DNA of 64,000 bases from Cymbomonas tetramitiformis (Eukaryota; Chlorophyta; Pyramimonadophyceae; Pyramimonadales; Pyramimonadaceae), in contig LGRX02031403.1 of NCBI GenBank assembly GCA_001247695.2, positions 1-64,000 on the forward strand. The letters are read 5' to 3'. Each line of letters starts with the position of its first letter. The stretch's first letter is position 1. The notes beneath the pieces were generated by a model. The model searched no databases. It was given only the letters and a program-made list of their open reading frames with translations, and was not told where the DNA came from. The translations under genes and the position numbers were made by a program. Below, piece after piece: positions 1 through 64,000 of the stretch.

Positions 1-2218
1 TGCTTACCCCTTGCGTCACTGTGGCGTGCGTGTCCTCCAGCTCATGCTCGTTGACCTCGGTGGGTTGCTCGGTTGCATCATTCGGACCGTTGCCCATGAG
101 CTCCTCCAGCGCCAAGAGGTTCTCGATGTCCTTCGGGAGGTCGATGGCGTGCTGGGATATCAGGATGGCCGCAATCTGCGAGCAAGTGCGCACGGAGCTG
201 CGAAGATTGGATGCCAACAGGTGGAATTTTCTGCTGAGTACGTTGGGAGGAACGGCTCTGGGCACCTGAGCGGCCCTGTCGAACTCCTCCGGCGTCTTGA
301 CCTGGAAGCTCTGCATCTTCTGAGTGCTGCCCAAGGCGACAGCGGCCCTGGCCTGGAGACTCGGTGCGTGACCGATGCCGACATCATGACTATCTTCCAG
401 CCCATCATCAGCAGGGCAGTCCTTCTCATCCTCCTCGTATTCAGCCTGTTGGTTGAAGTGGGAGTCGTACTCAGTCTCCGCATCGCTGACCTCTGACCGG
501 GCCTGTGCATCGGCGCCCTTGTCACCCTTTGGAGGTGCCCCTGTCTGGAGACCTGTCAATTCTGCAGCGAGCTTCTCCTTAACCTCGGCACTGGCCGCCA
601 CTTGCTGCTGCTGCTGCTGCTGCGGCTGCTTCTGCTTGGCCTCTGGGAGCTTAAGCCACTCCTTGGTGGTGATCCCCATCTTGTGGTTCTCGAAGCGGTG
701 CGCGATGTTGTAAGCACGCATCTGGGCATTCTTGACCTCATCCGGCCACTTGGAGTTCTGCCTGTCCTTATGAAAGTTCGGAGGCACACGGGCCTCGCGG
801 CACCCCGTGTAGCAGCGCTCTGGAGAGTGGGGCACGCGTGTGAAGCACCAATCACACTGGAATTTCTTTGAAGCATCAGGTGGTGGCACCTTGCCGTAGG
901 TAGGCTTCTGACGCTCAGCATTGTTCACCTCCCTCGAAGGCTTCTTGGCGTCGTCGCCACCATGCTGTGCTTGCTCCTTCTTCTTGGGGTCCCTGCGTCT
1001 GTCCCCAGTCTTGGGGGCAGAACCCGAGCGCCTCATGGCTGATACTAGTGCAGCCAGGTCAAGCCCCAACTGCCTGGCCTCGTAGCAAGAGTACACGCAG
1101 TTGAGTCTGCGAACCAGCTCCTGCTGCAGTGTGAGAGCCCAAGCCTCCGCATCGTTCTTCAGCTTGTCCTGCACCTCCACGATGACCTCCAGGTCCTCCC
1201 ATGTGACCTTGTTGGGGGCAGGATGACTGACACGTAGCTGCTCGGACACGCGATCTCGGTATTCTTTGATGCGCAGGCCCTTGATGCACTCCTCGATGTC
1301 CTGCCTGACGATGGGGTCCTCCACCATCTTGCCGGTGTTGAGCGCTGCCTCCCTGCGACGACAGCTCTTCACGTAAGCGAGGCCGTCCTGCTCGGTGGTC
1401 TGCGGCTTGGCTATCAACAGATCCTCCTTCTCTTTGGTGCCCTTCATCAGGAACTTGGCTTCGAGCTCTGCAATGAAAGCCCTCAAGGCCCAAAAGTAGT
1501 GAGAATCCTCCGTGCCATCTGGCCCCGTGAGACCCTTAGTGGAGGTTCCCTCGCCTGCCCACTCATCAGACTCTTCGCCATCAGCATCGCCTTCCTCGAA
1601 CACCTTACAGACTGCCCATGTTGATCCTGGCGCCAGCTCATGGAAAGGAGGCTGTGCGCAACGCACTGATCCCTGAAAAGCGTCTCTCATGGTGAGATCC
1701 TTCAGGACATGACAAGCGTGTGAGGCCATGACGCCATCCTTCAGGTATGCAGCGCACCACCAGTCATAGGCGACTGAGGTTGAATGATCGTCCCCTGCTA
1801 GAAACGAGGGCAGGCGGCTATCCCACAACGATCTGAGGTCTGGCTTGGAGTCAGCGAAAGCCTTCTTCTGCTGCTGACTGAGCGCGTGGAAAGACGCTGA
1901 CTTCATGTGCCTACGCTTCTTAGCCTCGAAAGCCCGCTGTACTTTCGCTACCATGTCAACGAAACGCCTGATGAAGAGCGCTCTATCCTCATTCTTGCCA
2001 CCAGTGTACTGGAGCTTGACATCTTCCTTGTCAAGTGCGTGACTATCCCTGTCATAGTAATCCATCTCGTCTACGTCGTCAAACGCAAAGAGGAACTGAT
2101 TGGTCGCAGGCGCTGAGGCTGCTACTGCTGCTGCAAGTGCTGTCGCTGCGAGCGCTGTTGCTGCTGGTGATGCCGGTGCGGAGGGAGTGGATTCTGAGCC
2201 CGACCCCTCTGCGCTCAT
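1..2218 (-). CDS. Gag polyprotein of a large Gypsy-type retroelement, 3' part outside window
   Basis: The minus strand is open from an ATG at 2218 to the window edge, about 739 codons, so only the N-terminal part is visible. An in-frame stop lies about 130 bases upstream, and the start is the first ATG after it. The protein begins Ala/Ser-rich, then carries an acidic segment and a central region matching block by block the gag of the plus-strand element at 30267-33215. Shared blocks include VLKD, GTSTKGLTG, YFWALRAFIAEL, LNTGKM, VTWEDLEVIVEVQDKLKNDA and AVALGSTQ. A Cys cluster (CDWCF, then CYTGC) resembles a zinc knuckle. A CAG/CTG run at 601-627 encodes polyglutamine. No internal stops or frameshifts were found, so this copy looks better preserved than its relative. 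Gag family is inferred from that similarity. Confidence 0.8.
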   Translation of the reverse strand, partial: MSAEGSGSESTPSAPASPAATALAATALAAAVAASAPATNQFLFAFDDVDEMDYYDRDSHALDKEDVKLQYTGGKNEDRALFIRRFVDMVAKVQRAFEAKKRRHMKSASFHALSQQQKKAFADSKPDLRSLWDSRLPSFLAGDDHSTSVAYDWWCAAYLKDGVMASHACHVLKDLTMRDAFQGSVRCAQPPFHELAPGSTWAVCKVFEEGDADGEESDEWAGEGTSTKGLTGPDGTEDSHYFWALRAFIAELEAKFLMKGTKEKEDLLIAKPQTTEQDGLAYVKSCRRREAALNTGKMVEDPIVRQDIEECIKGLRIKEYRDRVSEQLRVSHPAPNKVTWEDLEVIVEVQDKLKNDAEAWALTLQQELVRRLNCVYSCYEARQLGLDLAALVSAMRRSGSAPKTGDRRRDPKKKEQAQHGGDDAKKPSREVNNAERQKPTYGKVPPPDASKKFQCDWCFTRVPHSPERCYTGCREARVPPNFHKDRQNSKWPDEVKNAQMRAYNIAHRFENHKMGITTKEWLKLPEAKQKQPQQQQQQQVAASAEVKEKLAAELTGLQTGAPPKGDKGADAQARSEVSDAETEYDSHFNQQAEYEEDEKDCPADDGLEDSHDVGIGHAPSLQARAAVALGSTQKMQSFQVKTPEEFDRAAQVPRAVPPNVLSRKFHLLASNLRSSVRTCSQIAAILISQHAIDLPKDIENLLALEELMGNGPNDATEQPTEVNEHELEDTHATVTQGVS

Positions 2219-2426
2219 ATATCCCGTGTCAAGGTCCTGACTGACCCGCTCTCGCGCCAGTCGTCGTGCCTCACGTTCTCTGGACTGGGCAGAGGCAGCG
2301 CTTGGCTCTGCCTCACCCTCCGTGGTAAAGTACTGTGTTAATGCTCAGCTAATGGGACCAAGGAAGAGTCCCCTCTCTCAGCGCAAAGCTCGTTCACCAG
2401 CAGACTGGAGGCTTGATTCAGACTGG

Positions 2427-3878
2427 CTTAGGCCAGTGCACTGAGTGCCCCTGGATTCACCTCGCTGAACAAGCGGAAGAACGAAACGCGTGCGGCCAGC
2501 GAACGCCTAAAGGTCCAGCACTGTGTTTCAGCGCTCTGAATCCGCAGCAGATGCAGAATATTCGTGCGAGGAGGACTTAAAGCTGGGCCAGTGTGCTGAG
2601 CACTTCTGGATTAGCTGGGCCAGAGTTCATCAGGAGCACAGTGAACATGAGGACAACTCCACGGCACCAAGTATAGCACTGATACGCAGCGGTGTGAGCT
2701 AGGCCAGTGTGCTGAGCACCCCTGGATTCACAACACCGCTGCTAATCAAGGGCACCGTAGCTGGCATGGAAGCTCACTCCCCAGTCCAGTAAGCAAGAAC
2801 AAGGTCGCTGTGCAGAGTTGGGAGCTAAGCCAGTGTGCTGAGCACCCCTGGATTCGCAACACCACTGCTAATTCAGAAGGTGACCGGTGATATGAGGGCC
2901 TCACCAGCTGACCAATACCGTAGAAAAGATAGAAGAATTCTCCCACACATTATGATAAAGCACTAGAAAGTCACTCCAGTAGTAAGCAGCACTCCAGGCT
3001 GGTCAGGTAATTAACTCCGAATCCACCAGATAACCGTATCACACCAGTGAATATCGCTTAAAAAGACCACTCACTTGTCGCCTTCAGGGCTGATGTCGCT
3101 GCCAGTCCTCTGGCAAGCTCTTCCCTACTTCAGGCTTAGGCCAGTACACCAGGGGTGTCCCTGGATTAACCGTCAGACAGGGTGGAGCTGCCCAAGAAAC
3201 CGTAAGTTGAAGTTCCAGACATAGAGCAGTGACTCACTGCTGATCCGCTTCTTTGCTGGTAAGTCCAAGCAGATGCCGCCGCTAATTAGCTCCCAGGCCA
3301 AGCACACCTGCCTTTCAGTTAGGCCAGTACACCAGGGGTGTCCCTGGATTCACTTCAGACAAGGTGGCCAGCTGGAGAACCCACTGGAAGGTAGCTCATC
3401 AAGGTGCACATCAACTGCTGATCCACTCTTAGCCGGTAAGTCCAGGCAGATACCGCCGCTGATTAGCTTCCAGGTGACACACACTTGCTTTTCAGTTAAG
3501 CCAGTGCACCAGGGGTGCCCCTGGATTCACTTCAAACAAGGTGGCCAGCTGAAGGAACCACTGAGAGGTGCTCATCAAGGTGTACATTCACTGCTGATTG
3601 ACTCTGTCGCCGCCGCCGCCCAAGCTCATGCCGTGCTGATTAGCTCAAAACTGAAGAACACCTGTCAGCAGTTAGGCCAGTGCACCAGGGGTGCCCCTGG
3701 ATTCACTGCAGAACAAGGTGCTGAGCATATCACCGGGTAGAAGAAGGCCGCTCATGACTAGTGAATTCAAAGCTGATCCGTTGCCGCCGTCGCTGGTAGC
3801 TCTTTGAGTGCAAGTACCACCAAGTTCAGGGAAGAAGAAGGGTCCGCCAGTGCACCGTGGGTGCCCCTGGAGTCGCCT
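2427..3878 (-). repeat. Leader array of nine covarying hairpin repeats, minus-strand element
   Basis: Nine copies begin near 2427, 2584, 2698, 2823, 3133, 3319, 3496, 3671 and 3846 (plus-strand coordinates). Read on the minus strand each has GTGAATCCAGGG or a close variant, then a small palindrome, then ACTGG. The palindrome arms differ between copies but stay complementary: GCACC/GGTGC, ACACC/GGTGT, GTGCT/AGCAC, GCACT/AGTGC. CCAG and CTGG form an outer stem. The five most distal copies are spaced about 175-186 bp, so larger units are tandemly repeated. The array lies between the gag start and the expected 5' LTR, that is in the transcript leader. The element at 29.1 kb has the same design. 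Confidence 0.85.
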
Positions 3879-3899
3879 GACTTCCGAATCCGCTCTTGC

Positions 3900-4531
3900 A
3901 AACTGCTGCCGACTTCTCGCCAAAGGGCCTTTACTTCTGGATTAACACTGAAATAAAAAGCCGCTCCGCGCAGGACATTATTGTTTTGAAAAAGTATGAA
4001 AACAGCAGTAAAATATATCCGTCAAAATTGATATTATAACCACAAAATACGAATTATTGTGTGCAAAAGCTGTGAGCAGAACTGTCTTAGCACTCTAGCA
4101 CTGGCACGCGAACAGCCACCTAGTACTTGCGAAGCAAAACAATAATGAGTCCACTAGCCTGACCTCCGGTCAGAGTCTACTTATATCTCAATGCTCTGCC
4201 ACATTTCCCAAAACTGTAACGGGTTCTAGCCCTTAAATCTTCATCTGACCAATGGAAAGTCATTATTCCATGCCAGCTCTAACAATGTTACCGTTTACCG
4301 CATTCTGACTGACACGTCAGCGGCAAAGGAGTCACTGCCATCTTCATCTTATCATTCCCTGGTCATTCGATAGTGACCATATCTTCTCTGGCAAGTCTGC
4401 ATCTCGCAAATGGTCATCTTCGCAAAGCCTGTCATACTGTCACCACTGTCATGCGTGTCACCAGCTGAACAAACCCGGCGCGGTACCATGAGAAGCCGGC
4501 GTTTGTTACAACTGCACGCTTCGATGAGGTC
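3900..4531. other. No gene seen; expected position of the 5' LTR of the minus-strand element
   Basis: This 630-bp AT-richer stretch lies upstream of the leader array of the minus-strand Gypsy-type element, where its 5' LTR should be. I could not fix LTR ends because the partner LTR is outside the window and the 607-bp LTR of the plus-strand element is not recognisably similar. Short minus-strand ORFs around 4352-4633 overlap the start of the next gene and have no supporting features. Confidence 0.4.
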
Positions 4532-6843
4532 ATGAAGAGCATGATGAAAGCAAAACGATGGAAGCGCGTTGATTCCAAGGAAGGAAGGGCTATGGACAAG
4601 AGTGTGAATAAGCCATCGCAGGATACCATGCATACTTACAAGACTCTTGTGGATTGCGCTGGTGAGTTAGTCCTCACAAGTATTTTTTTTAAGTTGCAGG
4701 ATTTCAAGTCCTAATGAGAGTTATGTTTGCTATGCAGCCACGCGTATGATCTTGTGCTACATTCACTCCTTGCCGGGTGACTACATCGAGATTGGAAATG
4801 CCCGTCGCTTTGGGGCTACGTTCACGATTCCGAAGCTTTATGGCCCTGCCTACACTGAGGCACCCGTATACGACCCCGCATGGTTTCTGCAGACGTTGGG
4901 CATCACCCATACGAAAAGGGGGTTTGAGGAAAACTGCCTGCATTTGCTATGGACGATTCAAGCAGGAGCTGGGTCTCACATTAATATGGCCCCTGCAGTA
5001 CTGGCAGCGTCGCGGATGATGGGAGCCAAAGAAATGCCAGATATCAATAACGAGATCGCCGCGTTCAGTGCGAAGGTGACCCCGTTGATACACTTGTGAT
5101 GATCATGCCATGGGGATGTAAGGTCAGTTGGTAAATCCACTGAGAAGTGTGACAATCGTATACGATTGTCAAGCTCTGGCGTTACCTTGACTTAGAGTCT
5201 GCTCTGTCTCTGAGTTCGAAGACTGATTCTGATGCGTATTACAGGCCGTTTGGGAATGGCTGGAACTCCGTGTGAAAGCGTCACGCCGGGGCGAGGGCGG
5301 GATGCCGGATGCTCTGATTAAAACGGAGATTTTCGATCATGATTGGGAGCCGAAGAGCGCGGTGATTGAATTCATGGAGCTGAAAATCGAACACAAGGAG
5401 CTGCATGCTGCCGAGGGAGTCCAGCAGCCGGTGGACTTCAACAAGTGCCATCACGCGTTGCTGAAGAAGCTTCTGGCGGGTTTGCTGGAGTTCGGAATAA
5501 AGGTTAGAGCTGTTCAAATATCTACATTGCAATGTATTAAGTATTTGCTGCGTATGTATTTCAAAGCAGACTGATGAAAGCAATGTTCCACAGGTTAACG
5601 AATCTCTCGCCGAAAGGAATAAGGGTGCACGCAGCAATCAAGTCATGGTCAATTGGCGCAATGAAAAAACATTGCAACACGCTCGCTATGGAGTGGATCT
5701 GATCTTTGTGGATGGTCCTTTTGGGCTGTTTTCGGAGGTATGGGATACCTATTCAACAGACTTCTACTCATACATGGGTGGTATTTGCATGTCGACTATG
5801 GATTATGGTGGCATTGTGATTCTATTCTTACCGGACTCGACTACCCGCAGTAACGTGACTATTAATGGAAAAACCTGCGCGATATCGAGGCAGCAAGCAA
5901 TCATTGATGCCTTCTGCGCTTCGACCAACGGATGGCCGCTGCAATGGACATGCCACCAAACGGTTCAATACTGGAATCGAGGCGGAGGACGCATAGGTAA
6001 TAATGCGGCTGGTCCGGTCAGCGTTTTGCAACCGTATGTGTTGCTGCACTTGGTGGAAGATCCCTCAAAGAGTAATAAACTACCGAAGTGGGCCCCGCTG
6101 CGAACAACGGTCGGAAAGTTTGCGAACGCGTTCGCGAACATCATGGTAAGAATCCTGGTATGCATTCATATCTTGTCATGAATGCAACTCCGCTAAACAA
6201 AATTGTCAAGCAGGTGCACTAGCTCAGACACCCAGACTTGACGTGTGACAATCGTATACGATTGTCAAGCAGGTGCACTAGGTCCGACACTCAGACTCGC
6301 GTGTGACAATCGTATACGATTGTCGAGCAGGTGCACTAGGTCCGACACTCAGACTCGCGTGTGTTGTTTGTTTATGAACAGGAGGTACCGCTGCCACCTA
6401 AGGAGTACCTGAAGAAAGAAGATGGACAAAATATTCGCAGCGTTCAGAAGCCAATCCGTCTTTACCGTGAGCTGATGCGCTTGTACAGCAACATGGATGC
6501 TTGTGTTATGGAATTTCCTTGCGGAACGGCTCCAGCCTCCATGGCGGGGTATATGGAGCAAAGGCATGTCCTTTCGATCGACATGGATGCAGAGGTTGTG
6601 AAAATGGCCAGAGCACGGTATTCCGAGGTGCTCGCAGGTGACATAGCGCTGATAGAAAAACAAAAGGCCAATGTGGGTGATGACCACGTAATGGAATTGA
6701 CTGAAGTCGCGGCCTGTTTAGGTTTGGAGACTGTGCAGCCAGACACGGGTATGGAGGCTAATCAGCCAGAAGATTGTTTCGAGATGCCAGACGATCTCGC
6801 GGCAGAGTTGTTCGAGCACCCCGACCCTGTACCTAGCGTGTAA
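4532..6843 (+). CDS. Five-exon gene for a beta-class DNA methyltransferase-like protein (N6-adenine/N4-cytosine type)
   Basis: Exons 4532-4661, 4738-5075, 5245-5502, 5594-6145 and 6382-6843 join in phase across four GT-AG introns to about 579 residues. The order of motifs is permuted as in beta-class amino methyltransferases. A motif IV-like FVDGPFG (about residue 281) is followed by a target-recognition-like stretch. Then comes QKPIRLYRELMRLYS (motif X-like), MEFPCGTAPASMA (motif I, about residue 469) and HVLSIDMDAEVVKMARARY (motif II-like). Known enzymes have DPP[YWF] and DPFxGSG here; DGPFG and EFPCGT are both degenerate, so activity is uncertain. The first 240 residues match nothing I recognise. 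Introns 2 and 4 contain copies of the 58-bp palindromic satellite. Start is the first ATG after an in-frame stop, but an upstream exon is possible. Confidence 0.7.
5150..5171. repeat. 22-bp perfect palindrome in intron 2
   Basis: Half-site TGACAATCGTA followed directly by its reverse complement. The downstream flank is only partly like that of the other copies, so this is a diverged single unit of the 58-bp satellite. Confidence 0.85.
6188..6361. repeat. 58-bp satellite, about three units, filling intron 4
   Basis: Two units start at 6246 and 6304 with the TGACAATCGTA palindrome and continue AGCAGGTGCACTAGGTC and CGACACTCAGACTCGCG. A third, degraded unit precedes them. The array occupies most of intron 4 (6146-6381) and stops just before the acceptor AG at 6380-6381. 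The same 58-bp period recurs at 11818-11955. Confidence 0.85.
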
Positions 6844-6995
6844 ATCTGCATGAATGCTAGGAAATTTGACACTGGCGGGCTCCGACCCTAGAACCGAGGA
6901 CACCCACAAAACATACAATTCAGGGTATCACAAAATATCCAATTAATTGTAATAATACAATCTGCGTGCACAATAAAAATGTTGCACATACCCGA

Positions 6996-7895
6996 TCATA
7001 AATCGTTCGCTATGATCCATCCCCCGAGCCCATCCGTTGTACTGTCGAGTTCATCTTGTTGAAGTGTTTTTCTGGTGTATGTCATGCATTGGCATACTTT
7101 GGCAAATAAACTCTCTTCACGGGGAACCGGGTGGAAATAGGAGCGACCAGAGCGCAAATATTGATCAACAATGCGTATCACGCGTGCAGCAAGCCGGCAT
7201 GTCATGTACACATCGGGGTAACGATTCAAAATTCTATTGGTTGCCGGCGCGTTTGATAAGCTATCGATGGCCCACACCCCAGCGTTTGACAGGTCATCGT
7301 AACGGAACAACACACTGATATTTACTAACGGAACATTGGGCACATGGAGCATGGAAACGAATGGGGAGCTGGTATCATCGCCACATCGAATCTGCCATTC
7401 CAAGATGGGAAGTGAGGACGATTCTGATCTTTCAGTCGAATTGAATCGCACATGTAAAACATGTTCGTGGGGGGACTTGGGCAGTGGGGTTAAAAGAATG
7501 GTGTCCAGCGCGAACATTTTGAGGTGGTCCGCGATTAATTTCGGAGACATGCACATTCCGCTAGGAGCCACCATTTCAGGATACTTTTGATGAAAAATGC
7601 TTTGTAGGCGTAGGAGGGAGACATGGGCTCGGTGAATTAAGAGACGAAGGTTGGCGTCATCCATAATAAAAATGTAGGCGGTAAGAAGAGAGCGGGTGAT
7701 AGCGTTGCCGCAAGGGACTAGCCCAACACTTAGCGCGGGTTGCGCACGCCCGATTATTGTATCATTGAACTGTACGCAGACACATCTTATTCGGCAGAGA
7801 TTCCCGAGATACGTACATAACGGTTCATTGGAATGATCAGGTCCGTAAGGAATGGCCTGAAAGATTTTTAACAATACGTTGTTCGGAAGATGCAT
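6996..7895 (-). CDS. F-box domain protein, 299 aa
   Basis: The N-terminus (LPNNVLLKIFQAIPY, then NLCRIRCVCVQFNDTI, about residues 3-50) matches the F-box pattern, which normally binds Skp1 and delivers substrates to SCF ubiquitin ligases. The remaining 250 residues form a predicted globular domain with no leucine-rich or Kelch repeats that I can see, so the target is unknown. The gene is a single uninterrupted ORF ending in TGA and lies tail to tail with the methyltransferase-like gene, 152 bp apart. A palindromic satellite unit sits 100 bp upstream of its start. F-box assignment is by pattern only. Confidence 0.6.
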   Translation of the reverse strand: MHLPNNVLLKIFQAIPYGPDHSNEPLCTYLGNLCRIRCVCVQFNDTIIGRAQPALSVGLVPCGNAITRSLLTAYIFIMDDANLRLLIHRAHVSLLRLQSIFHQKYPEMVAPSGMCMSPKLIADHLKMFALDTILLTPLPKSPHEHVLHVRFNSTERSESSSLPILEWQIRCGDDTSSPFVSMLHVPNVPLVNISVLFRYDDLSNAGVWAIDSLSNAPATNRILNRYPDVYMTCRLAARVIRIVDQYLRSGRSYFHPVPREESLFAKVCQCMTYTRKTLQQDELDSTTDGLGGWIIANDL

Positions 7896-7994
7896 TATGA
7901 GTCAAAAAAATGACGTTTATCTATTACTTCAACCCCTTATATTTCGAAACAGCCGAAGGTCGTGGAACCCGGGTCTGACACCCATACTCACGTG

Positions 7995-8016
7995 CGACAA
8001 TCGTATACGATTGTCA
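7995..8016. repeat. Satellite palindrome upstream of the F-box gene
   Basis: Copy of the 22-bp palindrome with one changed outer base (C for T), followed by AAGCAGGTGCACTAG as in the 58-bp satellite. It lies 100 bp from the F-box start. A second copy lies 104 bp upstream of the minus-strand gene starting at 9934. Confidence 0.8.
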
Positions 8017-8177
8017 AGCAGGTGCACTAGATTATGCACTGCGTGTATGGAATGATGAGAACGCTGTATACGGAAGTAGCGATAATGGTAGCTGTGTGGA
8101 GTATGCAGGGTATGAATAAAACACTACTTAGAACAATCTATTATTTTCTTATAATAATTGTTACAATTATCATGTTG

Positions 8178-8609
8178 TTAAAAGCCAAAGTCCAAGTCCT
8201 CGTCTGGCATATCCGCCGCACAGTTGCAAGCTCCTAAATATTGATCTATACTCTCACCGCGCTGCTCCGGTAACAATAAATCATTTATCTTGTCCACAGG
8301 TATTTTCAGATTTCTAGGCGTTACCCACCTCCCCGTCCAAGGGTTCCTGGAGGGAAATCGATCGAGATGCATCAAGGTAAAGAATAGGAAAAACCGAGTT
8401 CGGCGTACATAACGGTATCCTGCAGAGATTTCGTCCAAGTCCCAATTTCCCTGAATGATAGGCCTTTCGCAATGCACATATACGTTTTCCGCATTACAGT
8501 TTACGCAAGGTGTATGACCGAAAATGGTCACATTATTTATCATATCTTCATCCTCGTCAAAACCATCTAACCAAAGCAAGACGCGCTGAACCTGCCGGGT
8601 CAGCGCCAT
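8178..8609 (-). CDS. Small protein with CxxC motif, 143 aa, family unknown
   Basis: Single ORF, acidic at the C-terminus (ADMPDEDLDFGF). It has a CVNC pair near residue 36, then a GYRYVRRTRFFLFF block and a VPxxx-like block (IPVDKINDLL). These three landmarks occur in the same order and with similar spacing in the protein encoded at 9539-9934 (CCVC, WRFIRETRETWYF, VPTDFIPELI). The two are therefore probably diverged paralogues, though this rests on an alignment by eye. No known domain recognised. A MITE begins 38 bp upstream of the start and may carry part of the promoter. Confidence 0.5.
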   Translation of the reverse strand: MALTRQVQRVLLWLDGFDEDEDMINNVTIFGHTPCVNCNAENVYVHCERPIIQGNWDLDEISAGYRYVRRTRFFLFFTLMHLDRFPSRNPWTGRWVTPRNLKIPVDKINDLLLPEQRGESIDQYLGACNCAADMPDEDLDFGF

Positions 8610-8647
8610 TTCTCAGGAAGTTCTTGAACGCGAAACTAAATGATTAA

Positions 8648-9484
8648 CCCCTATGGAGCGGTTTGTACCGTATACGGTACAACCACTTCAAACTCTAAGC
8701 TTGTATTCATTTCTCAGCCCGATAGCACTTGTCGGAATCGGCCATACAAGCTTCGCACACCCGTTGCAATAGGTATATCTAATACTCAACAATTTATTCT
8801 ATTTATTCTACACATATACTTAGTATATATATCTCACCCAAGGGTAAATTTGTTGTAGCAAAATCCCCAAAGTTGCTTATTTCTAGGCATGCAATTTTGG
8901 TCAAAAGTATCTTAAAGTGTGAAAAAACGAGGTGTAGATGCCATTCATCGACAAGGATTTGTTGGTTCAGTGCCCACTATCATATAAAATGACCATGCAC
9001 CTCATATGGGCAACACTTACTTTCCCAACAGTCGATTTCCCCTGAAAACACACAATATGGCCTTAAGTATGGAAAACATTTGACAAATGATATTTTTTCG
9101 TTGTTTTTTGGTGTTTTTTTCACCGTATTGCTTGAATATTTCGATGTATTGGTGCGTTTAACTACAGCCACCATTACTGATTTCAAGGCATTAGTAAAGG
9201 CGATTGTTTTATGGTCGAGGGGCGACCTAATACTCGAATAAGCGGTTGTGAGAACTGATTTTTGACACTTTTGATTCCTGGAAATCGTGTTTTTTGGCTT
9301 GTATATCACCGATATATCGTTGTATATATCATGCGATCATGTATTTTATGGACCAAAATCACTTTATAGGAGTTATGAAACATGTAACGAATCACCCACA
9401 CTTACCGAGGCACCATATACCGTGAAAACGACACATTTGTGAAACTGGTGCTTTTGGCAAAAAGTTCCATCCGCTCCATAGGGG
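8648..9484. mobile_element. TTAA-flanked MITE (piggyBac-like), 837 bp
   Basis: CCCCTATGGAGCGG at 8648 is repeated as its exact reverse complement at 9471-9484. Both ends are flanked by TTAA (8644-8647 and 9485-9488). TTAA target duplication with termini beginning CCC is the signature of the piggyBac superfamily. No transposase is encoded, so it is non-autonomous. Just inside the left end is a 20-bp palindrome (8663-8682). The inner part (about 9060-9330) contains CTTAAGTATGGAAAACATT and a diverged copy of sequence found again near 59.83-60.13 kb. Confidence 0.75.
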
Positions 9485-9538
9485 TTAAAACTCGCTACAA
9501 CACGTCTTAAGTAGGCATGGGAGCAAGGTATTTTTTTC

Positions 9539-9934
9539 CTAACGGCAATTGCACCACTTTCCGTCGTCATCAGGTTCCGGATTACAGTCTGTGCCCTGGT
9601 CAATCAACTCCGGAATGAAATCGGTGGGAACCGCCATTGTTTTTGGGGTAAGTGCGCCAGGGTTGGCTTGCGTTGGAGTGTACGTATATTGCGCAGTAGT
9701 GGCAGGATACCGATGCGCATCCAACAGTTGAAAATACCATGTTTCCCGAGTCTCGCGGATAAACCTCCATTTAGCCTCAGAGGGGTCATGTATAGGAAAC
9801 AGCGCAGGATCGACGAACACTTCTTCGCGATATAAAAACAAATTCCAGGAATGGCACACACAGCATTTTTCGTATTCGATATACATACGTTCAAGTTCAA
9901 CAAGTGCGTCTTCCATGAACTGAGGAGTATTCAT
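9539..9934 (-). CDS. Small Cys-containing protein, 131 aa, probable paralogue of 8178-8609
   Basis: Single ORF with CCVC near residue 24, a WRFIRETRETWYF block, a VPTDFIPELI block and an acidic tail ending DDDGKWCNCR. Order and spacing match the neighbour at 8178-8609. Same strand, with only the TTAA MITE and about 90 bp between the two genes, consistent with an old tandem duplication later separated by the MITE. Function unknown; the Cys pairs could bind zinc. A copy of the 22-bp palindrome lies 104 bp upstream of the start. Confidence 0.5.
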   Translation of the reverse strand: MNTPQFMEDALVELERMYIEYEKCCVCHSWNLFLYREEVFVDPALFPIHDPSEAKWRFIRETRETWYFQLLDAHRYPATTAQYTYTPTQANPGALTPKTMAVPTDFIPELIDQGTDCNPEPDDDGKWCNCR

Positions 9935-10037
9935 ATTGTAGGAGGCTAGGTTGTTACTGCGAAAATAAATGAATAAAAGACATGTAACATTACTTATATA
10001 ACAATAAACTTCGCGGGACTTCCTTGCAACACGGTGC

Positions 10038-10059
10038 TGACAATCGTCTACGATTGTCA
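10038..10059. repeat. Satellite palindrome upstream of the 9934 gene
   Basis: Copy of the 22-bp palindrome with one central change (TCTACG for TATACG). The flanks do not match the 58-bp unit well, unlike the copy at 7995. Confidence 0.75.
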
Positions 10060-10168
10060 GAAGTGTCTAGAGGGTAGTTTTGGTATGCACGGCGTGATGA
10101 AACATATTGTTTTTCACACATGTACGTATACGGTTTATTTGTGTACACCCACGTGACATAAGTGTTAG

Positions 10169-10645
10169 CTACCAAGCATACGTCTCCTCATTGCACGCGC
10201 TAGCATCAATTATGCGCGTTACGGTGCAGATTCTGAACATACGCCCGCAAACTGCGCATCTCCTTTCATCTTCCTGCAGCAGATCGCTTTCCAGCTCTGT
10301 CAGGGCACCGTGCGTAGTTTCGCTGTAGCGGTGTCTATTTCGCCAGCCCCGCCACTCCAAATCTGAGTATCGGTGGTAGATCCACCTGCCCTCATACCAG
10401 TACACGAGATGCCTCACCCCGAACCTTTCGCTGGATCTACGGCCGTGGACGTACATCGGCCAAAAACTCCACCAGTGATAGGTCCTGAGATTAACTGCAT
10501 GTTGCCCGAAGTCCTCCCAGCCTTCTTCAGCTTGTTGCCGCGCTCGCCGCCACAAGCGGAGAATTAAACGGTCTTCAGGAACCCATTGGGCTTGTTGTAA
10601 CGGCGTCGCGAAACGTAAAAGTATCGAAAGGCCATACAGAAACAC
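10169..10645 (-). CDS. Hypothetical protein with C-terminal CxxC cluster, 158 aa
   Basis: Single minus-strand ORF rich in Trp and Arg (YHWWSFWP, YWYEGRWIYHRYSDLEWRGWRNRHRY). A CAVCGRMFRIC cluster about 35 residues from the end looks like half of a zinc ribbon. It follows two other minus-strand genes for small Cys-pair proteins, but I cannot align it with them convincingly. No family recognised. Coding status rests on composition and length only. Confidence 0.4.
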   Translation of the reverse strand: MFLYGLSILLRFATPLQQAQWVPEDRLILRLWRRARQQAEEGWEDFGQHAVNLRTYHWWSFWPMYVHGRRSSERFGVRHLVYWYEGRWIYHRYSDLEWRGWRNRHRYSETTHGALTELESDLLQEDERRCAVCGRMFRICTVTRIIDASACNEETYAW

Positions 10646-10691
10646 TCAACATTAAGGAATTCACCGTTAAGGAATCAGCCAACGTTTGGGG

Positions 10692-11146
10692 GGGGAGGGG
10701 GGGTCACGATTTTAGTGATTTGGCTGGCTGGACCAAAAAAAATAAGGAAGAGGTCCGAAATAAGGAAGGCCGTCGCTGGCTGACATGCTTTCGGCAATCT
10801 TAAAATAAGGAATTGACGTTGGCATAGCTTGACGCGGTGCACATGGCTAATTATTGCACATGGCATTAGGCAATTGCAGGCAGTTCTTCGTAGTGAGACT
10901 GTGATAGTATGCCGTCCTTCATGTCCGTGTGAAGCTCTCTAAGATGTTGCCTACTCGCTGGGTCCATTTTATCACTTCGAAAAATCAGCACACAGTTTTC
11001 TCGAAAATTTCAGTTTGTAAGGCTGAGGAAGATAACGAATGGCGCTGGCTGGCTCATGAATCGCGTTCCTTCTAATGAACGAATTCATTAGCACGCTGGC
11101 GCTGGCGGGGGGGGGTCACGATTTTAGTGATTTGGCTGGCTGGAGC
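10692..11146. repeat. Direct repeat pair next to the assembly gap
   Basis: A block of about 33 bp (GTCACGATTTTAGTGATTTG and the following GGCTGGCTGGA) occurs at about 10702-10732 and again at about 11115-11146, each preceded by a G run. The gap begins shortly after the second copy. Repeats and G runs may explain why the assembly failed here. Confidence 0.7.
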
Positions 11147-11179
11147 AAGATCTCTGTTTCATTAAATATGAGTGTCTAC

Positions 11180-11608
11180 NNNNNNNNNNNNNNNNNNNNN
11201 NNNNNNNNNNNNNNNNNNNNNNNNNNNNNNNNNNNNNNNNNNNNNNNNNNNNNNNNNNNNNNNNNNNNNNNNNNNNNNNNNNNNNNNNNNNNNNNNNNNN
11301 NNNNNNNNNNNNNNNNNNNNNNNNNNNNNNNNNNNNNNNNNNNNNNNNNNNNNNNNNNNNNNNNNNNNNNNNNNNNNNNNNNNNNNNNNNNNNNNNNNNN
11401 NNNNNNNNNNNNNNNNNNNNNNNNNNNNNNNNNNNNNNNNNNNNNNNNNNNNNNNNNNNNNNNNNNNNNNNNNNNNNNNNNNNNNNNNNNNNNNNNNNNN
11501 NNNNNNNNNNNNNNNNNNNNNNNNNNNNNNNNNNNNNNNNNNNNNNNNNNNNNNNNNNNNNNNNNNNNNNNNNNNNNNNNNNNNNNNNNNNNNNNNNNNN
11601 NNNNNNNN
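11180..11608. other. Assembly gap (429 N)
   Basis: The sequence is unknown here. Apparent ORFs spanning it are artefacts of reading through N. Confidence 0.99.
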
Positions 11609-11817
11609 GCAATATTCCAATACTGGGCATAATGGTGAGGTAGTCTAAGGGGCGGGTTGTGGTTCTATGTGACGAACGCAGGTGTGAGCAAATGACCTCC
11701 GGTTACAACTCCTCCAACATATATAACAACATATATACTAAAACCCTGAACCTTGGACGCCCCGATATGTCTATGTGCAGCACACCTGACGCCAAGACTC
11801 ATCTGCTTGACAATCGT

Positions 11818-11955
11818 ATACGATTGTCAAGCAGCTGCACTAGGTCCGACAACCAGACTCACGTGTGACAGTCGTATACGATTGTCAACCTCTGTCGTTG
11901 GGTTCGTCTCTCTGACGCACGTTTGACACTCGCATGCGACTGGGTTATACCCCCT
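11818..11955. repeat. 58-bp palindromic satellite, three units
   Basis: Units start at 11818, 11876 and 11934, exactly 58 bp apart. The first has the perfect TGACAATCGTA palindrome, the second one change, the third is degraded. Linkers match those in intron 4 of the methyltransferase-like gene (GTGCACTAGGTCCGAC, CAGACTCACGTG). Confidence 0.85.
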
Positions 11956-12146
11956 GAGTCCCTGGTTAGGGGGGGAGGGGGGAGTCAGTGTACATTCCTT
12001 AAGTATGAAGAAAAAATTTAAATTTTCTTAAGTATGGGAAAACGCAGGCGTCGACGCGGGCCGACGCGTTACCCTCCTTAAGTATGGGCTTAAGTATGGG
12101 AGCCCTATTTTGCGAAATGTTAGAATGTTAAGAATGTTTGGTCCAT

Positions 12147-12215
12147 TGTCCGTCCGTCCGTCCGTCCGTCCACAGTGGACGGACGGACGGACGGACGGAC
12201 GGACGGACGGACGGA
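12147..12215. repeat. Tetranucleotide inverted repeat (GTCC)n / (GGAC)n
   Basis: A run of GTCC units is followed, across a few bases, by a longer run of GGAC units, so the tract can fold into a long hairpin. It directly abuts the tRNA-like segment. Confidence 0.9.
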
Positions 12216-12275
12216 GTGGACCGATACTAATCCCCCGCATGCCGGGCGAGCGCTCTGCCGTTTGAGCTACTCAGG
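12216..12275 (-). other. tRNA-like 5' half (Ala-type), possibly a SINE head
   Basis: On the minus strand, TAGCTCAAACGGCAGAGCG matches the D-arm and box A pattern of tRNA genes. It is followed by CTCGC-CCGGCAT-GCGGG, a 5-bp stem with a seven-base loop holding GGC at the anticodon position (alanine). No T-arm follows; the sequence runs into the GGAC hairpin instead. It is therefore a truncated or tRNA-derived sequence, not an intact tRNA gene. Confidence 0.4.
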
Positions 12276-12471
12276 CTATTGATGGCGATTCTGGTGCGGT
12301 ACAGAGTACGGAATCCCCACAGTGCCACGTAGGCGGCGAAGAGTGAAACACGAAGGATACAACTTTCACCCAATCTGCCGTTGCGGTGCGCTCAAGGAGG
12401 CATCGCGCGGCTTTGTGCAACGCGACTGTTGGGGGCGCGCGGATTGTGCGGCGCGATTGTATCCTCCATGA

Positions 12472-12764
12472 TGATGGGAACGGATATATATATATATATA
12501 TATATGATGATGATGATGATGATGATATAACTTATAATTATATATCACGGTCCCCGAACGAACGAAGCTGGACAGCGGAGGTCCCGGAGGTCACAACAAA
12601 CTAAGATGAGATAATAAAATACTTAGGTTGTTTTATTACTGTATCGCAGAGCGAAACGAACACACGGACATGCAAGATGCAAGTGACACCACAGGGCGAA
12701 GGGTGACACAGGAAGAGACAGTCACCCCCAATTTATGGGGGCGCAAAAGTCTGTCTCCCCGTGA
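12472..12764. repeat. Dispersed repeat copy 1 (with TA and GAT microsatellites)
   Basis: Nearly identical to 14135-14396 from TGATGGGAACGGA to GTCTGTCTCCCCGTGA. Differences are mostly in the (TA)n and (GAT)n runs. Contains an inverted repeat GATAATAAAA...TTTTATTA around 12610-12645. A related segment in reverse orientation occurs at about 63488-63545. Size and placement suggest parts of a retroelement, but I found no coding region between the copies. Confidence 0.75.
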
Positions 12765-14134
12765 CACCACCTCACCCCGAAGGCGTGAGGTGCCACGACG
12801 CAAGCTGGCCAAGCAAGGCGGTCCTAACATCCTACGGTTGGCCATCAAGGCAAAACCCTAACAAAGCAAGCATCATGCGAGACCCAAAGGGGCCTTTTTA
12901 AACCCAGCTAGTACGGCTATGCCAACGCTGGTCTCAAGATGCATGCTCTAGGGGCGTACGCCCATGCACGTGCTGCGGGGATGTCTACTCCCGCAGGCCT
13001 ACAGAGGCTACTAGGCTCCAGCGTGCGAGGGTGGATGGCGGCGGAATCCTCGATCGTGGATGGAGTCGAGCGCCGCTGGGATGTCGTCAACCAATGCCCA
13101 CGCGGTGCAGCGCCATGATGCATGGCACCACCAGAGCGAGTGCGGGGACGAGGACACCCAGAGGGGGGCGAAGTGGAAAATGCGGCGTGTTCCTACTAAG
13201 CTGCACACGAGTGCGAAAGCAGAGAGGAGAATCGGTGGGATGGGTTTCGTAGCACCACCACACGCCACCACGCAGGCAGTGGCCAAGGGGCACGCAGGGT
13301 GGAGGGGAGAGGGGAGGCCGCTGCGGACGCAACTCGGTGTGGTCAGAGTTCTCGTCATTGGCGAAGGCGATGGACTCGCGATGTTGGTGTCTGGCGCATA
13401 AGCACCACCAGACGCCACCAGACCATAGCTAGGGGTAAGATGATGTCGACGTAGTCGGAGATATGCCACCACTGATGCACTGAACGCACAACGGCCATAC
13501 GCGCATGCTGACGTGCGGTGGACATGGGTGTAAACCGCAGGCTGCAGAATTCTGCGAGTGAAAGATAGGGTTTCAAGGCGAAACTCCAACTTTTCGTAAA
13601 AAATGACAATTTCAAGTGATGAAAAGGTCAAATTGGGGTAGATTTTGACGCTGAAAACGGCGGTCGCGTCAGAAACGTCGTGCGGTAAGCCAATTTTGCT
13701 GCAGTTGAGGTGCTGCTGGCCAGAGTGTAAAGTAGGTTCAAGTGATATGTTGTTCGCGACACTGAACACGTGTCGGAAAAAAAATGTAGAAGCGAATGCC
13801 GCTCAGAGCCCGCCGTAGAAGTCAAGCATGTGGTGAATTCTACTCGAACAAGATGTGGCTTGACGCGCTCAAGGTCGTCGTCAAAGCAAAACGTCGCTGA
13901 TGTCGCGATGTCGTTGTTGGACGTGCAGATGCCGCACGCGAAGTCCGGGAACTGGTTCCGTTATTCCGGGGAGACGACCGGTGCTTCTAGAGGCACGCGG
14001 AGTCAGATGCGTCGGTGAGCAATGCGCTCAGCCGGGTGTGAGTAGCTTGTTCCGCTACGATAACCGCTGGTTCCGCGGGATCAAAGTAAGATGAAATCTG
14101 AAACCACCACTGAACAGTGGTGAGGCCATAACCT

Positions 14135-14396
14135 GATGGGAACGGAGATATATATATATGATAATGTAACTTATATATATCACGGTCCCCGAACGAACGA
14201 AGCTGGACAGCGGAGGTCCCGGAGGTCACAACAAACTAAGATGAGATAATAAAATACTTAGGTTGTTTTATTATCGCAGAGCGAAACGAACACACGGACA
14301 GGCAAGATGCAAGCGTGACACCACATGGCGAGGGGTGACACAGGAAGAGACAGTCACCCCCAATTTATGGGGGGGCAAAAGTCTGTCTCCCCGTGA
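14135..14396. repeat. Dispersed repeat copy 2
   Basis: Second copy of the repeat at 12472-12764, same orientation, starting 1663 bp further on. The sequence between the copies (12765-14134) holds no recognisable gene. Confidence 0.75.
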
Positions 14397-14507
14397 GAAC
14401 GCGGTTCGGGGCCACTGCTCGAAAGGATGGAACCGAGCGAGAGCGGCAACCCCACTTCCCACTCCAACACGCTCTCTAAAAGAAAGAAAGCACGGGGGGG
14501 AAACTAC

Positions 14508-14520
14508 GGTTCTGATACCA
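14508..14520 (-). promoter_or_regulatory. Primer-binding-site-like sequence (initiator-Met tRNA type)
   Basis: On the minus strand, TGGTATCAGAACC follows directly after a sequence ending CTAGCA. Many LTR retrotransposons have an LTR ending in CA followed by TGGTATCAGAGC, complementary to initiator tRNA-Met. This suggests the edge of an LTR element on the minus strand with its 5' LTR at 14521 and beyond. No partner LTR or pol was found, so it would be a remnant. Confidence 0.45.
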
Positions 14521-14578
14521 TGCTAGAATATCACCGACAAGCTGATACTATGCAGAATATCACCGACAAGCTAAAGCA

Positions 14579-15599
14579 GTGATATCCGTGAGACTCGGAA
14601 CGTGTCGGGTGAAAAGCCTAACATCTGATAACACACTTATCAGATATGCAGGTGTTCAGACTAGTCTGAGCGGTGACCAATCATACTATGCCTATAGTCA
14701 CTACTCAGTAGAAGTGCCTACAACGATCCTGATAGCATTCTCGATCGTGGCACATATATGTGAACTCAAAGTGTTCAATTCGATTGTGCCGCCAACTACT
14801 ATATGCTTGGTGGGTTATTGCGGTTGTCATTAGCGCTATCGGTTTTGCCCGCACTTCACGTCACCAGCGGACTTGAGATGTACTAGCAGAGATGGGATCG
14901 GACGACCGTGTTGAACACCAACACCTAATAGATTTCGTCGTTTCGTGCGTTGGCGACGGCGTCGTTTTAATTCGTAGCCCGTATACGTTAAGCGATGGCA
15001 CGAAGTCCCTTTGGCCGAAAGAGCGTCCCTGTCAAGAAATATATAGCAGTACGGGTATGTTGATTTCAAGCGGAGGTTACTCAATGAATCATTATGTACG
15101 AACTTGTGAACGATTATGCCCTAAGCAATTCTGCGTAAAGGTGCGCTACGGCGAGTGACCGCACGGCTCTTTTGATGACAAGTTGGGTTCGTGGACTCGT
15201 CGAGTGCAAAACTTTGCAACTTTCCGCAATTCTCGACTGGTAGCGTAAAGCAACCGGTTTAGTAGAGCGCATATGAATTACAAGACGAGAACTATAAGAA
15301 GGTCTTCATGTGCGAGGATTTTAAAAGTTAAAGTACCAAGCTCTAGAAAAAGTAGCAAAATTATGCGAGCGAGGGTTTCGTTGAGATGGCAATGGCGTTT
15401 CAAGTGGGTGTAGGGTTTAGGGTTTCGTGACCCCACGAACTCTGGAGGGGGGTCGATCGTTCAGATTTGTGATTTCGTTTCGTGCGTGAAATTTTATTGA
15501 AATTGAAACGACCGTTAAGATGAAAGATGACGCTGCCACGCGTCTACAAAACCCTGAACTGGAGTTGAAGCAACTCACAATGCTAACGTAAGGAAAAGT
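14579..15599. other. No gene recognised
   Basis: Only short ORFs without recognisable features. A telomere-like motif (TAGGGTTTAGGGTTT) lies at about 15412-15426, about 175 bp upstream of the hydrolase gene. Confidence 0.5.
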
Positions 15600-18500
15600 A
15601 TGCTTCGTTTGCCCTTGAAGCTGAAGCCTTTCGAAAAGTGCCTTGTTGCAAACAGGGCAACTGTAAGAAGTCAAAGGTGCTATACAACTGCGATTGCAAT
15701 GTCTGGTGCATCGAAGTTGGCGACCTTCGTTACTCCCAGTGGGCCGCGAGTGGGGTTGATCCAAGGGGAGAGTATCAGGCAGGAATCGAATGCCCGCCCT
15801 CTGATTGAATGATACCTCAGCAAAGCTCATCATTCTTCCTCGACTCTATCAATAGGGTATTTAAGTGGCATATGGGTAGTTTCCATTCAGAGTTTCAGTG
15901 TTTTATCGAGTGTTTGCAAGGGTGCATTCCAAGATGTGTAAGTTCATACAACTAGTCCACCTGGGGTTGTCTGTAACTAGCTTGATTCGAACGCCGTGAA
16001 ATTGACACGATGGAAAGTAGAGCTAGGTGCTGACATGCGTTTCCCCTATCAGCCCGCTCTCAGGAGCGCGAAGCATGGAGGAAGTGATCAGTACGTATGA
16101 CTGTAAGACGAGGTGAGATATCTAGGTGGCGTTGCCCCAGAGACCTTCGAAGGCGGCGCCAGCCTTACCTTAGAGCTCCAAGGGGTTTGCCTCGGACCTA
16201 TCAAGGCGGAAGGCCGAGGCGCAGAGGTTTTGCTCAACGCCAGCGGTCAGGCAGACCCGCGTGACACCGCCATGCGCACACAGCTTAAGCTAGACCCCAC
16301 CTCTTGGAGGCAATGCGAGCATTGGGAGGTGAAACTATCGCACACCCTTGCTGTCTCGAGTAACACTTCAGAGTTGAGGTTTACAAAGCTATGACCACGG
16401 TGGAACGGATCCCCCACTCAAACCTCTAACCGGTTGGGTTGCAAACTGCCCGCGTGTGACCCTGATAGGCGGGGCTCGGTGTGCTTTCAGTCTCACCGCG
16501 CTGCAAGAGGACGCCGTCCCACTCTCAAGCGTGAAGCTGCTCCCGCCAATACACCCTGCCAGGAATATAATTTGCGTTGGGAAAAACTATCTGGTAGGTC
16601 ACTTACGCGCGCTTTGTTATCCTCGCCTCAGCCAGCTTGAGCTCAAGGGGTGAAGATCCATCTGGCCGAATGTAAGAAACGCGCACCGTTCATCCCTAAG
16701 GGAACCTGAGGGACGTGCTACAGGAACACGTCAAGGAGGTCGACACTCACTTGCCAGGAATCTCTAAAGAGGCTGCTCCATCCGCTCCGATCATCTTCAC
16801 CAAGGTGCACCACAACTGCCTATTGCAGTGTGACACGGGCGCGCAGGGAGTGAGTTAGTTGACCAAAAGTGGAGGCTTTCAAGTGGTGATAGCCGCGTTT
16901 CAGTTGAGGGGAGTTTCTAGCTGGGTAAATGGCATGCGACAACAGCACGCCCTTGCGGGTCTGTATCTCACAGCCGTGCGTCTCGAGACGCAGAGGTGCA
17001 CTTCCTCTGACTATGCGCCTTCGTACCACAAACGCTCCTGCATAGCCACGCGCCCAAAGAAAAATCACTTTCCCATTTCCCGGCAAGTGCAAGCTGGGCG
17101 GGTCCGGGAACGGGATGCAGGCTCCCCACAGCGCTATTGGACACCAGGAACCCATCCTCTACCCCACAGGTGTAAAATCCACGCCACTGGCTACGCCCGG
17201 CCGGCTCTGAAGCGCCTCCTAGCGTCGCCCTCCCTCCGTCTTGTGCGCCCAGAGGAAGCTCCCTCTTCCGTTGCGCCGACAGAGCTCTTTGTGCGCTCAC
17301 CTTCCTGCTCGTCCGTCTCGATACCGGATGCTTTTATGCGTCTCGGGGTTGAAAGTTAATCTGGCAGTAGTCAGTTGGCATCTCACCTCACCTGACTGCA
17401 ACACTGACAGCTGACTTGAGCTGGCAGCAGTCCGCTGACAGCTGATCCGATGGCATTTTCCCGGCACCTCGCCTCACCTGACTGCAATACTGAGTGCTGA
17501 GCTGGTGACAAGTGAGTGGCATCTCGCCTTACACGACTACAACAGTTGGCGACATGTGACTGGCATCTCAACTCACAGAATTACAACAGTGACGGCCGAG
17601 CTAGCAACAGTTGGCTCGCATCTCGCCTCACATGGCCACAATACTGACAGAGGATCGCATCTCACATCGCGTGGCTGCATATTGTAGGAGAGTTGTGAGC
17701 TGTGCCGGTGGCCGCTGATCCTCTTCGGACTTCGGGGAGTCAACACGGCCCTGCTGAGCTGCGCATGCGTGCTGTGGTCTCTGCCTCCGTTCAGGCATTT
17801 CAGAGCAGGTTGACTACGAGGGTGAGTTGGCAGTGGTCATCGGGAAAGAGGGCAGAGGGATCTCTCGTGACACGGCACTCGAGCATGTCTTTGGGTAAGT
17901 CACTCTCCGGCAAACTCCACCTTCTGGTTATTCCCAGGTGGAGATGCGTACCAGCCAACAGGTAAAAGACGAGGTCTTGAGACCGTGTACAAATTTACTC
18001 AGAGCCGGTGTCTGTCCACTCTGATTCCTCAGGTGATGGTGTGTGGCGCCTCAGAGGTGATTCCTCAGGGCCACGTCAGAGCCGCCTCACTTCTGCTCTG
18101 GCCTGCCTGATTTCACGCTCTCGGACACTTCCCCTTCTCCCAGGTCGTGGGCACATGGGCAATTTCTGCAAACACTTTTGCGACTGAAGCACGGTCTTTA
18201 GGATCATCGCGCGTGTGCGAGGAAATCTGGACTCCGACGGTCTGCCGCTCATCCATGAGTGAAATTGCCCAGACTAGTATTTCTCCTGGTTCCGAGAAAG
18301 GTTGGCCAATCCTAGCACTGCATCCTGCCTAGTTACCTGTCACTTGAGTCAACCAATGGATGAGCAGCCTCTGGGTCTTCCTATCCTCACCACAACCGCT
18401 ACGAGGTTTGCTACTTTGCTTGCCATGCCGAGACAGCTCTCCTCCACCCTCCGTACCGATGCCATCAAGTTGGATCTAGGGACCTCCGATTGGCTCGACT

Positions 18501-19929
18501 TTCTGTACTTTGCGGAGCTATCACTGGCTTGTTCTGCCCCCGCGGTTGGACCTTGGACGGATCCTCCTTCGAGAATTCATTCTCGAGCCTGATTTTCTCA
18601 TCCGATTCGATGTCCCGCACAGATATACCATCTTGAACGATGTGACGGCCAGGGATCTCCAGAAGAAGCACCAACAGGTGGTGTCCTTTTGACTCCAAAC
18701 CCCAATAACCTTGACTCTGAACCCTAAACCAGCGTGCAGACGTCCCCTTTTAATCCCAACACTATTGCTTCCTGTGGCACCGCCTGTATCGGTCTTTGCT
18801 GGCCTTGCAAGTCACGACACTGACACGTGGATGCGCCTGGCAGTGGTTTTTGGGCAAGTCTCAAGACACATTCTGTCCAATGGTGAGTTGAGCTTCTCAT
18901 TCGGCATTTTATTGGTCGCACTCAGACTTTGGCGCAGCCCTGTGTGGAGCATTGGTGCCCGGCGCCATCCTCTTACCAAGCGCCTCGTCAGCCCTTGCCA
19001 CTAGTCACATCACTGTTCTCCACTCCACGCCGGCATGCACCTGTTTAGCGACCAGTCATCAGGGGTATACTCCACGTCAGCATGCATCTGTGTAGCAACC
19101 AGTCATCAGGGGTATATTCCGGTCTTCTTTGCGTTTTCAATTATGATCATAGTGGTGCGGCGCTTGTGAGCCTATTGGTGTGGCACAGGGCCCGTGGATT
19201 GTGCTTGCTCGGGACTTTCCTTTGCACGATGGCCCACGCATCCAGACGCTTGTGAACGGTCAGATCAGACAGGTGAGGCCCATCAAGTGCACTGTGGCAA
19301 TGTGATCCTCACTTGCCAGCCGCTGGATCTTCTCCAGCCACGCTCTTACCGCCTGGTTTGGGTAAAGGCATATTGAGGGACTACCGGAGCCGGGTCTGCT
19401 GAGAGGAGCCCCCCATGGCCGATTGTGAGGGGGTGGGGGGCTTCCATTCGTAGAATAAATGCCGGCGCGCCCCCTGATTGCTGAAATGTTCAACTCCTGA
19501 ATGCTATTGCTGACTGTCATCACTTGTGATATGTTTATTATGGGCCGCGGAGAACCTGGATGCTACTAGCAGCATCCCTCTCCATAAAGTAGTACAATGC
19601 AGCCAACAGGCGTTGACAGCGAAGGACGGATGCAAGCGAAGAGGCGAAAGTGACTTGAGTGTGATTGCAAATGTGTCCTCGAGGTAATGCAGCAGCGGAA
19701 GTGGGCACTGCGTATGACAGATGTCAGTCACGAACAGGCGTAGGGACGCAGGATGACACCACGAGTAATATGATTTTCGATGTGGCTGAGCTGATCGCAA
19801 CCATTTCCGCCGGTGTCTCGCTACATCCCGGTGACATCATCGCAACCGGCACGCCCGCTGGCGTGGGTGCCGGTCTCCAGCCACCATGCTTTCTTCAACC
19901 CGGTGATACGGTCACCATCCGCATTGAAG
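15600..19929 (+). CDS. Fumarylacetoacetate hydrolase family (FAHD1-like) gene, multi-exon, 3' end interrupted
   Basis: Eight exons are recognisable: 15600-15771, 16491-16593, 16724-16804, 17804-17894, 18623-18677, 18844-18882, 19189-19272 and 19752-19929, all with GT-AG borders. Landmarks in family order: [98 protein letters not shown] and [11 protein letters not shown] in VDYEGEL and D in LNDVTARD are the usual metal ligands of this fold. The family cleaves C-C bonds of acylpyruvates. The basic N-terminus (RSQRCYTT) could be a mitochondrial presequence. Exon phases imply one unlocated exon between the first two listed; the phase and missing family sequence before 17804 imply another. The terminal exon is not visible: 40 bp into the last intron a PAT-like element begins. 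Confidence 0.85.
17380..17690. repeat. Degenerate intronic tandem repeat, about 60-bp units
   Basis: Within an intron of the hydrolase gene, units containing GGCATCTC(A/G)CCTCAC, ACTGCAA(C/T)A(C/G)TGA and AGCTGGCA-like blocks recur about five times with much divergence. No coding potential seen. Confidence 0.65.
19025..19125. repeat. Intronic tandem duplication, about 52 bp
   Basis: Two near-identical units (CAGTCATCAGGGGTATA present in both) lie in the intron before the GPWIV exon. Confidence 0.75.
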
Positions 19930-19969
19930 GTGAGACTTCCGCTTCCTTTGTTCCATGCACATTCCAGAG

Positions 19970-20331
19970 TTATTGTACGAAGCATGCACTCTCCCCCCTC
20001 CCCCACAGAGAGCACCGGTCACAAAAGGCAAGCAGGGGTCTTGGCAGATTCATATATTCACAATATATTAATTGCCACCCAGTCTGGCCTATTCGGTCTC
20101 TCGGCATGTGGCATGAGTGTCTGTCTCCCTCTCTGTCAGGTGGAGCAAGGTCTCAGTGATCCCAAGCACGAAGCTTCTAAGCAGGTTCCTAGCAGGTGTC
20201 CAGCTGCTGTACGGAATGGAACTCTAGGCGCCATGCGCAACCAGAAACGGCTGGTTCTTCGAAGCTGCTGTGAGGAGACGGCCTCACAGGTTCCCCATGG
20301 GAATCGTGCGCTCATCTGAGACTCTGCCGCC
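19970..20331 (-). repeat. PAT-like element repeat B2
   Basis: 362 bp, near-identical to 20678-21036 with three extra bases. Forms the 3' outer end of the element. Confidence 0.9.
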
Positions 20332-20395
20332 ACCTGCCACCAAACAGCACACCCCCGTGCATCATCCCTTGCAACTAGAGGAGTGGGTGGGTGGG

Positions 20396-20677
20396 AAAAA
20401 GAAAGGAAGAACAGAGATGGAGCGTTGCTCCTGAGGCTGAGATTCCGAAAAACTGCTTGACACTCCCTGAGAAAGTTGTTAACAACTAACTTCTCGTGTC
20501 AAGCCCAGACGTGTCACGTGTCACCGATCACGGCGATCGGTGACTCCCCCCGTCCCGATGCCACAGACACCGTGTGGCATCGATCTGGCAGACGGGCCTG
20601 GCGACCCTACACTTAGGGTTCGCGCGCATTGCTTCTACAATAACTCAAATTATTATTTTCCAAATAATAATTGTCTA
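20396..20677 (-). repeat. PAT-like element repeat A2
   Basis: 282 bp, matching 27194-27476 with one single-base indel (ACACCGTGTG against ACACCGGTGTG). Confidence 0.9.
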
Positions 20678-21036
20678 TTATTGTACGAAGCATGCACTCT
20701 CCCCCCTCCCCCACAGAGAGCACCGGTCACAAAGGCAAGCAGGGGTCTTGGCAGACATATATTCACAATATATTAATTGCCACCCAGTCTGGCCTATTCG
20801 GTCTCTCGGCATGTGGCATGAGTGTCTGTCTCCCTCTCTGTCAGGTGGAGCAAGGTCTCAGTGATCCCAAGCACGAAGCTTCTAAGCAGGTTCCTAGCAG
20901 GTGTCCAGCTGCTGTACGGAATGGAACTCTAGGCGCCATGCGCAACCAGAAACGGCTGGTTCTTCGAAGCTGCTGTGAGGAGACGGCCTCACAGGTTCCC
21001 CATGGGAATCGTGCGCTCATCTGAGACTCTGCCGCC
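20678..21036 (-). repeat. PAT-like element repeat B1
   Basis: 359 bp, directly adjacent to A2 and near-identical to B2. Confidence 0.9.
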
Positions 21037-21130
21037 CAATCTGCAAAGCAGCCGCTCACCTGACAGACCTAACAGGCACCCAAAGCCACATGTGAAGGGG
21101 AGGGAATGTGCGAAGGAGCGGGCCGTCACC

Positions 21131-22213
21131 TCAAGAGAGCTCCTTCGCTGCCTCCGCGAACGCGGCCGGAAGGATGAGCCGCTGCTCGTCGTCCAGCTCA
21201 CAGTACCTCTCCCAGCAGTCGGACTTCCAGTCCCCCTGCAGCTTGATGTAGAGCCTCTCCACGTTCAGCCGCATGGCTGCCGTGGCCCCGCCCCTGCGGA
21301 GCGAGTGCCCGGCATACCGAGCCGGGTCCAGCCCCACCTGCACGGCCAGGCTCTTCAGCCCGGCCACCAGCGCCGCGTGCGACATGGGCACCAGCGCGCC
21401 CCGCTTGCCCCTCCCTTCCACCTGGAAGAGGGGCGCCTCCTCTGGCAATCCCTCCGTGGCCAGCATGAGCCGACGGAGGGCCTCCACCGGGCACAGCCTC
21501 GACCCCGGCACCGCCACCAGCGGCACCCAGTGGTAGCGCTCCCCGCACTGGATGGTCTTCGAGTGCCGCACTCGGATCCACACCACGTCTCCAGCCTCCG
21601 CGAAGAGCACATCCTCCCGCACCAGCGCACCCCTGGCGTTCCACGCCTGGGACTTCCCCACAGTGAGGTTGTCCTTGCGGAACAAGCCGTAGAACCCCAC
21701 CAGGATGGCTGCCCACAACGCCAAGCCCGTGATCGACTCCATGTCAGCGAACTCAGCCATGCGCGCTAGGTCCCGCAACGTGATGGGCATCACCGGCTTC
21801 GCCGGCCGGTCCCACTGCCTGCGCACGCCCTGCAGGGCTGCCGCCACCCAGAACCTGTGAGCAATCGGCGTCCACTCCACCCCCTGCTGCAAGTGAAGGG
21901 ACCGCACACCCGCCAGGTAGGACTTGATCGTCCCTGGCTGCACGAACCACGCTGAGAAGGCAATGAAGCGCGCTAACGTGGCATCCGACGCCGGGAGCAA
22001 TGGCTCCAGCGTGCCCAGGCACGCGAAGCGCACGCAGAACGTGAGGAAGGCCTTGACCCCCGTGTCGTAGGACCTCTGCGTGCTCTCGGCGTACGCCCCG
22101 TCCTGGTAGCGCTCCACCGCCACTGCCAGCTCCTCCAGCAGCTCCTCTGCGCCCCGATCACACCCAGTCAGGCAACTCCACCGGCTCCAGGGGCACACGC
22201 ACCACCAGCACAT
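21131..22213 (-). CDS. Tyrosine recombinase of the PAT-like element, 360 aa
   Basis: Integrates the circular DNA copy by site-specific strand exchange. The N-terminal part is a SAM-like, core-binding region (STQRSYDTGVKAFLTF, SYLAGVRSLH). The catalytic part shows the first Arg in LFRKDN, HSLRRGG (H-x-x-R), GDWKS, and the Tyr nucleophile in WERYCEL near residue 340. All tetrad residues are present and the ORF is intact, ending in TGA. It overlaps the preceding RNase H/Dam ORF by 56 bases in another frame. Confidence 0.9.
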   Translation of the reverse strand: MCWWCVCPWSRWSCLTGCDRGAEELLEELAVAVERYQDGAYAESTQRSYDTGVKAFLTFCVRFACLGTLEPLLPASDATLARFIAFSAWFVQPGTIKSYLAGVRSLHLQQGVEWTPIAHRFWVAAALQGVRRQWDRPAKPVMPITLRDLARMAEFADMESITGLALWAAILVGFYGLFRKDNLTVGKSQAWNARGALVREDVLFAEAGDVVWIRVRHSKTIQCGERYHWVPLVAVPGSRLCPVEALRRLMLATEGLPEEAPLFQVEGRGKRGALVPMSHAALVAGLKSLAVQVGLDPARYAGHSLRRGGATAAMRLNVERLYIKLQGDWKSDCWERYCELDDEQRLILPAAFAEAAKELS

Positions 22214-23429
22214 CCCACCGAGTGGGCCCCCACTCTGAGCGGCCCTTGCCGTCCAGCGCCGGAGCCGTGAAGAGCATCGTGCCCGCCCGGTACTTGCGCA
22301 CCGGGCGGAACACCTCGCGCATCCCCGACACCAGCTCGTACGCCTCGTCCCCCTCCCACACCGGCACCAGGAAGCACCCGCCTGTGCCCATCTGCTGCCT
22401 GCGCTTGCACTTCAAGAAGTTGAGCAGGATCTCGTACATCACCGAGAACGGGAGGTTCGCCCACGTGTTGAGCCCATCGAAGCGCTGCTTGCGCGCGTCA
22501 TCCTCCGCGCTCCAGCTCCGCACGCAGAACGCGTTCGCCCGCGAGGACGCCACGCACGCGTCCAGGGTGAACGGCCCGAACTCCTCGTCCATCTCCGCGA
22601 ACAAGACCGGGGAGAACTGCCAGTCGTCCCGGTCCTGCCTCCACAGCACCTCCCGCTTGCGCATCGCCCACCGCATGTGGAACTCCTCGAGCTTCAGCCG
22701 CGAGAGCAAGTCCGCCAGGAGGTTGTCCTTCGACGAGATGTACTTCGGGCGCAGCCGGATGTCGTGCTGCGCGCAAAGGTAGAAGATCTTGCGCAGCAGC
22801 GGGATGTACTCGACCGGCCCCCAGAACTTGTCCACTTGCGTGAGCGCGCACTGGTTGTCGATCCGTACCACCAGCGTCCACCCCGACAGCCTGTGCGCCC
22901 ACAGCGCCAGCGCCCACCAAACCGCGAAGAGCTCGAGGTAGTTGATGTGGGACTTCGCCTTGCTCGTGAACGGGTAGAAGTCGCGCTGCGGCATCTCCGC
23001 CAGGTCCTCCCACGAGACGAGGAAGTAGTCGGGCTGGCAATGACCGCCCATCCCCTTCCTCAGCGACGCGTCCGTCGCGAAGGCGTCCTCGTGCACGTCC
23101 TCCTTGTGCAACACCACCTTGCGCCCGTTGTAGAGCCGGATGACGCGCTCCACCACCTTCAGGTCCTGCATCACGCCCGTGCTCACCGTCACGCGCGACC
23201 TGCCGGCTGTCGCCGCGACGAGCGCGAAGCCCTGCCGCGTGTAGAGCGACAGGCCCCACACCACCTGCGCGCAGAACGTCAGCAGCCCGAGAAGCGACTC
23301 GAGCTTGCGCCTGCGCACCGGTCCCGTCGCCGCCTCCGCGCGCATCTCCCGCAGCTTGTCCGTCACTTGTTGCACGCGCTCCTCGTCGATCGACGCGGTG
23401 CATGTCTCGCCGTCAGTGCACAACAACAC
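22158..23429 (-). CDS. RNase H plus Dam-like methyltransferase domain of the PAT-like element
   Basis: The first half is RNase H: FATDASLRKGMGG, INYLELFAVWWAL, VVRIDNQCAL and SSKDNLLADLLSR supply the acidic residues. The second half begins FGPFTLDACVASSRANAFC and has TWANLPFSVMYEILLNF, the layout of phage-type DNA N6-adenine methyltransferases found in many DIRS/PAT elements. The motif IV equivalent reads NLPF rather than NPPY/F, which may lower activity. It continues from the reverse transcriptase ORF, but a one-base shift near 23440-23455 separates them; reading resumes at LEFLGVLLCTDGE. Confidence 0.85.
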   Translation of the reverse strand: MLLCTDGETCTASIDEERVQQVTDKLREMRAEAATGPVRRRKLESLLGLLTFCAQVVWGLSLYTRQGFALVAATAGRSRVTVSTGVMQDLKVVERVIRLYNGRKVVLHKEDVHEDAFATDASLRKGMGGHCQPDYFLVSWEDLAEMPQRDFYPFTSKAKSHINYLELFAVWWALALWAHRLSGWTLVVRIDNQCALTQVDKFWGPVEYIPLLRKIFYLCAQHDIRLRPKYISSKDNLLADLLSRLKLEEFHMRWAMRKREVLWRQDRDDWQFSPVLFAEMDEEFGPFTLDACVASSRANAFCVRSWSAEDDARKQRFDGLNTWANLPFSVMYEILLNFLKCKRRQQMGTGGCFLVPVWEGDEAYELVSGMREVFRPVRKYRAGTMLFTAPALDGKGRSEWGPTRWDVLVVRVPLEPVELPDWV

Positions 23430-24556
23430 GCCAAGGAACTCCAGACGTGCGCCGGACCCTCACACTTGGCCCGGTTCACCTTGAAGCCCAACATGGTCAC
23501 GAACTCGATCAAGAGGTCCATCATCTCCTGAGCCTCAGCTGCCGTGCGCGCCACCATGAAGAAATCATCTAAGTACCCGACGCACGGCACCCCCTGCGCC
23601 TGCATCCACGCCACAATCGCTCGCGTGTAGCGCATGAAGATGCCTGGCAACGCGCGGTTCCCGAACGGGCTGCGCGTGTCCATGTACCGCTTGCCGCGCC
23701 ACTGGAAGCATTGCGCTGCCCAGTACTGCGACGCGACGGGCAACGACCTGTACGCCTCCTCCAGGTCCACCTTCACCATGTACATGCCCGGTCGTAGCAG
23801 CGCGTACGCGTCCTTGACTGTCGTGAACTCGTCCTTCTGGAGCTCGATCCAGTCGTTGACGCCGACGAACGAAGGTCGCGAGTAATCCCACACGGGACGG
23901 TACTTGAGCTTCCCCTTGCGGAGTCGCTCCACCATCCCGAGGGCCGACACGCCCCGCGGTAGCCAATCGCGAGCGTCGAAGATCCTCCCCGCGGCCATCT
24001 CCTTCGCGAGCTCCGCGGTCATGGCCTCCGCGTGCTCGTCTCCTACGTAATTCTCCACGATGTACGGCTCGTCCGGCTCCTCGCCTGCAAAGGGGAAACC
24101 GACGCCACATGCCGCACCTCGCACCAGGAAGGCCACGTCTGGCCAATCCTTCAGCGCCTCCGCGAGAAGGTGCGCTCTCTCCGACATCAGCGGTACCTGC
24201 GCTCCCACATCGCGCACCTCCTGCTGGAAGCGAGCGCGCTCCTCCTCCGTCGTGCCCGTACCGGAAAGGCCCCGCGCCTTGGCGCCCTCCACGATCGCTG
24301 CACGCAATGCCGGCCACCTCGCCGACCTCGACTCCGCCACCGCCGGGTAGTGCTCACCGCACCCGGTACCCGCCGGGGACACCGCCGGCGCCGGCGCCGC
24401 AGCCGGCGCCGCCGGTAACGGTGCCCCCGCTGCATCCCACACCGGCGCTACCAGCAGCCTCCGAAGCCGTGCCCACCACGGCTCCGCGTCCTCCACCTGC
24501 ATCTCGCACGCCTCGCCTGCAGGCTCGGGCTCCCGATCGCCGCTCGCCATCGTCAC
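23363..24556 (-). CDS. Reverse transcriptase of the PAT-like element
   Basis: DIRS-type reverse transcriptase: RPVWDYSRPSFVGVND, VKVDLEEAYRSLPV (first catalytic Asp), SPFGNRALPGIFMRYTRA and GYLDDFFMVA (YLDD box). The reading frame is lost after KCEGPAHV, where a one-base deletion shifts the ORF into CCCAL-rich nonsense. The downstream ORF resumes the expected sequence. It is either an inactivating mutation or a sequencing error in GC-rich DNA. Ala/Pro-rich N-terminal extension of about 120 residues. Confidence 0.88.
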   Translation of the reverse strand: MTMASGDREPEPAGEACEMQVEDAEPWWARLRRLLVAPVWDAAGAPLPAAPAAAPAPAVSPAGTGCGEHYPAVAESRSARWPALRAAIVEGAKARGLSGTGTTEEERARFQQEVRDVGAQVPLMSERAHLLAEALKDWPDVAFLVRGAACGVGFPFAGEEPDEPYIVENYVGDEHAEAMTAELAKEMAAGRIFDARDWLPRGVSALGMVERLRKGKLKYRPVWDYSRPSFVGVNDWIELQKDEFTTVKDAYALLRPGMYMVKVDLEEAYRSLPVASQYWAAQCFQWRGKRYMDTRSPFGNRALPGIFMRYTRAIVAWMQAQGVPCVGYLDDFFMVARTAAEAQEMMDLLIEFVTMLGFKVNRAKCEGPAHVWSSLACCCALTARHAPRRSTRSACNK

Positions 24557-24679
24557 GCCATCCTCGCGCTCCTCCTCCGGCTCTACGACGATCTCCCCCT
24601 CTGGCGCCCCCTGCGCCCCTCCGCCACCTTCCGGCTCCCCCGGGGGCGTGGCCTCCCCCGGGCTCCACCGCCCGTCCCC

Positions 24680-26887
24680 TCAGCGGCCACCCGCCGGCGC
24701 CGTGCACTCGTGGCCCTCGTAGTGCACGTGGTTCTTGCTCTCACACTTGACGCAGTGGTGAGCGAACCTGCAGGTCTTCCTCCCGCATCCCGCCGGTGAG
24801 TTGTGGTCAAAGCATGCACTCTGCGATCGCTTGCCATCTCGACGCTTACCGGGCTTGTCCGGCTTCACCACACTCGCATCCGGCTGCTCCGGGTCCGACA
24901 CCCGCGGCTTCTTCGAGTAGCGGCTGCCGGTACCCCCCGCGCTCCAGCTGCTGCTGCCGCCACCGCCACCTCCTCCGTGGCCCTTCTCCTTGATGCCCTT
25001 GTCCCGCTTGTACATCTCCCAATGGGCTGTGTACGACACCAGCTCGAAGGTAGTGGAGGCCTCCTTCTCCATCCGCACGCAGAGATGATCGTAGAACTTG
25101 CGGAGGTGGTCCCACGCGTAGTCGATCGACATCAGACGCATCCACTTCCGGAACTGCAACAGCAGGTCCCGCGCATCCTCGGGGGCCTTGCACGCCAGCA
25201 CCGTGAAGGTCTCGTCCCACTCGTCGAAGCTACGGCAGTGCTTGGCCTTGGACTCCAGCACCAGCCCCCTCTTCGCGTCCAATCGCCACTCCGCGGCTCC
25301 CTCCTCGTAGTCGCCTCCGGGACGCGACACCCGGATGTCCATCCCCTTAAGCGCTCCACCTGCGGGAAGGAAGGGTCTAGCAGGCACAGCGATCTCACCT
25401 GGCGGGCGCGTGATGTCCTTCACCGCCAGGCTGCCGTCCAGCGCTCGCCGAAGCTCCTCGTCCGTCGCCGTGCGGAGGGACCCGAATCGCGCCTTCGCTG
25501 CTGCCCGCTTCTGCTCCTCGCTCTCGCTGTCCTCGCCGTCCGACCCGCTGGGCTGCTTCACCGCTCGCCGCTTCCTGCTCGCCGCAGCCGCTGCTGCCCA
25601 CTCCTCGTCGAAGGCCGGCTGCGCGATCCCCGGCACACCTGCCAACGCCTGCTGCATGTCCGCCAGCTCCCGAAGCGCAAGGTCGATGTACGCGTAGAGA
25701 TGCTTCGTGCGTACCTTTGCGCGCTCCGGGAGCTCCTCCAGCCCGCACTGCTCCTGCCTGCACGCGGGAAACTTGCTGTCCACCAGCTCGAACTCCCATG
25801 GCTCCACTCGCCTCGCCGGGTGCCGCCCAAAGCTGTGCTTCACCCGCGCCAGCTCGGCTGCTTGGCGCGCTGCGGCCACCCTGATCTCTGTGATCACGCG
25901 CTCACACTCCGCCCATGACCACCCTCGGCGCTTCCCCGCTGACGCCCGCGCCACATCCCGCAGTGACGCGGGCGGGTCACGCCCCTTGCTGCCGCCCTGG
26001 ACGATCGGGCCGCGCCCCGCCAGCGCTGCCGCGACCGCCGCGTCTACCATGCGCTGCACTTCATCTTCTGTGCGCAGCACTCCTCTGGGTGAGGGCCCCG
26101 AAGACCCGGGGCTGCCACTCCCGTTCGGAGATGCCTGCGATCCAGGCCGCACCTCCTGCTGCATGTCGCTTGCCGCCGTAGCCCATGCCATGACCCTGCG
26201 CCTCTCCTTCGCCGCCACTCCGCGCAGGGCCTCCCACCTGCCCCCTGGCTCCCCCAAGGGCCACTCACCGCGCACCACTCGCCGATCCGTACCCAGGAGC
26301 CCCACCTCCACCAGATCGTCGGTGGGACCCTCCAAGTCCCTCGGCATGTCCTCCACGATCGCCTCCTCCAGCCGCTGGAACTCGATCAACATGTCCCTGC
26401 GATCCTCCAGCACCTCGCTCTTCGTGGTTGGCCTGGAGGGGTGCGCTAGTACCAGCAGCTTCTCCACCGCCGCGACCCTGGTGCGGGTACACCAAACTGC
26501 TGCCCGCCGGTACTGATATAGCGTGCGGTGCGGGTACACCAAATTGCTGCCCGCCGGTACTGATGCGTGCGGGTCACATCCGGCGATGACATCCTCCGGC
26601 TCCCGCCTTCTCCTCGCTGGCCTGCCATGCTTCTCGATCTCCTCCCGCACACCAAAAGCTATCCCTCTGCCGATTGGAAACCAAACACTGTCTGAGTCTG
26701 CCTCCCACACCTCTTCTGCGCAATTCGCGCAGAGATTGGTTTTAACGAACGCGCGCCCGTCCCTGCGGCGCAGCGGGTTCAAGATCGGCTCCCAAGTCTG
26801 CCACTTAGCGTGAGAAAACGCTTCACCTTCCCAGCACACGAAGCACGGAAAAGCCGAATCCGCTTCCGGCACCTCCAGGTCGATCAA
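24680..26887 (-). CDS. Gag-like protein of the PAT-like element, about 735 aa
   Basis: Begins with two Cys pairs (CFVCWEGE, CANCAEE), has a long Arg/Ala-rich middle and ends with CFDHNSPAGCGRKTCRFAHH, a CCCH zinc finger, followed by a second Cys/His group. Structural role in particle assembly is inferred from position and zinc fingers. There is no in-frame ATG at the start. The ORF abuts the one at 26884-27261 in another frame, so the true N-terminus probably lies there and a one-base shift separates them. Near 26480-26565 about 50 bp are tandemly duplicated, repeating part of the protein. Confidence 0.75.
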   Translation of the reverse strand: MIDLEVPEADSAFPCFVCWEGEAFSHAKWQTWEPILNPLRRRDGRAFVKTNLCANCAEEVWEADSDSVWFPIGRGIAFGVREEIEKHGRPARRRREPEDVIAGCDPHASVPAGSNLVYPHRTLYQYRRAAVWCTRTRVAAVEKLLVLAHPSRPTTKSEVLEDRRDMLIEFQRLEEAIVEDMPRDLEGPTDDLVEVGLLGTDRRVVRGEWPLGEPGGRWEALRGVAAKERRRVMAWATAASDMQQEVRPGSQASPNGSGSPGSSGPSPRGVLRTEDEVQRMVDAAVAAALAGRGPIVQGGSKGRDPPASLRDVARASAGKRRGWSWAECERVITEIRVAAARQAAELARVKHSFGRHPARRVEPWEFELVDSKFPACRQEQCGLEELPERAKVRTKHLYAYIDLALRELADMQQALAGVPGIAQPAFDEEWAAAAAASRKRRAVKQPSGSDGEDSESEEQKRAAAKARFGSLRTATDEELRRALDGSLAVKDITRPPGEIAVPARPFLPAGGALKGMDIRVSRPGGDYEEGAAEWRLDAKRGLVLESKAKHCRSFDEWDETFTVLACKAPEDARDLLLQFRKWMRLMSIDYAWDHLRKFYDHLCVRMEKEASTTFELVSYTAHWEMYKRDKGIKEKGHGGGGGGGSSSWSAGGTGSRYSKKPRVSDPEQPDASVVKPDKPGKRRDGKRSQSACFDHNSPAGCGRKTCRFAHHCVKCESKNHVHYEGHECTAPAGGR

Positions 26888-27261
26888 CGGTACCCGTGCG
26901 TACGGTAGACGTACCCTTCGTACGGATCACGCGGGTCCCAGTACGGACAGTTGAACTTGCACTTGCAGGGCACGAAAACTGGGTGCGACCAGTTCCTCCT
27001 GTCGGTACGATCCTCCAAAGGCGCGCTCACCCCTGAGATGTCGGTTTGCGTTCCCGCGTCTTTCTCCGTAGGCTGTCCGTACGATCCTCTGGGCCCAGCT
27101 CGCAACTGCCCAGACATCCACGCAACTAGAGCGAAAATATACGATATTCGCTGTGCGATATCCAATAATTTTTGCGAATACGCTTTCGGAATCAAAAAGA
27201 AAGGAAGAACAGAGATGGAGCGTTGCTCCTGAGGCTGAGATTCCGAAAAACTGCTTGACAC
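26884..27261 (-). CDS. Probable N-terminal part of the PAT-like element gag
   Basis: 125-residue ORF starting inside repeat A1 (27194-27476) and running to the gag ORF. It ends CKCKFNCPYWDPRDPYEGY, a Cys-rich piece compatible with the zinc-binding start of the following ORF. A one-base change near 26885 would fuse them. Existence as a separate protein is doubtful. Confidence 0.45.
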   Translation of the reverse strand: MSSSFSESQPQEQRSISVLPFFLIPKAYSQKLLDIAQRISYIFALVAWMSGQLRAGPRGSYGQPTEKDAGTQTDISGVSAPLEDRTDRRNWSHPVFVPCKCKFNCPYWDPRDPYEGYVYRTHGYR

Positions 27262-27476
27262 TCCCTGAGAAAGTTGTTAACAACTAACTTCTCGTGTCAA
27301 GCCCAGACGTGTCACGTGTCACCGATCACGGCGATCGGTGACTCCCCCCGTCCCGATGCCACAGACACCGGTGTGGCATCGATCTGGCAGACGGGCCTGG
27401 CGACCCTACACTTAGGGTTCGCGCGCATTGCTTCTACAATAACTCAAATTATTATTTTCCAAATAATAATTGTCTA
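27194..27476 (-). repeat. PAT-like element repeat A1
   Basis: 283 bp, the 5' outer end of the element on the minus strand, matching A2. Confidence 0.9.
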
Positions 27477-27692
27477 GCATGATCGGTGATGAACGCGCTC
27501 AGGCAATGTTCTTTGGCAGCAATGCTGCCCATGGATAATTTTGATATATTGAGGTGGCAGCTTGGCGCGAGTGCTGCTGGGGTCATTCTCGTAGGACAAG
27601 GACCCGTACATTGGGGACATTTGTTTTCAAGCGCCTCCGGAACCAGAAAGTCAGGAAAATAGCATTACACTGCTGAAGACATTTATTCCAGG

Positions 27693-28040
27693 GAGCTGTC
27701 ACACCTGCACCACAGAAGGTGTCAGGGCAGAGCTGTCATACCAGATTGTCACATGTAAACGGTTGGGATGGCAGTTCTATCCAATTATCACTTTTTGGCA
27801 TGTTCCAGTTGGCCAGGCGAGATGGCTCTTCGTTCAGTTTGCTCACTTTTCAGAACAAGATTGAGATTGTTGTGAAGCGCGAGTGAAGTGACAAACGGCA
27901 ATCTCTCCAAGCCAAATTGTCAAAAAGCCAAGAGATGGGGAAACGTCTAGACATGGCACATCCCGACGAACGTTTAACCATCTGGTATAACGGTTCTGGT
28001 GTGTCACCTTCTGTGGTGCACGGGTGACAGCTCACTAGAA
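27693..28040. mobile_element. Inverted-repeat element (MITE-like)
   Basis: GAGCTGTCAC, TGCACCACAGAAGGTG and a CCAGA-containing block at about 27696-27755 recur as reverse complement at about 27980-28036, giving arms of some 50 bp around about 230 bp. No ORF inside. Target duplication not identified, so the exact ends are uncertain. Confidence 0.6.
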
Positions 28041-28059
28041 TAGCATGCATTAAGTCTAA

Positions 28060-29132
28060 TACTATTCGCTTGAATTTCCGGTTTGTCGGTTTGACACTAA
28101 TCCTTCAGCAAAATTTCCGAGACGTATACCTCACCTCTGTAGGGGTTTAGAGGGGTTCTTGAATCTATACACTTGCCTCGCTCATTTGGGAATGTTGCCG
28201 TACAGGAATTGGTGAATTGGAGAACACCGTTAAGTAAGTTGAAACATCAACTTATTGAGAGCGTTGACAGCAAACTTTCATTACATTACGCCACCCAATA
28301 TGTGCAATAGCCACTGTGAAAATTTACATGGAGTATTTTATAAGTGCCAATGGGCATCCTGAGAGCCAGGTGCCAGAATCACATTCGAAGAGTTTGCCAT
28401 TGCATTCACCACCACAGACGTCAATCTTATAGAATGTGTACATCATGGCGATTGATCTAGAGTGCACACACACACACACAACCAATTATATCCATATATC
28501 CAGTATTGCCAACAATCCCGGGTACATAACCTTGTCTCTGGCTAGCGTGATGAGTGTAAGTATAATGTCTGCTCGGCTAATAAATACTGAGCGATAATAT
28601 GATCTGACCGGTGGCATGGGCATATGCTAAGCCACTGCTGTGACGATCCGTGGACTACACCACTGGCCATATACTAATCCCCATTCGAATCTCCTTCGAC
28701 AAATTGTTTTGAATAAGGTTAGGTTTGCTCGGTTTTGAATGGCAAGCAACCACACTGGCATTCGCATTGTCCATGATGAGCATGTGTGAATGTTTTGGGT
28801 TTCTATATGATTCGCTACTGGCATTCATGCCAAGGACGCGGACGGATATGCGGTAATTACTGACATATGCAACGGACATCTGTCACTTTCTTCGTCGTTC
28901 CGTGTTTAGACTACTGCATTGTCAAACAGCATAACTAAGCCGTATCATATATGCGTTGTAAAGATGCGGTGAGTATATGTAAAAGCCCCAAGTCGATAAC
29001 ACAAATAATTGTTTGATGATATAAGCGACAGTAATGGGCAGCAGTATTGCATGTCGACATCGCCGGTATCGTAGTCGTAAGATTCGGAGTGACGCCATAC
29101 CTGCTTGCTTTGGGGTCGGAACATACATCACT
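28060..29132. other. No gene recognised
   Basis: AT-rich spacer between the inverted-repeat element and the Gypsy-type element. A CA microsatellite lies near 28468-28481. Confidence 0.5.
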
Positions 29133-29519
29133 TGTCACAAACCACGGCTTATCGTGTACCTTAGCCGGGTTGTGACACCTGTTGTAGCAGTCCCTTTGAC
29201 GAACATATGACACGCGCAGTACGGTATGCGCGAGGAGTTATGACAGTAAAGAGATACGGAAATACGAACGGGTGTTACACTTGTTTGGAGATAGCGAGAA
29301 TAAGTAGGGCGGCGTGGCAGGGTGAGGCAGACGCTCATTTTTGTTTTGCCTTCGTAACAGCGATTCCGAAAATAGGAAGTACTCGCTCAGACCGCGAAAA
29401 CAGCAGTGTTATCATATAAGGATTTATGATATATAGCATTCTTCTGCTTGTGAAGATATACATTTGTTGGGCTTGCTCTTGTGTGATAGCGTCAGAACTG
29501 TGATTTACAGTCTTTTACA
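29133..29519 (+). repeat. 5' LTR, last 387 bp only
   Basis: About 97 percent identical by eye to positions 221-607 of the LTR at 47931-48537. It starts exactly at an imperfect hairpin (TGTCACAA ... TTGTGACA) and ends TTTTACA. The first 220 bp of the LTR are missing here. Confidence 0.88.
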
Positions 29520-29605
29520 AAACAAAAATGTGCCTTATTACAGATATGTCGTCTGTAATTCTGAGAGTGTAACACGGCAGTCCTGAAGAACGAGACTTCT
29601 GAAGG

Positions 29606-30146
29606 GTGAGGCCAGGGACGGATTAATCCGTACTGGCAAGCTTGGAAGAGGTTGAGGGAAACAGACTGTTGTAGCACTCGAAGTTCAGCAGTCTTGCAAA
29701 GCACAACGACAGCGATTAGAGCGAAACCGGGGGCCTACTGTTCACTATGATTACAGCGTTGAGAATGGTATTCTGGACTATTTTGGGAAGTGACATCCTG
29801 TTGGAGCGAAGCACCGGACGGTAAAGCCAGGGACGGATTCATCCGTACTGGTACGCCTGAAGGCGTAGAGCGAAACAGGACATTGTTTACTATTATGGCA
29901 GCGTTCATTGCGACAGTCTGACTCATTCTGGCATTCTGCCGAGTTACGGTACTGACCAGGCACACTGAGGGTGGAATCAACCTTGCTGACCATCCGGGAG
30001 AAGCAGAGTAAGACAGGGTCAAGTTACCTGCGAGGCTCAGCACATAATTTATGAGTGAGATTATCCTTACAGTGATTGCTACTTAGAGCGAAGCACTGAA
30101 AGGTGAAGCCAGGGACGGATTTATCCGTACTGGTAAGCTTGGAAGT
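29606..30146 (+). repeat. Leader array of three hairpin repeats, plus-strand element
   Basis: Copies at 29606-29650, 29821-29865 and 30101-30146 have GTRARGCCAGGG, stem ACGGAT / ATCCGT with a two-base loop (TA, TC or TT), ACTGG and then GGTAAGCTTGGAAG-like sequence. The frame (CCAGGG, palindrome, ACTGG) equals that in the leader of the minus-strand relative, with a wholly different palindrome. The array lies between the LTR and the gag start. Confidence 0.88.
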
Positions 30147-30266
30147 GTGGAGTGAAAAGAGCCTTCACATTGGCATCTCCTCACCACCGGGAAAGTAGCA
30201 ACGGAGTCCAGCACTGATCGCCAGAAACAGCAAAGGGCAGAGAGACGTACCCAGAGAGCGGTACGG

Positions 30267-31022
30267 GTGAGCCAACACTTCACAGAGCTGGACGAAGAGG
30301 AAGGGGCTGCCAGAGGCCTGCCTGAGGTCCAAGCACTAGTACAGCCTCAGGTTCAAGCCCAGGAGCCTTTAGTGATATTCGAGGAAGAGATGGAGTACGG
30401 TGACTCCACTCGCCTTGCCCTTGGTACGCTGCCCATATATACGGGCACCAAGGAGGAAGACCGGCCCAAGTTTCTTAGGGAATTCGCCAACATGTGCGAG
30501 AACTTTGTGCGCCAACACAACGCCAACATCAGGAAGAAGCTCAGGTCCGTGGCTGGCACGCTCACCGAAGCGCAGATCAAAGCCCTTAGAGAGACACCTC
30601 CTGACTGGGAAACATTGTGGGGTATCATCCCCGCATGTCTGACTGGCGAGAACTCACAAACCCTCAGCTGGTGGCGTGAGAACTATGAGAAAGGGGGTGT
30701 AGTGGCCTCGAACATGGACAGAGTCCTCAAGGACACCAGTGAACATGACCCACTTGAGGGTTCCATCCCATGTGCTAGGCCCCCCTTCAATGAAATGAAT
30801 GCTGGTACCACGTGGGTGATAGCGAGGCCAGCGACAAACCAAGACGCCCAAGGAGAGGTTTCCACCGACTATCTGACCGATGGGACTTCGCTGAAAGGGT
30901 TGACGGGACATGATGGCACCCGTGACATGCAGTACTTCTACGCACTTAGGGGCTTTATTGCTGCCCTTGACAAGAAGTTCATGATGAAGGGAACGCAAGA
31001 GAAAGTTGATCTGTTGACCTAG
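30267..31022 (+). CDS. Gag, N-terminal part, ending at an in-frame TAG
   Basis: 251 residues from the first good ATG after the leader. Similar to gag of the minus-strand relative (VLKDTS, GSIPCARPPF, GTSLKGLTGHDGT, MQYFYALRGFIAAL). The TAG at 31020-31022 corresponds to an Ala codon in the relative (DLLTxKPQ against DLLIAKPQ), so it is most simply a nonsense mutation. Reading continues in the same frame into the next ORF. Confidence 0.8.
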   Translation: MSQHFTELDEEEGAARGLPEVQALVQPQVQAQEPLVIFEEEMEYGDSTRLALGTLPIYTGTKEEDRPKFLREFANMCENFVRQHNANIRKKLRSVAGTLTEAQIKALRETPPDWETLWGIIPACLTGENSQTLSWWRENYEKGGVVASNMDRVLKDTSEHDPLEGSIPCARPPFNEMNAGTTWVIARPATNQDAQGEVSTDYLTDGTSLKGLTGHDGTRDMQYFYALRGFIAALDKKFMMKGTQEKVDLLT

Positions 31023-31034
31023 AAGCCGCAAGAG

Positions 31035-32171
31035 TTGGGGCAGGATGGGCTAACATATATGAAGATGTGTCAACGCAGGGAGGTGCAGCTCAACACCGGG
31101 AAGGTGCTGAGCGACGAGGAGCTGCGCACCTTCATCGAGGAATGCGTAGAGAACCTGCGCATCAAGATCTTCCAGACGCGGGTGAAGGAGCAGCTGAGGG
31201 CTCAGTTCCCGCCACCCAATCGGGTGACCTGGAAGGACCTGGAGTCCATCATCGAGGTGCGTGACAAGCTCAAGAACGATGCGGAGTCCTGGATCCTCAC
31301 CTTCTTGCAGGAGATTACTAGGCGATGTGGCTGCCAATACTCCACCTGGGAGGCCCGTCAGCATGGCCTCGACCTCAAGGCAATCAAAAACTCGATCAAG
31401 AAGATTGAGTCAGCCGGGGAAGGGCAGTCAGGCGACCCGGAGAACAGCAAGAAGGCGGAGACACCGCCTTCTAAGAAGATGAAGAAGGAGGTGAACGTCG
31501 CCGAGAGGACCAAGAAGCCTTCCTACAACAAGACGCCGCCGCCAGCGGAGGGCAGTCGTACCAACGACAAACCCAAGTGCCTACGCTGCTTCGGAGGGGG
31601 CTGGCACGAGTCCGATCCTGAGCAGTGCAGGAGCGGCTACAAGCACGTCAAGATGCCAGCAGGATACCACGAGAGTAGGCTTGGTTCCAGCAAGTGGTGG
31701 GATGCAGAGAATGCCGCCCTGCGAATGTACAACTTGAAGAACCGCTTCAAGAGCTCCGACTGGGGCATTCTGGTGACGGACTGGCAGCAGCTACCCAACG
31801 ACGAGAAAGACAAGTATCGTGCTAAGCAGGCACCAACGGACAAGCAGAGGGGCGCAACTGGCAACCCAGAAGCACTGAAGGCAGAGTACCAAGGCATGGT
31901 GGCTGCCCGAAAGACTGCCAGTCGTGCTGGCAGTGTGTGGTCGCAGGTACTGTCCGAGGACGAAGGTTCCGACGAGGAGCCGGTCGCAGCGCGCGTCGCG
32001 GAGAGGGAGACGTACATCGCCGATGCGCATGAGGTGAACCACCGTGGCAACACAGGAGCAGGAGCGGCATCTGGCTCTCCGACCAGCTTGCTCTCAGCAC
32101 TGGCTGAAGAGATGGGTGAGGAAGTGCTCTCGAGCGCACTCGACACCTTGGGCTTAGGGGAACTCCCCTAG
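31035..32171 (+). CDS. Gag, middle part with Cys cluster, ending at in-frame TAG
   Basis: Same frame as 30267-31022. Carries LNTGKVLSDEELR, RVTWKDLESIIEVRDKLKND, a Lys-rich stretch and KCLRCFGGGWHESDPEQC, a zinc-knuckle-like cluster matching that of the minus-strand relative. Shown start is a non-ATG codon, so it is a segment of one long gag reading frame and not a separate gene. Ends at TAG 32169-32171, after which the same frame continues. Confidence 0.75.
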   Translation: MGQDGLTYMKMCQRREVQLNTGKVLSDEELRTFIEECVENLRIKIFQTRVKEQLRAQFPPPNRVTWKDLESIIEVRDKLKNDAESWILTFLQEITRRCGCQYSTWEARQHGLDLKAIKNSIKKIESAGEGQSGDPENSKKAETPPSKKMKKEVNVAERTKKPSYNKTPPPAEGSRTNDKPKCLRCFGGGWHESDPEQCRSGYKHVKMPAGYHESRLGSSKWWDAENAALRMYNLKNRFKSSDWGILVTDWQQLPNDEKDKYRAKQAPTDKQRGATGNPEALKAEYQGMVAARKTASRAGSVWSQVLSEDEGSDEEPVAARVAERETYIADAHEVNHRGNTGAGAASGSPTSLLSALAEEMGEEVLSSALDTLGLGELP

Positions 32172-32240
32172 ACACTAAGCAAGGGCGCTGAGTCCGAGTT
32201 CACAGCAGCACCAGCGGTAGCGCTGGGTAGCACTCAAAGC

Positions 32241-33215
32241 ATGAGGGGATTCCCAGTGAAGACACCCGAGGAGTACGAGGCTGATGCACAGGTGCCCATG
32301 GCACCAGCGGCGGACGAGATGCAGAGGAAGGTGCAGCTCATGGCCTCTGTGATCAAGAGCCTAGGCGCGGCTTTCCGTAAGCTGGCTGCTGGACTCGTGG
32401 CTGAGGGCCGGATAACAGCCCCCAGGGGTGTGGAGACTTTGGTGGAGCTAGCGGAGACCGATCAGCTCCCCATGCCAACAGCCTTAGCAGCAGACTGTCA
32501 GGGCAGTGGCGAAGGTGATGGTGACGACAGCGACGAAGACGACGACTGCCCAGGGATGGAGTCTGGTGACGACAGCGATGAGGAAGAGATTCCCCTGGAC
32601 GAGATGCCAGAGGACATGGTAGAGCAACCCAGAAAGAGAAGAACTACTGCACGTGTCACCGCTGCAGCGGCTACGATCCAGGAGAGCTTCGGTGTGAAGG
32701 ACTTCAGTGGGAGGGGCGAACTACACGCCGGGACCATGGAGGCCAAAGCATACGAGTTGTTGAAGAAGAAGATGCTCAGCGGCCTTACGGAAGAGCAGCT
32801 CACTGCCATGGCGCAGGTCCAGCCTGTGTGCAAGCTTCTGAATGAGACACTGGCGCAAGGGATGGCTCTGGTGGCCTCTGGGGGGTTGCTCATGTTGTAC
32901 AAGGCTCTACTCCTAGACACAGGAGCCAACTGCAACATCATCCCCATCAGAACGGTCAACCGGCTTGGTCTGACCATCTTCGATGCGGAGACAGGGGCCA
33001 GGGTGCCAGGGGACGGGGCAGGGCGCAGAGTTCACCAAGTACTGCTGCGTGGATGTGGTCCTCGCCGCGGGCACCCCGTACATGACTCTGCATCGGCTTC
33101 ATGCCTTCGTCACGTACACCAACGACACCACGTGGGACTTCCTGGTGGGTACGGGACCCCTGAAGAACGCGCTCAAGCTGACCATCGACCTCTACCGGGG
33201 CATCGCCACCTCTGA
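32241..33215 (+). CDS. Gag C-terminus and retroviral-type aspartic protease
   Basis: Begins in the block shared with the relative (ALGSTQ, FPVKTPEEYEADAQVP), has an acidic stretch (DGDDSDEDDDCPG) and then LLLDTGANCNIIP (32906-32946). DTGA is the catalytic signature of retropepsins, which cut the polyprotein. About 25 residues after it the frame is lost: sensible sequence continues in the next frame (GTGQGAEFTKYCCVDVVLAAG) from about 33010. The rest of this ORF is therefore out of frame. Confidence 0.8.
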   Translation: MRGFPVKTPEEYEADAQVPMAPAADEMQRKVQLMASVIKSLGAAFRKLAAGLVAEGRITAPRGVETLVELAETDQLPMPTALAADCQGSGEGDGDDSDEDDDCPGMESGDDSDEEEIPLDEMPEDMVEQPRKRRTTARVTAAAATIQESFGVKDFSGRGELHAGTMEAKAYELLKKKMLSGLTEEQLTAMAQVQPVCKLLNETLAQGMALVASGGLLMLYKALLLDTGANCNIIPIRTVNRLGLTIFDAETGARVPGDGAGRRVHQVLLRGCGPRRGHPVHDSASASCLRHVHQRHHVGLPGGYGTPEERAQADHRPLPGHRHL

Positions 33216-33561
33216 GGCCGCGGTGTCACTGGGCATGAGGGAGAAGGTCACGCTGCCGTTGATCGAGCTGACGCCGCCCGCCGACGCGAGGAGCAAGCGG
33301 AACGAAGACCCCAGGGTGTGCCTGGCGACTGAGATCTTCGACGACGGTGCCACGCCAGAGCGTTCTCTTGCCCTCGTCTTTGAAGACTGTGCTCCACCTC
33401 CACGTGAGGTGGTGTTTCCTGACACGAGGGGAGAGGACCGCCTGGCCCTCTCAGGAGAAAGGTGTGCACCTGGACCGTGTGCATTCTCACGAGATCACCC
33501 CGAGCTGGTTGACCTCCTGGCATCATTTCTAGAGGAGCTCAGATTGAAAAGGTTCAACTAG
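32983..33561 (+). CDS. Protease C-terminal part and linker, after frameshift
   Basis: Continues the protease fold in the +1 frame: YCCVDVVLAAG, YTNDTTWDFLVGTGPLK resembles the second half of a retropepsin (hydrophobic strand and DxLLG-type turn). Ends at two nearby TAG codons (33559 and 33565), after which the same frame is open to 36699. The context (KRFN-stop-E-stop-RERLDARC) suggests both stops were CAG, but this is inference. Confidence 0.7.
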   Translation: MRRQGPGCQGTGQGAEFTKYCCVDVVLAAGTPYMTLHRLHAFVTYTNDTTWDFLVGTGPLKNALKLTIDLYRGIATSEAAVSLGMREKVTLPLIELTPPADARSKRNEDPRVCLATEIFDDGATPERSLALVFEDCAPPPREVVFPDTRGEDRLALSGERCAPGPCAFSRDHPELVDLLASFLEELRLKRFN

Positions 33562-33597
33562 GAGTAGAGGGAGAGGCTCGATGCGCGCTGCCAGTCC

Positions 33598-36500
33598 ATG
33601 GTGGAGGCGGGCATCTTGCAGCCCAGTTCGCTGATGCGAGTCGAACTCACCGGGCGGGTCAGCTTGCACGCCGAGGACTCAACGTTCGAACCACCTGCGC
33701 CCGGTACGTCCGTAACGGGCCAGATGTTGGGCCTGCTACAAGCGACGTCACGCAGTCAGCGGGAGGCCAACGTGGCGACCCGAAGCGAGTGGTCCAGTGT
33801 TGAAGAGCCAGCCGAGGTGGTGCCCGTCACGCCAGCCAGCCTGACCACGACTCAGACAGACCCTCGCTACCCAGACCTCACGCAGGAGCAAGAGGCGGAA
33901 AGTGAGGCCGACTACATGTTGGCCAGTGCACAGCCGTGGGCGGGCATGGCAGTGAACCCGTGGAATCATCAGGACAAGGAGAGCAGCTGGTCTCAGCAGC
34001 GCCTGTACATCGACCGCACGGGCTACGCTCGCTTGTGCACACTCTGTGAAGATGACGGTGGAAGCGAACTAGACGCAGGATTCGTGCAGGTCAAGTTCCC
34101 GCGCTGTGGAGAATGGAAGAAGATCCTGGAGACGGAGTTGTTGTGGCCCGCTGGCTTCACGCTGGTGGACCAGAAGGTTGACAAGGAGACGAAGGTACCC
34201 TCAGAGACCTGGGCCACGCGGGCGAGTTACAGGAGGGACAACGAGCAGGTCCCGCTTCCTGACTGTGGTGCCCATCGAGAAGCTGGGAGGTACACCATGG
34301 CGAGTGTCCAGGAGGCCCTCAACGCCCAGCAGGTGTACCCCACAGGAGTCGTGACTGGCAAACTCATGTGGGACAAGATGGCACGTCAGTTCTGCGTGCT
34401 CAGTGAGCAGACTCGCGTCCAGTGGGAGCTCATGGAGCACATGGTGCGTCATACCATGGATGGCACTACCAACGTGAGCCCCATGGGGAAGGTGACTGGC
34501 GAGTTCCAGCTGCCCTTCTACTATGAGAAGGATCAGCGTTGGCGATACCAGCACCTGAAGTACGTGCAGCGAGTAGACATCGCTGACCTTCGAGCCCGCC
34601 TGAAGGTGAGGTATGACGAGGTGGTAGCCGGTGTGCAAGCCATCCCGCCGCTTACGCTGTCAGACGCAGCTGGCAAGGCGGGGAAGTTCTACCCAGTGAC
34701 TGATGGAGAAGGGGGAGACGGTGAGGTGTTCAGCACGAACGCCGCCGCCGTGGAGTACCTACACTTGGGGGACAATACCAGAGTAATGCTCGCTGCATGC
34801 AAGACCGAGGAGCAGGCACGTGACGCGCTGGCCACCTACGGGACTAGGCGGGACCCTCCAGCACCCACACCCAAGACTGTCAGGACGCAGAAGACTGTCA
34901 GGAGGGATGAGGCATGGCCATCTGGTTCCGCGCCGCCGCCATCCTCAGAGCCGCTGCGCCTGAGGCATCAGACCTGGCCCAACGGGCCCTTCGACCCTGC
35001 GAAGCTGGAATACCACCCATCGGCGTTCCAGGGCACTTACGAGCCAGAATCACCCACCCGCAGCGAAGACACCACTCGAGAATCCTACTGGCTGAACCCG
35101 GAGGAAATCTCAGAGTTCGCAGCGTTGAACGAGCAGACAGTCTTTCTCATCCAGTACCGATGTTTCAAGGGCAAGATCGAGTTCCAGCTTGGGAGGCCCT
35201 ATGCAGAGCGAGGGAAGGGGGTACACACGTGCCAACTCAGCAAGAGAACGATGCACACGTACTCCTCCTCCGCAGCAGTGGGGCAGCGAGGAGAGTGTTT
35301 GCCTCTGGGTGGGCAGTCGAAAGGCTGCACGGGTGGACTCCTGGGCACCATACAGAAGCACGTGGAGCACCTCGGCACGAGCACGCAGCTGGTGGAGATA
35401 GCCGCGAGCCACTTGGGCGATGGTCCACGGCAAGTCACGCTGCATGTGTTCAAGATGCGAGCCAACTCCCATTCCAAGGCCGTGTACTACCTCTGTGAAG
35501 ACCATCGCTATTACCGTGAGCGAGGATCCTACGGGGTGGTGTTTACCTTGGAGTACCTCTCCTCTGGGACACGTAAGTTCGACCGCTGCAGCTGGGTGAC
35601 CTGGGACAAGGCGGCCGTGATGCATCGGGAGCCATTATCAGAGCTCACATCTCTGGTGGGGCCCGCGTTGCTGGCTGACGCACGACGAGCTGAGGTGCAC
35701 AAGCAGCTGTGTGGCGACTTCATGCGTTGCTTGGACCCCGCCGTGGAGGATGGCGGTTCCCATCGCAGACTACATACAGAAGAGGAGGAGGAAGTTGACA
35801 GCGTCTCGAGGCACTCGCCCAACCTCGCAGCTGCTGAGGATGTGGGCACCCACACGTGTCGCACAAGAACGCCGTCGCCGCAGTCGGAGAGTTCTGCTGC
35901 GGAAGAGCAGGACGTAGAGAACATTAGCGAGAGGTTTGTTGGTTTGGCTGCCGATCTGGCGCGGGTGCGCGCCGAGACCGCGGCGAATGACGCCAGCATC
36001 GCAGCGATTGAGGAATCGATAAGGGTGCGCACGGAGATCATCAGAGAGTACGAGGAGCGACCTCGCACTGCTCGTGCAACTGCGAGAATTGGCACACGTG
36101 GCTCCGACTGCCCTGGGCTTGACAGTCACCATGGTGCACGAGCCCAACCTGCACGGGAGCACTACTCTGGCCAGGCTCTCGGCGGGCCGCAGTACGAGGG
36201 CTTGGAGGTCAACTTTGAACAGCGGTCCGAGCACCAGTTGGTCGACGACATCTTGGGGTCTCCGACGGGTTCCGTCTGCACGCAACGGACTGAAGCTCTG
36301 CTTCCGGCTGCACAGGACCAGGGGGCCACCTCAGTCGTACCATCGCCAACCCGTGGCTTCACAGCGCCCAACAGCCCAGAATGGCCCAGTGGTCGCGTCG
36401 CAAGCGCCGACATCCGACGTGACGGCCATCGTGAGGCGTGCCAACAGAGCCTGACTGCAGGGCCCGTACAGCAGCGCTCACCGCGGGCTGGCCAGCGCAG

Positions 36501-36699
36501 GAGGAGATCTCCGAGCCCCAGGAGGGAAACCCGGCATCATGGAGCCGCTCGCAGTCGGCACGCAGGCAGGAGCGCGCCGCGTGCTTCGAATGAGCAACTG
36601 AGTTATGATGAGATTTGGGAGGAGAGGAGAAGAGATAGCGCACTGGGGCCTTTTCAGTGGGGCGCCGGGCCCGCTGCAGCCCGGCGCACCCGTTACTGA
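33598..36699 (+). CDS. Unrecognised 1033-residue region between protease and reverse transcriptase
   Basis: I recognise no family. Opens with VEAGILQPS, reminiscent of the stretch before a Gypsy reverse transcriptase, but no polymerase follows here. Seen in order: a mixed-charge N-terminal region, a globular part with several Trp/Tyr-rich blocks (QLPFYYEKDQRWRYQHLKYV; CSWVTWDKAAVMHREPL), a helical stretch likely to form a coiled coil (VRAETAANDASIAAIEESIR), and an Arg/Ser-rich tail (RRRRSPSPRRE). The tail could bind nucleic acid. Frame matches 32983-33561, so it is the continuation of that polyprotein; it ends in TGA at 36697-36699. Confidence 0.65.
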   Translation: MVEAGILQPSSLMRVELTGRVSLHAEDSTFEPPAPGTSVTGQMLGLLQATSRSQREANVATRSEWSSVEEPAEVVPVTPASLTTTQTDPRYPDLTQEQEAESEADYMLASAQPWAGMAVNPWNHQDKESSWSQQRLYIDRTGYARLCTLCEDDGGSELDAGFVQVKFPRCGEWKKILETELLWPAGFTLVDQKVDKETKVPSETWATRASYRRDNEQVPLPDCGAHREAGRYTMASVQEALNAQQVYPTGVVTGKLMWDKMARQFCVLSEQTRVQWELMEHMVRHTMDGTTNVSPMGKVTGEFQLPFYYEKDQRWRYQHLKYVQRVDIADLRARLKVRYDEVVAGVQAIPPLTLSDAAGKAGKFYPVTDGEGGDGEVFSTNAAAVEYLHLGDNTRVMLAACKTEEQARDALATYGTRRDPPAPTPKTVRTQKTVRRDEAWPSGSAPPPSSEPLRLRHQTWPNGPFDPAKLEYHPSAFQGTYEPESPTRSEDTTRESYWLNPEEISEFAALNEQTVFLIQYRCFKGKIEFQLGRPYAERGKGVHTCQLSKRTMHTYSSSAAVGQRGECLPLGGQSKGCTGGLLGTIQKHVEHLGTSTQLVEIAASHLGDGPRQVTLHVFKMRANSHSKAVYYLCEDHRYYRERGSYGVVFTLEYLSSGTRKFDRCSWVTWDKAAVMHREPLSELTSLVGPALLADARRAEVHKQLCGDFMRCLDPAVEDGGSHRRLHTEEEEEVDSVSRHSPNLAAAEDVGTHTCRTRTPSPQSESSAAEEQDVENISERFVGLAADLARVRAETAANDASIAAIEESIRVRTEIIREYEERPRTARATARIGTRGSDCPGLDSHHGARAQPAREHYSGQALGGPQYEGLEVNFEQRSEHQLVDDILGSPTGSVCTQRTEALLPAAQDQGATSVVPSPTRGFTAPNSPEWPSGRVASADIRRDGHREACQQSLTAGPVQQRSPRAGQRRRRSPSPRRETRHHGAARSRHAGRSAPRASNEQLSYDEIWEERRRDSALGPFQWGAGPAAARRTRY

Positions 36700-37640
36700 G
36701 AAGCAGCCCCGGCGTACAGCCGGGCGCACAGCCTGCCGCCAGACGGTGGGCGAAGCGCACGCAGGTGTGCTTCCTGCTCGTGGGGGTGTTCGCGCGCTTA
36801 CAATGGCCGCAGCTGCCTCACTTTGCAGTGATGGTCGTATGGATGACCATGGAGGTATTCAGATGCCTTGGTGAGATGGCCGCAGTCTGGGCATGCCGTA
36901 CTGGTATGCCTCGCAGAGCCATGGCGCGCGCATTGTGGGCCGTACATACCGCGCCGCTTCAGCAGTGGGCATATCGTCGTATACATCTGCATGTACTAGC
37001 AGAGCTGGCTAGACACTTGCTGTTGCTGAGCGTAGAGGTCTGCAAAGTAGCTGGGTTCCACCATGCCCGGCGCGGGCTATGGTACGTGCCGTTGCTTCGG
37101 CTTGGGCTTGCCATGCTCGCCATGCGCTTCGTGGACATGGTCGGTACTCTGTCTGGGGTGCATCCTGGTGGCCGCCATCCACGTTGGGAACCATGGGCTG
37201 CCAGGCTTCTGCTTGGCATACGATGGAGGTGTGTTTGCCGCGCTCAGAACGCGAGTGAACCACGCGCTGGCGATAGCGCAACGGGTCTCTGCAGCGGGTC
37301 CTGCCACGCTGGCGGCCATCCCGCGCCGCATGCAGAAGCCGCGTGTTGCCGCCCGTCTACAGCGCCTACGGCTCGCAGCCGCTTGTTACCGGGTGGCCCA
37401 TTACGCCTACATGGCGTTGGTCTTGGCTCTGGTGATCTACATATCTGCGGGAGGAGGCTTGGGTCGTATGCAGGGGGGGTGGAGGATGCTGACTTGCATA
37501 CTGACCCTTCACCCTCCAGTCAAACCAGTGGGGACCAGCAGAATTTTAAAACTTTTGTTGTTGATCGTAGTCGCTGCTTGGGTGACCGCTGTGGCCCCTG
37601 GGGAGTTTCAAGGCGTGCCTGCAACGGTCTCGTGCTCTGA
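36657..37640 (+). CDS. Hydrophobic region upstream of reverse transcriptase, possible membrane-spanning module
   Basis: Overlaps the previous ORF by 43 bases in another frame. Contains hydrophobic runs VCFLLVGVFARLQW, FAVMVVWMTMEVF, HLLLLSVEVCKVAGF and LRLGLAMLAMRFVDMVG. In the neighbouring frame, from about 37150 into the reverse transcriptase ORF, come AYMALVLALVIYI and ILKLLLLIVVAAWV. The coding frame probably switches near 37150, by mutation or recoding. Several membrane helices in a retroelement could represent an envelope-like or membrane-targeting part. This is inference from hydrophobicity only. Confidence 0.4.
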   Translation: MGRRARCSPAHPLLRSSPGVQPGAQPAARRWAKRTQVCFLLVGVFARLQWPQLPHFAVMVVWMTMEVFRCLGEMAAVWACRTGMPRRAMARALWAVHTAPLQQWAYRRIHLHVLAELARHLLLLSVEVCKVAGFHHARRGLWYVPLLRLGLAMLAMRFVDMVGTLSGVHPGGRHPRWEPWAARLLLGIRWRCVCRAQNASEPRAGDSATGLCSGSCHAGGHPAPHAEAACCRPSTAPTARSRLLPGGPLRLHGVGLGSGDLHICGRRLGSYAGGVEDADLHTDPSPSSQTSGDQQNFKTFVVDRSRCLGDRCGPWGVSRRACNGLVL

Positions 37641-39006
37641 CTCGCTGCACAGGTCTGCCAGAACCGCCTGGGAGGACCAGAGGTCCTCGCGCCAATGGGA
37701 CACTGGATGGGAAGCCATGGTGGCAGAACGAGACGAGGTGCTTCCGCACACGGTGCTGGACACGTTACAGCCAGGGGGCACAACCAGGGTCACCAAAGAC
37801 GAGGCCGCGTGGTTGGACACCGAGCTCAATGCCACCTTTGGAGGACATCCCGAGTTCACTGAGGAGAACTGGGAGGAGATGCGCAACGTGGTGAGGAGAT
37901 GCAGCTATTGCTTCGCCAACAAACCGCAGGACATCAAAGGCTACCATGGAGGAGCAGCACATGCGACCTTCGCCATCCCGTTTAAGGACGAGACCAAGGT
38001 GGCCTACCAGCGACCGAGGAAATACAGCCCAGGGGAGCAGGAGATCATCGACCTGCACTGCAAGGAGCTGCTGGAATATGGCTTCATTGAGCCGGCTTCG
38101 CAGCACTGTAGACACGCCAGCAACGTGGTGGTCGCAGGGAAGAAGGACCATGACACTGGACAGTGGACCTCGACGAGGTCCTGTGTCGACCTCCGGAACA
38201 CGAACCGGTTGTCGCTGAAGGACAACACGCTGCCTCACCGTCCAGAAGAGCTCTACCAGCGCGTGGCCAAAGCCAAGTTCAAGACTACTCTGGACGCGAC
38301 CAAGGCGTTCCACCAGATTCCCATGACCACCGAGGAGGACAGGGACAAGACAGCGTTCTGGTGGGGCAATCAGCTCTATCGTTACACTTCCATGCCATTT
38401 GGAGCAGCTGGAGCGACCGCCGCCTTCATCAGAATCATGGACTACGAGTTGCGTCACCTGCAACACTGTACGGTGGCGTACGTCGATGACGTGTGCATAT
38501 ACTCAGACACCGCTGAGCAGCACATCAAGGATGTAGAAGCCGTGCTTCGCACCTTGGGGGATGCAGGGATCCGCCTGCATTCGGGCAAGTCGACCTTCGG
38601 GTCAGCCACCGTGGACTTCTTGGGCTACCGCATTGGCCACAACACCATTGGTGCGCAGGACATCAAGTGTAAGGCCATCCAAGAGTTGCCCAAGCCCGAG
38701 GACAAGACTGGGGTGCGCTCCATCCTTGGACTCATGAACTACTACAAGGGCTTGGTGGGGGAGCCCATGGGACCCAACTACTCAGAGATGGCCCGACCAC
38801 TGAACGACCTGCTCAGGAAGGATGTGTTGGACGTCAAGGAAGCTTGGGGGAAGGAGCAGGACCAGGCATTGCAGGCATTGAAGGACGCTCTATGTTCGGG
38901 GAGATGTTTGAAGCCCATCGATTACAGCAAGCCCATTTTCCTCTACACGGACTGGAGCAACCATGGCATTGTGCAGTGCTGGGTCAGAAGGACGAGAATG
39001 GCGTAG
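37063..39006 (+). CDS. Reverse transcriptase and start of RNase H
   Basis: Gypsy-type reverse transcriptase from about residue 300: AIPFKDETKVAYQRPRKYSP, LLEYGFIEPASQHC, SCVDLRNTNRLSLKDNTLPH, TTLDATKAFHQIPM, SMPFGAAGATAAF and VAYVDDVCIYSDT (YVDD at 38479-38490), then the thumb (SILGLMNYYKGLVG). RNase H begins FLYTDWSNHGI, where the frame breaks near 38970; one missing G would restore HGIGAVL. The N-terminal 200 residues include hydrophobic helices, described separately. It primes and copies the element RNA. Confidence 0.9.
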   Translation: MPGAGYGTCRCFGLGLPCSPCASWTWSVLCLGCILVAAIHVGNHGLPGFCLAYDGGVFAALRTRVNHALAIAQRVSAAGPATLAAIPRRMQKPRVAARLQRLRLAAACYRVAHYAYMALVLALVIYISAGGGLGRMQGGWRMLTCILTLHPPVKPVGTSRILKLLLLIVVAAWVTAVAPGEFQGVPATVSCSDSLHRSARTAWEDQRSSRQWDTGWEAMVAERDEVLPHTVLDTLQPGGTTRVTKDEAAWLDTELNATFGGHPEFTEENWEEMRNVVRRCSYCFANKPQDIKGYHGGAAHATFAIPFKDETKVAYQRPRKYSPGEQEIIDLHCKELLEYGFIEPASQHCRHASNVVVAGKKDHDTGQWTSTRSCVDLRNTNRLSLKDNTLPHRPEELYQRVAKAKFKTTLDATKAFHQIPMTTEEDRDKTAFWWGNQLYRYTSMPFGAAGATAAFIRIMDYELRHLQHCTVAYVDDVCIYSDTAEQHIKDVEAVLRTLGDAGIRLHSGKSTFGSATVDFLGYRIGHNTIGAQDIKCKAIQELPKPEDKTGVRSILGLMNYYKGLVGEPMGPNYSEMARPLNDLLRKDVLDVKEAWGKEQDQALQALKDALCSGRCLKPIDYSKPIFLYTDWSNHGIVQCWVRRTRMA

Positions 39007-42000
39007 AGCACATTTGCGTGGTGATCAGTCGCTCGCTGTCGAAGACTGAGAGACAGTACGCGAGCTTCCAGGGTGAGATGCTGGCAGTGGTGTGGGCAAT
39101 CCGCACGTTGCGCCAGTACCTGCACGGGGTCCACTTCACGCTGATTACCGACCATTCGCCGCTCACGACTCTCATGGAGAAGGGGGACCTGCAGGGCCAA
39201 CACCTGCGCTGGGCCATCAGTCTTCAGGAGTTTGAGTTCACGGTCCAGTACCGACCAGGTCCGAAGAATGAGAACGCGGATGTGCCATCCAGGTACCCGC
39301 TGCCCAGCACCGCAGACGAGACTGGCGCCCGCTTGGACCGAGAAGGGGACCACGCGAGGGAAGCGGGGCATGCCGAGAGGCTAACGCGCTGCTTCGCAGA
39401 CACCATCTGCTTGGAAGTGACCAGGGAGCCACCGCTTGGTCCAGAAGTGAGCCCAGAGGCACAGGTGGCCAACTACTGCGAGAACATGGTCAGGGAGCAG
39501 CTGGGGACCAGCGCAGTTCATCGACTATTTGACGTACACTACCAAGAGGAGTTGGAGTGCAACAAGGGGGTTATGTTTGACACTGACCACCCAGAGGTGG
39601 CCAGGTGCTCGGGCAAGCTGACACGAGTCGCCTGGGATGCCCTCAGCCAGGTCCGGCCAATCAGGGGCATGCATTCTGGAGGCTCCCCAGCGATCTACGG
39701 CGACGAGACCATGGAGGGTGGCAAGCTCAAGGTGCCAAAGAAGATCGACACGAGAGTGATTGACAAGAGCTTCTTTCGAGAGGCCAGAGAAGAAGGCGTG
39801 GTCTGCTATGAGCCCTGTGGGGGCTTGTGTGCTGGATTGGAGATGCTCTTGCACTGTGGTGGCAAGGTCAACAAGTACCTCTACCAGGACATCTCGGAGT
39901 CCAGCCAGGCGGTAGCCAGGGCCAGGTGCATGGCGCCCAGTCGCCGTCATCCTGACCTGTTTCGCGCTGATGCAGCTCACTTGGAGCAGCTGCCCAGCAA
40001 CATCGAAGACACCAGTCTCATTGACCTCGTGCATGCAGGGGCATTGAGTGGAGAACAATGGGTCATGGTGTGTGGATATCCATGCCAGGACCTGTCACCA
40101 GCTGGCAAGCTAGCTGGTTTGGAGGGCAAGCACAGCAGGCTGTTCTATCAGGCAGTGCGGGTCCTTTCGACGCTGCAGCAGCTGCAGCCTCAGCGACCGC
40201 CAGCATATGTGCTAGAGAACGTCTCCCCGTTATCGCACCGGGAGAACTCGAAGATCAGAAAGGAGGTGTTCCCCATCATCAATAGTGTGGTGGGCCAGCC
40301 AGTATCCTTCGACGCGGCGCGCGCGGGATCGTACGCGCCTCGCCTACGAGCATATTGGAGCAATCTGTTTCAGAATCAGCAGTTCAATCTGGTGATGGAG
40401 GGGGTGGACAGGCCACCAGCCAGATACGTGCGTGATATTTTGCAGCGAGGCTGGAAGCCACGCAAGGTAGTCACTGGAGACAGGAAGCCTCACTACACCG
40501 CCAACGTTGTGGGGGAGCCTATGCGAGTATTGCCGACCATCTTGGCAACGCAGAACTCTCGCGCCTTTCGTGCACCTCGCGCAGGCACAGTAGTAAGGAA
40601 AGAAGATGCTGAAGAAGAAGGGGAGACCAGAGAGGTCAACCTGGACGAGAAAGTTGTTGCCATGGGGTACAGCGCGAGCGAGCTACGCATGGCGCACGGC
40701 ATGAAAGACGAAGAGTTGGCAGGAGTGCTTGGTCTCGCCATGGACCGACGAGCAATGGAGCTGTTGTATGCGATTGCTGAGGTCAGCACGACCAAACTGC
40801 CAAAGAGTGAGGAGAGCGAGGAGGAGGAGCATGGCGCGTTAGCTGCCATTCCCATCGTGAAGTCCACCAAGGTGGCTACCACTTCTGGGGACACAACGGA
40901 GCCAGTGCGAGCACAACTAGCAGAGTGGATCACCAGTTCCAACGACTACACTCAGCAAGTCGCACGACGCCTTAGCCATCAGGACTGGGAAGAGCGGCTG
41001 CAACACATGTGCAGCCAGGGGCAGAAAGGCACTCAGGGACTCGGCACAGCCGACGCCGTTCCACGTCGCAGACAGTGGAAGCTTGCCTCCATGAAGCTCG
41101 CGGGCTACGAGGCACGACATCGCCAAGCCTTTTCAGGACCTGGAGACAAGCCAGTGGAGGTAAGCTCAGCTCCAGAATGGGCACCAGTGGTGAAGGAGAA
41201 AGAGATGAGGCTGCCTATGCTGCCTGACACGACGAGAATGGTCGCCATGCTTGCCAGTGTGACCCACCAGGAGTCACTTCGAGAGAAGTACCCTGACATA
41301 CACGAGGACGAGCTATGCCTCGCGTGGATAAAGACCGGAGGAAGCGTGGAGGTGCCCAAGGAGGAGTACCATAGAGTGAGGAAGAGAGCAGCTCGTCACC
41401 GCTGGGACGAGCTCATGGGCGAGCTGTACATGGTTACCGTCAGTGGTAAGGAGCTGCTGGTGCCCAAGCCCTGCGACAGAATTCAGCTGGTGCGTGAGCA
41501 CCACGAGAGGACTGGCCATTGGGGCATCAGGCGAACGCTGAACTTGTTGTGGCAACGCCATTACTGGGTGGGCATGAAACAGGATGTGCGAGCGGTGCTC
41601 ACTCAGTGCCAGACTTGCCAGAGAGTGAAGACGCACTACGCACGGGAGGAGGCAATGCTCACGCCGCTGGAAATCAAGTCCTTCATGTACCGCTGGTCCC
41701 TGGATTTAGCCTGGCCGACGAAGCGCATCACGAAAACTAGGAACCAGCGCGTCTTGGTCATGATTGAGCACTACACGCGTTTCGTCGTGTGTGTTCCGAT
41801 TCCCGACAAGGAAGCCTCGACCATCGCCAGCGCGTTTCGCAATCACGTTCTGTCAGTGTTTGGGGCGCTAGCGGAATGCCTCGTGGATGGGGGCACGGAG
41901 TTCGAGGGCGAGTTCGCCGCCCTATGCAGGCAGTGTCTTATCGATCGGAGGGTGACTTCACCTAGTTCCCCAGAGAGCAATGGCTTGACTGAACGAGTGG

Positions 42001-42200
42001 TACACACCCTCAAGTTCTGCTTCAAGAAGATGGCCCTCGACAAGGTCCTGGACTTCGAGTGGGATGAGATGCTCTGGTCGCTCGTACTCAGTTACAACGC
42101 AGCCAAGCAGCAGTCGACTGGGAAAAAAGGTTATAGAGGAATACATAAGTGCATAATGGGGAATAGAAAATCGAATCTTTTTTGGGGGAATAGATTATAG
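38844..42200 (+). CDS. RNase H, cytosine-C5 DNA methyltransferase and integrase (integrase truncated by insertion)
   Basis: RNase H continues with EMLAVVWAI, TDHSPL and NADVPSR. Then comes a complete DNMT3-like C5 methyltransferase: motif I CYEPCGGLCAGLEMLL (about 39806), motif IV GYPCQDLSPAGK (about 40074) with the catalytic Cys, RLFYQAV, motif VI LENV (about 40212), motif VIII SYAPRLRAYWSN (about 40328) and a motif X-like GVLGLAMDRRAMELLYAI. Integrase follows: H2C2 zinc site (HHERTGHWG ... CQTCQR) and the DDE triad in SLDLAWP, VDGGTEFEG and SPESNGLTERV. Coding sense ends at 42122 (AAKQQSTG), where a 3.4-kb element is inserted. The next host codons are at 45555. Confidence 0.92.
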   Translation: MGEGAGPGIAGIEGRSMFGEMFEAHRLQQAHFPLHGLEQPWHCAVLGQKDENGVEHICVVISRSLSKTERQYASFQGEMLAVVWAIRTLRQYLHGVHFTLITDHSPLTTLMEKGDLQGQHLRWAISLQEFEFTVQYRPGPKNENADVPSRYPLPSTADETGARLDREGDHAREAGHAERLTRCFADTICLEVTREPPLGPEVSPEAQVANYCENMVREQLGTSAVHRLFDVHYQEELECNKGVMFDTDHPEVARCSGKLTRVAWDALSQVRPIRGMHSGGSPAIYGDETMEGGKLKVPKKIDTRVIDKSFFREAREEGVVCYEPCGGLCAGLEMLLHCGGKVNKYLYQDISESSQAVARARCMAPSRRHPDLFRADAAHLEQLPSNIEDTSLIDLVHAGALSGEQWVMVCGYPCQDLSPAGKLAGLEGKHSRLFYQAVRVLSTLQQLQPQRPPAYVLENVSPLSHRENSKIRKEVFPIINSVVGQPVSFDAARAGSYAPRLRAYWSNLFQNQQFNLVMEGVDRPPARYVRDILQRGWKPRKVVTGDRKPHYTANVVGEPMRVLPTILATQNSRAFRAPRAGTVVRKEDAEEEGETREVNLDEKVVAMGYSASELRMAHGMKDEELAGVLGLAMDRRAMELLYAIAEVSTTKLPKSEESEEEEHGALAAIPIVKSTKVATTSGDTTEPVRAQLAEWITSSNDYTQQVARRLSHQDWEERLQHMCSQGQKGTQGLGTADAVPRRRQWKLASMKLAGYEARHRQAFSGPGDKPVEVSSAPEWAPVVKEKEMRLPMLPDTTRMVAMLASVTHQESLREKYPDIHEDELCLAWIKTGGSVEVPKEEYHRVRKRAARHRWDELMGELYMVTVSGKELLVPKPCDRIQLVREHHERTGHWGIRRTLNLLWQRHYWVGMKQDVRAVLTQCQTCQRVKTHYAREEAMLTPLEIKSFMYRWSLDLAWPTKRITKTRNQRVLVMIEHYTRFVVCVPIPDKEASTIASAFRNHVLSVFGALAECLVDGGTEFEGEFAALCRQCLIDRRVTSPSSPESNGLTERVVHTLKFCFKKMALDKVLDFEWDEMLWSLVLSYNAAKQQSTGKKGYRGIHKCIMGNRKSNLFWGNRL

Positions 42201-42689
42201 ATACTCTATGTCACATGCCATCGAGCCATGCCATCTATCGTTTCGGTTTGTACTACAGTATGAACTATCACTCGGTACCCCGGAGGTACAAGCGCAAGCG
42301 GTTCAGCGTGTGCAATATTTTGCGTCTGGCACACCCCCTTCTTCTAAACAATTTTTTGCATGTAGCATGAAGCATAATTTTTTCCACCCTTCGATTCTAA
42401 AGCGTTTGTATTCATTAGGTGAATACCTTTCGTTTGAGCTATCGATTGGCCCCATCCGCAACCGCATCAGCTTAGCCTTCGCGACTGCAAGCTAAGTTGG
42501 TGCGGTGTGAGATGGTTTCAACCACTTGCGGCTTTGCATAATAGGGGTTTTCGTGAGAATCTTCTCACGAAACTTGGCAGTGATATTGTTCATATCAATA
42601 TCAGTGCACCCTCAAGAGCATATGGCAAGCCGTTGAGTATATTAAAGACGGCCGCGTGCTGGCATGATGCCTTTTGGGTTTGAAACCCA

Positions 42690-43545
42690 AACCCAAACAT
42701 GCCAAACAGCGAAGGGCTTCCCGTGAGTTCCAGCGCACGTAACTTTGCAAAATATATTGATAAGATGCATATATTTCACTTTTCTGAAGTGCAAGGTTTG
42801 CGATAGCTTGTGCGCGAAGTTAGCATATTATTTCTTTGACCCAGATTTATGAGTTTGTATATCACGCTAAAATCTGTGTCAAAGAAATAGTAATACCATT
42901 TTGTGCACAGCCTTTCTTAGACCTTGTGCTTCGAATATATCAAAGATAAATATCTTGGCAATATTTCTACGCAGTTACGTGCGCTAGAACGCACGGGAAG
43001 CCCTTCGCTGTTTAGCATGTATTGGGTTTGGAAACATTCGAACCCAAGCCCAATAGATCTGCCAAAGAAATAAATTGATGGTTTTGCCAACAAGTTATCT
43101 CAAACCTTGTGCTTCTGAGAACTGAAAGATATGTGTCTTGTAAATATTTGTGCATAGTTTCGCGCGCTATAACGCACGGGAATTGCTTTTCAGTTTGGCA
43201 TGTATTGGGTTTGGGTAAACTCGAACACAAACCCAATAAATCTCCAAAGAAATAAATTGATGGCTTCGTGCACAAGGCTTTTGAGGCCTTGGGCCTTTGG
43301 CAACTAAAAGATATATATCTTAGTAATACTTTTGCAAAGTTACGGGCGCTGGAACTCACGGGAAGCCCTTTGCTGTTTGGCATGTTTGGGTTTGGGTTTG
43401 CATGTACTCAAACCCATGATGTGTAGCACGCGTTTTGCGCATAGCTTACATCAGAGGTTGTGCGTTTGAGGGTGCACCAATATTGCTGTTAGCAATATTG
43501 GTGCCAAGTATCGTGCGCTAGAACGCACGAGAACCCCTCCGCTGT
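42690..43545. repeat. Diverged repeat blocks in both orientations inside the TIR element
   Basis: Blocks containing GCGAAGGGCTTCCCGTG, the GCGCTAGAACGCACGGG type, and (A)AACCCAAACCCAA occur at about 42690, 42960-43045, 43150-43220, 43330-43400 and 43505-43545. The first is inverted relative to the others, so the stretch can fold back on itself. Confidence 0.7.
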
Positions 43546-43767
43546 TTGAGTTTTGATGCGATGTGCATGAAAGTTATAAGGGCCTCTCAGCTTAGCTCGC
43601 AGTCGCGACTGCAAACTGAGCTGATGCGGCCACGGCTCAGTCAAGAGCTCAAAAAACTCCTACCTAAGAGTCTAAATGATATATCTTTGTGCATTACGAA
43701 CGTTGGAAAATGTTTTCCCAATCTAATTTACTCGCAAACAGTGTGGGCAATCATACGTGCAGTGAAA

Positions 43768-43826
43768 TATTCACGGCCGTGAATTTAATATTCACGGCCG
43801 TGAATTTAATATTCACGGCCGTGAAT
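43768..43826. repeat. Three tandem TTCACGGCCGTGAA palindromes
   Basis: Perfect 14-bp palindromes separated by TTTAATA. Confidence 0.9.
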
Positions 43827-43926
43827 TCCAGATTCGGGAGGGCGTAAACCGTACGTTTATGTGAGAACTGAAGTCGGCTTGGTTGCAAAGACCTGTCTGG
43901 TATTTTCTCTAAGTATTTTCAGACGT

Positions 43927-44229
43927 TCCCAAAGTGACCAAAAACCGAACGATCGGCGATCGAACGGTTTTTGGTCACTTTGGGAGTGAGATCGTGAGTT
44001 TAGGCTTGGTGACAACACGCGAAACCACTGAGTATTTTCAGACGTGTTCCCAAAGTGACCAAAAACCGAACGATCGGCGATCGAGCGGTTTTTGGTCACT
44101 TTGGGAGTAAGATCGCGAGTTTAGGCTTGGTGACAACACGCGAGACGACACTGAGTATTTTCAGACGCGTTCCCAAAGTGACCAAAAACCGAACGATCGG
44201 CGATCGAACGGTTTTTGGTCACTTTGGGA
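43927..44229. repeat. Three tandem units each centred on a long perfect-type palindrome
   Basis: Each unit carries TTCCCAAAGTGACCAAAAAC, a short GATCG-containing centre and the inverted arm ending CACTTTGGGA. Units start near 43927, 44047 and 44170 (period about 120 bp). The arms are complementary over more than 20 bp. Confidence 0.9.
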
Positions 44230-45039
44230 GTGAGATCGTGAGTTTCTAAGGCTTGGTGACAACACGCGAGACAACACTCAGTGTATTACCAGTGTTTAAG
44301 TATTACAGTCTGAAAATACTTGGAGAAAATACTCACTGTCTGATTTGTTAAATATGCAATTTTAACTAAAGGCGGAAGGCTTTCTCTCCGGGAGTGTGCC
44401 CTGTCCAGCGAAATAAAGATCTCTAAGATGGTATTAATCTGAGTAATCTTTTGCTTCAAAATATTATCACATATTCCTACTTAGTATGATGTGGGTACCC
44501 GTTTCGCAAAGAAGATGAAAAACCATTGCGCAACTATTGCGGGTTTCAAATTCCTTAAATTCCACCCGCTTCCGCCAAATGAACGCGTCATCCCACAACG
44601 AGATGTGTGGTTGACCGTTCAGTTTGTGCAATTTGTTTAGGGAAAACAACGCATACGAAATACTATTTTTGCTAACGCTTCCCTCATCCGTTGCCCAGGC
44701 TCTCTTGCAAACGAGCGCGCGAATGAGGGAAGAAACGCCTAGCGGAAACGTGGACGCGGTTGACATCCGCGTTTCCGCTAGAGGTGAAATTGCATTGCCA
44801 AACGGCCAGTATGGGTTTATTATGCTTATATGATATGCGTGATATGTTCATGCTGTGCAAGATGCGTCCCTATTGGGCGTGAGTCGAGTTGGCTGGCTCG
44901 AATCACGCCCATGATTAACCCCCTCACAAGAACCGTCAAGCATCCTAGATTCCGAACGGATCTTGCTTCCAACCCTTTCTAATTTGAGCAGAATTGCCTG
45001 CACACTCGGTATCGTGGTCAGGAACTCGCGTAGAATTAC

Positions 45040-45135
45040 GTATCTGGTTCAACGAAAGCCCTGTATCTAGTTCAATGAAAGCCCCGTACCTGGTTCAACG
45101 AAAGCCCCGTATCTGGTTCAATGAAAGCCCCGTAA
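45040..45135. repeat. Four tandem copies of a 23-bp unit
   Basis: Unit TATCTGGTTCAACGAAAGCC with small changes, four copies. Confidence 0.85.
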
Positions 45136-45554
45136 TCTTGCTTGCGCAAACAAAGTTGTTCCTAACACTTATTATGTAGTCAACTGTACAAGGGAACCGT
45201 GGAAAGCAAGGGCGACGCACCTTTCATTTTTGATGGAGAATCTTTTACCCTGTCCTCTTTCTTGAATAGAGGACAATAAAATCTAGAATAGATGGACATA
45301 CCATCAGTGTTCAACAGTACAACGATACCCGCCGTTGTCGCAAGAAAGGCACACCCTGCCGTACTTTTTCGGAGGCTTCCTCATGTTTGCAATAACCAAG
45401 TGAACCGAGGTGGGGTGGGGGCAAAATAATTCAAACGGTGATATTAGACGCATGTTCATGTGTCACAAACTTATTCCCCAAAAAAAGATTCGATTTCCTA
45501 TTCCCCATTATGCACTTTTCTATTCCCTAATCATTATGCTACCAGTCGACTGGG

Positions 45555-46946
45555 GTGGCGCCGTTCACACTGCTGTTCGCTCAGGAAGCTACTGTGCCAC
45601 CAGATCTTCGTGCCCGACCCGAGTTGGACTTTGAGAAGCAGGAGGAGAGGACACTGGCTGAGGACTTGTTGCAGCGAGCAGCCATCGTGAAGAAGCTCAT
45701 GGTGCACGCAGGGTGCAACCTGGAGATCGCCCAGCACCGCGACACCTTGCGATACGAGCACAGGAGGAGTGGCAGCTACGAGCCGAAGCCGCACCAGTTC
45801 AAGGCAGGCGATTTCGTATACATAAGACAGCAGCCGCGCTCTGGCATGGAGGTGGCCACCAAGCCAGCCATCTTGAAGCTAGTCAAGGTGCAGAGAGATG
45901 GGGTGGTAGTGTTGGAGGACAGCACGAAGTTGCGGGAGAAGAGCACAGTGCAGAACATCGCACCGTGTCATCTGCAGGTGAAAGACCAGTACGACTGCAG
46001 CGTTGCCATCCCCAGCAAGCATCTTGCATGCGAGGAGTGCATGAGAATAGATGGGGAGGCAGCCATGCTGCTGTGCGACACCTGTAACCGTGGCTATCAC
46101 ACGTGGTGTCTGAAGCCGGCGCTGGATGGAGTGCCTGAAGGAGATAGGCAATGTCCCAAATGCTTGGGCGGGGCCGTAGTGGCAGCTGCCGCTGAAGTGA
46201 GTACGTCTATCGTGGAGAAGATGGCTGCCATGGAGCTGCAGCTGAGAGAGAAGTTGGGTACAGATGTGGTGTTGTTGCCTGCAGACGTGGGTCCACATCG
46301 TGCTGTGAAACCGGGACGTGAACACCCATGGCAGGCACTCACATCGCGACAGATGCTCAGGAAGGAAGGGAGCATGGGGGATCTCCCTGACAGAGTGGCT
46401 TGGGGGAACCAGGAAGAGCTCAGTAGAGTGATTATAGACGTAATGCCAGGATTTTGGCATGAGGGTCACCGTACCATCTTGAGCAGAAAGTGTTCAGAAC
46501 AATACACTCGCGTGAGGAACCTTCGGAAAGCGGCTACGGTGCAGGCCATGAGCCCGGAGGAAGTGCAGAAGAGGGGGGATGTTACGCAGTTGAACAGAGC
46601 CCAGGTGAAGATTGCCAGTCAACTGAACTGGGGCTTAGAACTGGTGATGACAGTTCCCCAGGAGTTTAGACGTCTGGCGCACGAGGTGACTTGGGAGAAG
46701 GTCACGCAGGTCTGGGACCCATGGGCTGGCACAGGTGTTATTGGCAAAGTAATGTCACTAGAGTGGCCTCACCTGAAGTTCATGAACAACGATTGGAACC
46801 CGCAGTTGAAATGGCACGAAGCCCTTAACGCCTTACAGCCGGGCAACTATCGCGCCTGGAAAGAAAAGTATGGGGTGTGTGGCTATTACCCTTCGGGTGG
46901 CTTAAGCCACCCTAACAGCGATTTAGGGTGGCTTAAGCCACCTTAA
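45555..46946 (+). CDS. Integrase C-terminus, PHD finger and first half of an amino-methyltransferase-like module
   Basis: Continues the integrase after the insertion: VAPFTLLFAQEATVP, then a GPY/F-like C-terminal region (FKAGDFVYIRQQP). Residues about 157-200 form a C4HC3 PHD finger: CEECMRIDGEAAMLLCDTC, GYHTWCLKP and CPKC. PHD fingers usually read histone H3 tails, so this may guide integration, as chromodomains do in chromoviruses. From about residue 380 comes QVWDPWAGTGVIGKVM (46708-46755), motif I of amino methyltransferases, then FMNNDWNP (motif II-like). At 46881 a MITE interrupts the codon after YGVC; the protein continues at 47527. Confidence 0.85.
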   Translation: MAPFTLLFAQEATVPPDLRARPELDFEKQEERTLAEDLLQRAAIVKKLMVHAGCNLEIAQHRDTLRYEHRRSGSYEPKPHQFKAGDFVYIRQQPRSGMEVATKPAILKLVKVQRDGVVVLEDSTKLREKSTVQNIAPCHLQVKDQYDCSVAIPSKHLACEECMRIDGEAAMLLCDTCNRGYHTWCLKPALDGVPEGDRQCPKCLGGAVVAAAAEVSTSIVEKMAAMELQLREKLGTDVVLLPADVGPHRAVKPGREHPWQALTSRQMLRKEGSMGDLPDRVAWGNQEELSRVIIDVMPGFWHEGHRTILSRKCSEQYTRVRNLRKAATVQAMSPEEVQKRGDVTQLNRAQVKIASQLNWGLELVMTVPQEFRRLAHEVTWEKVTQVWDPWAGTGVIGKVMSLEWPHLKFMNNDWNPQLKWHEALNALQPGNYRAWKEKYGVCGYYPSGGLSHPNSDLGWLKPP

Positions 46947-47527
46947 CGTTTTCAATTATTGCGGGAGCTATCGGTACCGGAAACTAGATTTTTTAAGCTC
47001 AAAATGACGGCGACAATGTCTTCTTTTAGACACTATATGCACTATTCGGCGAGCCCAAGTTCCCGGTGAGCAATTTTGGGAAGTATCCAAGAGGGTGCAA
47101 CATTTAGTAAATTTTGAGCGATTTTTTCCGGTTTTTGCATACCCATGCTACTTCAACCGAGATTTTGAGGGTCAAGATGACCTCGGATCAAACTTTTGGC
47201 AACACACTGCAGAAAGAGCAGCTCGAGATCTTGACATCATAGGTCTCCAAATTTTGAAAAGCGCCTTCGAGGAAGCCCCCGTGAGCTAATTGGCTTAAGG
47301 TGGCTTAAGCCATCTTAAGGAAAATTGGGAAATACCCACCCTACTTCAACCGAGATTTTGAGGGTCAAGATGAACTCAGATCAAACTTTTGATAAGACAC
47401 TGCAGAAAGAGCAGCTCAAGATCTTGGCGACACAGGTCTTCAAATTTTGAAAGCACCGCCGAGGAAGCCCCAATGAGCTCTTCAAGTTAAGGTGGCTTAA
47501 GCCACCTTAAGCTGCGGGTAATAGGCA
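46882..47527. mobile_element. 0.65-kb MITE inserted in the methyltransferase module
   Basis: TGTGTG flanks both ends (46876-46881 and 47528-47533). Ends are inverted: GCTATTACCC on the left, GGGTAATAGGC on the right, each followed inward by GGTGGCTTAAGCCACC, itself a palindrome. Removing the insert and one TGTGTG restores the frame (YGVC then DAVITSPWF). Inside, about 90 bp (TTCAACCGAGATTTTGAGGG ... CACTGCAGAAAGAGCAGCTC) is tandemly duplicated at about 47150 and 47345. No ORF of note. Confidence 0.85.
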
Positions 47528-47895
47528 TGTGTGACGCAGTGATCACCTCACCCTGGTTCGCAGTGCTGGATATTGCGTTGCCATTGGCAGTGCTGGCCAG
47601 CAGAGTGGTGGCTTGCATTCATGTGCCATCGCACTACATGACAGATATGGCAGAGAGCAGGGCACAATACTTTCGTAAGTTGTGTCATGCTGGACGCCTA
47701 CACGTGATTGGACACTTGGAGCATGGGCCCATTGGTAGAAGATGTATGTGGGTAATGGTGTTTCGAAATCCTCTGACACGGGCCAGGATGCTACGAGGAG
47801 GAGAAGCTTCTGGAGTGGGTATGTTTACCTTCAGCATAAGCAAGTTCGCGCTGGATGGTGTTACGACAGAAGATGCTGAGCAAGCTCTTGTTTAA
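47527..47895 (+). CDS. Second half of the amino-methyltransferase-like module, polyprotein C-terminus
   Basis: CDAVITSPWFAVLDIALPLA carries TSPWF at the place of motif IV (TSPPY/F in N4-cytosine and N6-adenine enzymes), followed by a hydrophobic strand (SRVVACIHVPSHYMTD) and GPIGRRCMWVMVF. With motif I upstream, the order I then IV is that of gamma/alpha-type enzymes. The second Pro of the usual SPP is Trp here, so catalysis is uncertain. The ORF ends with TAA 25 bp before the purine tract. Confidence 0.7.
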   Translation: MCDAVITSPWFAVLDIALPLAVLASRVVACIHVPSHYMTDMAESRAQYFRKLCHAGRLHVIGHLEHGPIGRRCMWVMVFRNPLTRARMLRGGEASGVGMFTFSISKFALDGVTTEDAEQALV

Positions 47896-47920
47896 CGTCT
47901 GTGCTACCAGTGGCAGCTAC

Positions 47921-47930
47921 AGATGGGGGA
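47921..47930 (+). promoter_or_regulatory. Polypurine-tract-like sequence before the 3' LTR
   Basis: AGATGGGGGA lies immediately before TGTTGAG, the proposed first bases of the 607-bp LTR. Such tracts prime plus-strand synthesis. Its position supports the 607-bp LTR over a 387-bp one. Confidence 0.6.
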
Positions 47931-48537
47931 TGTTGAGAAAAAGAGCTTGCATAAGTTGTAGAGAAGAAGATATCAAAAAAATTGAGATTTTGTGTAGTCA
48001 CAGTAGGAAGTCAACTGTGCAGTCATATAAGGCAATATATACAGAGCCGAGCTAGTGTTATAGAAGCGCTGACAATAAGTAAGACTGTTTAGTAGTAGGG
48101 CTAGAGAGTTGTGCTTTGTGTGGACGCTTCGTGCATAAGTTCGCGACAGCTGTCACAAACCACGGCTTATCGTGTACCTTAGCCGGGTTGTGACACTTGC
48201 TGTAGCAGTCCCTGTGACGAACATATGACACGCGCAGTACGGTACGCGCAAGGAGTTATGACAGTGAAGAGATACGGAAATACGAACGGGTGTTACACTT
48301 GTTTGGAGATAGCGAGAATAAGTAGGGCGGCGTAGCAGGGTGAGGGAGACGCTCATTTTTGTTTTGCCTTCGTAACAGCGATTCCGAAAATAAGAAGTAC
48401 TCGCTCAGACCGCGAAAACAGCAGTGTTATGATATAAGGATTTGTGATATATAGCATTCTTCTGCTTGTGAAGATATACATTTGTTGGACTTGCTCTTGT
48501 GTGATAGCGTCAGAACTGTGATTTACAGTCTTTTACA
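47931..48537 (+). repeat. 3' LTR, full length 607 bp
   Basis: Begins TGTTGAG and ends TTTTACA (TGT...ACA termini). Repeated without visible change at 48538-49144. Positions 221-607 match the 5' partial LTR. Confidence 0.85.
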
Positions 48538-49144
48538 TGTTGAGAAAAAGAGCTTGCATAAGTTGTAGAGAAGAAGATATCAAAAAAATTGAGATTTTGT
48601 GTAGTCACAGTAGGAAGTCAACTGTGCAGTCATATAAGGCAATATATACAGAGCCGAGCTAGTGTTATAGAAGCGCTGACAATAAGTAAGACTGTTTAGT
48701 AGTAGGGCTAGAGAGTTGTGCTTTGTGTGGACGCTTCGTGCATAAGTTCGCGACAGCTGTCACAAACCACGGCTTATCGTGTACCTTAGCCGGGTTGTGA
48801 CACTTGCTGTAGCAGTCCCTGTGACGAACATATGACACGCGCAGTACGGTACGCGCAAGGAGTTATGACAGTGAAGAGATACGGAAATACGAACGGGTGT
48901 TACACTTGTTTGGAGATAGCGAGAATAAGTAGGGCGGCGTAGCAGGGTGAGGGAGACGCTCATTTTTGTTTTGCCTTCGTAACAGCGATTCCGAAAATAA
49001 GAAGTACTCGCTCAGACCGCGAAAACAGCAGTGTTATGATATAAGGATTTGTGATATATAGCATTCTTCTGCTTGTGAAGATATACATTTGTTGGACTTG
49101 CTCTTGTGTGATAGCGTCAGAACTGTGATTTACAGTCTTTTACA
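48538..49144 (+). repeat. Second tandem LTR copy, 607 bp
   Basis: Directly follows the first copy head to tail with no bases between. Confidence 0.88.
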
Positions 49145-49363
49145 TGTTGAGAAAAAGAGCTTGCATAAGTTGTAGAGAAGAAGATATCAAAAAAATTGAG
49201 ATTTTGTGTAGTCACAGCACGAAGTCAACTGTGCAGTCATATAAGGCAATATATACAGAGCCGAGCTAGTGTTATAGAAGCGCAGACAATAAGTAAGACT
49301 GTTTAGTAGTAGGGCTAGAGAGTTGTGCTTTGTGTGGACGCTTCGTGCGATAAGTTCGCGACA
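49145..49363 (+). repeat. Third LTR copy, first 218 positions only
   Basis: Matches LTR positions 1-218 with a few changes (CACAGCACGAAG for CACAGTAGGAAG, one extra G) and stops at GCGACA, two bases before the point where the 5' partial LTR begins. Confidence 0.85.
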
Positions 49364-49366
49364 ATT

Positions 49367-49448
49367 TAGCTTAGGGTTTATTTCTTATACGGGTTTGTCT
49401 ATATTGGTTCACTGACTGTCTGATATCTTGAACCGGGATATTCCAGTA
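49367..49448. repeat. 82-bp dispersed repeat, copy 1
   Basis: Identical to 58708-58789 except for one base. Begins TAGCTTAGGGTTTATTTC and ends GGGATATTCCAGTA. Flanks differ. Confidence 0.9.
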
Positions 49449-49601
49449 GGTCGTGGACCCATTCCACGCTATTTTTTCACAGCTAATTTGGCCATGATTG
49501 GCTAAAACAGCCGCTTGGAGAGGTGGTGCGCGACGGCGCGTTTGGGTACGCACGGGAAATTTGAGATGAGCGGTTTGCGGCGAGCGTCTTGAGCCGCAGC
49601 T

Positions 49602-50159
49602 ATGGGGGTTCGACCTGGACCGGGCCTAGTCGACGCAATGTTCATTTACGGTATTATGCTTGCACTGATCCCGCTTGCTGCCGATTTTTGGGCTGGTGGC
49701 TCGAGCACCTTCGACCTCGACAACGTCTTCCAGTGCCCCTCGCTCGCATGGCTCTACCGCTACTTCCGTAACTGTGGCGTCGCATCTTCCCCACGACATT
49801 ACCCGAACGCGCCCCGGCGTACCACCTCCCATCAGGCTTTCAGAGTTATGGGTGTTACCACCAGAGCAAAGAAGTCCCTCACGAGGGACAGCGACATTGA
49901 TGCCTCGCTGAGGCTTATCGACGGGGTTCGGAACAGCCCGACGGTGCGGACTCCAACCGTTCCGACCCCCAACCCTGCTTCGAACGAGGACGCCGACGTG
50001 GCCATTAGGCGTTACTTGCAGGAGCAGGCGAAGTTGACCGACGAGATCTACAAGGCACGTCTGCATCGCGCCTGGGCCAAGAGCGTCCGCGAGGACGTTC
50101 TTGGTGACAAGAAACACCATTTCCGCGGTACGGACGACGCTGGCCTTCTGTCCGCCTAG
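49602..50159 (+). CDS. Hypothetical 185-residue protein
   Basis: N-terminal hydrophobic stretch (MFIYGIMLALIPLAADFWAG) that could be a signal or membrane anchor, then a Thr/Pro-rich part (TVRTPTVPTPNPAS) and a charged C-terminal helix (IRRYLQEQAKLTDEIYKARLHRAWAKSV). The last looks like a gag-type or coiled segment. No family recognised. A second ATG at 49639 would start at the hydrophobic stretch. It may belong with the membrane ORF at 57.6-58.2 kb, which has a similar RTPTV phrase, but the link is weak. Confidence 0.4.
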   Translation: MGVRPGPGLVDAMFIYGIMLALIPLAADFWAGGSSTFDLDNVFQCPSLAWLYRYFRNCGVASSPRHYPNAPRRTTSHQAFRVMGVTTRAKKSLTRDSDIDASLRLIDGVRNSPTVRTPTVPTPNPASNEDADVAIRRYLQEQAKLTDEIYKARLHRAWAKSVREDVLGDKKHHFRGTDDAGLLSA

Positions 50160-50216
50160 CTGCGAATTATGCAAATGTCGGCGCGAGCCGACATATGATT
50201 ACCAACAAATTGAGAG

Positions 50217-50276
50217 AAACCCTAAAAAATAAAACCCTAAAAAACCCTAAAACCCTAAAAGAAACCCTAAATAAGG
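50217..50276. repeat. Degenerate telomere-like tract (CCCTAAA type)
   Basis: Five AACCCTAAA-like units with irregular spacing in AT-rich sequence. CCCTAAA is the telomere repeat of many plants and green algae. An interstitial tract can mark an old break or a chromosome end. Confidence 0.75.
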
Positions 50277-50475
50277 AATATTCCCTTCTAAAAATCATCG
50301 ATTCCTTAATAGCATTTCTTATTCTCATAACTCCTTTTGGAATCTTTCAACTCTCATGGATATCTAATTATTGGAACTCACAAAAACATATACATTCCAC
50401 TTTACACAAATAGAATTTGCTTACATATCTTACTCGTTGTAATACCCAATATGGTCATGAACTCACGATAACTGT

Positions 50476-51738
50476 CTATTCCATGAATGATAGCTTGCTC
50501 TCATTCTTGAGCATGCGATCTATGACTTCTGAGACGACATGCAACTTGGCACGCGAATCAGACGCTGTAAAGTGCCAACGGCCACCCTTGTGATCTTTAA
50601 AGTACTCATCCAATGCGGCACGGATGAAATCATCACTGTGGTGGATAGCTGGGGCATTCCAGTGCACTACACTCTCCATCACTAAAGCGTCTTGGGATAA
50701 ATGTCGAGATCCCGCTGCATGCTTATCGATGCATGACCCTTGGCTCTCAGCCACAGCTTCATTTTGTGTCTTTAAAGCACAATGTTGAAATAAAAACATC
50801 CAATCAGGTACATCCGCATACAACTCTGAGACAGTCAACATATCCTTCATCACGGCAGTACCACTCGCATGTGTCCATCTTTCTGCATACCTTGGGGACT
50901 CCATGTATGCCGTCACCAGTCTTTGCTTTATTATTTCATGTTGCTCCCATAAGACACCGAATGCCGGCAACGAGACACTTCCTTCTAGCCGTGCCCAGTC
51001 AAAGACTTTCTGTAAACAAGCCCTCTCGTCTGGAGGTCTGCAGGGAAGTTGGAACAAAAAACGTAAGTCGAAACAACCTGCCATAACCGCACACCATGTA
51101 TGTACCTCGTTGTCTAAAAAACGCAAGGTAAAGTGCTGAAATACAAGGTCACACCACTTCGCTAAGCGGTTCGTGCATACTGAGTTGAAAGCTTTTTTGA
51201 AGTCCCTCCCAAAAGCAGGTGCTGTCTTCAAAGCCACACCCATAAAGGTTCCTTGAGTCTGTATCTCTTCCTTGTGTTTACACAGCAACGGAAAATCCTC
51301 AGCTTTCAACTCTACTTTAGCACTGTCCTTGTCCTTAAAATCTAGCTGTTCTGTGAACACCTTATCAAAGTTGTGCGCGAAAGCCGCTTCTCGCTCTGTC
51401 ACCTCCCAGGGTAAGGTATTCACTGTCTGCTGAAAAAGGGAAAGTGCCTTAACATGAGTCAGCAAGTCAGCCAATCCTACTAAGATGGAAACAACAAAAA
51501 TCAGTCCGTACAATTGAGCCAAGAAGGTCTTGGCATAAGTTACTTCCTCCTCTCTGCCGGAGAGAACTTTATCCTGTAAGTGGGTGACAATAGCTAGGTA
51601 GTTGAGAATAAAGTTCTTGTAAACTTTTCGCTCAGCTTGAGCAAAACGGGTTTCACAAAAAGTTTGGATGTTATACAACCTCTGTTTTAACTTCGCTGAG
51701 GCTTCGAGAAGCTTCTCGTAGTTTTTTTCCGTACGCAA
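50476..51738 (-). CDS. hAT-like transposase, C-terminal part after frameshift
   Basis: Starts at a non-ATG codon, so it is the continuation of the preceding ORF and not a separate gene. IQTFCETRFAQAERKVYKNF resembles the conserved segment after the second catalytic Asp in KRAB/ZNF862-like and other hAT-derived proteins. The helical remainder would hold the insertion domain and the last catalytic Glu, which I cannot assign. Ends in TAG. Confidence 0.55.
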   Translation of the reverse strand: MRTEKNYEKLLEASAKLKQRLYNIQTFCETRFAQAERKVYKNFILNYLAIVTHLQDKVLSGREEEVTYAKTFLAQLYGLIFVVSILVGLADLLTHVKALSLFQQTVNTLPWEVTEREAAFAHNFDKVFTEQLDFKDKDSAKVELKAEDFPLLCKHKEEIQTQGTFMGVALKTAPAFGRDFKKAFNSVCTNRLAKWCDLVFQHFTLRFLDNEVHTWCAVMAGCFDLRFLFQLPCRPPDERACLQKVFDWARLEGSVSLPAFGVLWEQHEIIKQRLVTAYMESPRYAERWTHASGTAVMKDMLTVSELYADVPDWMFLFQHCALKTQNEAVAESQGSCIDKHAAGSRHLSQDALVMESVVHWNAPAIHHSDDFIRAALDEYFKDHKGGRWHFTASDSRAKLHVVSEVIDRMLKNESKLSFME

Positions 51739-53158
51739 ATTTTGACTGTATTTGGGAAAGGATCTCGGGCAGCTCTTTATACCAGGTCAAAACTTCATCT
51801 TTCCTGACATCTCCTAGAACTAGCTCCGTCCTATGTCCACCATCCCAACCAGGCATCGTCCATGAAACGCTAGTGCCTATCTTTCTGCACAATATGGACG
51901 GCACATCAAGGCCAAAGTACTGCCCATCAAAGGCGAAACGGGTCAACTGGGCACGCAACTGAAAAACAGTGAAGCAATATACATCTTGCAGAACTTTGAA
52001 AATGTTTGTGGCAACACCCTCTCCATCGTGCCCCTCCGTTACTGGTGGATCACCAAGCAAGATCGCTTTCAACTCCCCTCTATCAAAACCAATCGCACCA
52101 ACAACTTGCCCAGTCCTACGGAACTCGGTCACTTTATCGGCATTCAAAGCGAACAAAGTGACACGCAAGGTAGCAGGATCAAGTGCCCGAAACCAGGCTA
52201 TTACACGTCGAACGACGACGTTGTAGAAACAAGGAAGTAGCTTGCGAACGAAATCTCTCCCATGGTTCAAGTTGCCTACTCTAGTACCGATCAAGTGTTG
52301 TCTCAGCACAGCACGTTCGTAAGAGCAGTATGAATGCGCTTCTACGATAGTCTCGAGAGCCAAACGGCCTAAAGTTAGACCAATGGCACGTTGTTGAGTG
52401 ATAGCGAGCTGTTGCTTATTCTCATATTCCGAACACCACTCGTGAACCGCAGATGTGTAGTGAGTAATTATCCGAGGCTTGACATTCTTTAATAAGCTGT
52501 TCGAAGAAAAGATACCGACAGACTTACGGTTAACTCCAGAGCACACTTGTTTGGGCGAAAGACTAGAATGTTTAAAGCACACTTTGCACACGAAAACCTC
52601 ATCGGCCGGATAAGAAGTCATATGGAACGTCTCAATTATCGCTTCCACTGTATTGCAATGCCGCACGCTGTGCTTAACCGAGAGGAGCGACGCTGAAGTT
52701 TTCGCTGCGGGTTCCAGTTGAGTAGCGACTGCCTTGGCGACGAGATTGGGAAGGTCATTGATAGAAGTGCGAAGTTCAGTGTTCTCGAGACGCATGTTGG
52801 TAAGCATCGTGAGGATGCTCAACACTTGGACTACAGTCGCGAGCCCTGTACGAGATGCTGGCGCCTCGTCCGAAAGACTAGTACTCTGATCTTCCATCGA
52901 AACGCGAGCGCGCTTTAGCGGATTACTGGCAGGATCCAAATCCTCGTTGCCTGGTTCATTTTGATCCGTTGAAGTCGGAAGCGGTTCCCCAGCAGCGTCC
53001 ACGGTGTTTGAACCGGAACGCTTGAATATTGAAGAAATGGGCGGCGCCTCTTTGGTTAACGTTGCACCGTGTTTTTTCTTCAGGTGCGTTTCCATATAGT
53101 CCTTGCGAACTTCCTTGTGGCAAATACGACACGTTGCCTTTTTACTATGCGACACCAT
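51671..53158 (-). CDS. hAT-like transposase, N-terminal part with BED-like zinc finger
   Basis: Residues 10-31 (CRICHKEVRKDYMETHLKKKH) have a C-x2-C ... H-x4-H spacing like BED fingers of hAT transposases. A long helical middle follows, with a second Cys/His group (VCKVCFKHSS). Near the end FAFDGQYFGLDVP and WTMPGWDGGHRTELVLGDV resemble the RNase H-like catalytic strands (the latter like the W..xxHRLEL..D motif of hAT proteins). The ORF shifts out of frame in an A7 run at about 51724-51730; the downstream ORF continues the expected sequence (NYEKLLEASAKLKQRL). Terminal inverted repeats were not found. Confidence 0.65.
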   Translation of the reverse strand: MVSHSKKATCRICHKEVRKDYMETHLKKKHGATLTKEAPPISSIFKRSGSNTVDAAGEPLPTSTDQNEPGNEDLDPASNPLKRARVSMEDQSTSLSDEAPASRTGLATVVQVLSILTMLTNMRLENTELRTSINDLPNLVAKAVATQLEPAAKTSASLLSVKHSVRHCNTVEAIIETFHMTSYPADEVFVCKVCFKHSSLSPKQVCSGVNRKSVGIFSSNSLLKNVKPRIITHYTSAVHEWCSEYENKQQLAITQQRAIGLTLGRLALETIVEAHSYCSYERAVLRQHLIGTRVGNLNHGRDFVRKLLPCFYNVVVRRVIAWFRALDPATLRVTLFALNADKVTEFRRTGQVVGAIGFDRGELKAILLGDPPVTEGHDGEGVATNIFKVLQDVYCFTVFQLRAQLTRFAFDGQYFGLDVPSILCRKIGTSVSWTMPGWDGGHRTELVLGDVRKDEVLTWYKELPEILSQIQSKFAYGKKLREASRSLSEVKTEVV

Positions 53159-53977
53159 AACTAATGTTTAATATCGATGCAAACGCAGCTCCTCGCTCGC
53201 TGTCCCTCCTCGTGTGTTACCACTTAGAAAGAGTATTATTGTCAAGTTCGCCTTCTCTAGAAAAGTACTGGACAAAAAGATTGAGGAGTTGAGCAGACCG
53301 GTTGAGGATTATAAGTCCAATTCCGTTAAGCAGGGCCACTCCGTTTGCATTAAAACAAGCCCCAAAATCGGGCTCCCCATGACCGCCTATGAACCTCCAA
53401 AAGTAGCTTCAGGAGGGGAGGAAGGGTTGGGTGCACAATATATAACAACTGTGGAAACGAACAGCAAACGATCAGTTGTATATATAAGGCCGAGAATCGT
53501 GCGATTATAAATCGTTAAATCGTGGGATCATCGTTCGCTAAAGCGACGACGGCTAGCGCAATAATCCGTAACGTACACCTCGGATACTTTGAATCGTCAC
53601 TCTGACGCACGATACGTGTGGATCAATCAGTAATCCAGCGTCAATATGTATCACGAAACGCAATTCATTGAACCTTGAATCGTCACTCTGCAATACGATA
53701 CGCAATTCAAAGGGGGCTACATCCTAAGAACTGTAAGGCTAATGCCTAAGGTGAGGGACTAAAGTGGACTCAGTTCCCCCCAATAACCTAAAAACACCAT
53801 GAGGGACGCCTCAAATCGGTGTAAGAAGACTGGTACCAGCAAGAAGCAACAACAACAAAGACATCAAAGACATATACAAAGGTATGCCCGTTGTGAGGTC
53901 GCAACTCTTTTAAGAGGGGAGATCTGTCAGGGTTATGACCGATGACACATATGTCATACATGTCATACGTGTCATAC
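53159..53977. other. No gene seen; short direct repeats
   Basis: Includes short repeats of GAATCGTCACTCTG with GATACG nearby (about 53590-53710). The 98-residue ORF at 53214-53510 has no recognisable features. Confidence 0.5.
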
Positions 53978-54045
53978 CATGTCATGTCATGTCATGTCAT
54001 GTCATGTCATGTCATGTCATGTCATGTCATGTCATGTCATGTCAT
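53978..54045. repeat. (CATGT)n microsatellite
   Basis: About 13 units of GTCAT. A spurious ORF of repeated MSCHV arises from it. Confidence 0.95.
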
Positions 54046-54059
54046 ATATTATAATGACA

Positions 54060-57000
54060 GACAGTCGTCAGACAGTCGTCAGTACGGTCGACTATGACTG
54101 TACATGTCATCGAGATGATAAGTCACATCATCTGTCATTATTCAAGGAAAGACTTGAATGATACCTGTCATCGAGAGTTCGTACGCCGAACTCGAAGATG
54201 GCGAAGCAAGATACAATCTTGAAGTACCAAACAAGAAATCATCTTCGCTTCTAGCATGTGCGGAACAAGCATGCGCAGTATATTAGGGCGAACGCATCAT
54301 TCGTTCTGCCTATACTGGTCGTTCAACCAATGTCTCGGGTTCACAACCCAATGGCGGTACCATCTATGCGATGGGAGACATTCGGTATAGATGAGCTAGC
54401 GTTGTGCTAGAGCAGTATCTTCTCACAGAAGCCTGCACTCATCCCCGCTAATATCTTACGCGTGTGTTACCGTCCCATAACACAGCGTTTACTATTATTT
54501 TATATGATATACTGAGGGCTCGCTTATCAGCCCTAATAGATGGTATTCTGAACTCGTCAAGGCACGAGAACGAGAACTCAAGTGAGTGCAGCGTTAGATA
54601 TCGTATATATTGTATTTGTTCGCAGGTTTCAGGTTCGCGCATATAAGCGACAGCCCTCGCAATCATATTGAATATCTGCAAAGCCATTAATAATATACGC
54701 TCGAATATCGACAGCACACGGATTGTGCGAGGATTTATCATCGCGAACATATTCGCAGCTGACAGCATTCGCAGAGAAATTGTTTTAATACTATAAACGA
54801 CAAGGTGTGCGCACAGTGTACGGATCGCATACATATGATGTCAAAAATTCGCAGGGTTGGTACGATATGCGAGATGCAGATGCGCGAACGAAAAATGACC
54901 GTCAGTACGTATGATTCACATCAACTGCGACTTGACGTACGAAATTTCGTCAAACAGCGCGATCGCATTCATTCATGCGACAATACACCGGCGACAATGA
55001 TATACTTTGTAGAATAATTGGCGACATCGATTTTCGCTAATGATCCGCACGAACCGTCCACAATAACGCGCACGTACGAAGATTTTTAGCTCGACAGCGC
55101 GATGTGCACCTGTCATGATTTCATCGGATGCAATGGATGCACGATTTTAGGGCGCATGATTCCTGATGTATCTACATGCAGCAAGACATACACATGTCTA
55201 CAATGCCCGCCGTCCGTACGTACGCCATGTTACGCGCGTCAATATCCTCTGCAGAACATTTGTATACTCGCAGGGATACTTTAGATGGACGCATGATGGA
55301 CACATGATTACCATACTGCAGCATCTTACACTATATCTTGATGACTGCAGAGATATTTCAAACCGTCAGAATTTGTATACTTATTGCAATATAGTGTGCA
55401 AGATATGTGTATACTGAGGTTGCAATGATTGCAACACACACACCAACATGCAGCACATGAGTATATGCAGCATTACACCATATACACATTCTATACTGAG
55501 TGACTGCAATATTGTAAATTGTGCATGCATCACAGAAACAGCTTGATCACGATATCAGCTGTAGTATATATACCAGTTTGATCACGTTAGCAACTGGAAT
55601 ATTAGCATCATCTTGCAATATACTGAACATTCCACAAGCATATTGCAGTGCACGCTAGGTTATATTAGAACTCATGTTAGCATAAGGTGCCTGAAAGTAG
55701 TCTTAACATCATAATTAGCTCGTTATGTCCCGGTGGAGCCGAGATGCTCTTCGGATCACATACCGTTCTATGGTGGATTACTGGATGGAATACTCACCAG
55801 AGCTACATGTAAAATCAACCAGCAACTCATTATTGTGAATGAGATATAACAGGATTACAATAACCCCTAATCTGATATATATCATGCTAGATTCATTCAG
55901 TACATGGTATGCTGATCACCATCCTGCATGAAAACTATCTGGGAATATTGTAATACCAGAAGTTATCTTCCTGTAAGTGTGTAAAGTGAACACACACACA
56001 CTGGCAAAAGTACTAATCAATAAGTACTACACATTGCACACACACTGACATTTACTGTATATGATGACATTCACTGACTCAAAGTGAATTGGTCAATTAT
56101 AATGTCCATTATGTACATGATAATATGGATACCATTCCACAAACACATGTGCGTGTGGAATGTCAGTGATGGCGATAGATATGGGAGCAGGATAAGACAA
56201 CATGCTGTAGGGCTGGATGGAGATATCTCCAGACCCGAAGGCAGAATACTGTGCTCATTATAACAGCTGGTAACTGTTGAGCACAGTCCATCCACTCTCA
56301 CATATCGCTGGAGCAAGAACAACCACTATACTGCATTCTGACAAATGACTCAGTATTGATCAGCACAAAAGCATGTACCTAACCAGATCAGTACATACAT
56401 ATATTGAGCTGACATAGGTTGTTTTGGACACACACACATATACATATGTTGTGCTAAACTGATTTGATCATTATCAAGCTGTGTCCAGATATGTTTGGAA
56501 TTCAGAGATATCATTTTGATATATCTTAGTGCACAGTCATATGCTCAAACATATCATAGGTTGACAAGTTATCACTAAAGTGGATAATCCGCTTATAGTT
56601 GGTACACCTAATATTCAGCAGGAAGTGCAAATAGTGCATTAACTTCCATGGGTTTCAAATCAGTAAAACCCATAATTATGATCAACCACAGATGTTGACA
56701 TACAGAGATATTCACTTATATGCCATGAAAATTATCATGTGCAAAAGTGAAGTAAATTGCAGTACTTCTGTACCTTGCAGCTTACACACACACACACAGA
56801 TATGTTATTATGGAAAACAATAAATACCCGGAAAATGGGCAAAATGGGTAAAATTCGTTTGCGATAGATTTCAAAATTGAAATTTCGACCCTATATTATT
56901 TGATATTATGATTTTATACCTATTAAGGTATCAGAAAATCATAATGACCATAGTCATATCTCGTGTAACACCCTAGATATTAGGTGTGGAATATATAGGG

Positions 57001-57450
57001 GTATACATATTGGCTGTAACACCATGCGTAAAAATGCTCCACGCATGATTTCAAAATGAAAAAATCGGGTTGATTTTTTTTGCTGATCTGATTATTCAGC
57101 TATCAACAAATATTCCCTGATTTATGCAGCACTTGTAACACCCTGTAACACCCCTAAAATTAAATGTGTGTGTCAGGGGTGAAGAATACCTCCTGCAAAC
57201 CACGTAACATACAGTGCGCAATTAAATGCAGTTTTGCTTAAATATGTTTGCAAAATATTTATACTGCTTTAATTTTACCTATTTTAGGGTTACTGATACC
57301 AAGTAACACCCTAAATACACTGTAGGGGATATGGGCCACTGTAACGTGACATGCCCTAAATGCCACCTAAATATTGGATACATTTTGTGTTTGGCATATA
57401 TATATATATATATCATGCTGTAATCAGCACAGACATGATAATATTTCGGG
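54060..57450. other. 3.4 kb of AT-rich sequence without recognisable genes
   Basis: Only short ORFs. Contains CA microsatellites (about 55990, 56430, 56785), a recurring TTCGCA motif between 54610 and 54860 and a recurring GTAACACCCTA motif between 56960 and 57310. No element ends or RNA genes identified. Confidence 0.55.
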
Positions 57451-57535
57451 CAGCAACCCAAAAACTGCAGTGCAACAACCCAAAAACTGCAGGGCTACAA
57501 CCCAAAGACTGTAGGGCTGCAACCCTAAAACTGTA
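57451..57535. repeat. Four tandem copies of a 23-25-bp unit
   Basis: Unit CAACCCAAAAACTGCAG with variants (AGACTGTAG, CCTAAAACTGTA). Confidence 0.85.
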
Positions 57536-57624
57536 ACAGCTGCTTCCTATACGAACTGCATGCTATATATGAGGTACATGGGCAACTGACAACTGCCTTA
57601 TGTTCACACTTCCTAACCACCACA

Positions 57625-58203
57625 GCGGACGCGGACGGTGAGTTCGCGGGGTTCGTTCAGACCGTCAACCACGCCGCCATCGGGCAGGTTGATCTCACGG
57701 GTTACGACACGGACGGTTACGAGGACCTCGCCGACGGCAGCTTCATCGTGAAGCCGCGGACTCCGACCGTTTCGGCAAATCATGTGTCGGAGCCCGCGAC
57801 CCACGTGCATGTGTCTGGTGGTGCTTCCCGCACCTACGGATGTGGCAAGCCGCCATGGGGCTTCCCCGCACACGCGGGCCCGTGGGGATTTCATTACTTT
57901 GTCCCTCTCTTTCTTTTGATCTCGATCATGGGAGTGGGAGCTGCCGCCTACACGGCGGCCAATGACATCGACTCTGTGCAGGTATCGGGTCGGGCTGCAC
58001 CGCAGCCTGTGCTGTGCAGAGGGGATTTGTGCATCTACCCTGGTATATCCGAGCTGGACCCCGTCACTCTGGATGCAGTACTGCACTCCCTGGGTGCTGC
58101 GACGGTGGTTCACCGGCCGCCTGACCCACTGGAGAGCAGTGCTGCAAGCTACTACCGTGGGCATTGTGGTGACGGTGCTCCTCTGGACTTTGACCCCGAG
58201 TAG
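57625..58203 (+). CDS. Single-pass membrane protein fragment, family unknown
   Basis: Open in frame from a possible acceptor (CCACCACAG, ending 57625) to TAG at 58201. Starts ADADGEFAGFVQTVNHAAIG, then a Gly/Pro-rich part, a clear transmembrane helix (YFVPLFLLISIMGVGAAAYTA) and a Cys-containing C-terminal part (VLCRGDLCIYP). GC content and codon use are unlike the AT-rich surroundings, which supports coding. No start codon upstream of 57748, so a 5' exon is probably missing. Confidence 0.45.
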   Translation, partial: ADADGEFAGFVQTVNHAAIGQVDLTGYDTDGYEDLADGSFIVKPRTPTVSANHVSEPATHVHVSGGASRTYGCGKPPWGFPAHAGPWGFHYFVPLFLLISIMGVGAAAYTAANDIDSVQVSGRAAPQPVLCRGDLCIYPGISELDPVTLDAVLHSLGAATVVHRPPDPLESSAASYYRGHCGDGAPLDFDPE

Positions 58204-58707
58204 CTTTACTTCTGGCTCTGGCAGTGCACCACTTTCTGGTGGTGTACTGAGATGTGCTTTGACCTCAACATGGTCTTCAATTTGGTTTATGCTTTACTTT
58301 GACATCTACAATCTTCAATCTGGTTTGCTGCCGCAGTGCTTTTCAGTAGTTTAGCAGGACCTGAGTACCTGTATATTTCTGCACTTGTGCCGGCTAGAGG
58401 GTTTCAATTTGTGTATCAGAATAGCACAGTTGGATTAGCAGTTAGGTTTGTCACCCTGGCTCCTACCCTAACTTATCTTAACATCTCTGACTTACCTGTC
58501 AGTCACCACCCACAGTGCTGGGGTGGTGTGCTGAAATCTGTATAGGCAGCCCTGACCGGGAGTCCCGGTGCAGGCCCCTATGACAGATTTCTAGGTAGCC
58601 AACACTGGACCTGTGACTGATCCGTAAGCCCGTGCTGTGACACATCAAGGTGTCACAGGTAGCTAGGACCGAGACCGTTCCGACTCCGTGACCGTTCCGG
58701 GTATATC

Positions 58708-58789
58708 TAGCTTAGGGTTTATTTCTTATACGGGTTTATCTATATTGGTTCACTGACTGTCTGATATCTTGAACCGGGATATTCCAGTA
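58708..58789. repeat. 82-bp dispersed repeat, copy 2
   Basis: Same orientation as 49367-49448, 9.3 kb away, one mismatch. Confidence 0.9.
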
Positions 58790-58952
58790 TAATTATATAG
58801 TTGTCACTGAATAATTCTCCTACAAGTGTAAACTGATTATAAAGATAAACGAATATATTATGCATCTGTGACCTAGGTAACCGTCACCAAGTACTGTACG
58901 AGTAATGGTACATGATGCGAGATGGGACTTTCAGCCCCTACATTCTGGGAAA

Positions 58953-59215
58953 ATCAGAAGACGTCTAGAAGACGTCTTCTGAACGTCTTATAGACGTCTT
59001 CGTAGAAATGACGTCTTCTGGTTTCCAGAAGACGTCTTCTGATGGGAACGTCTTCTGGAAACCAGAAGACACTCTTCGGGGAAGACGTGCCGAAGATGTG
59101 CGGAATGTCTTCCGGATTTCGGAAGACATCTTCCCGGAAGACATGCAAAGGGCAGTCTTCCCGGAAGATAACCGGAAGATGTTCCGAATGTCTTCTGGGT
59201 CAGAATACATTCTGA
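58953..59215. repeat. Left subterminal GAAGAC/GTCTTC array
   Basis: Many copies of GAAGAC and its complement, often paired as AGAAGACGTCTTCT palindromes, with GTTTCCAGAAGAC and CGGAAGAC variants. Confidence 0.9.
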
Positions 59216-59827
59216 CATGTGTTATCGACACATATGTGATGATTATGCAATTTGGCCACATAGCTACTTCATACCACACGTACACTAGTCGCGTAATCAC
59301 AGAAGACATTCAGAAGGCGCACGGAAGACATGCGGAAGACATTCCAGGTATCTTCCTAACAACTTCAGGGCTGTCATCATGCTCTGTTGCTATGATACAT
59401 AATATACGGCTAAGTTAACCTCTTAGCCGGTAGCCGTTACGATATCGTAACAAACCACCCGCGGTCCTTTTGGTTTCGCATGCACGTGTGCTCACCAAAA
59501 CGGGTTAGACGAACTCTAGACATGATACAACCTAGGGTATGTGTGCATAGTGAGCATGCATGCATCACTCCATGGCAGATTTGTATGGGATACACATACA
59601 CTCTTATCATATTCATAACAATTTGAACCGACAATAATGCTTTTTATAGCCAATTTCGAAACGGAAATCGGCTCAAATCTGCATGATTTAGATAACTTTG
59701 ACATTGATATGAATGTGCATGACCATATATGTTCAGGGTATGCCACATTCAACCATCACATATCGATATATGAGTGCTAAGGGCTATACATCCTCGCTTA
59801 TGTGTGAAATACACGCAGACTGATCGC

Positions 59828-60180
59828 TTAAGTATGGAAAACATTGCTTAAGTATGGAAAACATTGAAGAATCGCATGTTTTTTTCATGTTTTTTTTCGT
59901 AAAAAGGCCACGTATATCGAGATGTAGGCACATTTAACTCAACATATGACTGACAAAAGTTTAAACATGGCCAAGGCCGATAGCATCGTACTAACGGCAA
60001 CCGCTTAAGAGACCTTAGGCGACCAAGAATCGCTTTTGCGTAAAATCGATTGCTAAAATTTGGAGAAGTTTTGCTTGTATAATCGGTATATCTCACGATA
60101 TATATGCCATAGATGTTCATACAATAGCTCAATTTGTAGTTGCGATAGGTGTCGAAAACATATATAATCACCGTGGCAGG
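59828..60180. repeat. Diverged copy of the repeat inside the TTAA MITE
   Basis: Starts with two CTTAAGTATGGAAAACATT units and continues with TTTTTTCGT, CGTATATCGAGATGT and CATTTAACT, which align loosely with 9060-9180. The motif also appears near 12030-12095 in partial form. Confidence 0.55.
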
Positions 60181-60325
60181 AAAAATCTGGGCCCCATAGA
60201 AACTCCAGACTGCAAATCGAAAAAGGGTATGGCGTCTGAAGGGCCTTAATTAATTAAAGACGCCAGCGTCATTAGCTCCTATTGGCGCCCGATCACTACA
60301 CGTCGTTCGGCTCATGTCGCATCAG

Positions 60326-60403
60326 CCCCACGGCGAGTTTGAACCGCCGCCTCACGGCCCGAAGACCGGGCAACAGGTCATCCCCACCACTCGGCTACGA
60401 CAG
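60326..60403 (-). other. tRNA-like segment with box A and box B
   Basis: On the minus strand TAGCCGAGTGG (60387-60397) matches box A of Leu/Ser tRNAs and GGTTCAAACTC (60335-60345) matches box B, about 50 bases apart. A T-arm can be drawn (GGCGG-TTCAAAC-TCGCC with one G-T pair). I could not draw a convincing acceptor stem, so a pseudo-tRNA or SINE head is more likely than a working tRNA. Confidence 0.35.
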
Positions 60404-60730
60404 CTCCAGACTGCTATCTTGGATTTTTCGAACGGTACTGTACGAACTCGGTACGAAACTGTTGAGAGTCCTCGATTTTCCCGTAAAAAACCATCTAGAG
60501 TTCACTCGACCGATCCGACGCGATAGGTAAAGGGGCTCGCTGATCGACGGCACTGTTTGAACGTTGGTGTCGTTTCGATACCGGTACGATCACCGGGGTA
60601 CGGAACGGGATGCGTCAGAGACACGCGAAAGACCTTCTGCCCGTCTTCCAGGCATCTTTGCGGCGCTAAAAAGTACCCGTTTACGATACTTCCAGCACAG
60701 TTTGACTTTTTAAAGAACTCAGAAAACAAA

Positions 60731-62645
60731 ATGTCTAATTCCTTGAAACGAAAGAATGCCAGCGGGGTGAAGGAGGGTGACCTCCGGGAGAAGTTTGAGT
60801 CGTTCGTCGCGGCGGTGGGAGGCAACGCCAGCGACGAAAACTTCATCAAGTGGCTCGTAGCAAGGGATGGGGAGGAGGGGAGCGGAGGCGGTGGGGGAAA
60901 CCAACGCGGGGAGTCCAAGAAGAAGTTGTCCAAGACGGGCGGGCTCCACTTCCAAGCGGACTTCACCCGCATCATGGTGGAGCGGATTTGCGACGGGCGG
61001 CTGGACCCGCTGCTTAACGTAACGGACCAAGCGTTTGCGGCTACGGCCTTCAGGGAGGAAGTCCTGGCCTGCAGCGACGACTACGATGTTCGTGATGTGA
61101 GCAGGCGCCTCAGGAACATGATTTGCGATTTTAGAATATTTTGGAGGTATGGGGTGTATACCTGTGTGTCGGGGAGGGGCACCGAAAAGGGAAAGTGGGT
61201 TTGGCACGCCTCCCGGACCGCCCACCCATACTACCGCAAGCACACGGACGCCATTCAGGCGTTGGTCATTGAGACCGACGCCCGAACCAAGTACCCAACG
61301 CACGAGGGAAAAAAGGCAGCGTTACTCAGCATCGACGGGTTGGTGCTGCACGAGCTGCCCGCCAAGGCCTTGAACGCCTTGGACGGTGAGGCGAAGGATG
61401 AGATGGGTACGTTAATTTGCTTAATCAATTTCTGTTTCACCTGTTGTGTTGTCTCACCAAGAAGACGTCACCAGGACACCTCAGAGACGTTTTGAGAGTA
61501 TTCTGCACGTCTTCCTTAGTTAATAGGGCTTAGCTAATAGGCAAGTATGACTGACTGTCTTCTGAGTGTCTTCTGAGTGTCTTCTGAGTGTCTTCTGAGT
61601 GTCTTCTTGTATAACATACTAACATATGCCTGTTTCAGTGGCGGCATGCTTGCAGGTCGAGTTGGAGTCAAAGACGCAGATCGAGGAGCTGGAAAAAAAG
61701 GCGGGCAGCTCTAAGGTTAGGAAGGTGGCGGAGGCGGTGGCGGAGGACAACAAGGCGAAGGGGAAGGCGGCATCGGTGGACCCGAAGGGGAAGGCGGTGG
61801 CGGAGGACCCGAAGGGGAAGAAGAAGGCGGTGGCGGAGGATGCTGAAGAGGGGTTTGAGGTGGGTAGCCACGTGGTATTGTACTGCGTGGTCGAGTCTCT
61901 GGTGAACGATCCGGAGATACTCCCCACGGGGTTCTACCACGAGAAGGGGAAGTCCGCGATATGGACCGCGGACATGCCCCTTCTCACGGGGGTGATAACG
62001 CACCCACCCAATTCAAAGGATGTGGCCGCCCATGGCTTGAAGTCGTATACAGCGAAAAAGAAGTCGGTCACCGCCCTTCAGTTGAAAGGCGACTATGTTG
62101 GCATCAAGGTATGGTTCTGCAAGCACAACCCTTAGAATACACGATATCCAGAAGATATCACATATGTCTTCTGGGTATCTTCCGCACGTCTTCTGGATAT
62201 GTATTTAGTTTCTTTAATTACGTAAGTGACATTTGCAGCTGATCGTAAACTTTTGTGTGACTGCACCCAGGTGCTCTCTTTGGCCGTCGACAAGGACGAC
62301 GTTGGCTTTGATGACGCCCCGTTGCTCTTCTCCGCCTGGCAAAATGGCATGGAAATGGCCTTTGTCGGGTTGGAGAAGATGTACGGCAAGGGCCTCAAGG
62401 CGAACGACAAGATCGCCGGGCCGGGTGGCCTCGGGTCCCAACTTCTCACTGCGATGGAGGAGAAGACGTACCCCTTCGGGGACAAGTCAAAGTGGGGCCT
62501 GGTGGTTCCCATCAGCCACCTCCGCCCCATCTTCAAGGAGAACTTGCATCGGGCCTACGAAACCACCAGCTCCGAAGCGGGGTCTCCGAAGGGGGAGGAA
62601 ATCCTTTCTAGTGCTAGTAACAGTGAAGACGGTTCTGATGATTGA
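60731..62645 (+). CDS. Three-exon gene inside the GAAGAC element, about 506 aa, family unknown
   Basis: Exons 60731-61406, 61639-62108 and 62271-62645 join in phase across GT-AG introns. The first part has a conserved-looking alpha-helical region (LNVTDQAFAATAFREEVL, DVRDVSRRLRNMICDFRIF) and WVWHASRTAHPYYRKHTDAI. Exon 2 starts with a coiled coil (VELESKTQIEELEKK) and a Lys/Ala repeat with PKGKAVAEDPKGKKKAVAED, then a beta-rich block (GSHVVLYCVVESLV). The C-terminus is acidic (SSASNSEDGSDD). No DDE or RNase H signature is visible. GC-rich third positions contrast with the flanks. It may be a novel transposase, a helper protein, or a captured host gene. Confidence 0.65.
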
Positions 62646-62771
62646 AACTGTAAATATGTAAATAAATATCTTTGTAAAAAAACCTTCTTCTTTGTTCCAT
62701 TTGTATCATCCTGCCAACGAACTGCATGCGTGTAACCTGAACGCATACGTATAGCGACTTTTGGTATAAAT

Positions 62772-63390
62772 GCAGAAGACATCCAGAAGACGTCTTCTGG
62801 ACGTCTTCTGGATGTCTTCTGGGTTCCAGAAGACGTCTTCTGGGATCCAGAAGACGCCCGGAAGACGTCTTCGGCGCGTCTTCTAATGTCTACCATCTTC
62901 TGAGTTTCAGAAGACGTCCAGAAGATCTTCCGGGAAGACGTCCCGAAGATATCTTCTGAACGTCTTCTGCATGACTTCTGTACATCTTCTGAATTCCGGA
63001 AGATGTCTTCTAGACGTCTTCTGGGTTCCAGAAAATATCCAGAAGACATCTAGAAGACGTCTTCTACGCGTCTTCTAATGTCTACCATCTTCTGAGTTTC
63101 AGAAGACATCCAGAAGATCTTCCGGGAAGATGTACAGAAGACGCCTAAAAGATATCAAGAAGACGTCTTCCGGGATCCAGAAGATATACAGAAGACGTCC
63201 AGAAGATAACTTCTGGACGTCTTCCCGGAAGATCTTCTGACCGTCTTCTGGAAACCAGAAGATGGTAGACATTAGAAGACGCGCCGAAGACGTCTTCTGG
63301 GCGTCTTCTGGATGTCTTCTGGACCCAGAAGACGTTCCAGAAGACATTCAGAAGACGTTCAGAAGACATTCAGAAGACGCGTCTTCTGGT
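62772..63390. repeat. Right subterminal GAAGAC/GTCTTC array
   Basis: About 600 bp of GAAGAC/GTCTTC units, including long internal inverted repeats such as ATGTCTACCATCTTCTGAG (about 62886) against its complement near 63258-63276. Confidence 0.9.
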
Positions 63391-63487
63391 TTTCCCAGAA
63401 TGTAGGGCCCATAAGGTGGGGGGCAGTCACACTCTCTCTGATCACCCCTTGACCCGAGGTGCCACGTCAGCTTGCTCCTGTTGCCGT

Positions 63488-63545
63488 TCCGTGATAATAA
63501 AACCCCAAAGCTATTTTATTATCTCATCTTAGTCTGGAGTGAATT
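63488..63545 (-). repeat. Reverse-oriented relative of the 12.5/14.2-kb repeat
   Basis: On the minus strand ACTAAGATGAGATAATAAAA followed by TA, CTT-GG and TTTTATTATC matches 12598-12650 and 14230-14275. Confidence 0.65.
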
Positions 63546-63667
63546 GTGGTGTCACTCCCTGCTAGTGCTTCCGCCAGTCTAATATATAATATATATTAGC
63601 CTTTTCTATTAGGTTATCGGTCCACCATCTTTGGTGTGGCATCCTTTTCTCGGCTACTTTGATCACG

Positions 63668-63770
63668 CACCCCGCACGTAACCCGCACGTAACCCGCACG
63701 TAACCCGCACGTACTCAGCACGTAACCCGCACGTACCTTTTCGCACGACATCCGCACGTACCTTTCGTCG
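63668..63770. repeat. Tandem CCCGCACGTAA repeat
   Basis: About nine units of an 11-bp CCCGCACGTAA motif, some degraded. ACGT cores are spaced regularly. The rest of the sequence to 64000 holds no recognised gene. Confidence 0.9.
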
Positions 63771-64000
63771 TAGCACGACCTTAGTTTTCGTCTTTCTTTT
63801 ATATTGCGCGTGCCTACAGGCTCATCAACTTTGACAACTTCGCTTTGGACTCTGGCCGGCAGCGCCTTCGCTGCAGGAAGATCCGCTTTTCGCACGACTA
63901 TTTTGACCTCGTCACCGTTTTTCTCGTCAAATTCTACCCAGGATTGACGTTTTCATCGGCTGGTTTGGTTAATTTTACCGAATTTCACGTTTTCCACCCA

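Follow-up and report, generated by a model that had tools for sequence, protein, structure and literature searches.

The window, a 64,000-nt stretch of Cymbomonas tetramitiformis DNA (contig LGRX02031403.1, positions 1 to 64,000), was found to contain a retroelement extending from 29133 to 49363, as delimited by repeat comparison and by reading of the ends; a preliminary description had placed its limits at 38844..47895. The following features were assigned, with comparison to family copy L040 where stated.

29133–29519, + strand, left terminal repeat X (387 nt, TGTCACAAA...TTTTACA)
33568–36699, + strand, long open frame upstream of the reverse transcriptase (1043 codons, no Pfam match; "gag" by position only)
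37930–38826, + strand, reverse transcriptase (PF00078, 79.2 bits)
38845–39248, + strand, RNase H, split over two frames (38845–38970 and 38973–39248; PF17917/PF17919)
39804–40775, + strand, DNMT3-like C5 cytosine methyltransferase (PF00145, 41.1 bits, cut-off 22)
41460–42122, + strand, integrase, first piece, zinc-binding region and DDE core (PF17921 (H2C2), 59.5 bits; PF00665, 28.7 bits)
42123–45542, + strand, nested insert in the integrase, foreign to the element (55-nt inverted repeats at 42138–42192 and 45472–45526, internal repeat arrays)
45543–45647, + strand, integrase, last piece
46026–46163, + strand, PHD finger, C4HC3 (PF00628, 31.9 bits, cut-off 24)
46677–46880, + strand, second methyltransferase module, piece 1, motif I DPWAGTG (72% identical to L040, pS 0.82, pN 0.20)
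46881–47523, + strand, nested insert in the second methyltransferase module (palindromic repeats, ~0.6 kb; borders approximate)
47524–47805, + strand, second methyltransferase module, piece 2, motif IV TSPWF at ~47545–47559 (81% identical to L040, pS 0.73, pN 0.12)
47922–47930, + strand, purine-rich stretch GATGGGGGA directly before repeat Y (read directly; also in L040)
47931–48148, + strand, repeat Y (TGTTGAG...GCGACA, then GC)
48151–48537, + strand, repeat X, second copy (repeat comparison, ends read)
48538–49363, + strand, additional Y-GC-X-Y (tandem unit of 607 nt, 99.5%; the element ends on the right with GCGACA)

The copy is broken in the RNase H (two frames), the integrase and the second methyltransferase module, and the integrase insert is flanked by a 12-base direct repeat (42111–42122 and 45543–45554). 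Across the family, pol is ordered reverse transcriptase, RNase H, DNMT3-like C5 methyltransferase, integrase, PHD finger and N6-adenine-type methyltransferase. A reverse transcriptase and RNase H followed by a DDE integrase with an H2C2 finger is the Ty3/Gypsy arrangement. The integrase core scored below the Pfam cut-off for PF00665 of 32.6 bits both in the window and in L040 (30.1 bits), the H2C2 finger scored above its own cut-off in both, and a motif scan of 15 long-frame copies recovered the core in 15/15 and the zinc-finger pattern in 13/15. The L040 pol frame gave no Pfam match to an aspartic protease and had no [DN][ST]G[AST] motif, and a weak protease match was obtained in relative P0047 (20.1 bits, cut-off 28.2). 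No phage-integrase match was found in L040 pol at E 0.1, where the DDE integrase stands instead of a tyrosine recombinase, and the upstream frame in the window matched no Pfam family, recombinase included.

The element is thus Gypsy by its pol, not by its repeat layout. In place of two identical flanking LTRs, the window copy has X on the left, 96.9% identical to 48151–48537 and 48758–49144, and Y-X-Y(-X-Y) on the right, a split direct repeat arrangement that resembles DIRS/Ngaro elements, from which the DDE integrase in pol sets it apart; in other copies the layout was seen at right ends only. The stretch at 47922–47930 resembles a polypurine tract and may act as one. No target-site duplication was seen at the window copy, where the right end is rearranged. 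Y repeats within one copy are 97–100% alike, which suggests recent activity of the family.

Within frame 38673–42200, the C5 domain lies between the RNase H (89.8 bits) and the integrase, as had been described, with PCQ at ~40080, ENV at ~40215 and RLRAYW at ~40341. Motifs I, IV (Cys), VI (ENV), VIII and X are present in the unrearranged DNMT3 order, not the DRM order, and DNMT3A was the best PDB match of the profile (E 3.1e-9). The domain aligns as three blocks in DNMT3A order, only the middle one scoring well alone (23.4 bits; outer blocks 7.8 and 4.4). Host C5 genes were considered as donors (loci L001–L008, 6/8 matching at E <= 0.001, L004 more weakly and L007 not at all), and identities of 27–42% over 47–156 columns pointed to no clear parent.

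The C4HC3 PHD finger reported after the integrase is likewise present, scoring higher in L040 (44.2 bits) than in the window. Its best PDB matches (MLL3 PHD, E 4.6e-14; ATXR5 PHD, 1.3e-12) support a chromatin-type finger related, by sequence, to those binding the unmodified H3 tail. A PHD region was found in 25/30 second-module loci, and in the other 5 the pol match begins inside or past it. In relatives, a small beta-barrel, possibly Tudor-like, is predicted after the finger.

The DPWAGTG/TSPWF region had been proposed as a second, amino-type methyltransferase. The module proved real, but in the window it is split in two by the ~0.6 kb insert; in intact relatives (P0004, P0005) motifs I and IV are 59 residues apart. 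Profile support came weakly from relatives and not from the window pieces, which matched no methyltransferase family in Pfam, PHROGs or NCBIfam: MethyltransfD12 matched P0044 at 21.2 bits as a piece and 17.5 bits as a whole, both under the cut-off of 22, and weakly matched 9/30 relatives (E-values only). The A2 profile returned four weak matches among PDB sequences, to unrelated proteins. Two structure models gave a methyltransferase fold of the N6-adenine kind, with a Rossmann fold and motif I after strand 1. No relative was confirmed in IMG/VR viral contigs, GTDB genomes or phages at the search sensitivity used, so that no donor emerged among prokaryotes or viruses.

Copies lacking either methyltransferase had been named as evidence against the combination. 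Both modules were present in all 15 long-frame copies, and the Gypsy-type pol with C5, PHD and amino-type methyltransferase fold in one frame recurs in polyproteins outside Cymbomonas. Twenty copies were sampled regardless of frame (places 2–24 of a copy list, 451 bases fetched per place where C5 was expected; three places were omitted, two with the contig ending too early and one on C8379): 11/20 had C5 at the expected place (PCQ and ENV both within the fetched bases in 7, C5 incomplete in 4), 9/20 had no pol there at all, and 0/20 had another pol part alone at the C5 place, the pattern expected of a variant lacking C5. The exact right-end junction occurs 1193 times in the genome.

Between the window and L040, pN is far below pS in the reverse transcriptase (85% identical, pS 0.69, pN 0.10) and in both second-module pieces, as expected of purifying selection. 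A second-module Ka/Ks of 0.006 within the 15 copies was set aside in favour of this comparison, because those copies had been found by similarity to the module itself. Identity correlations over 45 pairs were 0.77 for C5–integrase, 0.26 for second module–integrase and 0.10 for second module–C5; without P0020, P0022 and P0025, where second-module motifs are lost, they were 0.80, 0.78 and 0.53 (21 pairs), and with within-Cymbomonas pairs also removed, 0.69, 0.64 and 0.26 (18 pairs). The data therefore fall short of strict co-inheritance of the modules.

Retrotransposons bearing DNMTs are already known. What stands out here is that selection maintains, in one polyprotein of an abundant family, a histone reader together with two methyltransferase-type domains of unrelated kinds; no paper with this combination was found among the open PMC papers searched. 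Among the closest systems, judged by description, is KnitGypsy-Dnmt3 of the streptophyte alga Klebsormidium nitens, an LTR Gypsy whose polyprotein also contains an unrearranged DNMT3-type C5 domain and which has DIRS-like repeats; "PHD" is absent from the main text of that report, and its account of the element mentions no second methyltransferase (PMC5890265). The similar split repeats raise the question of whether green-lineage Gypsies captured a DNMT once or independently. SymbioDIRS-Dnmt3 and SymbioLINE-Dnmt of Symbiodinium also carry C5 methyltransferases, with CG methylation demonstrated in yeast for SymbioDIRS, but belong to the tyrosine recombinase or LINE class, with one methyltransferase each as described there (PMC5890265). 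DIRS elements with a Dam-like N6A methyltransferase, named in the same source, likewise combine an N6-adenine-type enzyme with split repeats, but have a tyrosine recombinase instead of a DDE integrase, and no C5 or PHD is reported for them there (PMC5890265).

Because two methyltransferase-type domains and a histone reader occupy one polyprotein, the element may mark its own nucleic acid or host chromatin. Of the preliminary interpretation, the domain architecture is borne out; marking of the element's copies and PHD-guided integration would be candidate functions. In the reading we favour, with a probability of roughly 45% for the whole, the window holds a decayed copy of a large Gypsy-type family with split direct repeats, in which the C5 domain would methylate CpG, either in newly made element cDNA or in copies that have just integrated, the C-terminal domain, part of the same complex, would methylate a base of nucleic acid at an amino group, most likely N6 of adenine, and the PHD finger would tether the integration complex to chromatin. 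A stronger version, in which a complete kit of 5mC writer, N6-adenine-type writer and H3-tail reader is widespread in green algae, pre-marks new copies with both DNA marks and directs integration by histone state, is less likely than not.

It is rather unlikely, though worth weighing, that the second module acts as an RNA methyltransferase, placing an m6A-like mark on the element's own RNA, with C5 alone acting on DNA. Retrotransposons package RNA, no domain for recognising a DNA target is evident in the module, and its first structural match was METTL5, the 18S rRNA m6A enzyme, with the KsgA/Dim1 rRNA enzymes close behind; however, the DNA enzyme M.TaqI ties with METTL5, within 1 Z unit, and MethyltransfD12, the best Pfam family, consists of DNA enzymes. 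Identity to METTL5, M.TaqI and type I M subunits (HsdM) is 12–19%, and unlike these the module shows no partner subunit or target-recognition domain. Motif IV in those three is NPP[FY], whereas in the module it is mostly SPWF.

That substitution of the second proline, mostly by W, speaks for an equally improbable alternative, a non-catalytic relic that binds SAM or plays a structural part and is retained to assemble the polyprotein or bind nucleic acid. Motif IV has also disappeared from P0031, P0025, P0020 and P0022, the last three with long second-module branches, and a search for the module found none in P0028, P0029, P0030 and P0033. Against a relic, the motif I form DP[WF]xGTG is kept in at least 39/67 rows with the full motif and HVPGHY in 46/78, SPPF or SPYF occurs in 6/74 rows (SPPF alone in 3/74), and purifying selection is strong.

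Less probable still is a restraining role for the methyltransferases, in which the host silences methylated copies so that damage is limited and the lineage tolerated, a self-limitation proposed in PMC5890265. The CpG observed/expected ratio is 0.64–0.73 in copies, against values of 0.91 and 0.95 for two stretches elsewhere in the window, a modest decay that fits cytosine methylation whatever its writer; but the 1193 exact junctions indicate success, and the second module and PHD finger are left unexplained. Finally, host methyltransferase fragments lying by chance in one dead element, or motif noise, might have been suspected from a broken copy whose second-module pieces alone match no family, but this is refuted by the other copies and, with relatives outside Cymbomonas and purifying selection also against it, has almost no probability left.

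The element copy in the window was described preliminarily as a Gypsy element at 38844-47895; its domains stood on reanalysis and its extent was revised to the following.

29133-49363: whole element
Left end: repeat X, 387 nt
Right end: Y-GC-X-Y plus one additional 607-nt unit

Its coding order is a long frame in the gag position, reverse transcriptase (RT), RNase H, a DNMT3-like cytosine methyltransferase domain (C5), integrase, a PHD finger and a second module with a predicted N6-adenine-type methyltransferase fold (motif I DPWAGTG, motif IV TSPWF). This copy is dead, since RNase H is divided between two frames, and integrase and the second module are each interrupted by an insert (3.4 kb, carrying inverted repeats and flanked on both sides by a 12-base direct repeat, and ~0.6 kb, respectively); its pieces were analysed separately. 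Left and right X copies are 96.9% identical. Within the nested insert at 42123-45542, 59-nt palindromes are arrayed together with repeats of 167 and 108 nt. An 85-base direct repeat (49364-49448 and 58705-58789, 97.6% identity) adjoins the right end of the element with its first unit, and two long minus-strand frames at 50476-53167, one starting with a C2H2-like finger, presumably resemble a hAT-type transposase.

The 851.7 Mb assembly (published genome estimate 850 Mb-1.2 Gb, PMC5741210) was searched with the second module of P0005, a related protein, and 150 places were scored among 3038 candidates. All 150 cover at least 161 of its 162 residues at 98-100% identity, with an internal stop in one. 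Every scored place with an open frame of >2000 codons was taken as the long-frame sample (n = 15, ten with frames of 2413-2415 codons), and copies of the same order were found: in 15/15, a single frame runs from the RT and RNase H motifs through C5 motifs IV, VI and VIII and the integrase-core motif to PHD and second-module motifs I and IV. The integrase zinc-finger pattern was present in 13, the motif scan not finding it in L044 and L047, and C5-to-integrase-core spacing is ~130 codons shorter in L047. Copies lacking C5 were also sought; C5 and the second module are both present in every long-frame copy, and no clean C5-less variant was seen among 20 sampled places, 11 of which had C5 sequence at the expected position and nine no pol whatever. 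It follows that many copies are truncated or otherwise broken. Forward matches to the exact 21-base Y-GC-X junction number 617 and reverse matches 576 (reversed control, 0 and 0), a count of right ends and not of intact copies. Across the long-frame copies, pN/pS was 0.12 (C5), 0.024 (RT), 0.066 (integrase) and 0.083 (PHD), with pS of 0.13-0.23 over all parts.

When PDB was searched with a profile built from six C5 domains of the elements, DNMT3A matched best (E 3.1e-9), followed by DNMT3B (best E 3.5e-7), 4onj (3.5e-6, labelled only 'DNA methyltransferase', which we take to be DRM), named DRM2 entries (4.5e-5) and HhaI (1.8e-4). The DNMT3A alignment comprises three blocks in DNMT3A order, the middle one giving most of the score, and the motif IV cysteine, motif VI EN and motif VIII R.R..W.N are invariant in the six domains. 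In the related proteins P0022, P0020, P0044, P0025 and P0031, motif IV reads SCE or ECQ, not PCQ, with the cysteine retained. A separate multi-copy family (locus L008, and places on contigs C8, C6, C2041, C154, C16883 and C25294) has frames of ~380-400 codons with a near full-length PF00145 match; L008 motifs are DNMT3-like by eye.

Both methyltransferase modules occur in polyproteins P0044, P0045, P0047 and P0031 (37-43% identity to the reference copy L040 in C5, 42-50% in the second module). A profile built without them detected the second module in P0025, P0020 and P0022 (39.7, 28.9 and 26.8 bits), all missing motif IV; P0031, included in the profile, has TSPKE in its place, P0027 gave a marginal match (14.8 bits), and the profile search did not find the module in P0028, P0029, P0030 or P0033. 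Because motif IV is lost or the module not found in these lineages, catalysis by the second module appears, on sequence grounds, not to be required in every lineage. P0047 carries a G-patch domain between C5 and integrase (residues 2030-2073, 24.0 bits, cut-off 22), and a G-patch-like stretch, QKGTQGLG, was noted by eye at the same position in the window frame.

The PHD is of chromatin type: its sequence matches MLL3, ATXR5, KDM5A and BAZ2, and its fold DPF3 and UHRF1. Several of these are readers of H3 that is unmodified at K4, and our guess is therefore a putative H3K4me0 reader. A barrel is predicted from strands at residues 109-153 of the related protein P0051, with a weak Tudor family match (E 0.072) in one of 30 members.

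At fourfold sites of the long-frame copies, C/T differences were 23.6% in CpG vs 15.3% elsewhere, and G/A differences 19.3% vs 8.2%, with CpG o/e of 0.64-0.73 in copies vs 0.91 and 0.95 in two other window parts, a comparison in which copy pairs are non-independent and base composition unequal. This signature is compatible with cytosine methylation of the copies, whichever enzyme is responsible. Most likely, the polyprotein would act during or after reverse transcription: C5 would methylate newly made DNA, a step for which assays of Symbiodinium enzymes in yeast give a precedent (PMC5890265), the C-terminal domain may mark an amino group of the same nucleic acid, and PHD may steer integration. 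DNMT3 inside Gypsy was already known in 2018 (same source), and the passages of PMC5741210 consulted describe no element. The combination of DNMT3 with PHD and a further methyltransferase domain, unrelated to it, within a single conserved polyprotein, considered undescribed in the preliminary description, had no match in the literature searched, and these two additions appear new here.

The X-coding-Y-X-Y layout constitutes split direct repeats. Each of the window's repeats X and Y starts TG and finishes CA, and GATGGGGGA immediately precedes Y there and in L040. A profile scan of the L040 pol gave no tyrosine recombinase match. The Klebsormidium element, reported to have DIRS-type repeats and Gypsy domains (PMC5890265, Fig. 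4 legend), is alike in both respects, the Cymbomonas pol having a DDE integrase. Of 30 fetched second-module loci, 21 carry another Y (180-260 nt, 97.3-100% identity to the first), which stops at or just around GCGACA in 18; L034 has a variant end, and in L019 and L035 it stops earlier, followed by unrelated flanks. X lies between the two Y except in L011, where they almost touch and a second pol (RT onward) begins directly after, an arrangement of either head-to-tail elements or a recombinant. Hydrophobic, membrane-like segments, unusual for a Gypsy pol, lie upstream of RT (L040 pol residues ~40-330; window 37051-37640), numbering 5, 6, 1, 5 and 5 in five copies and 3 in the window frame; constraint on them is weak (pN/pS 0.44).
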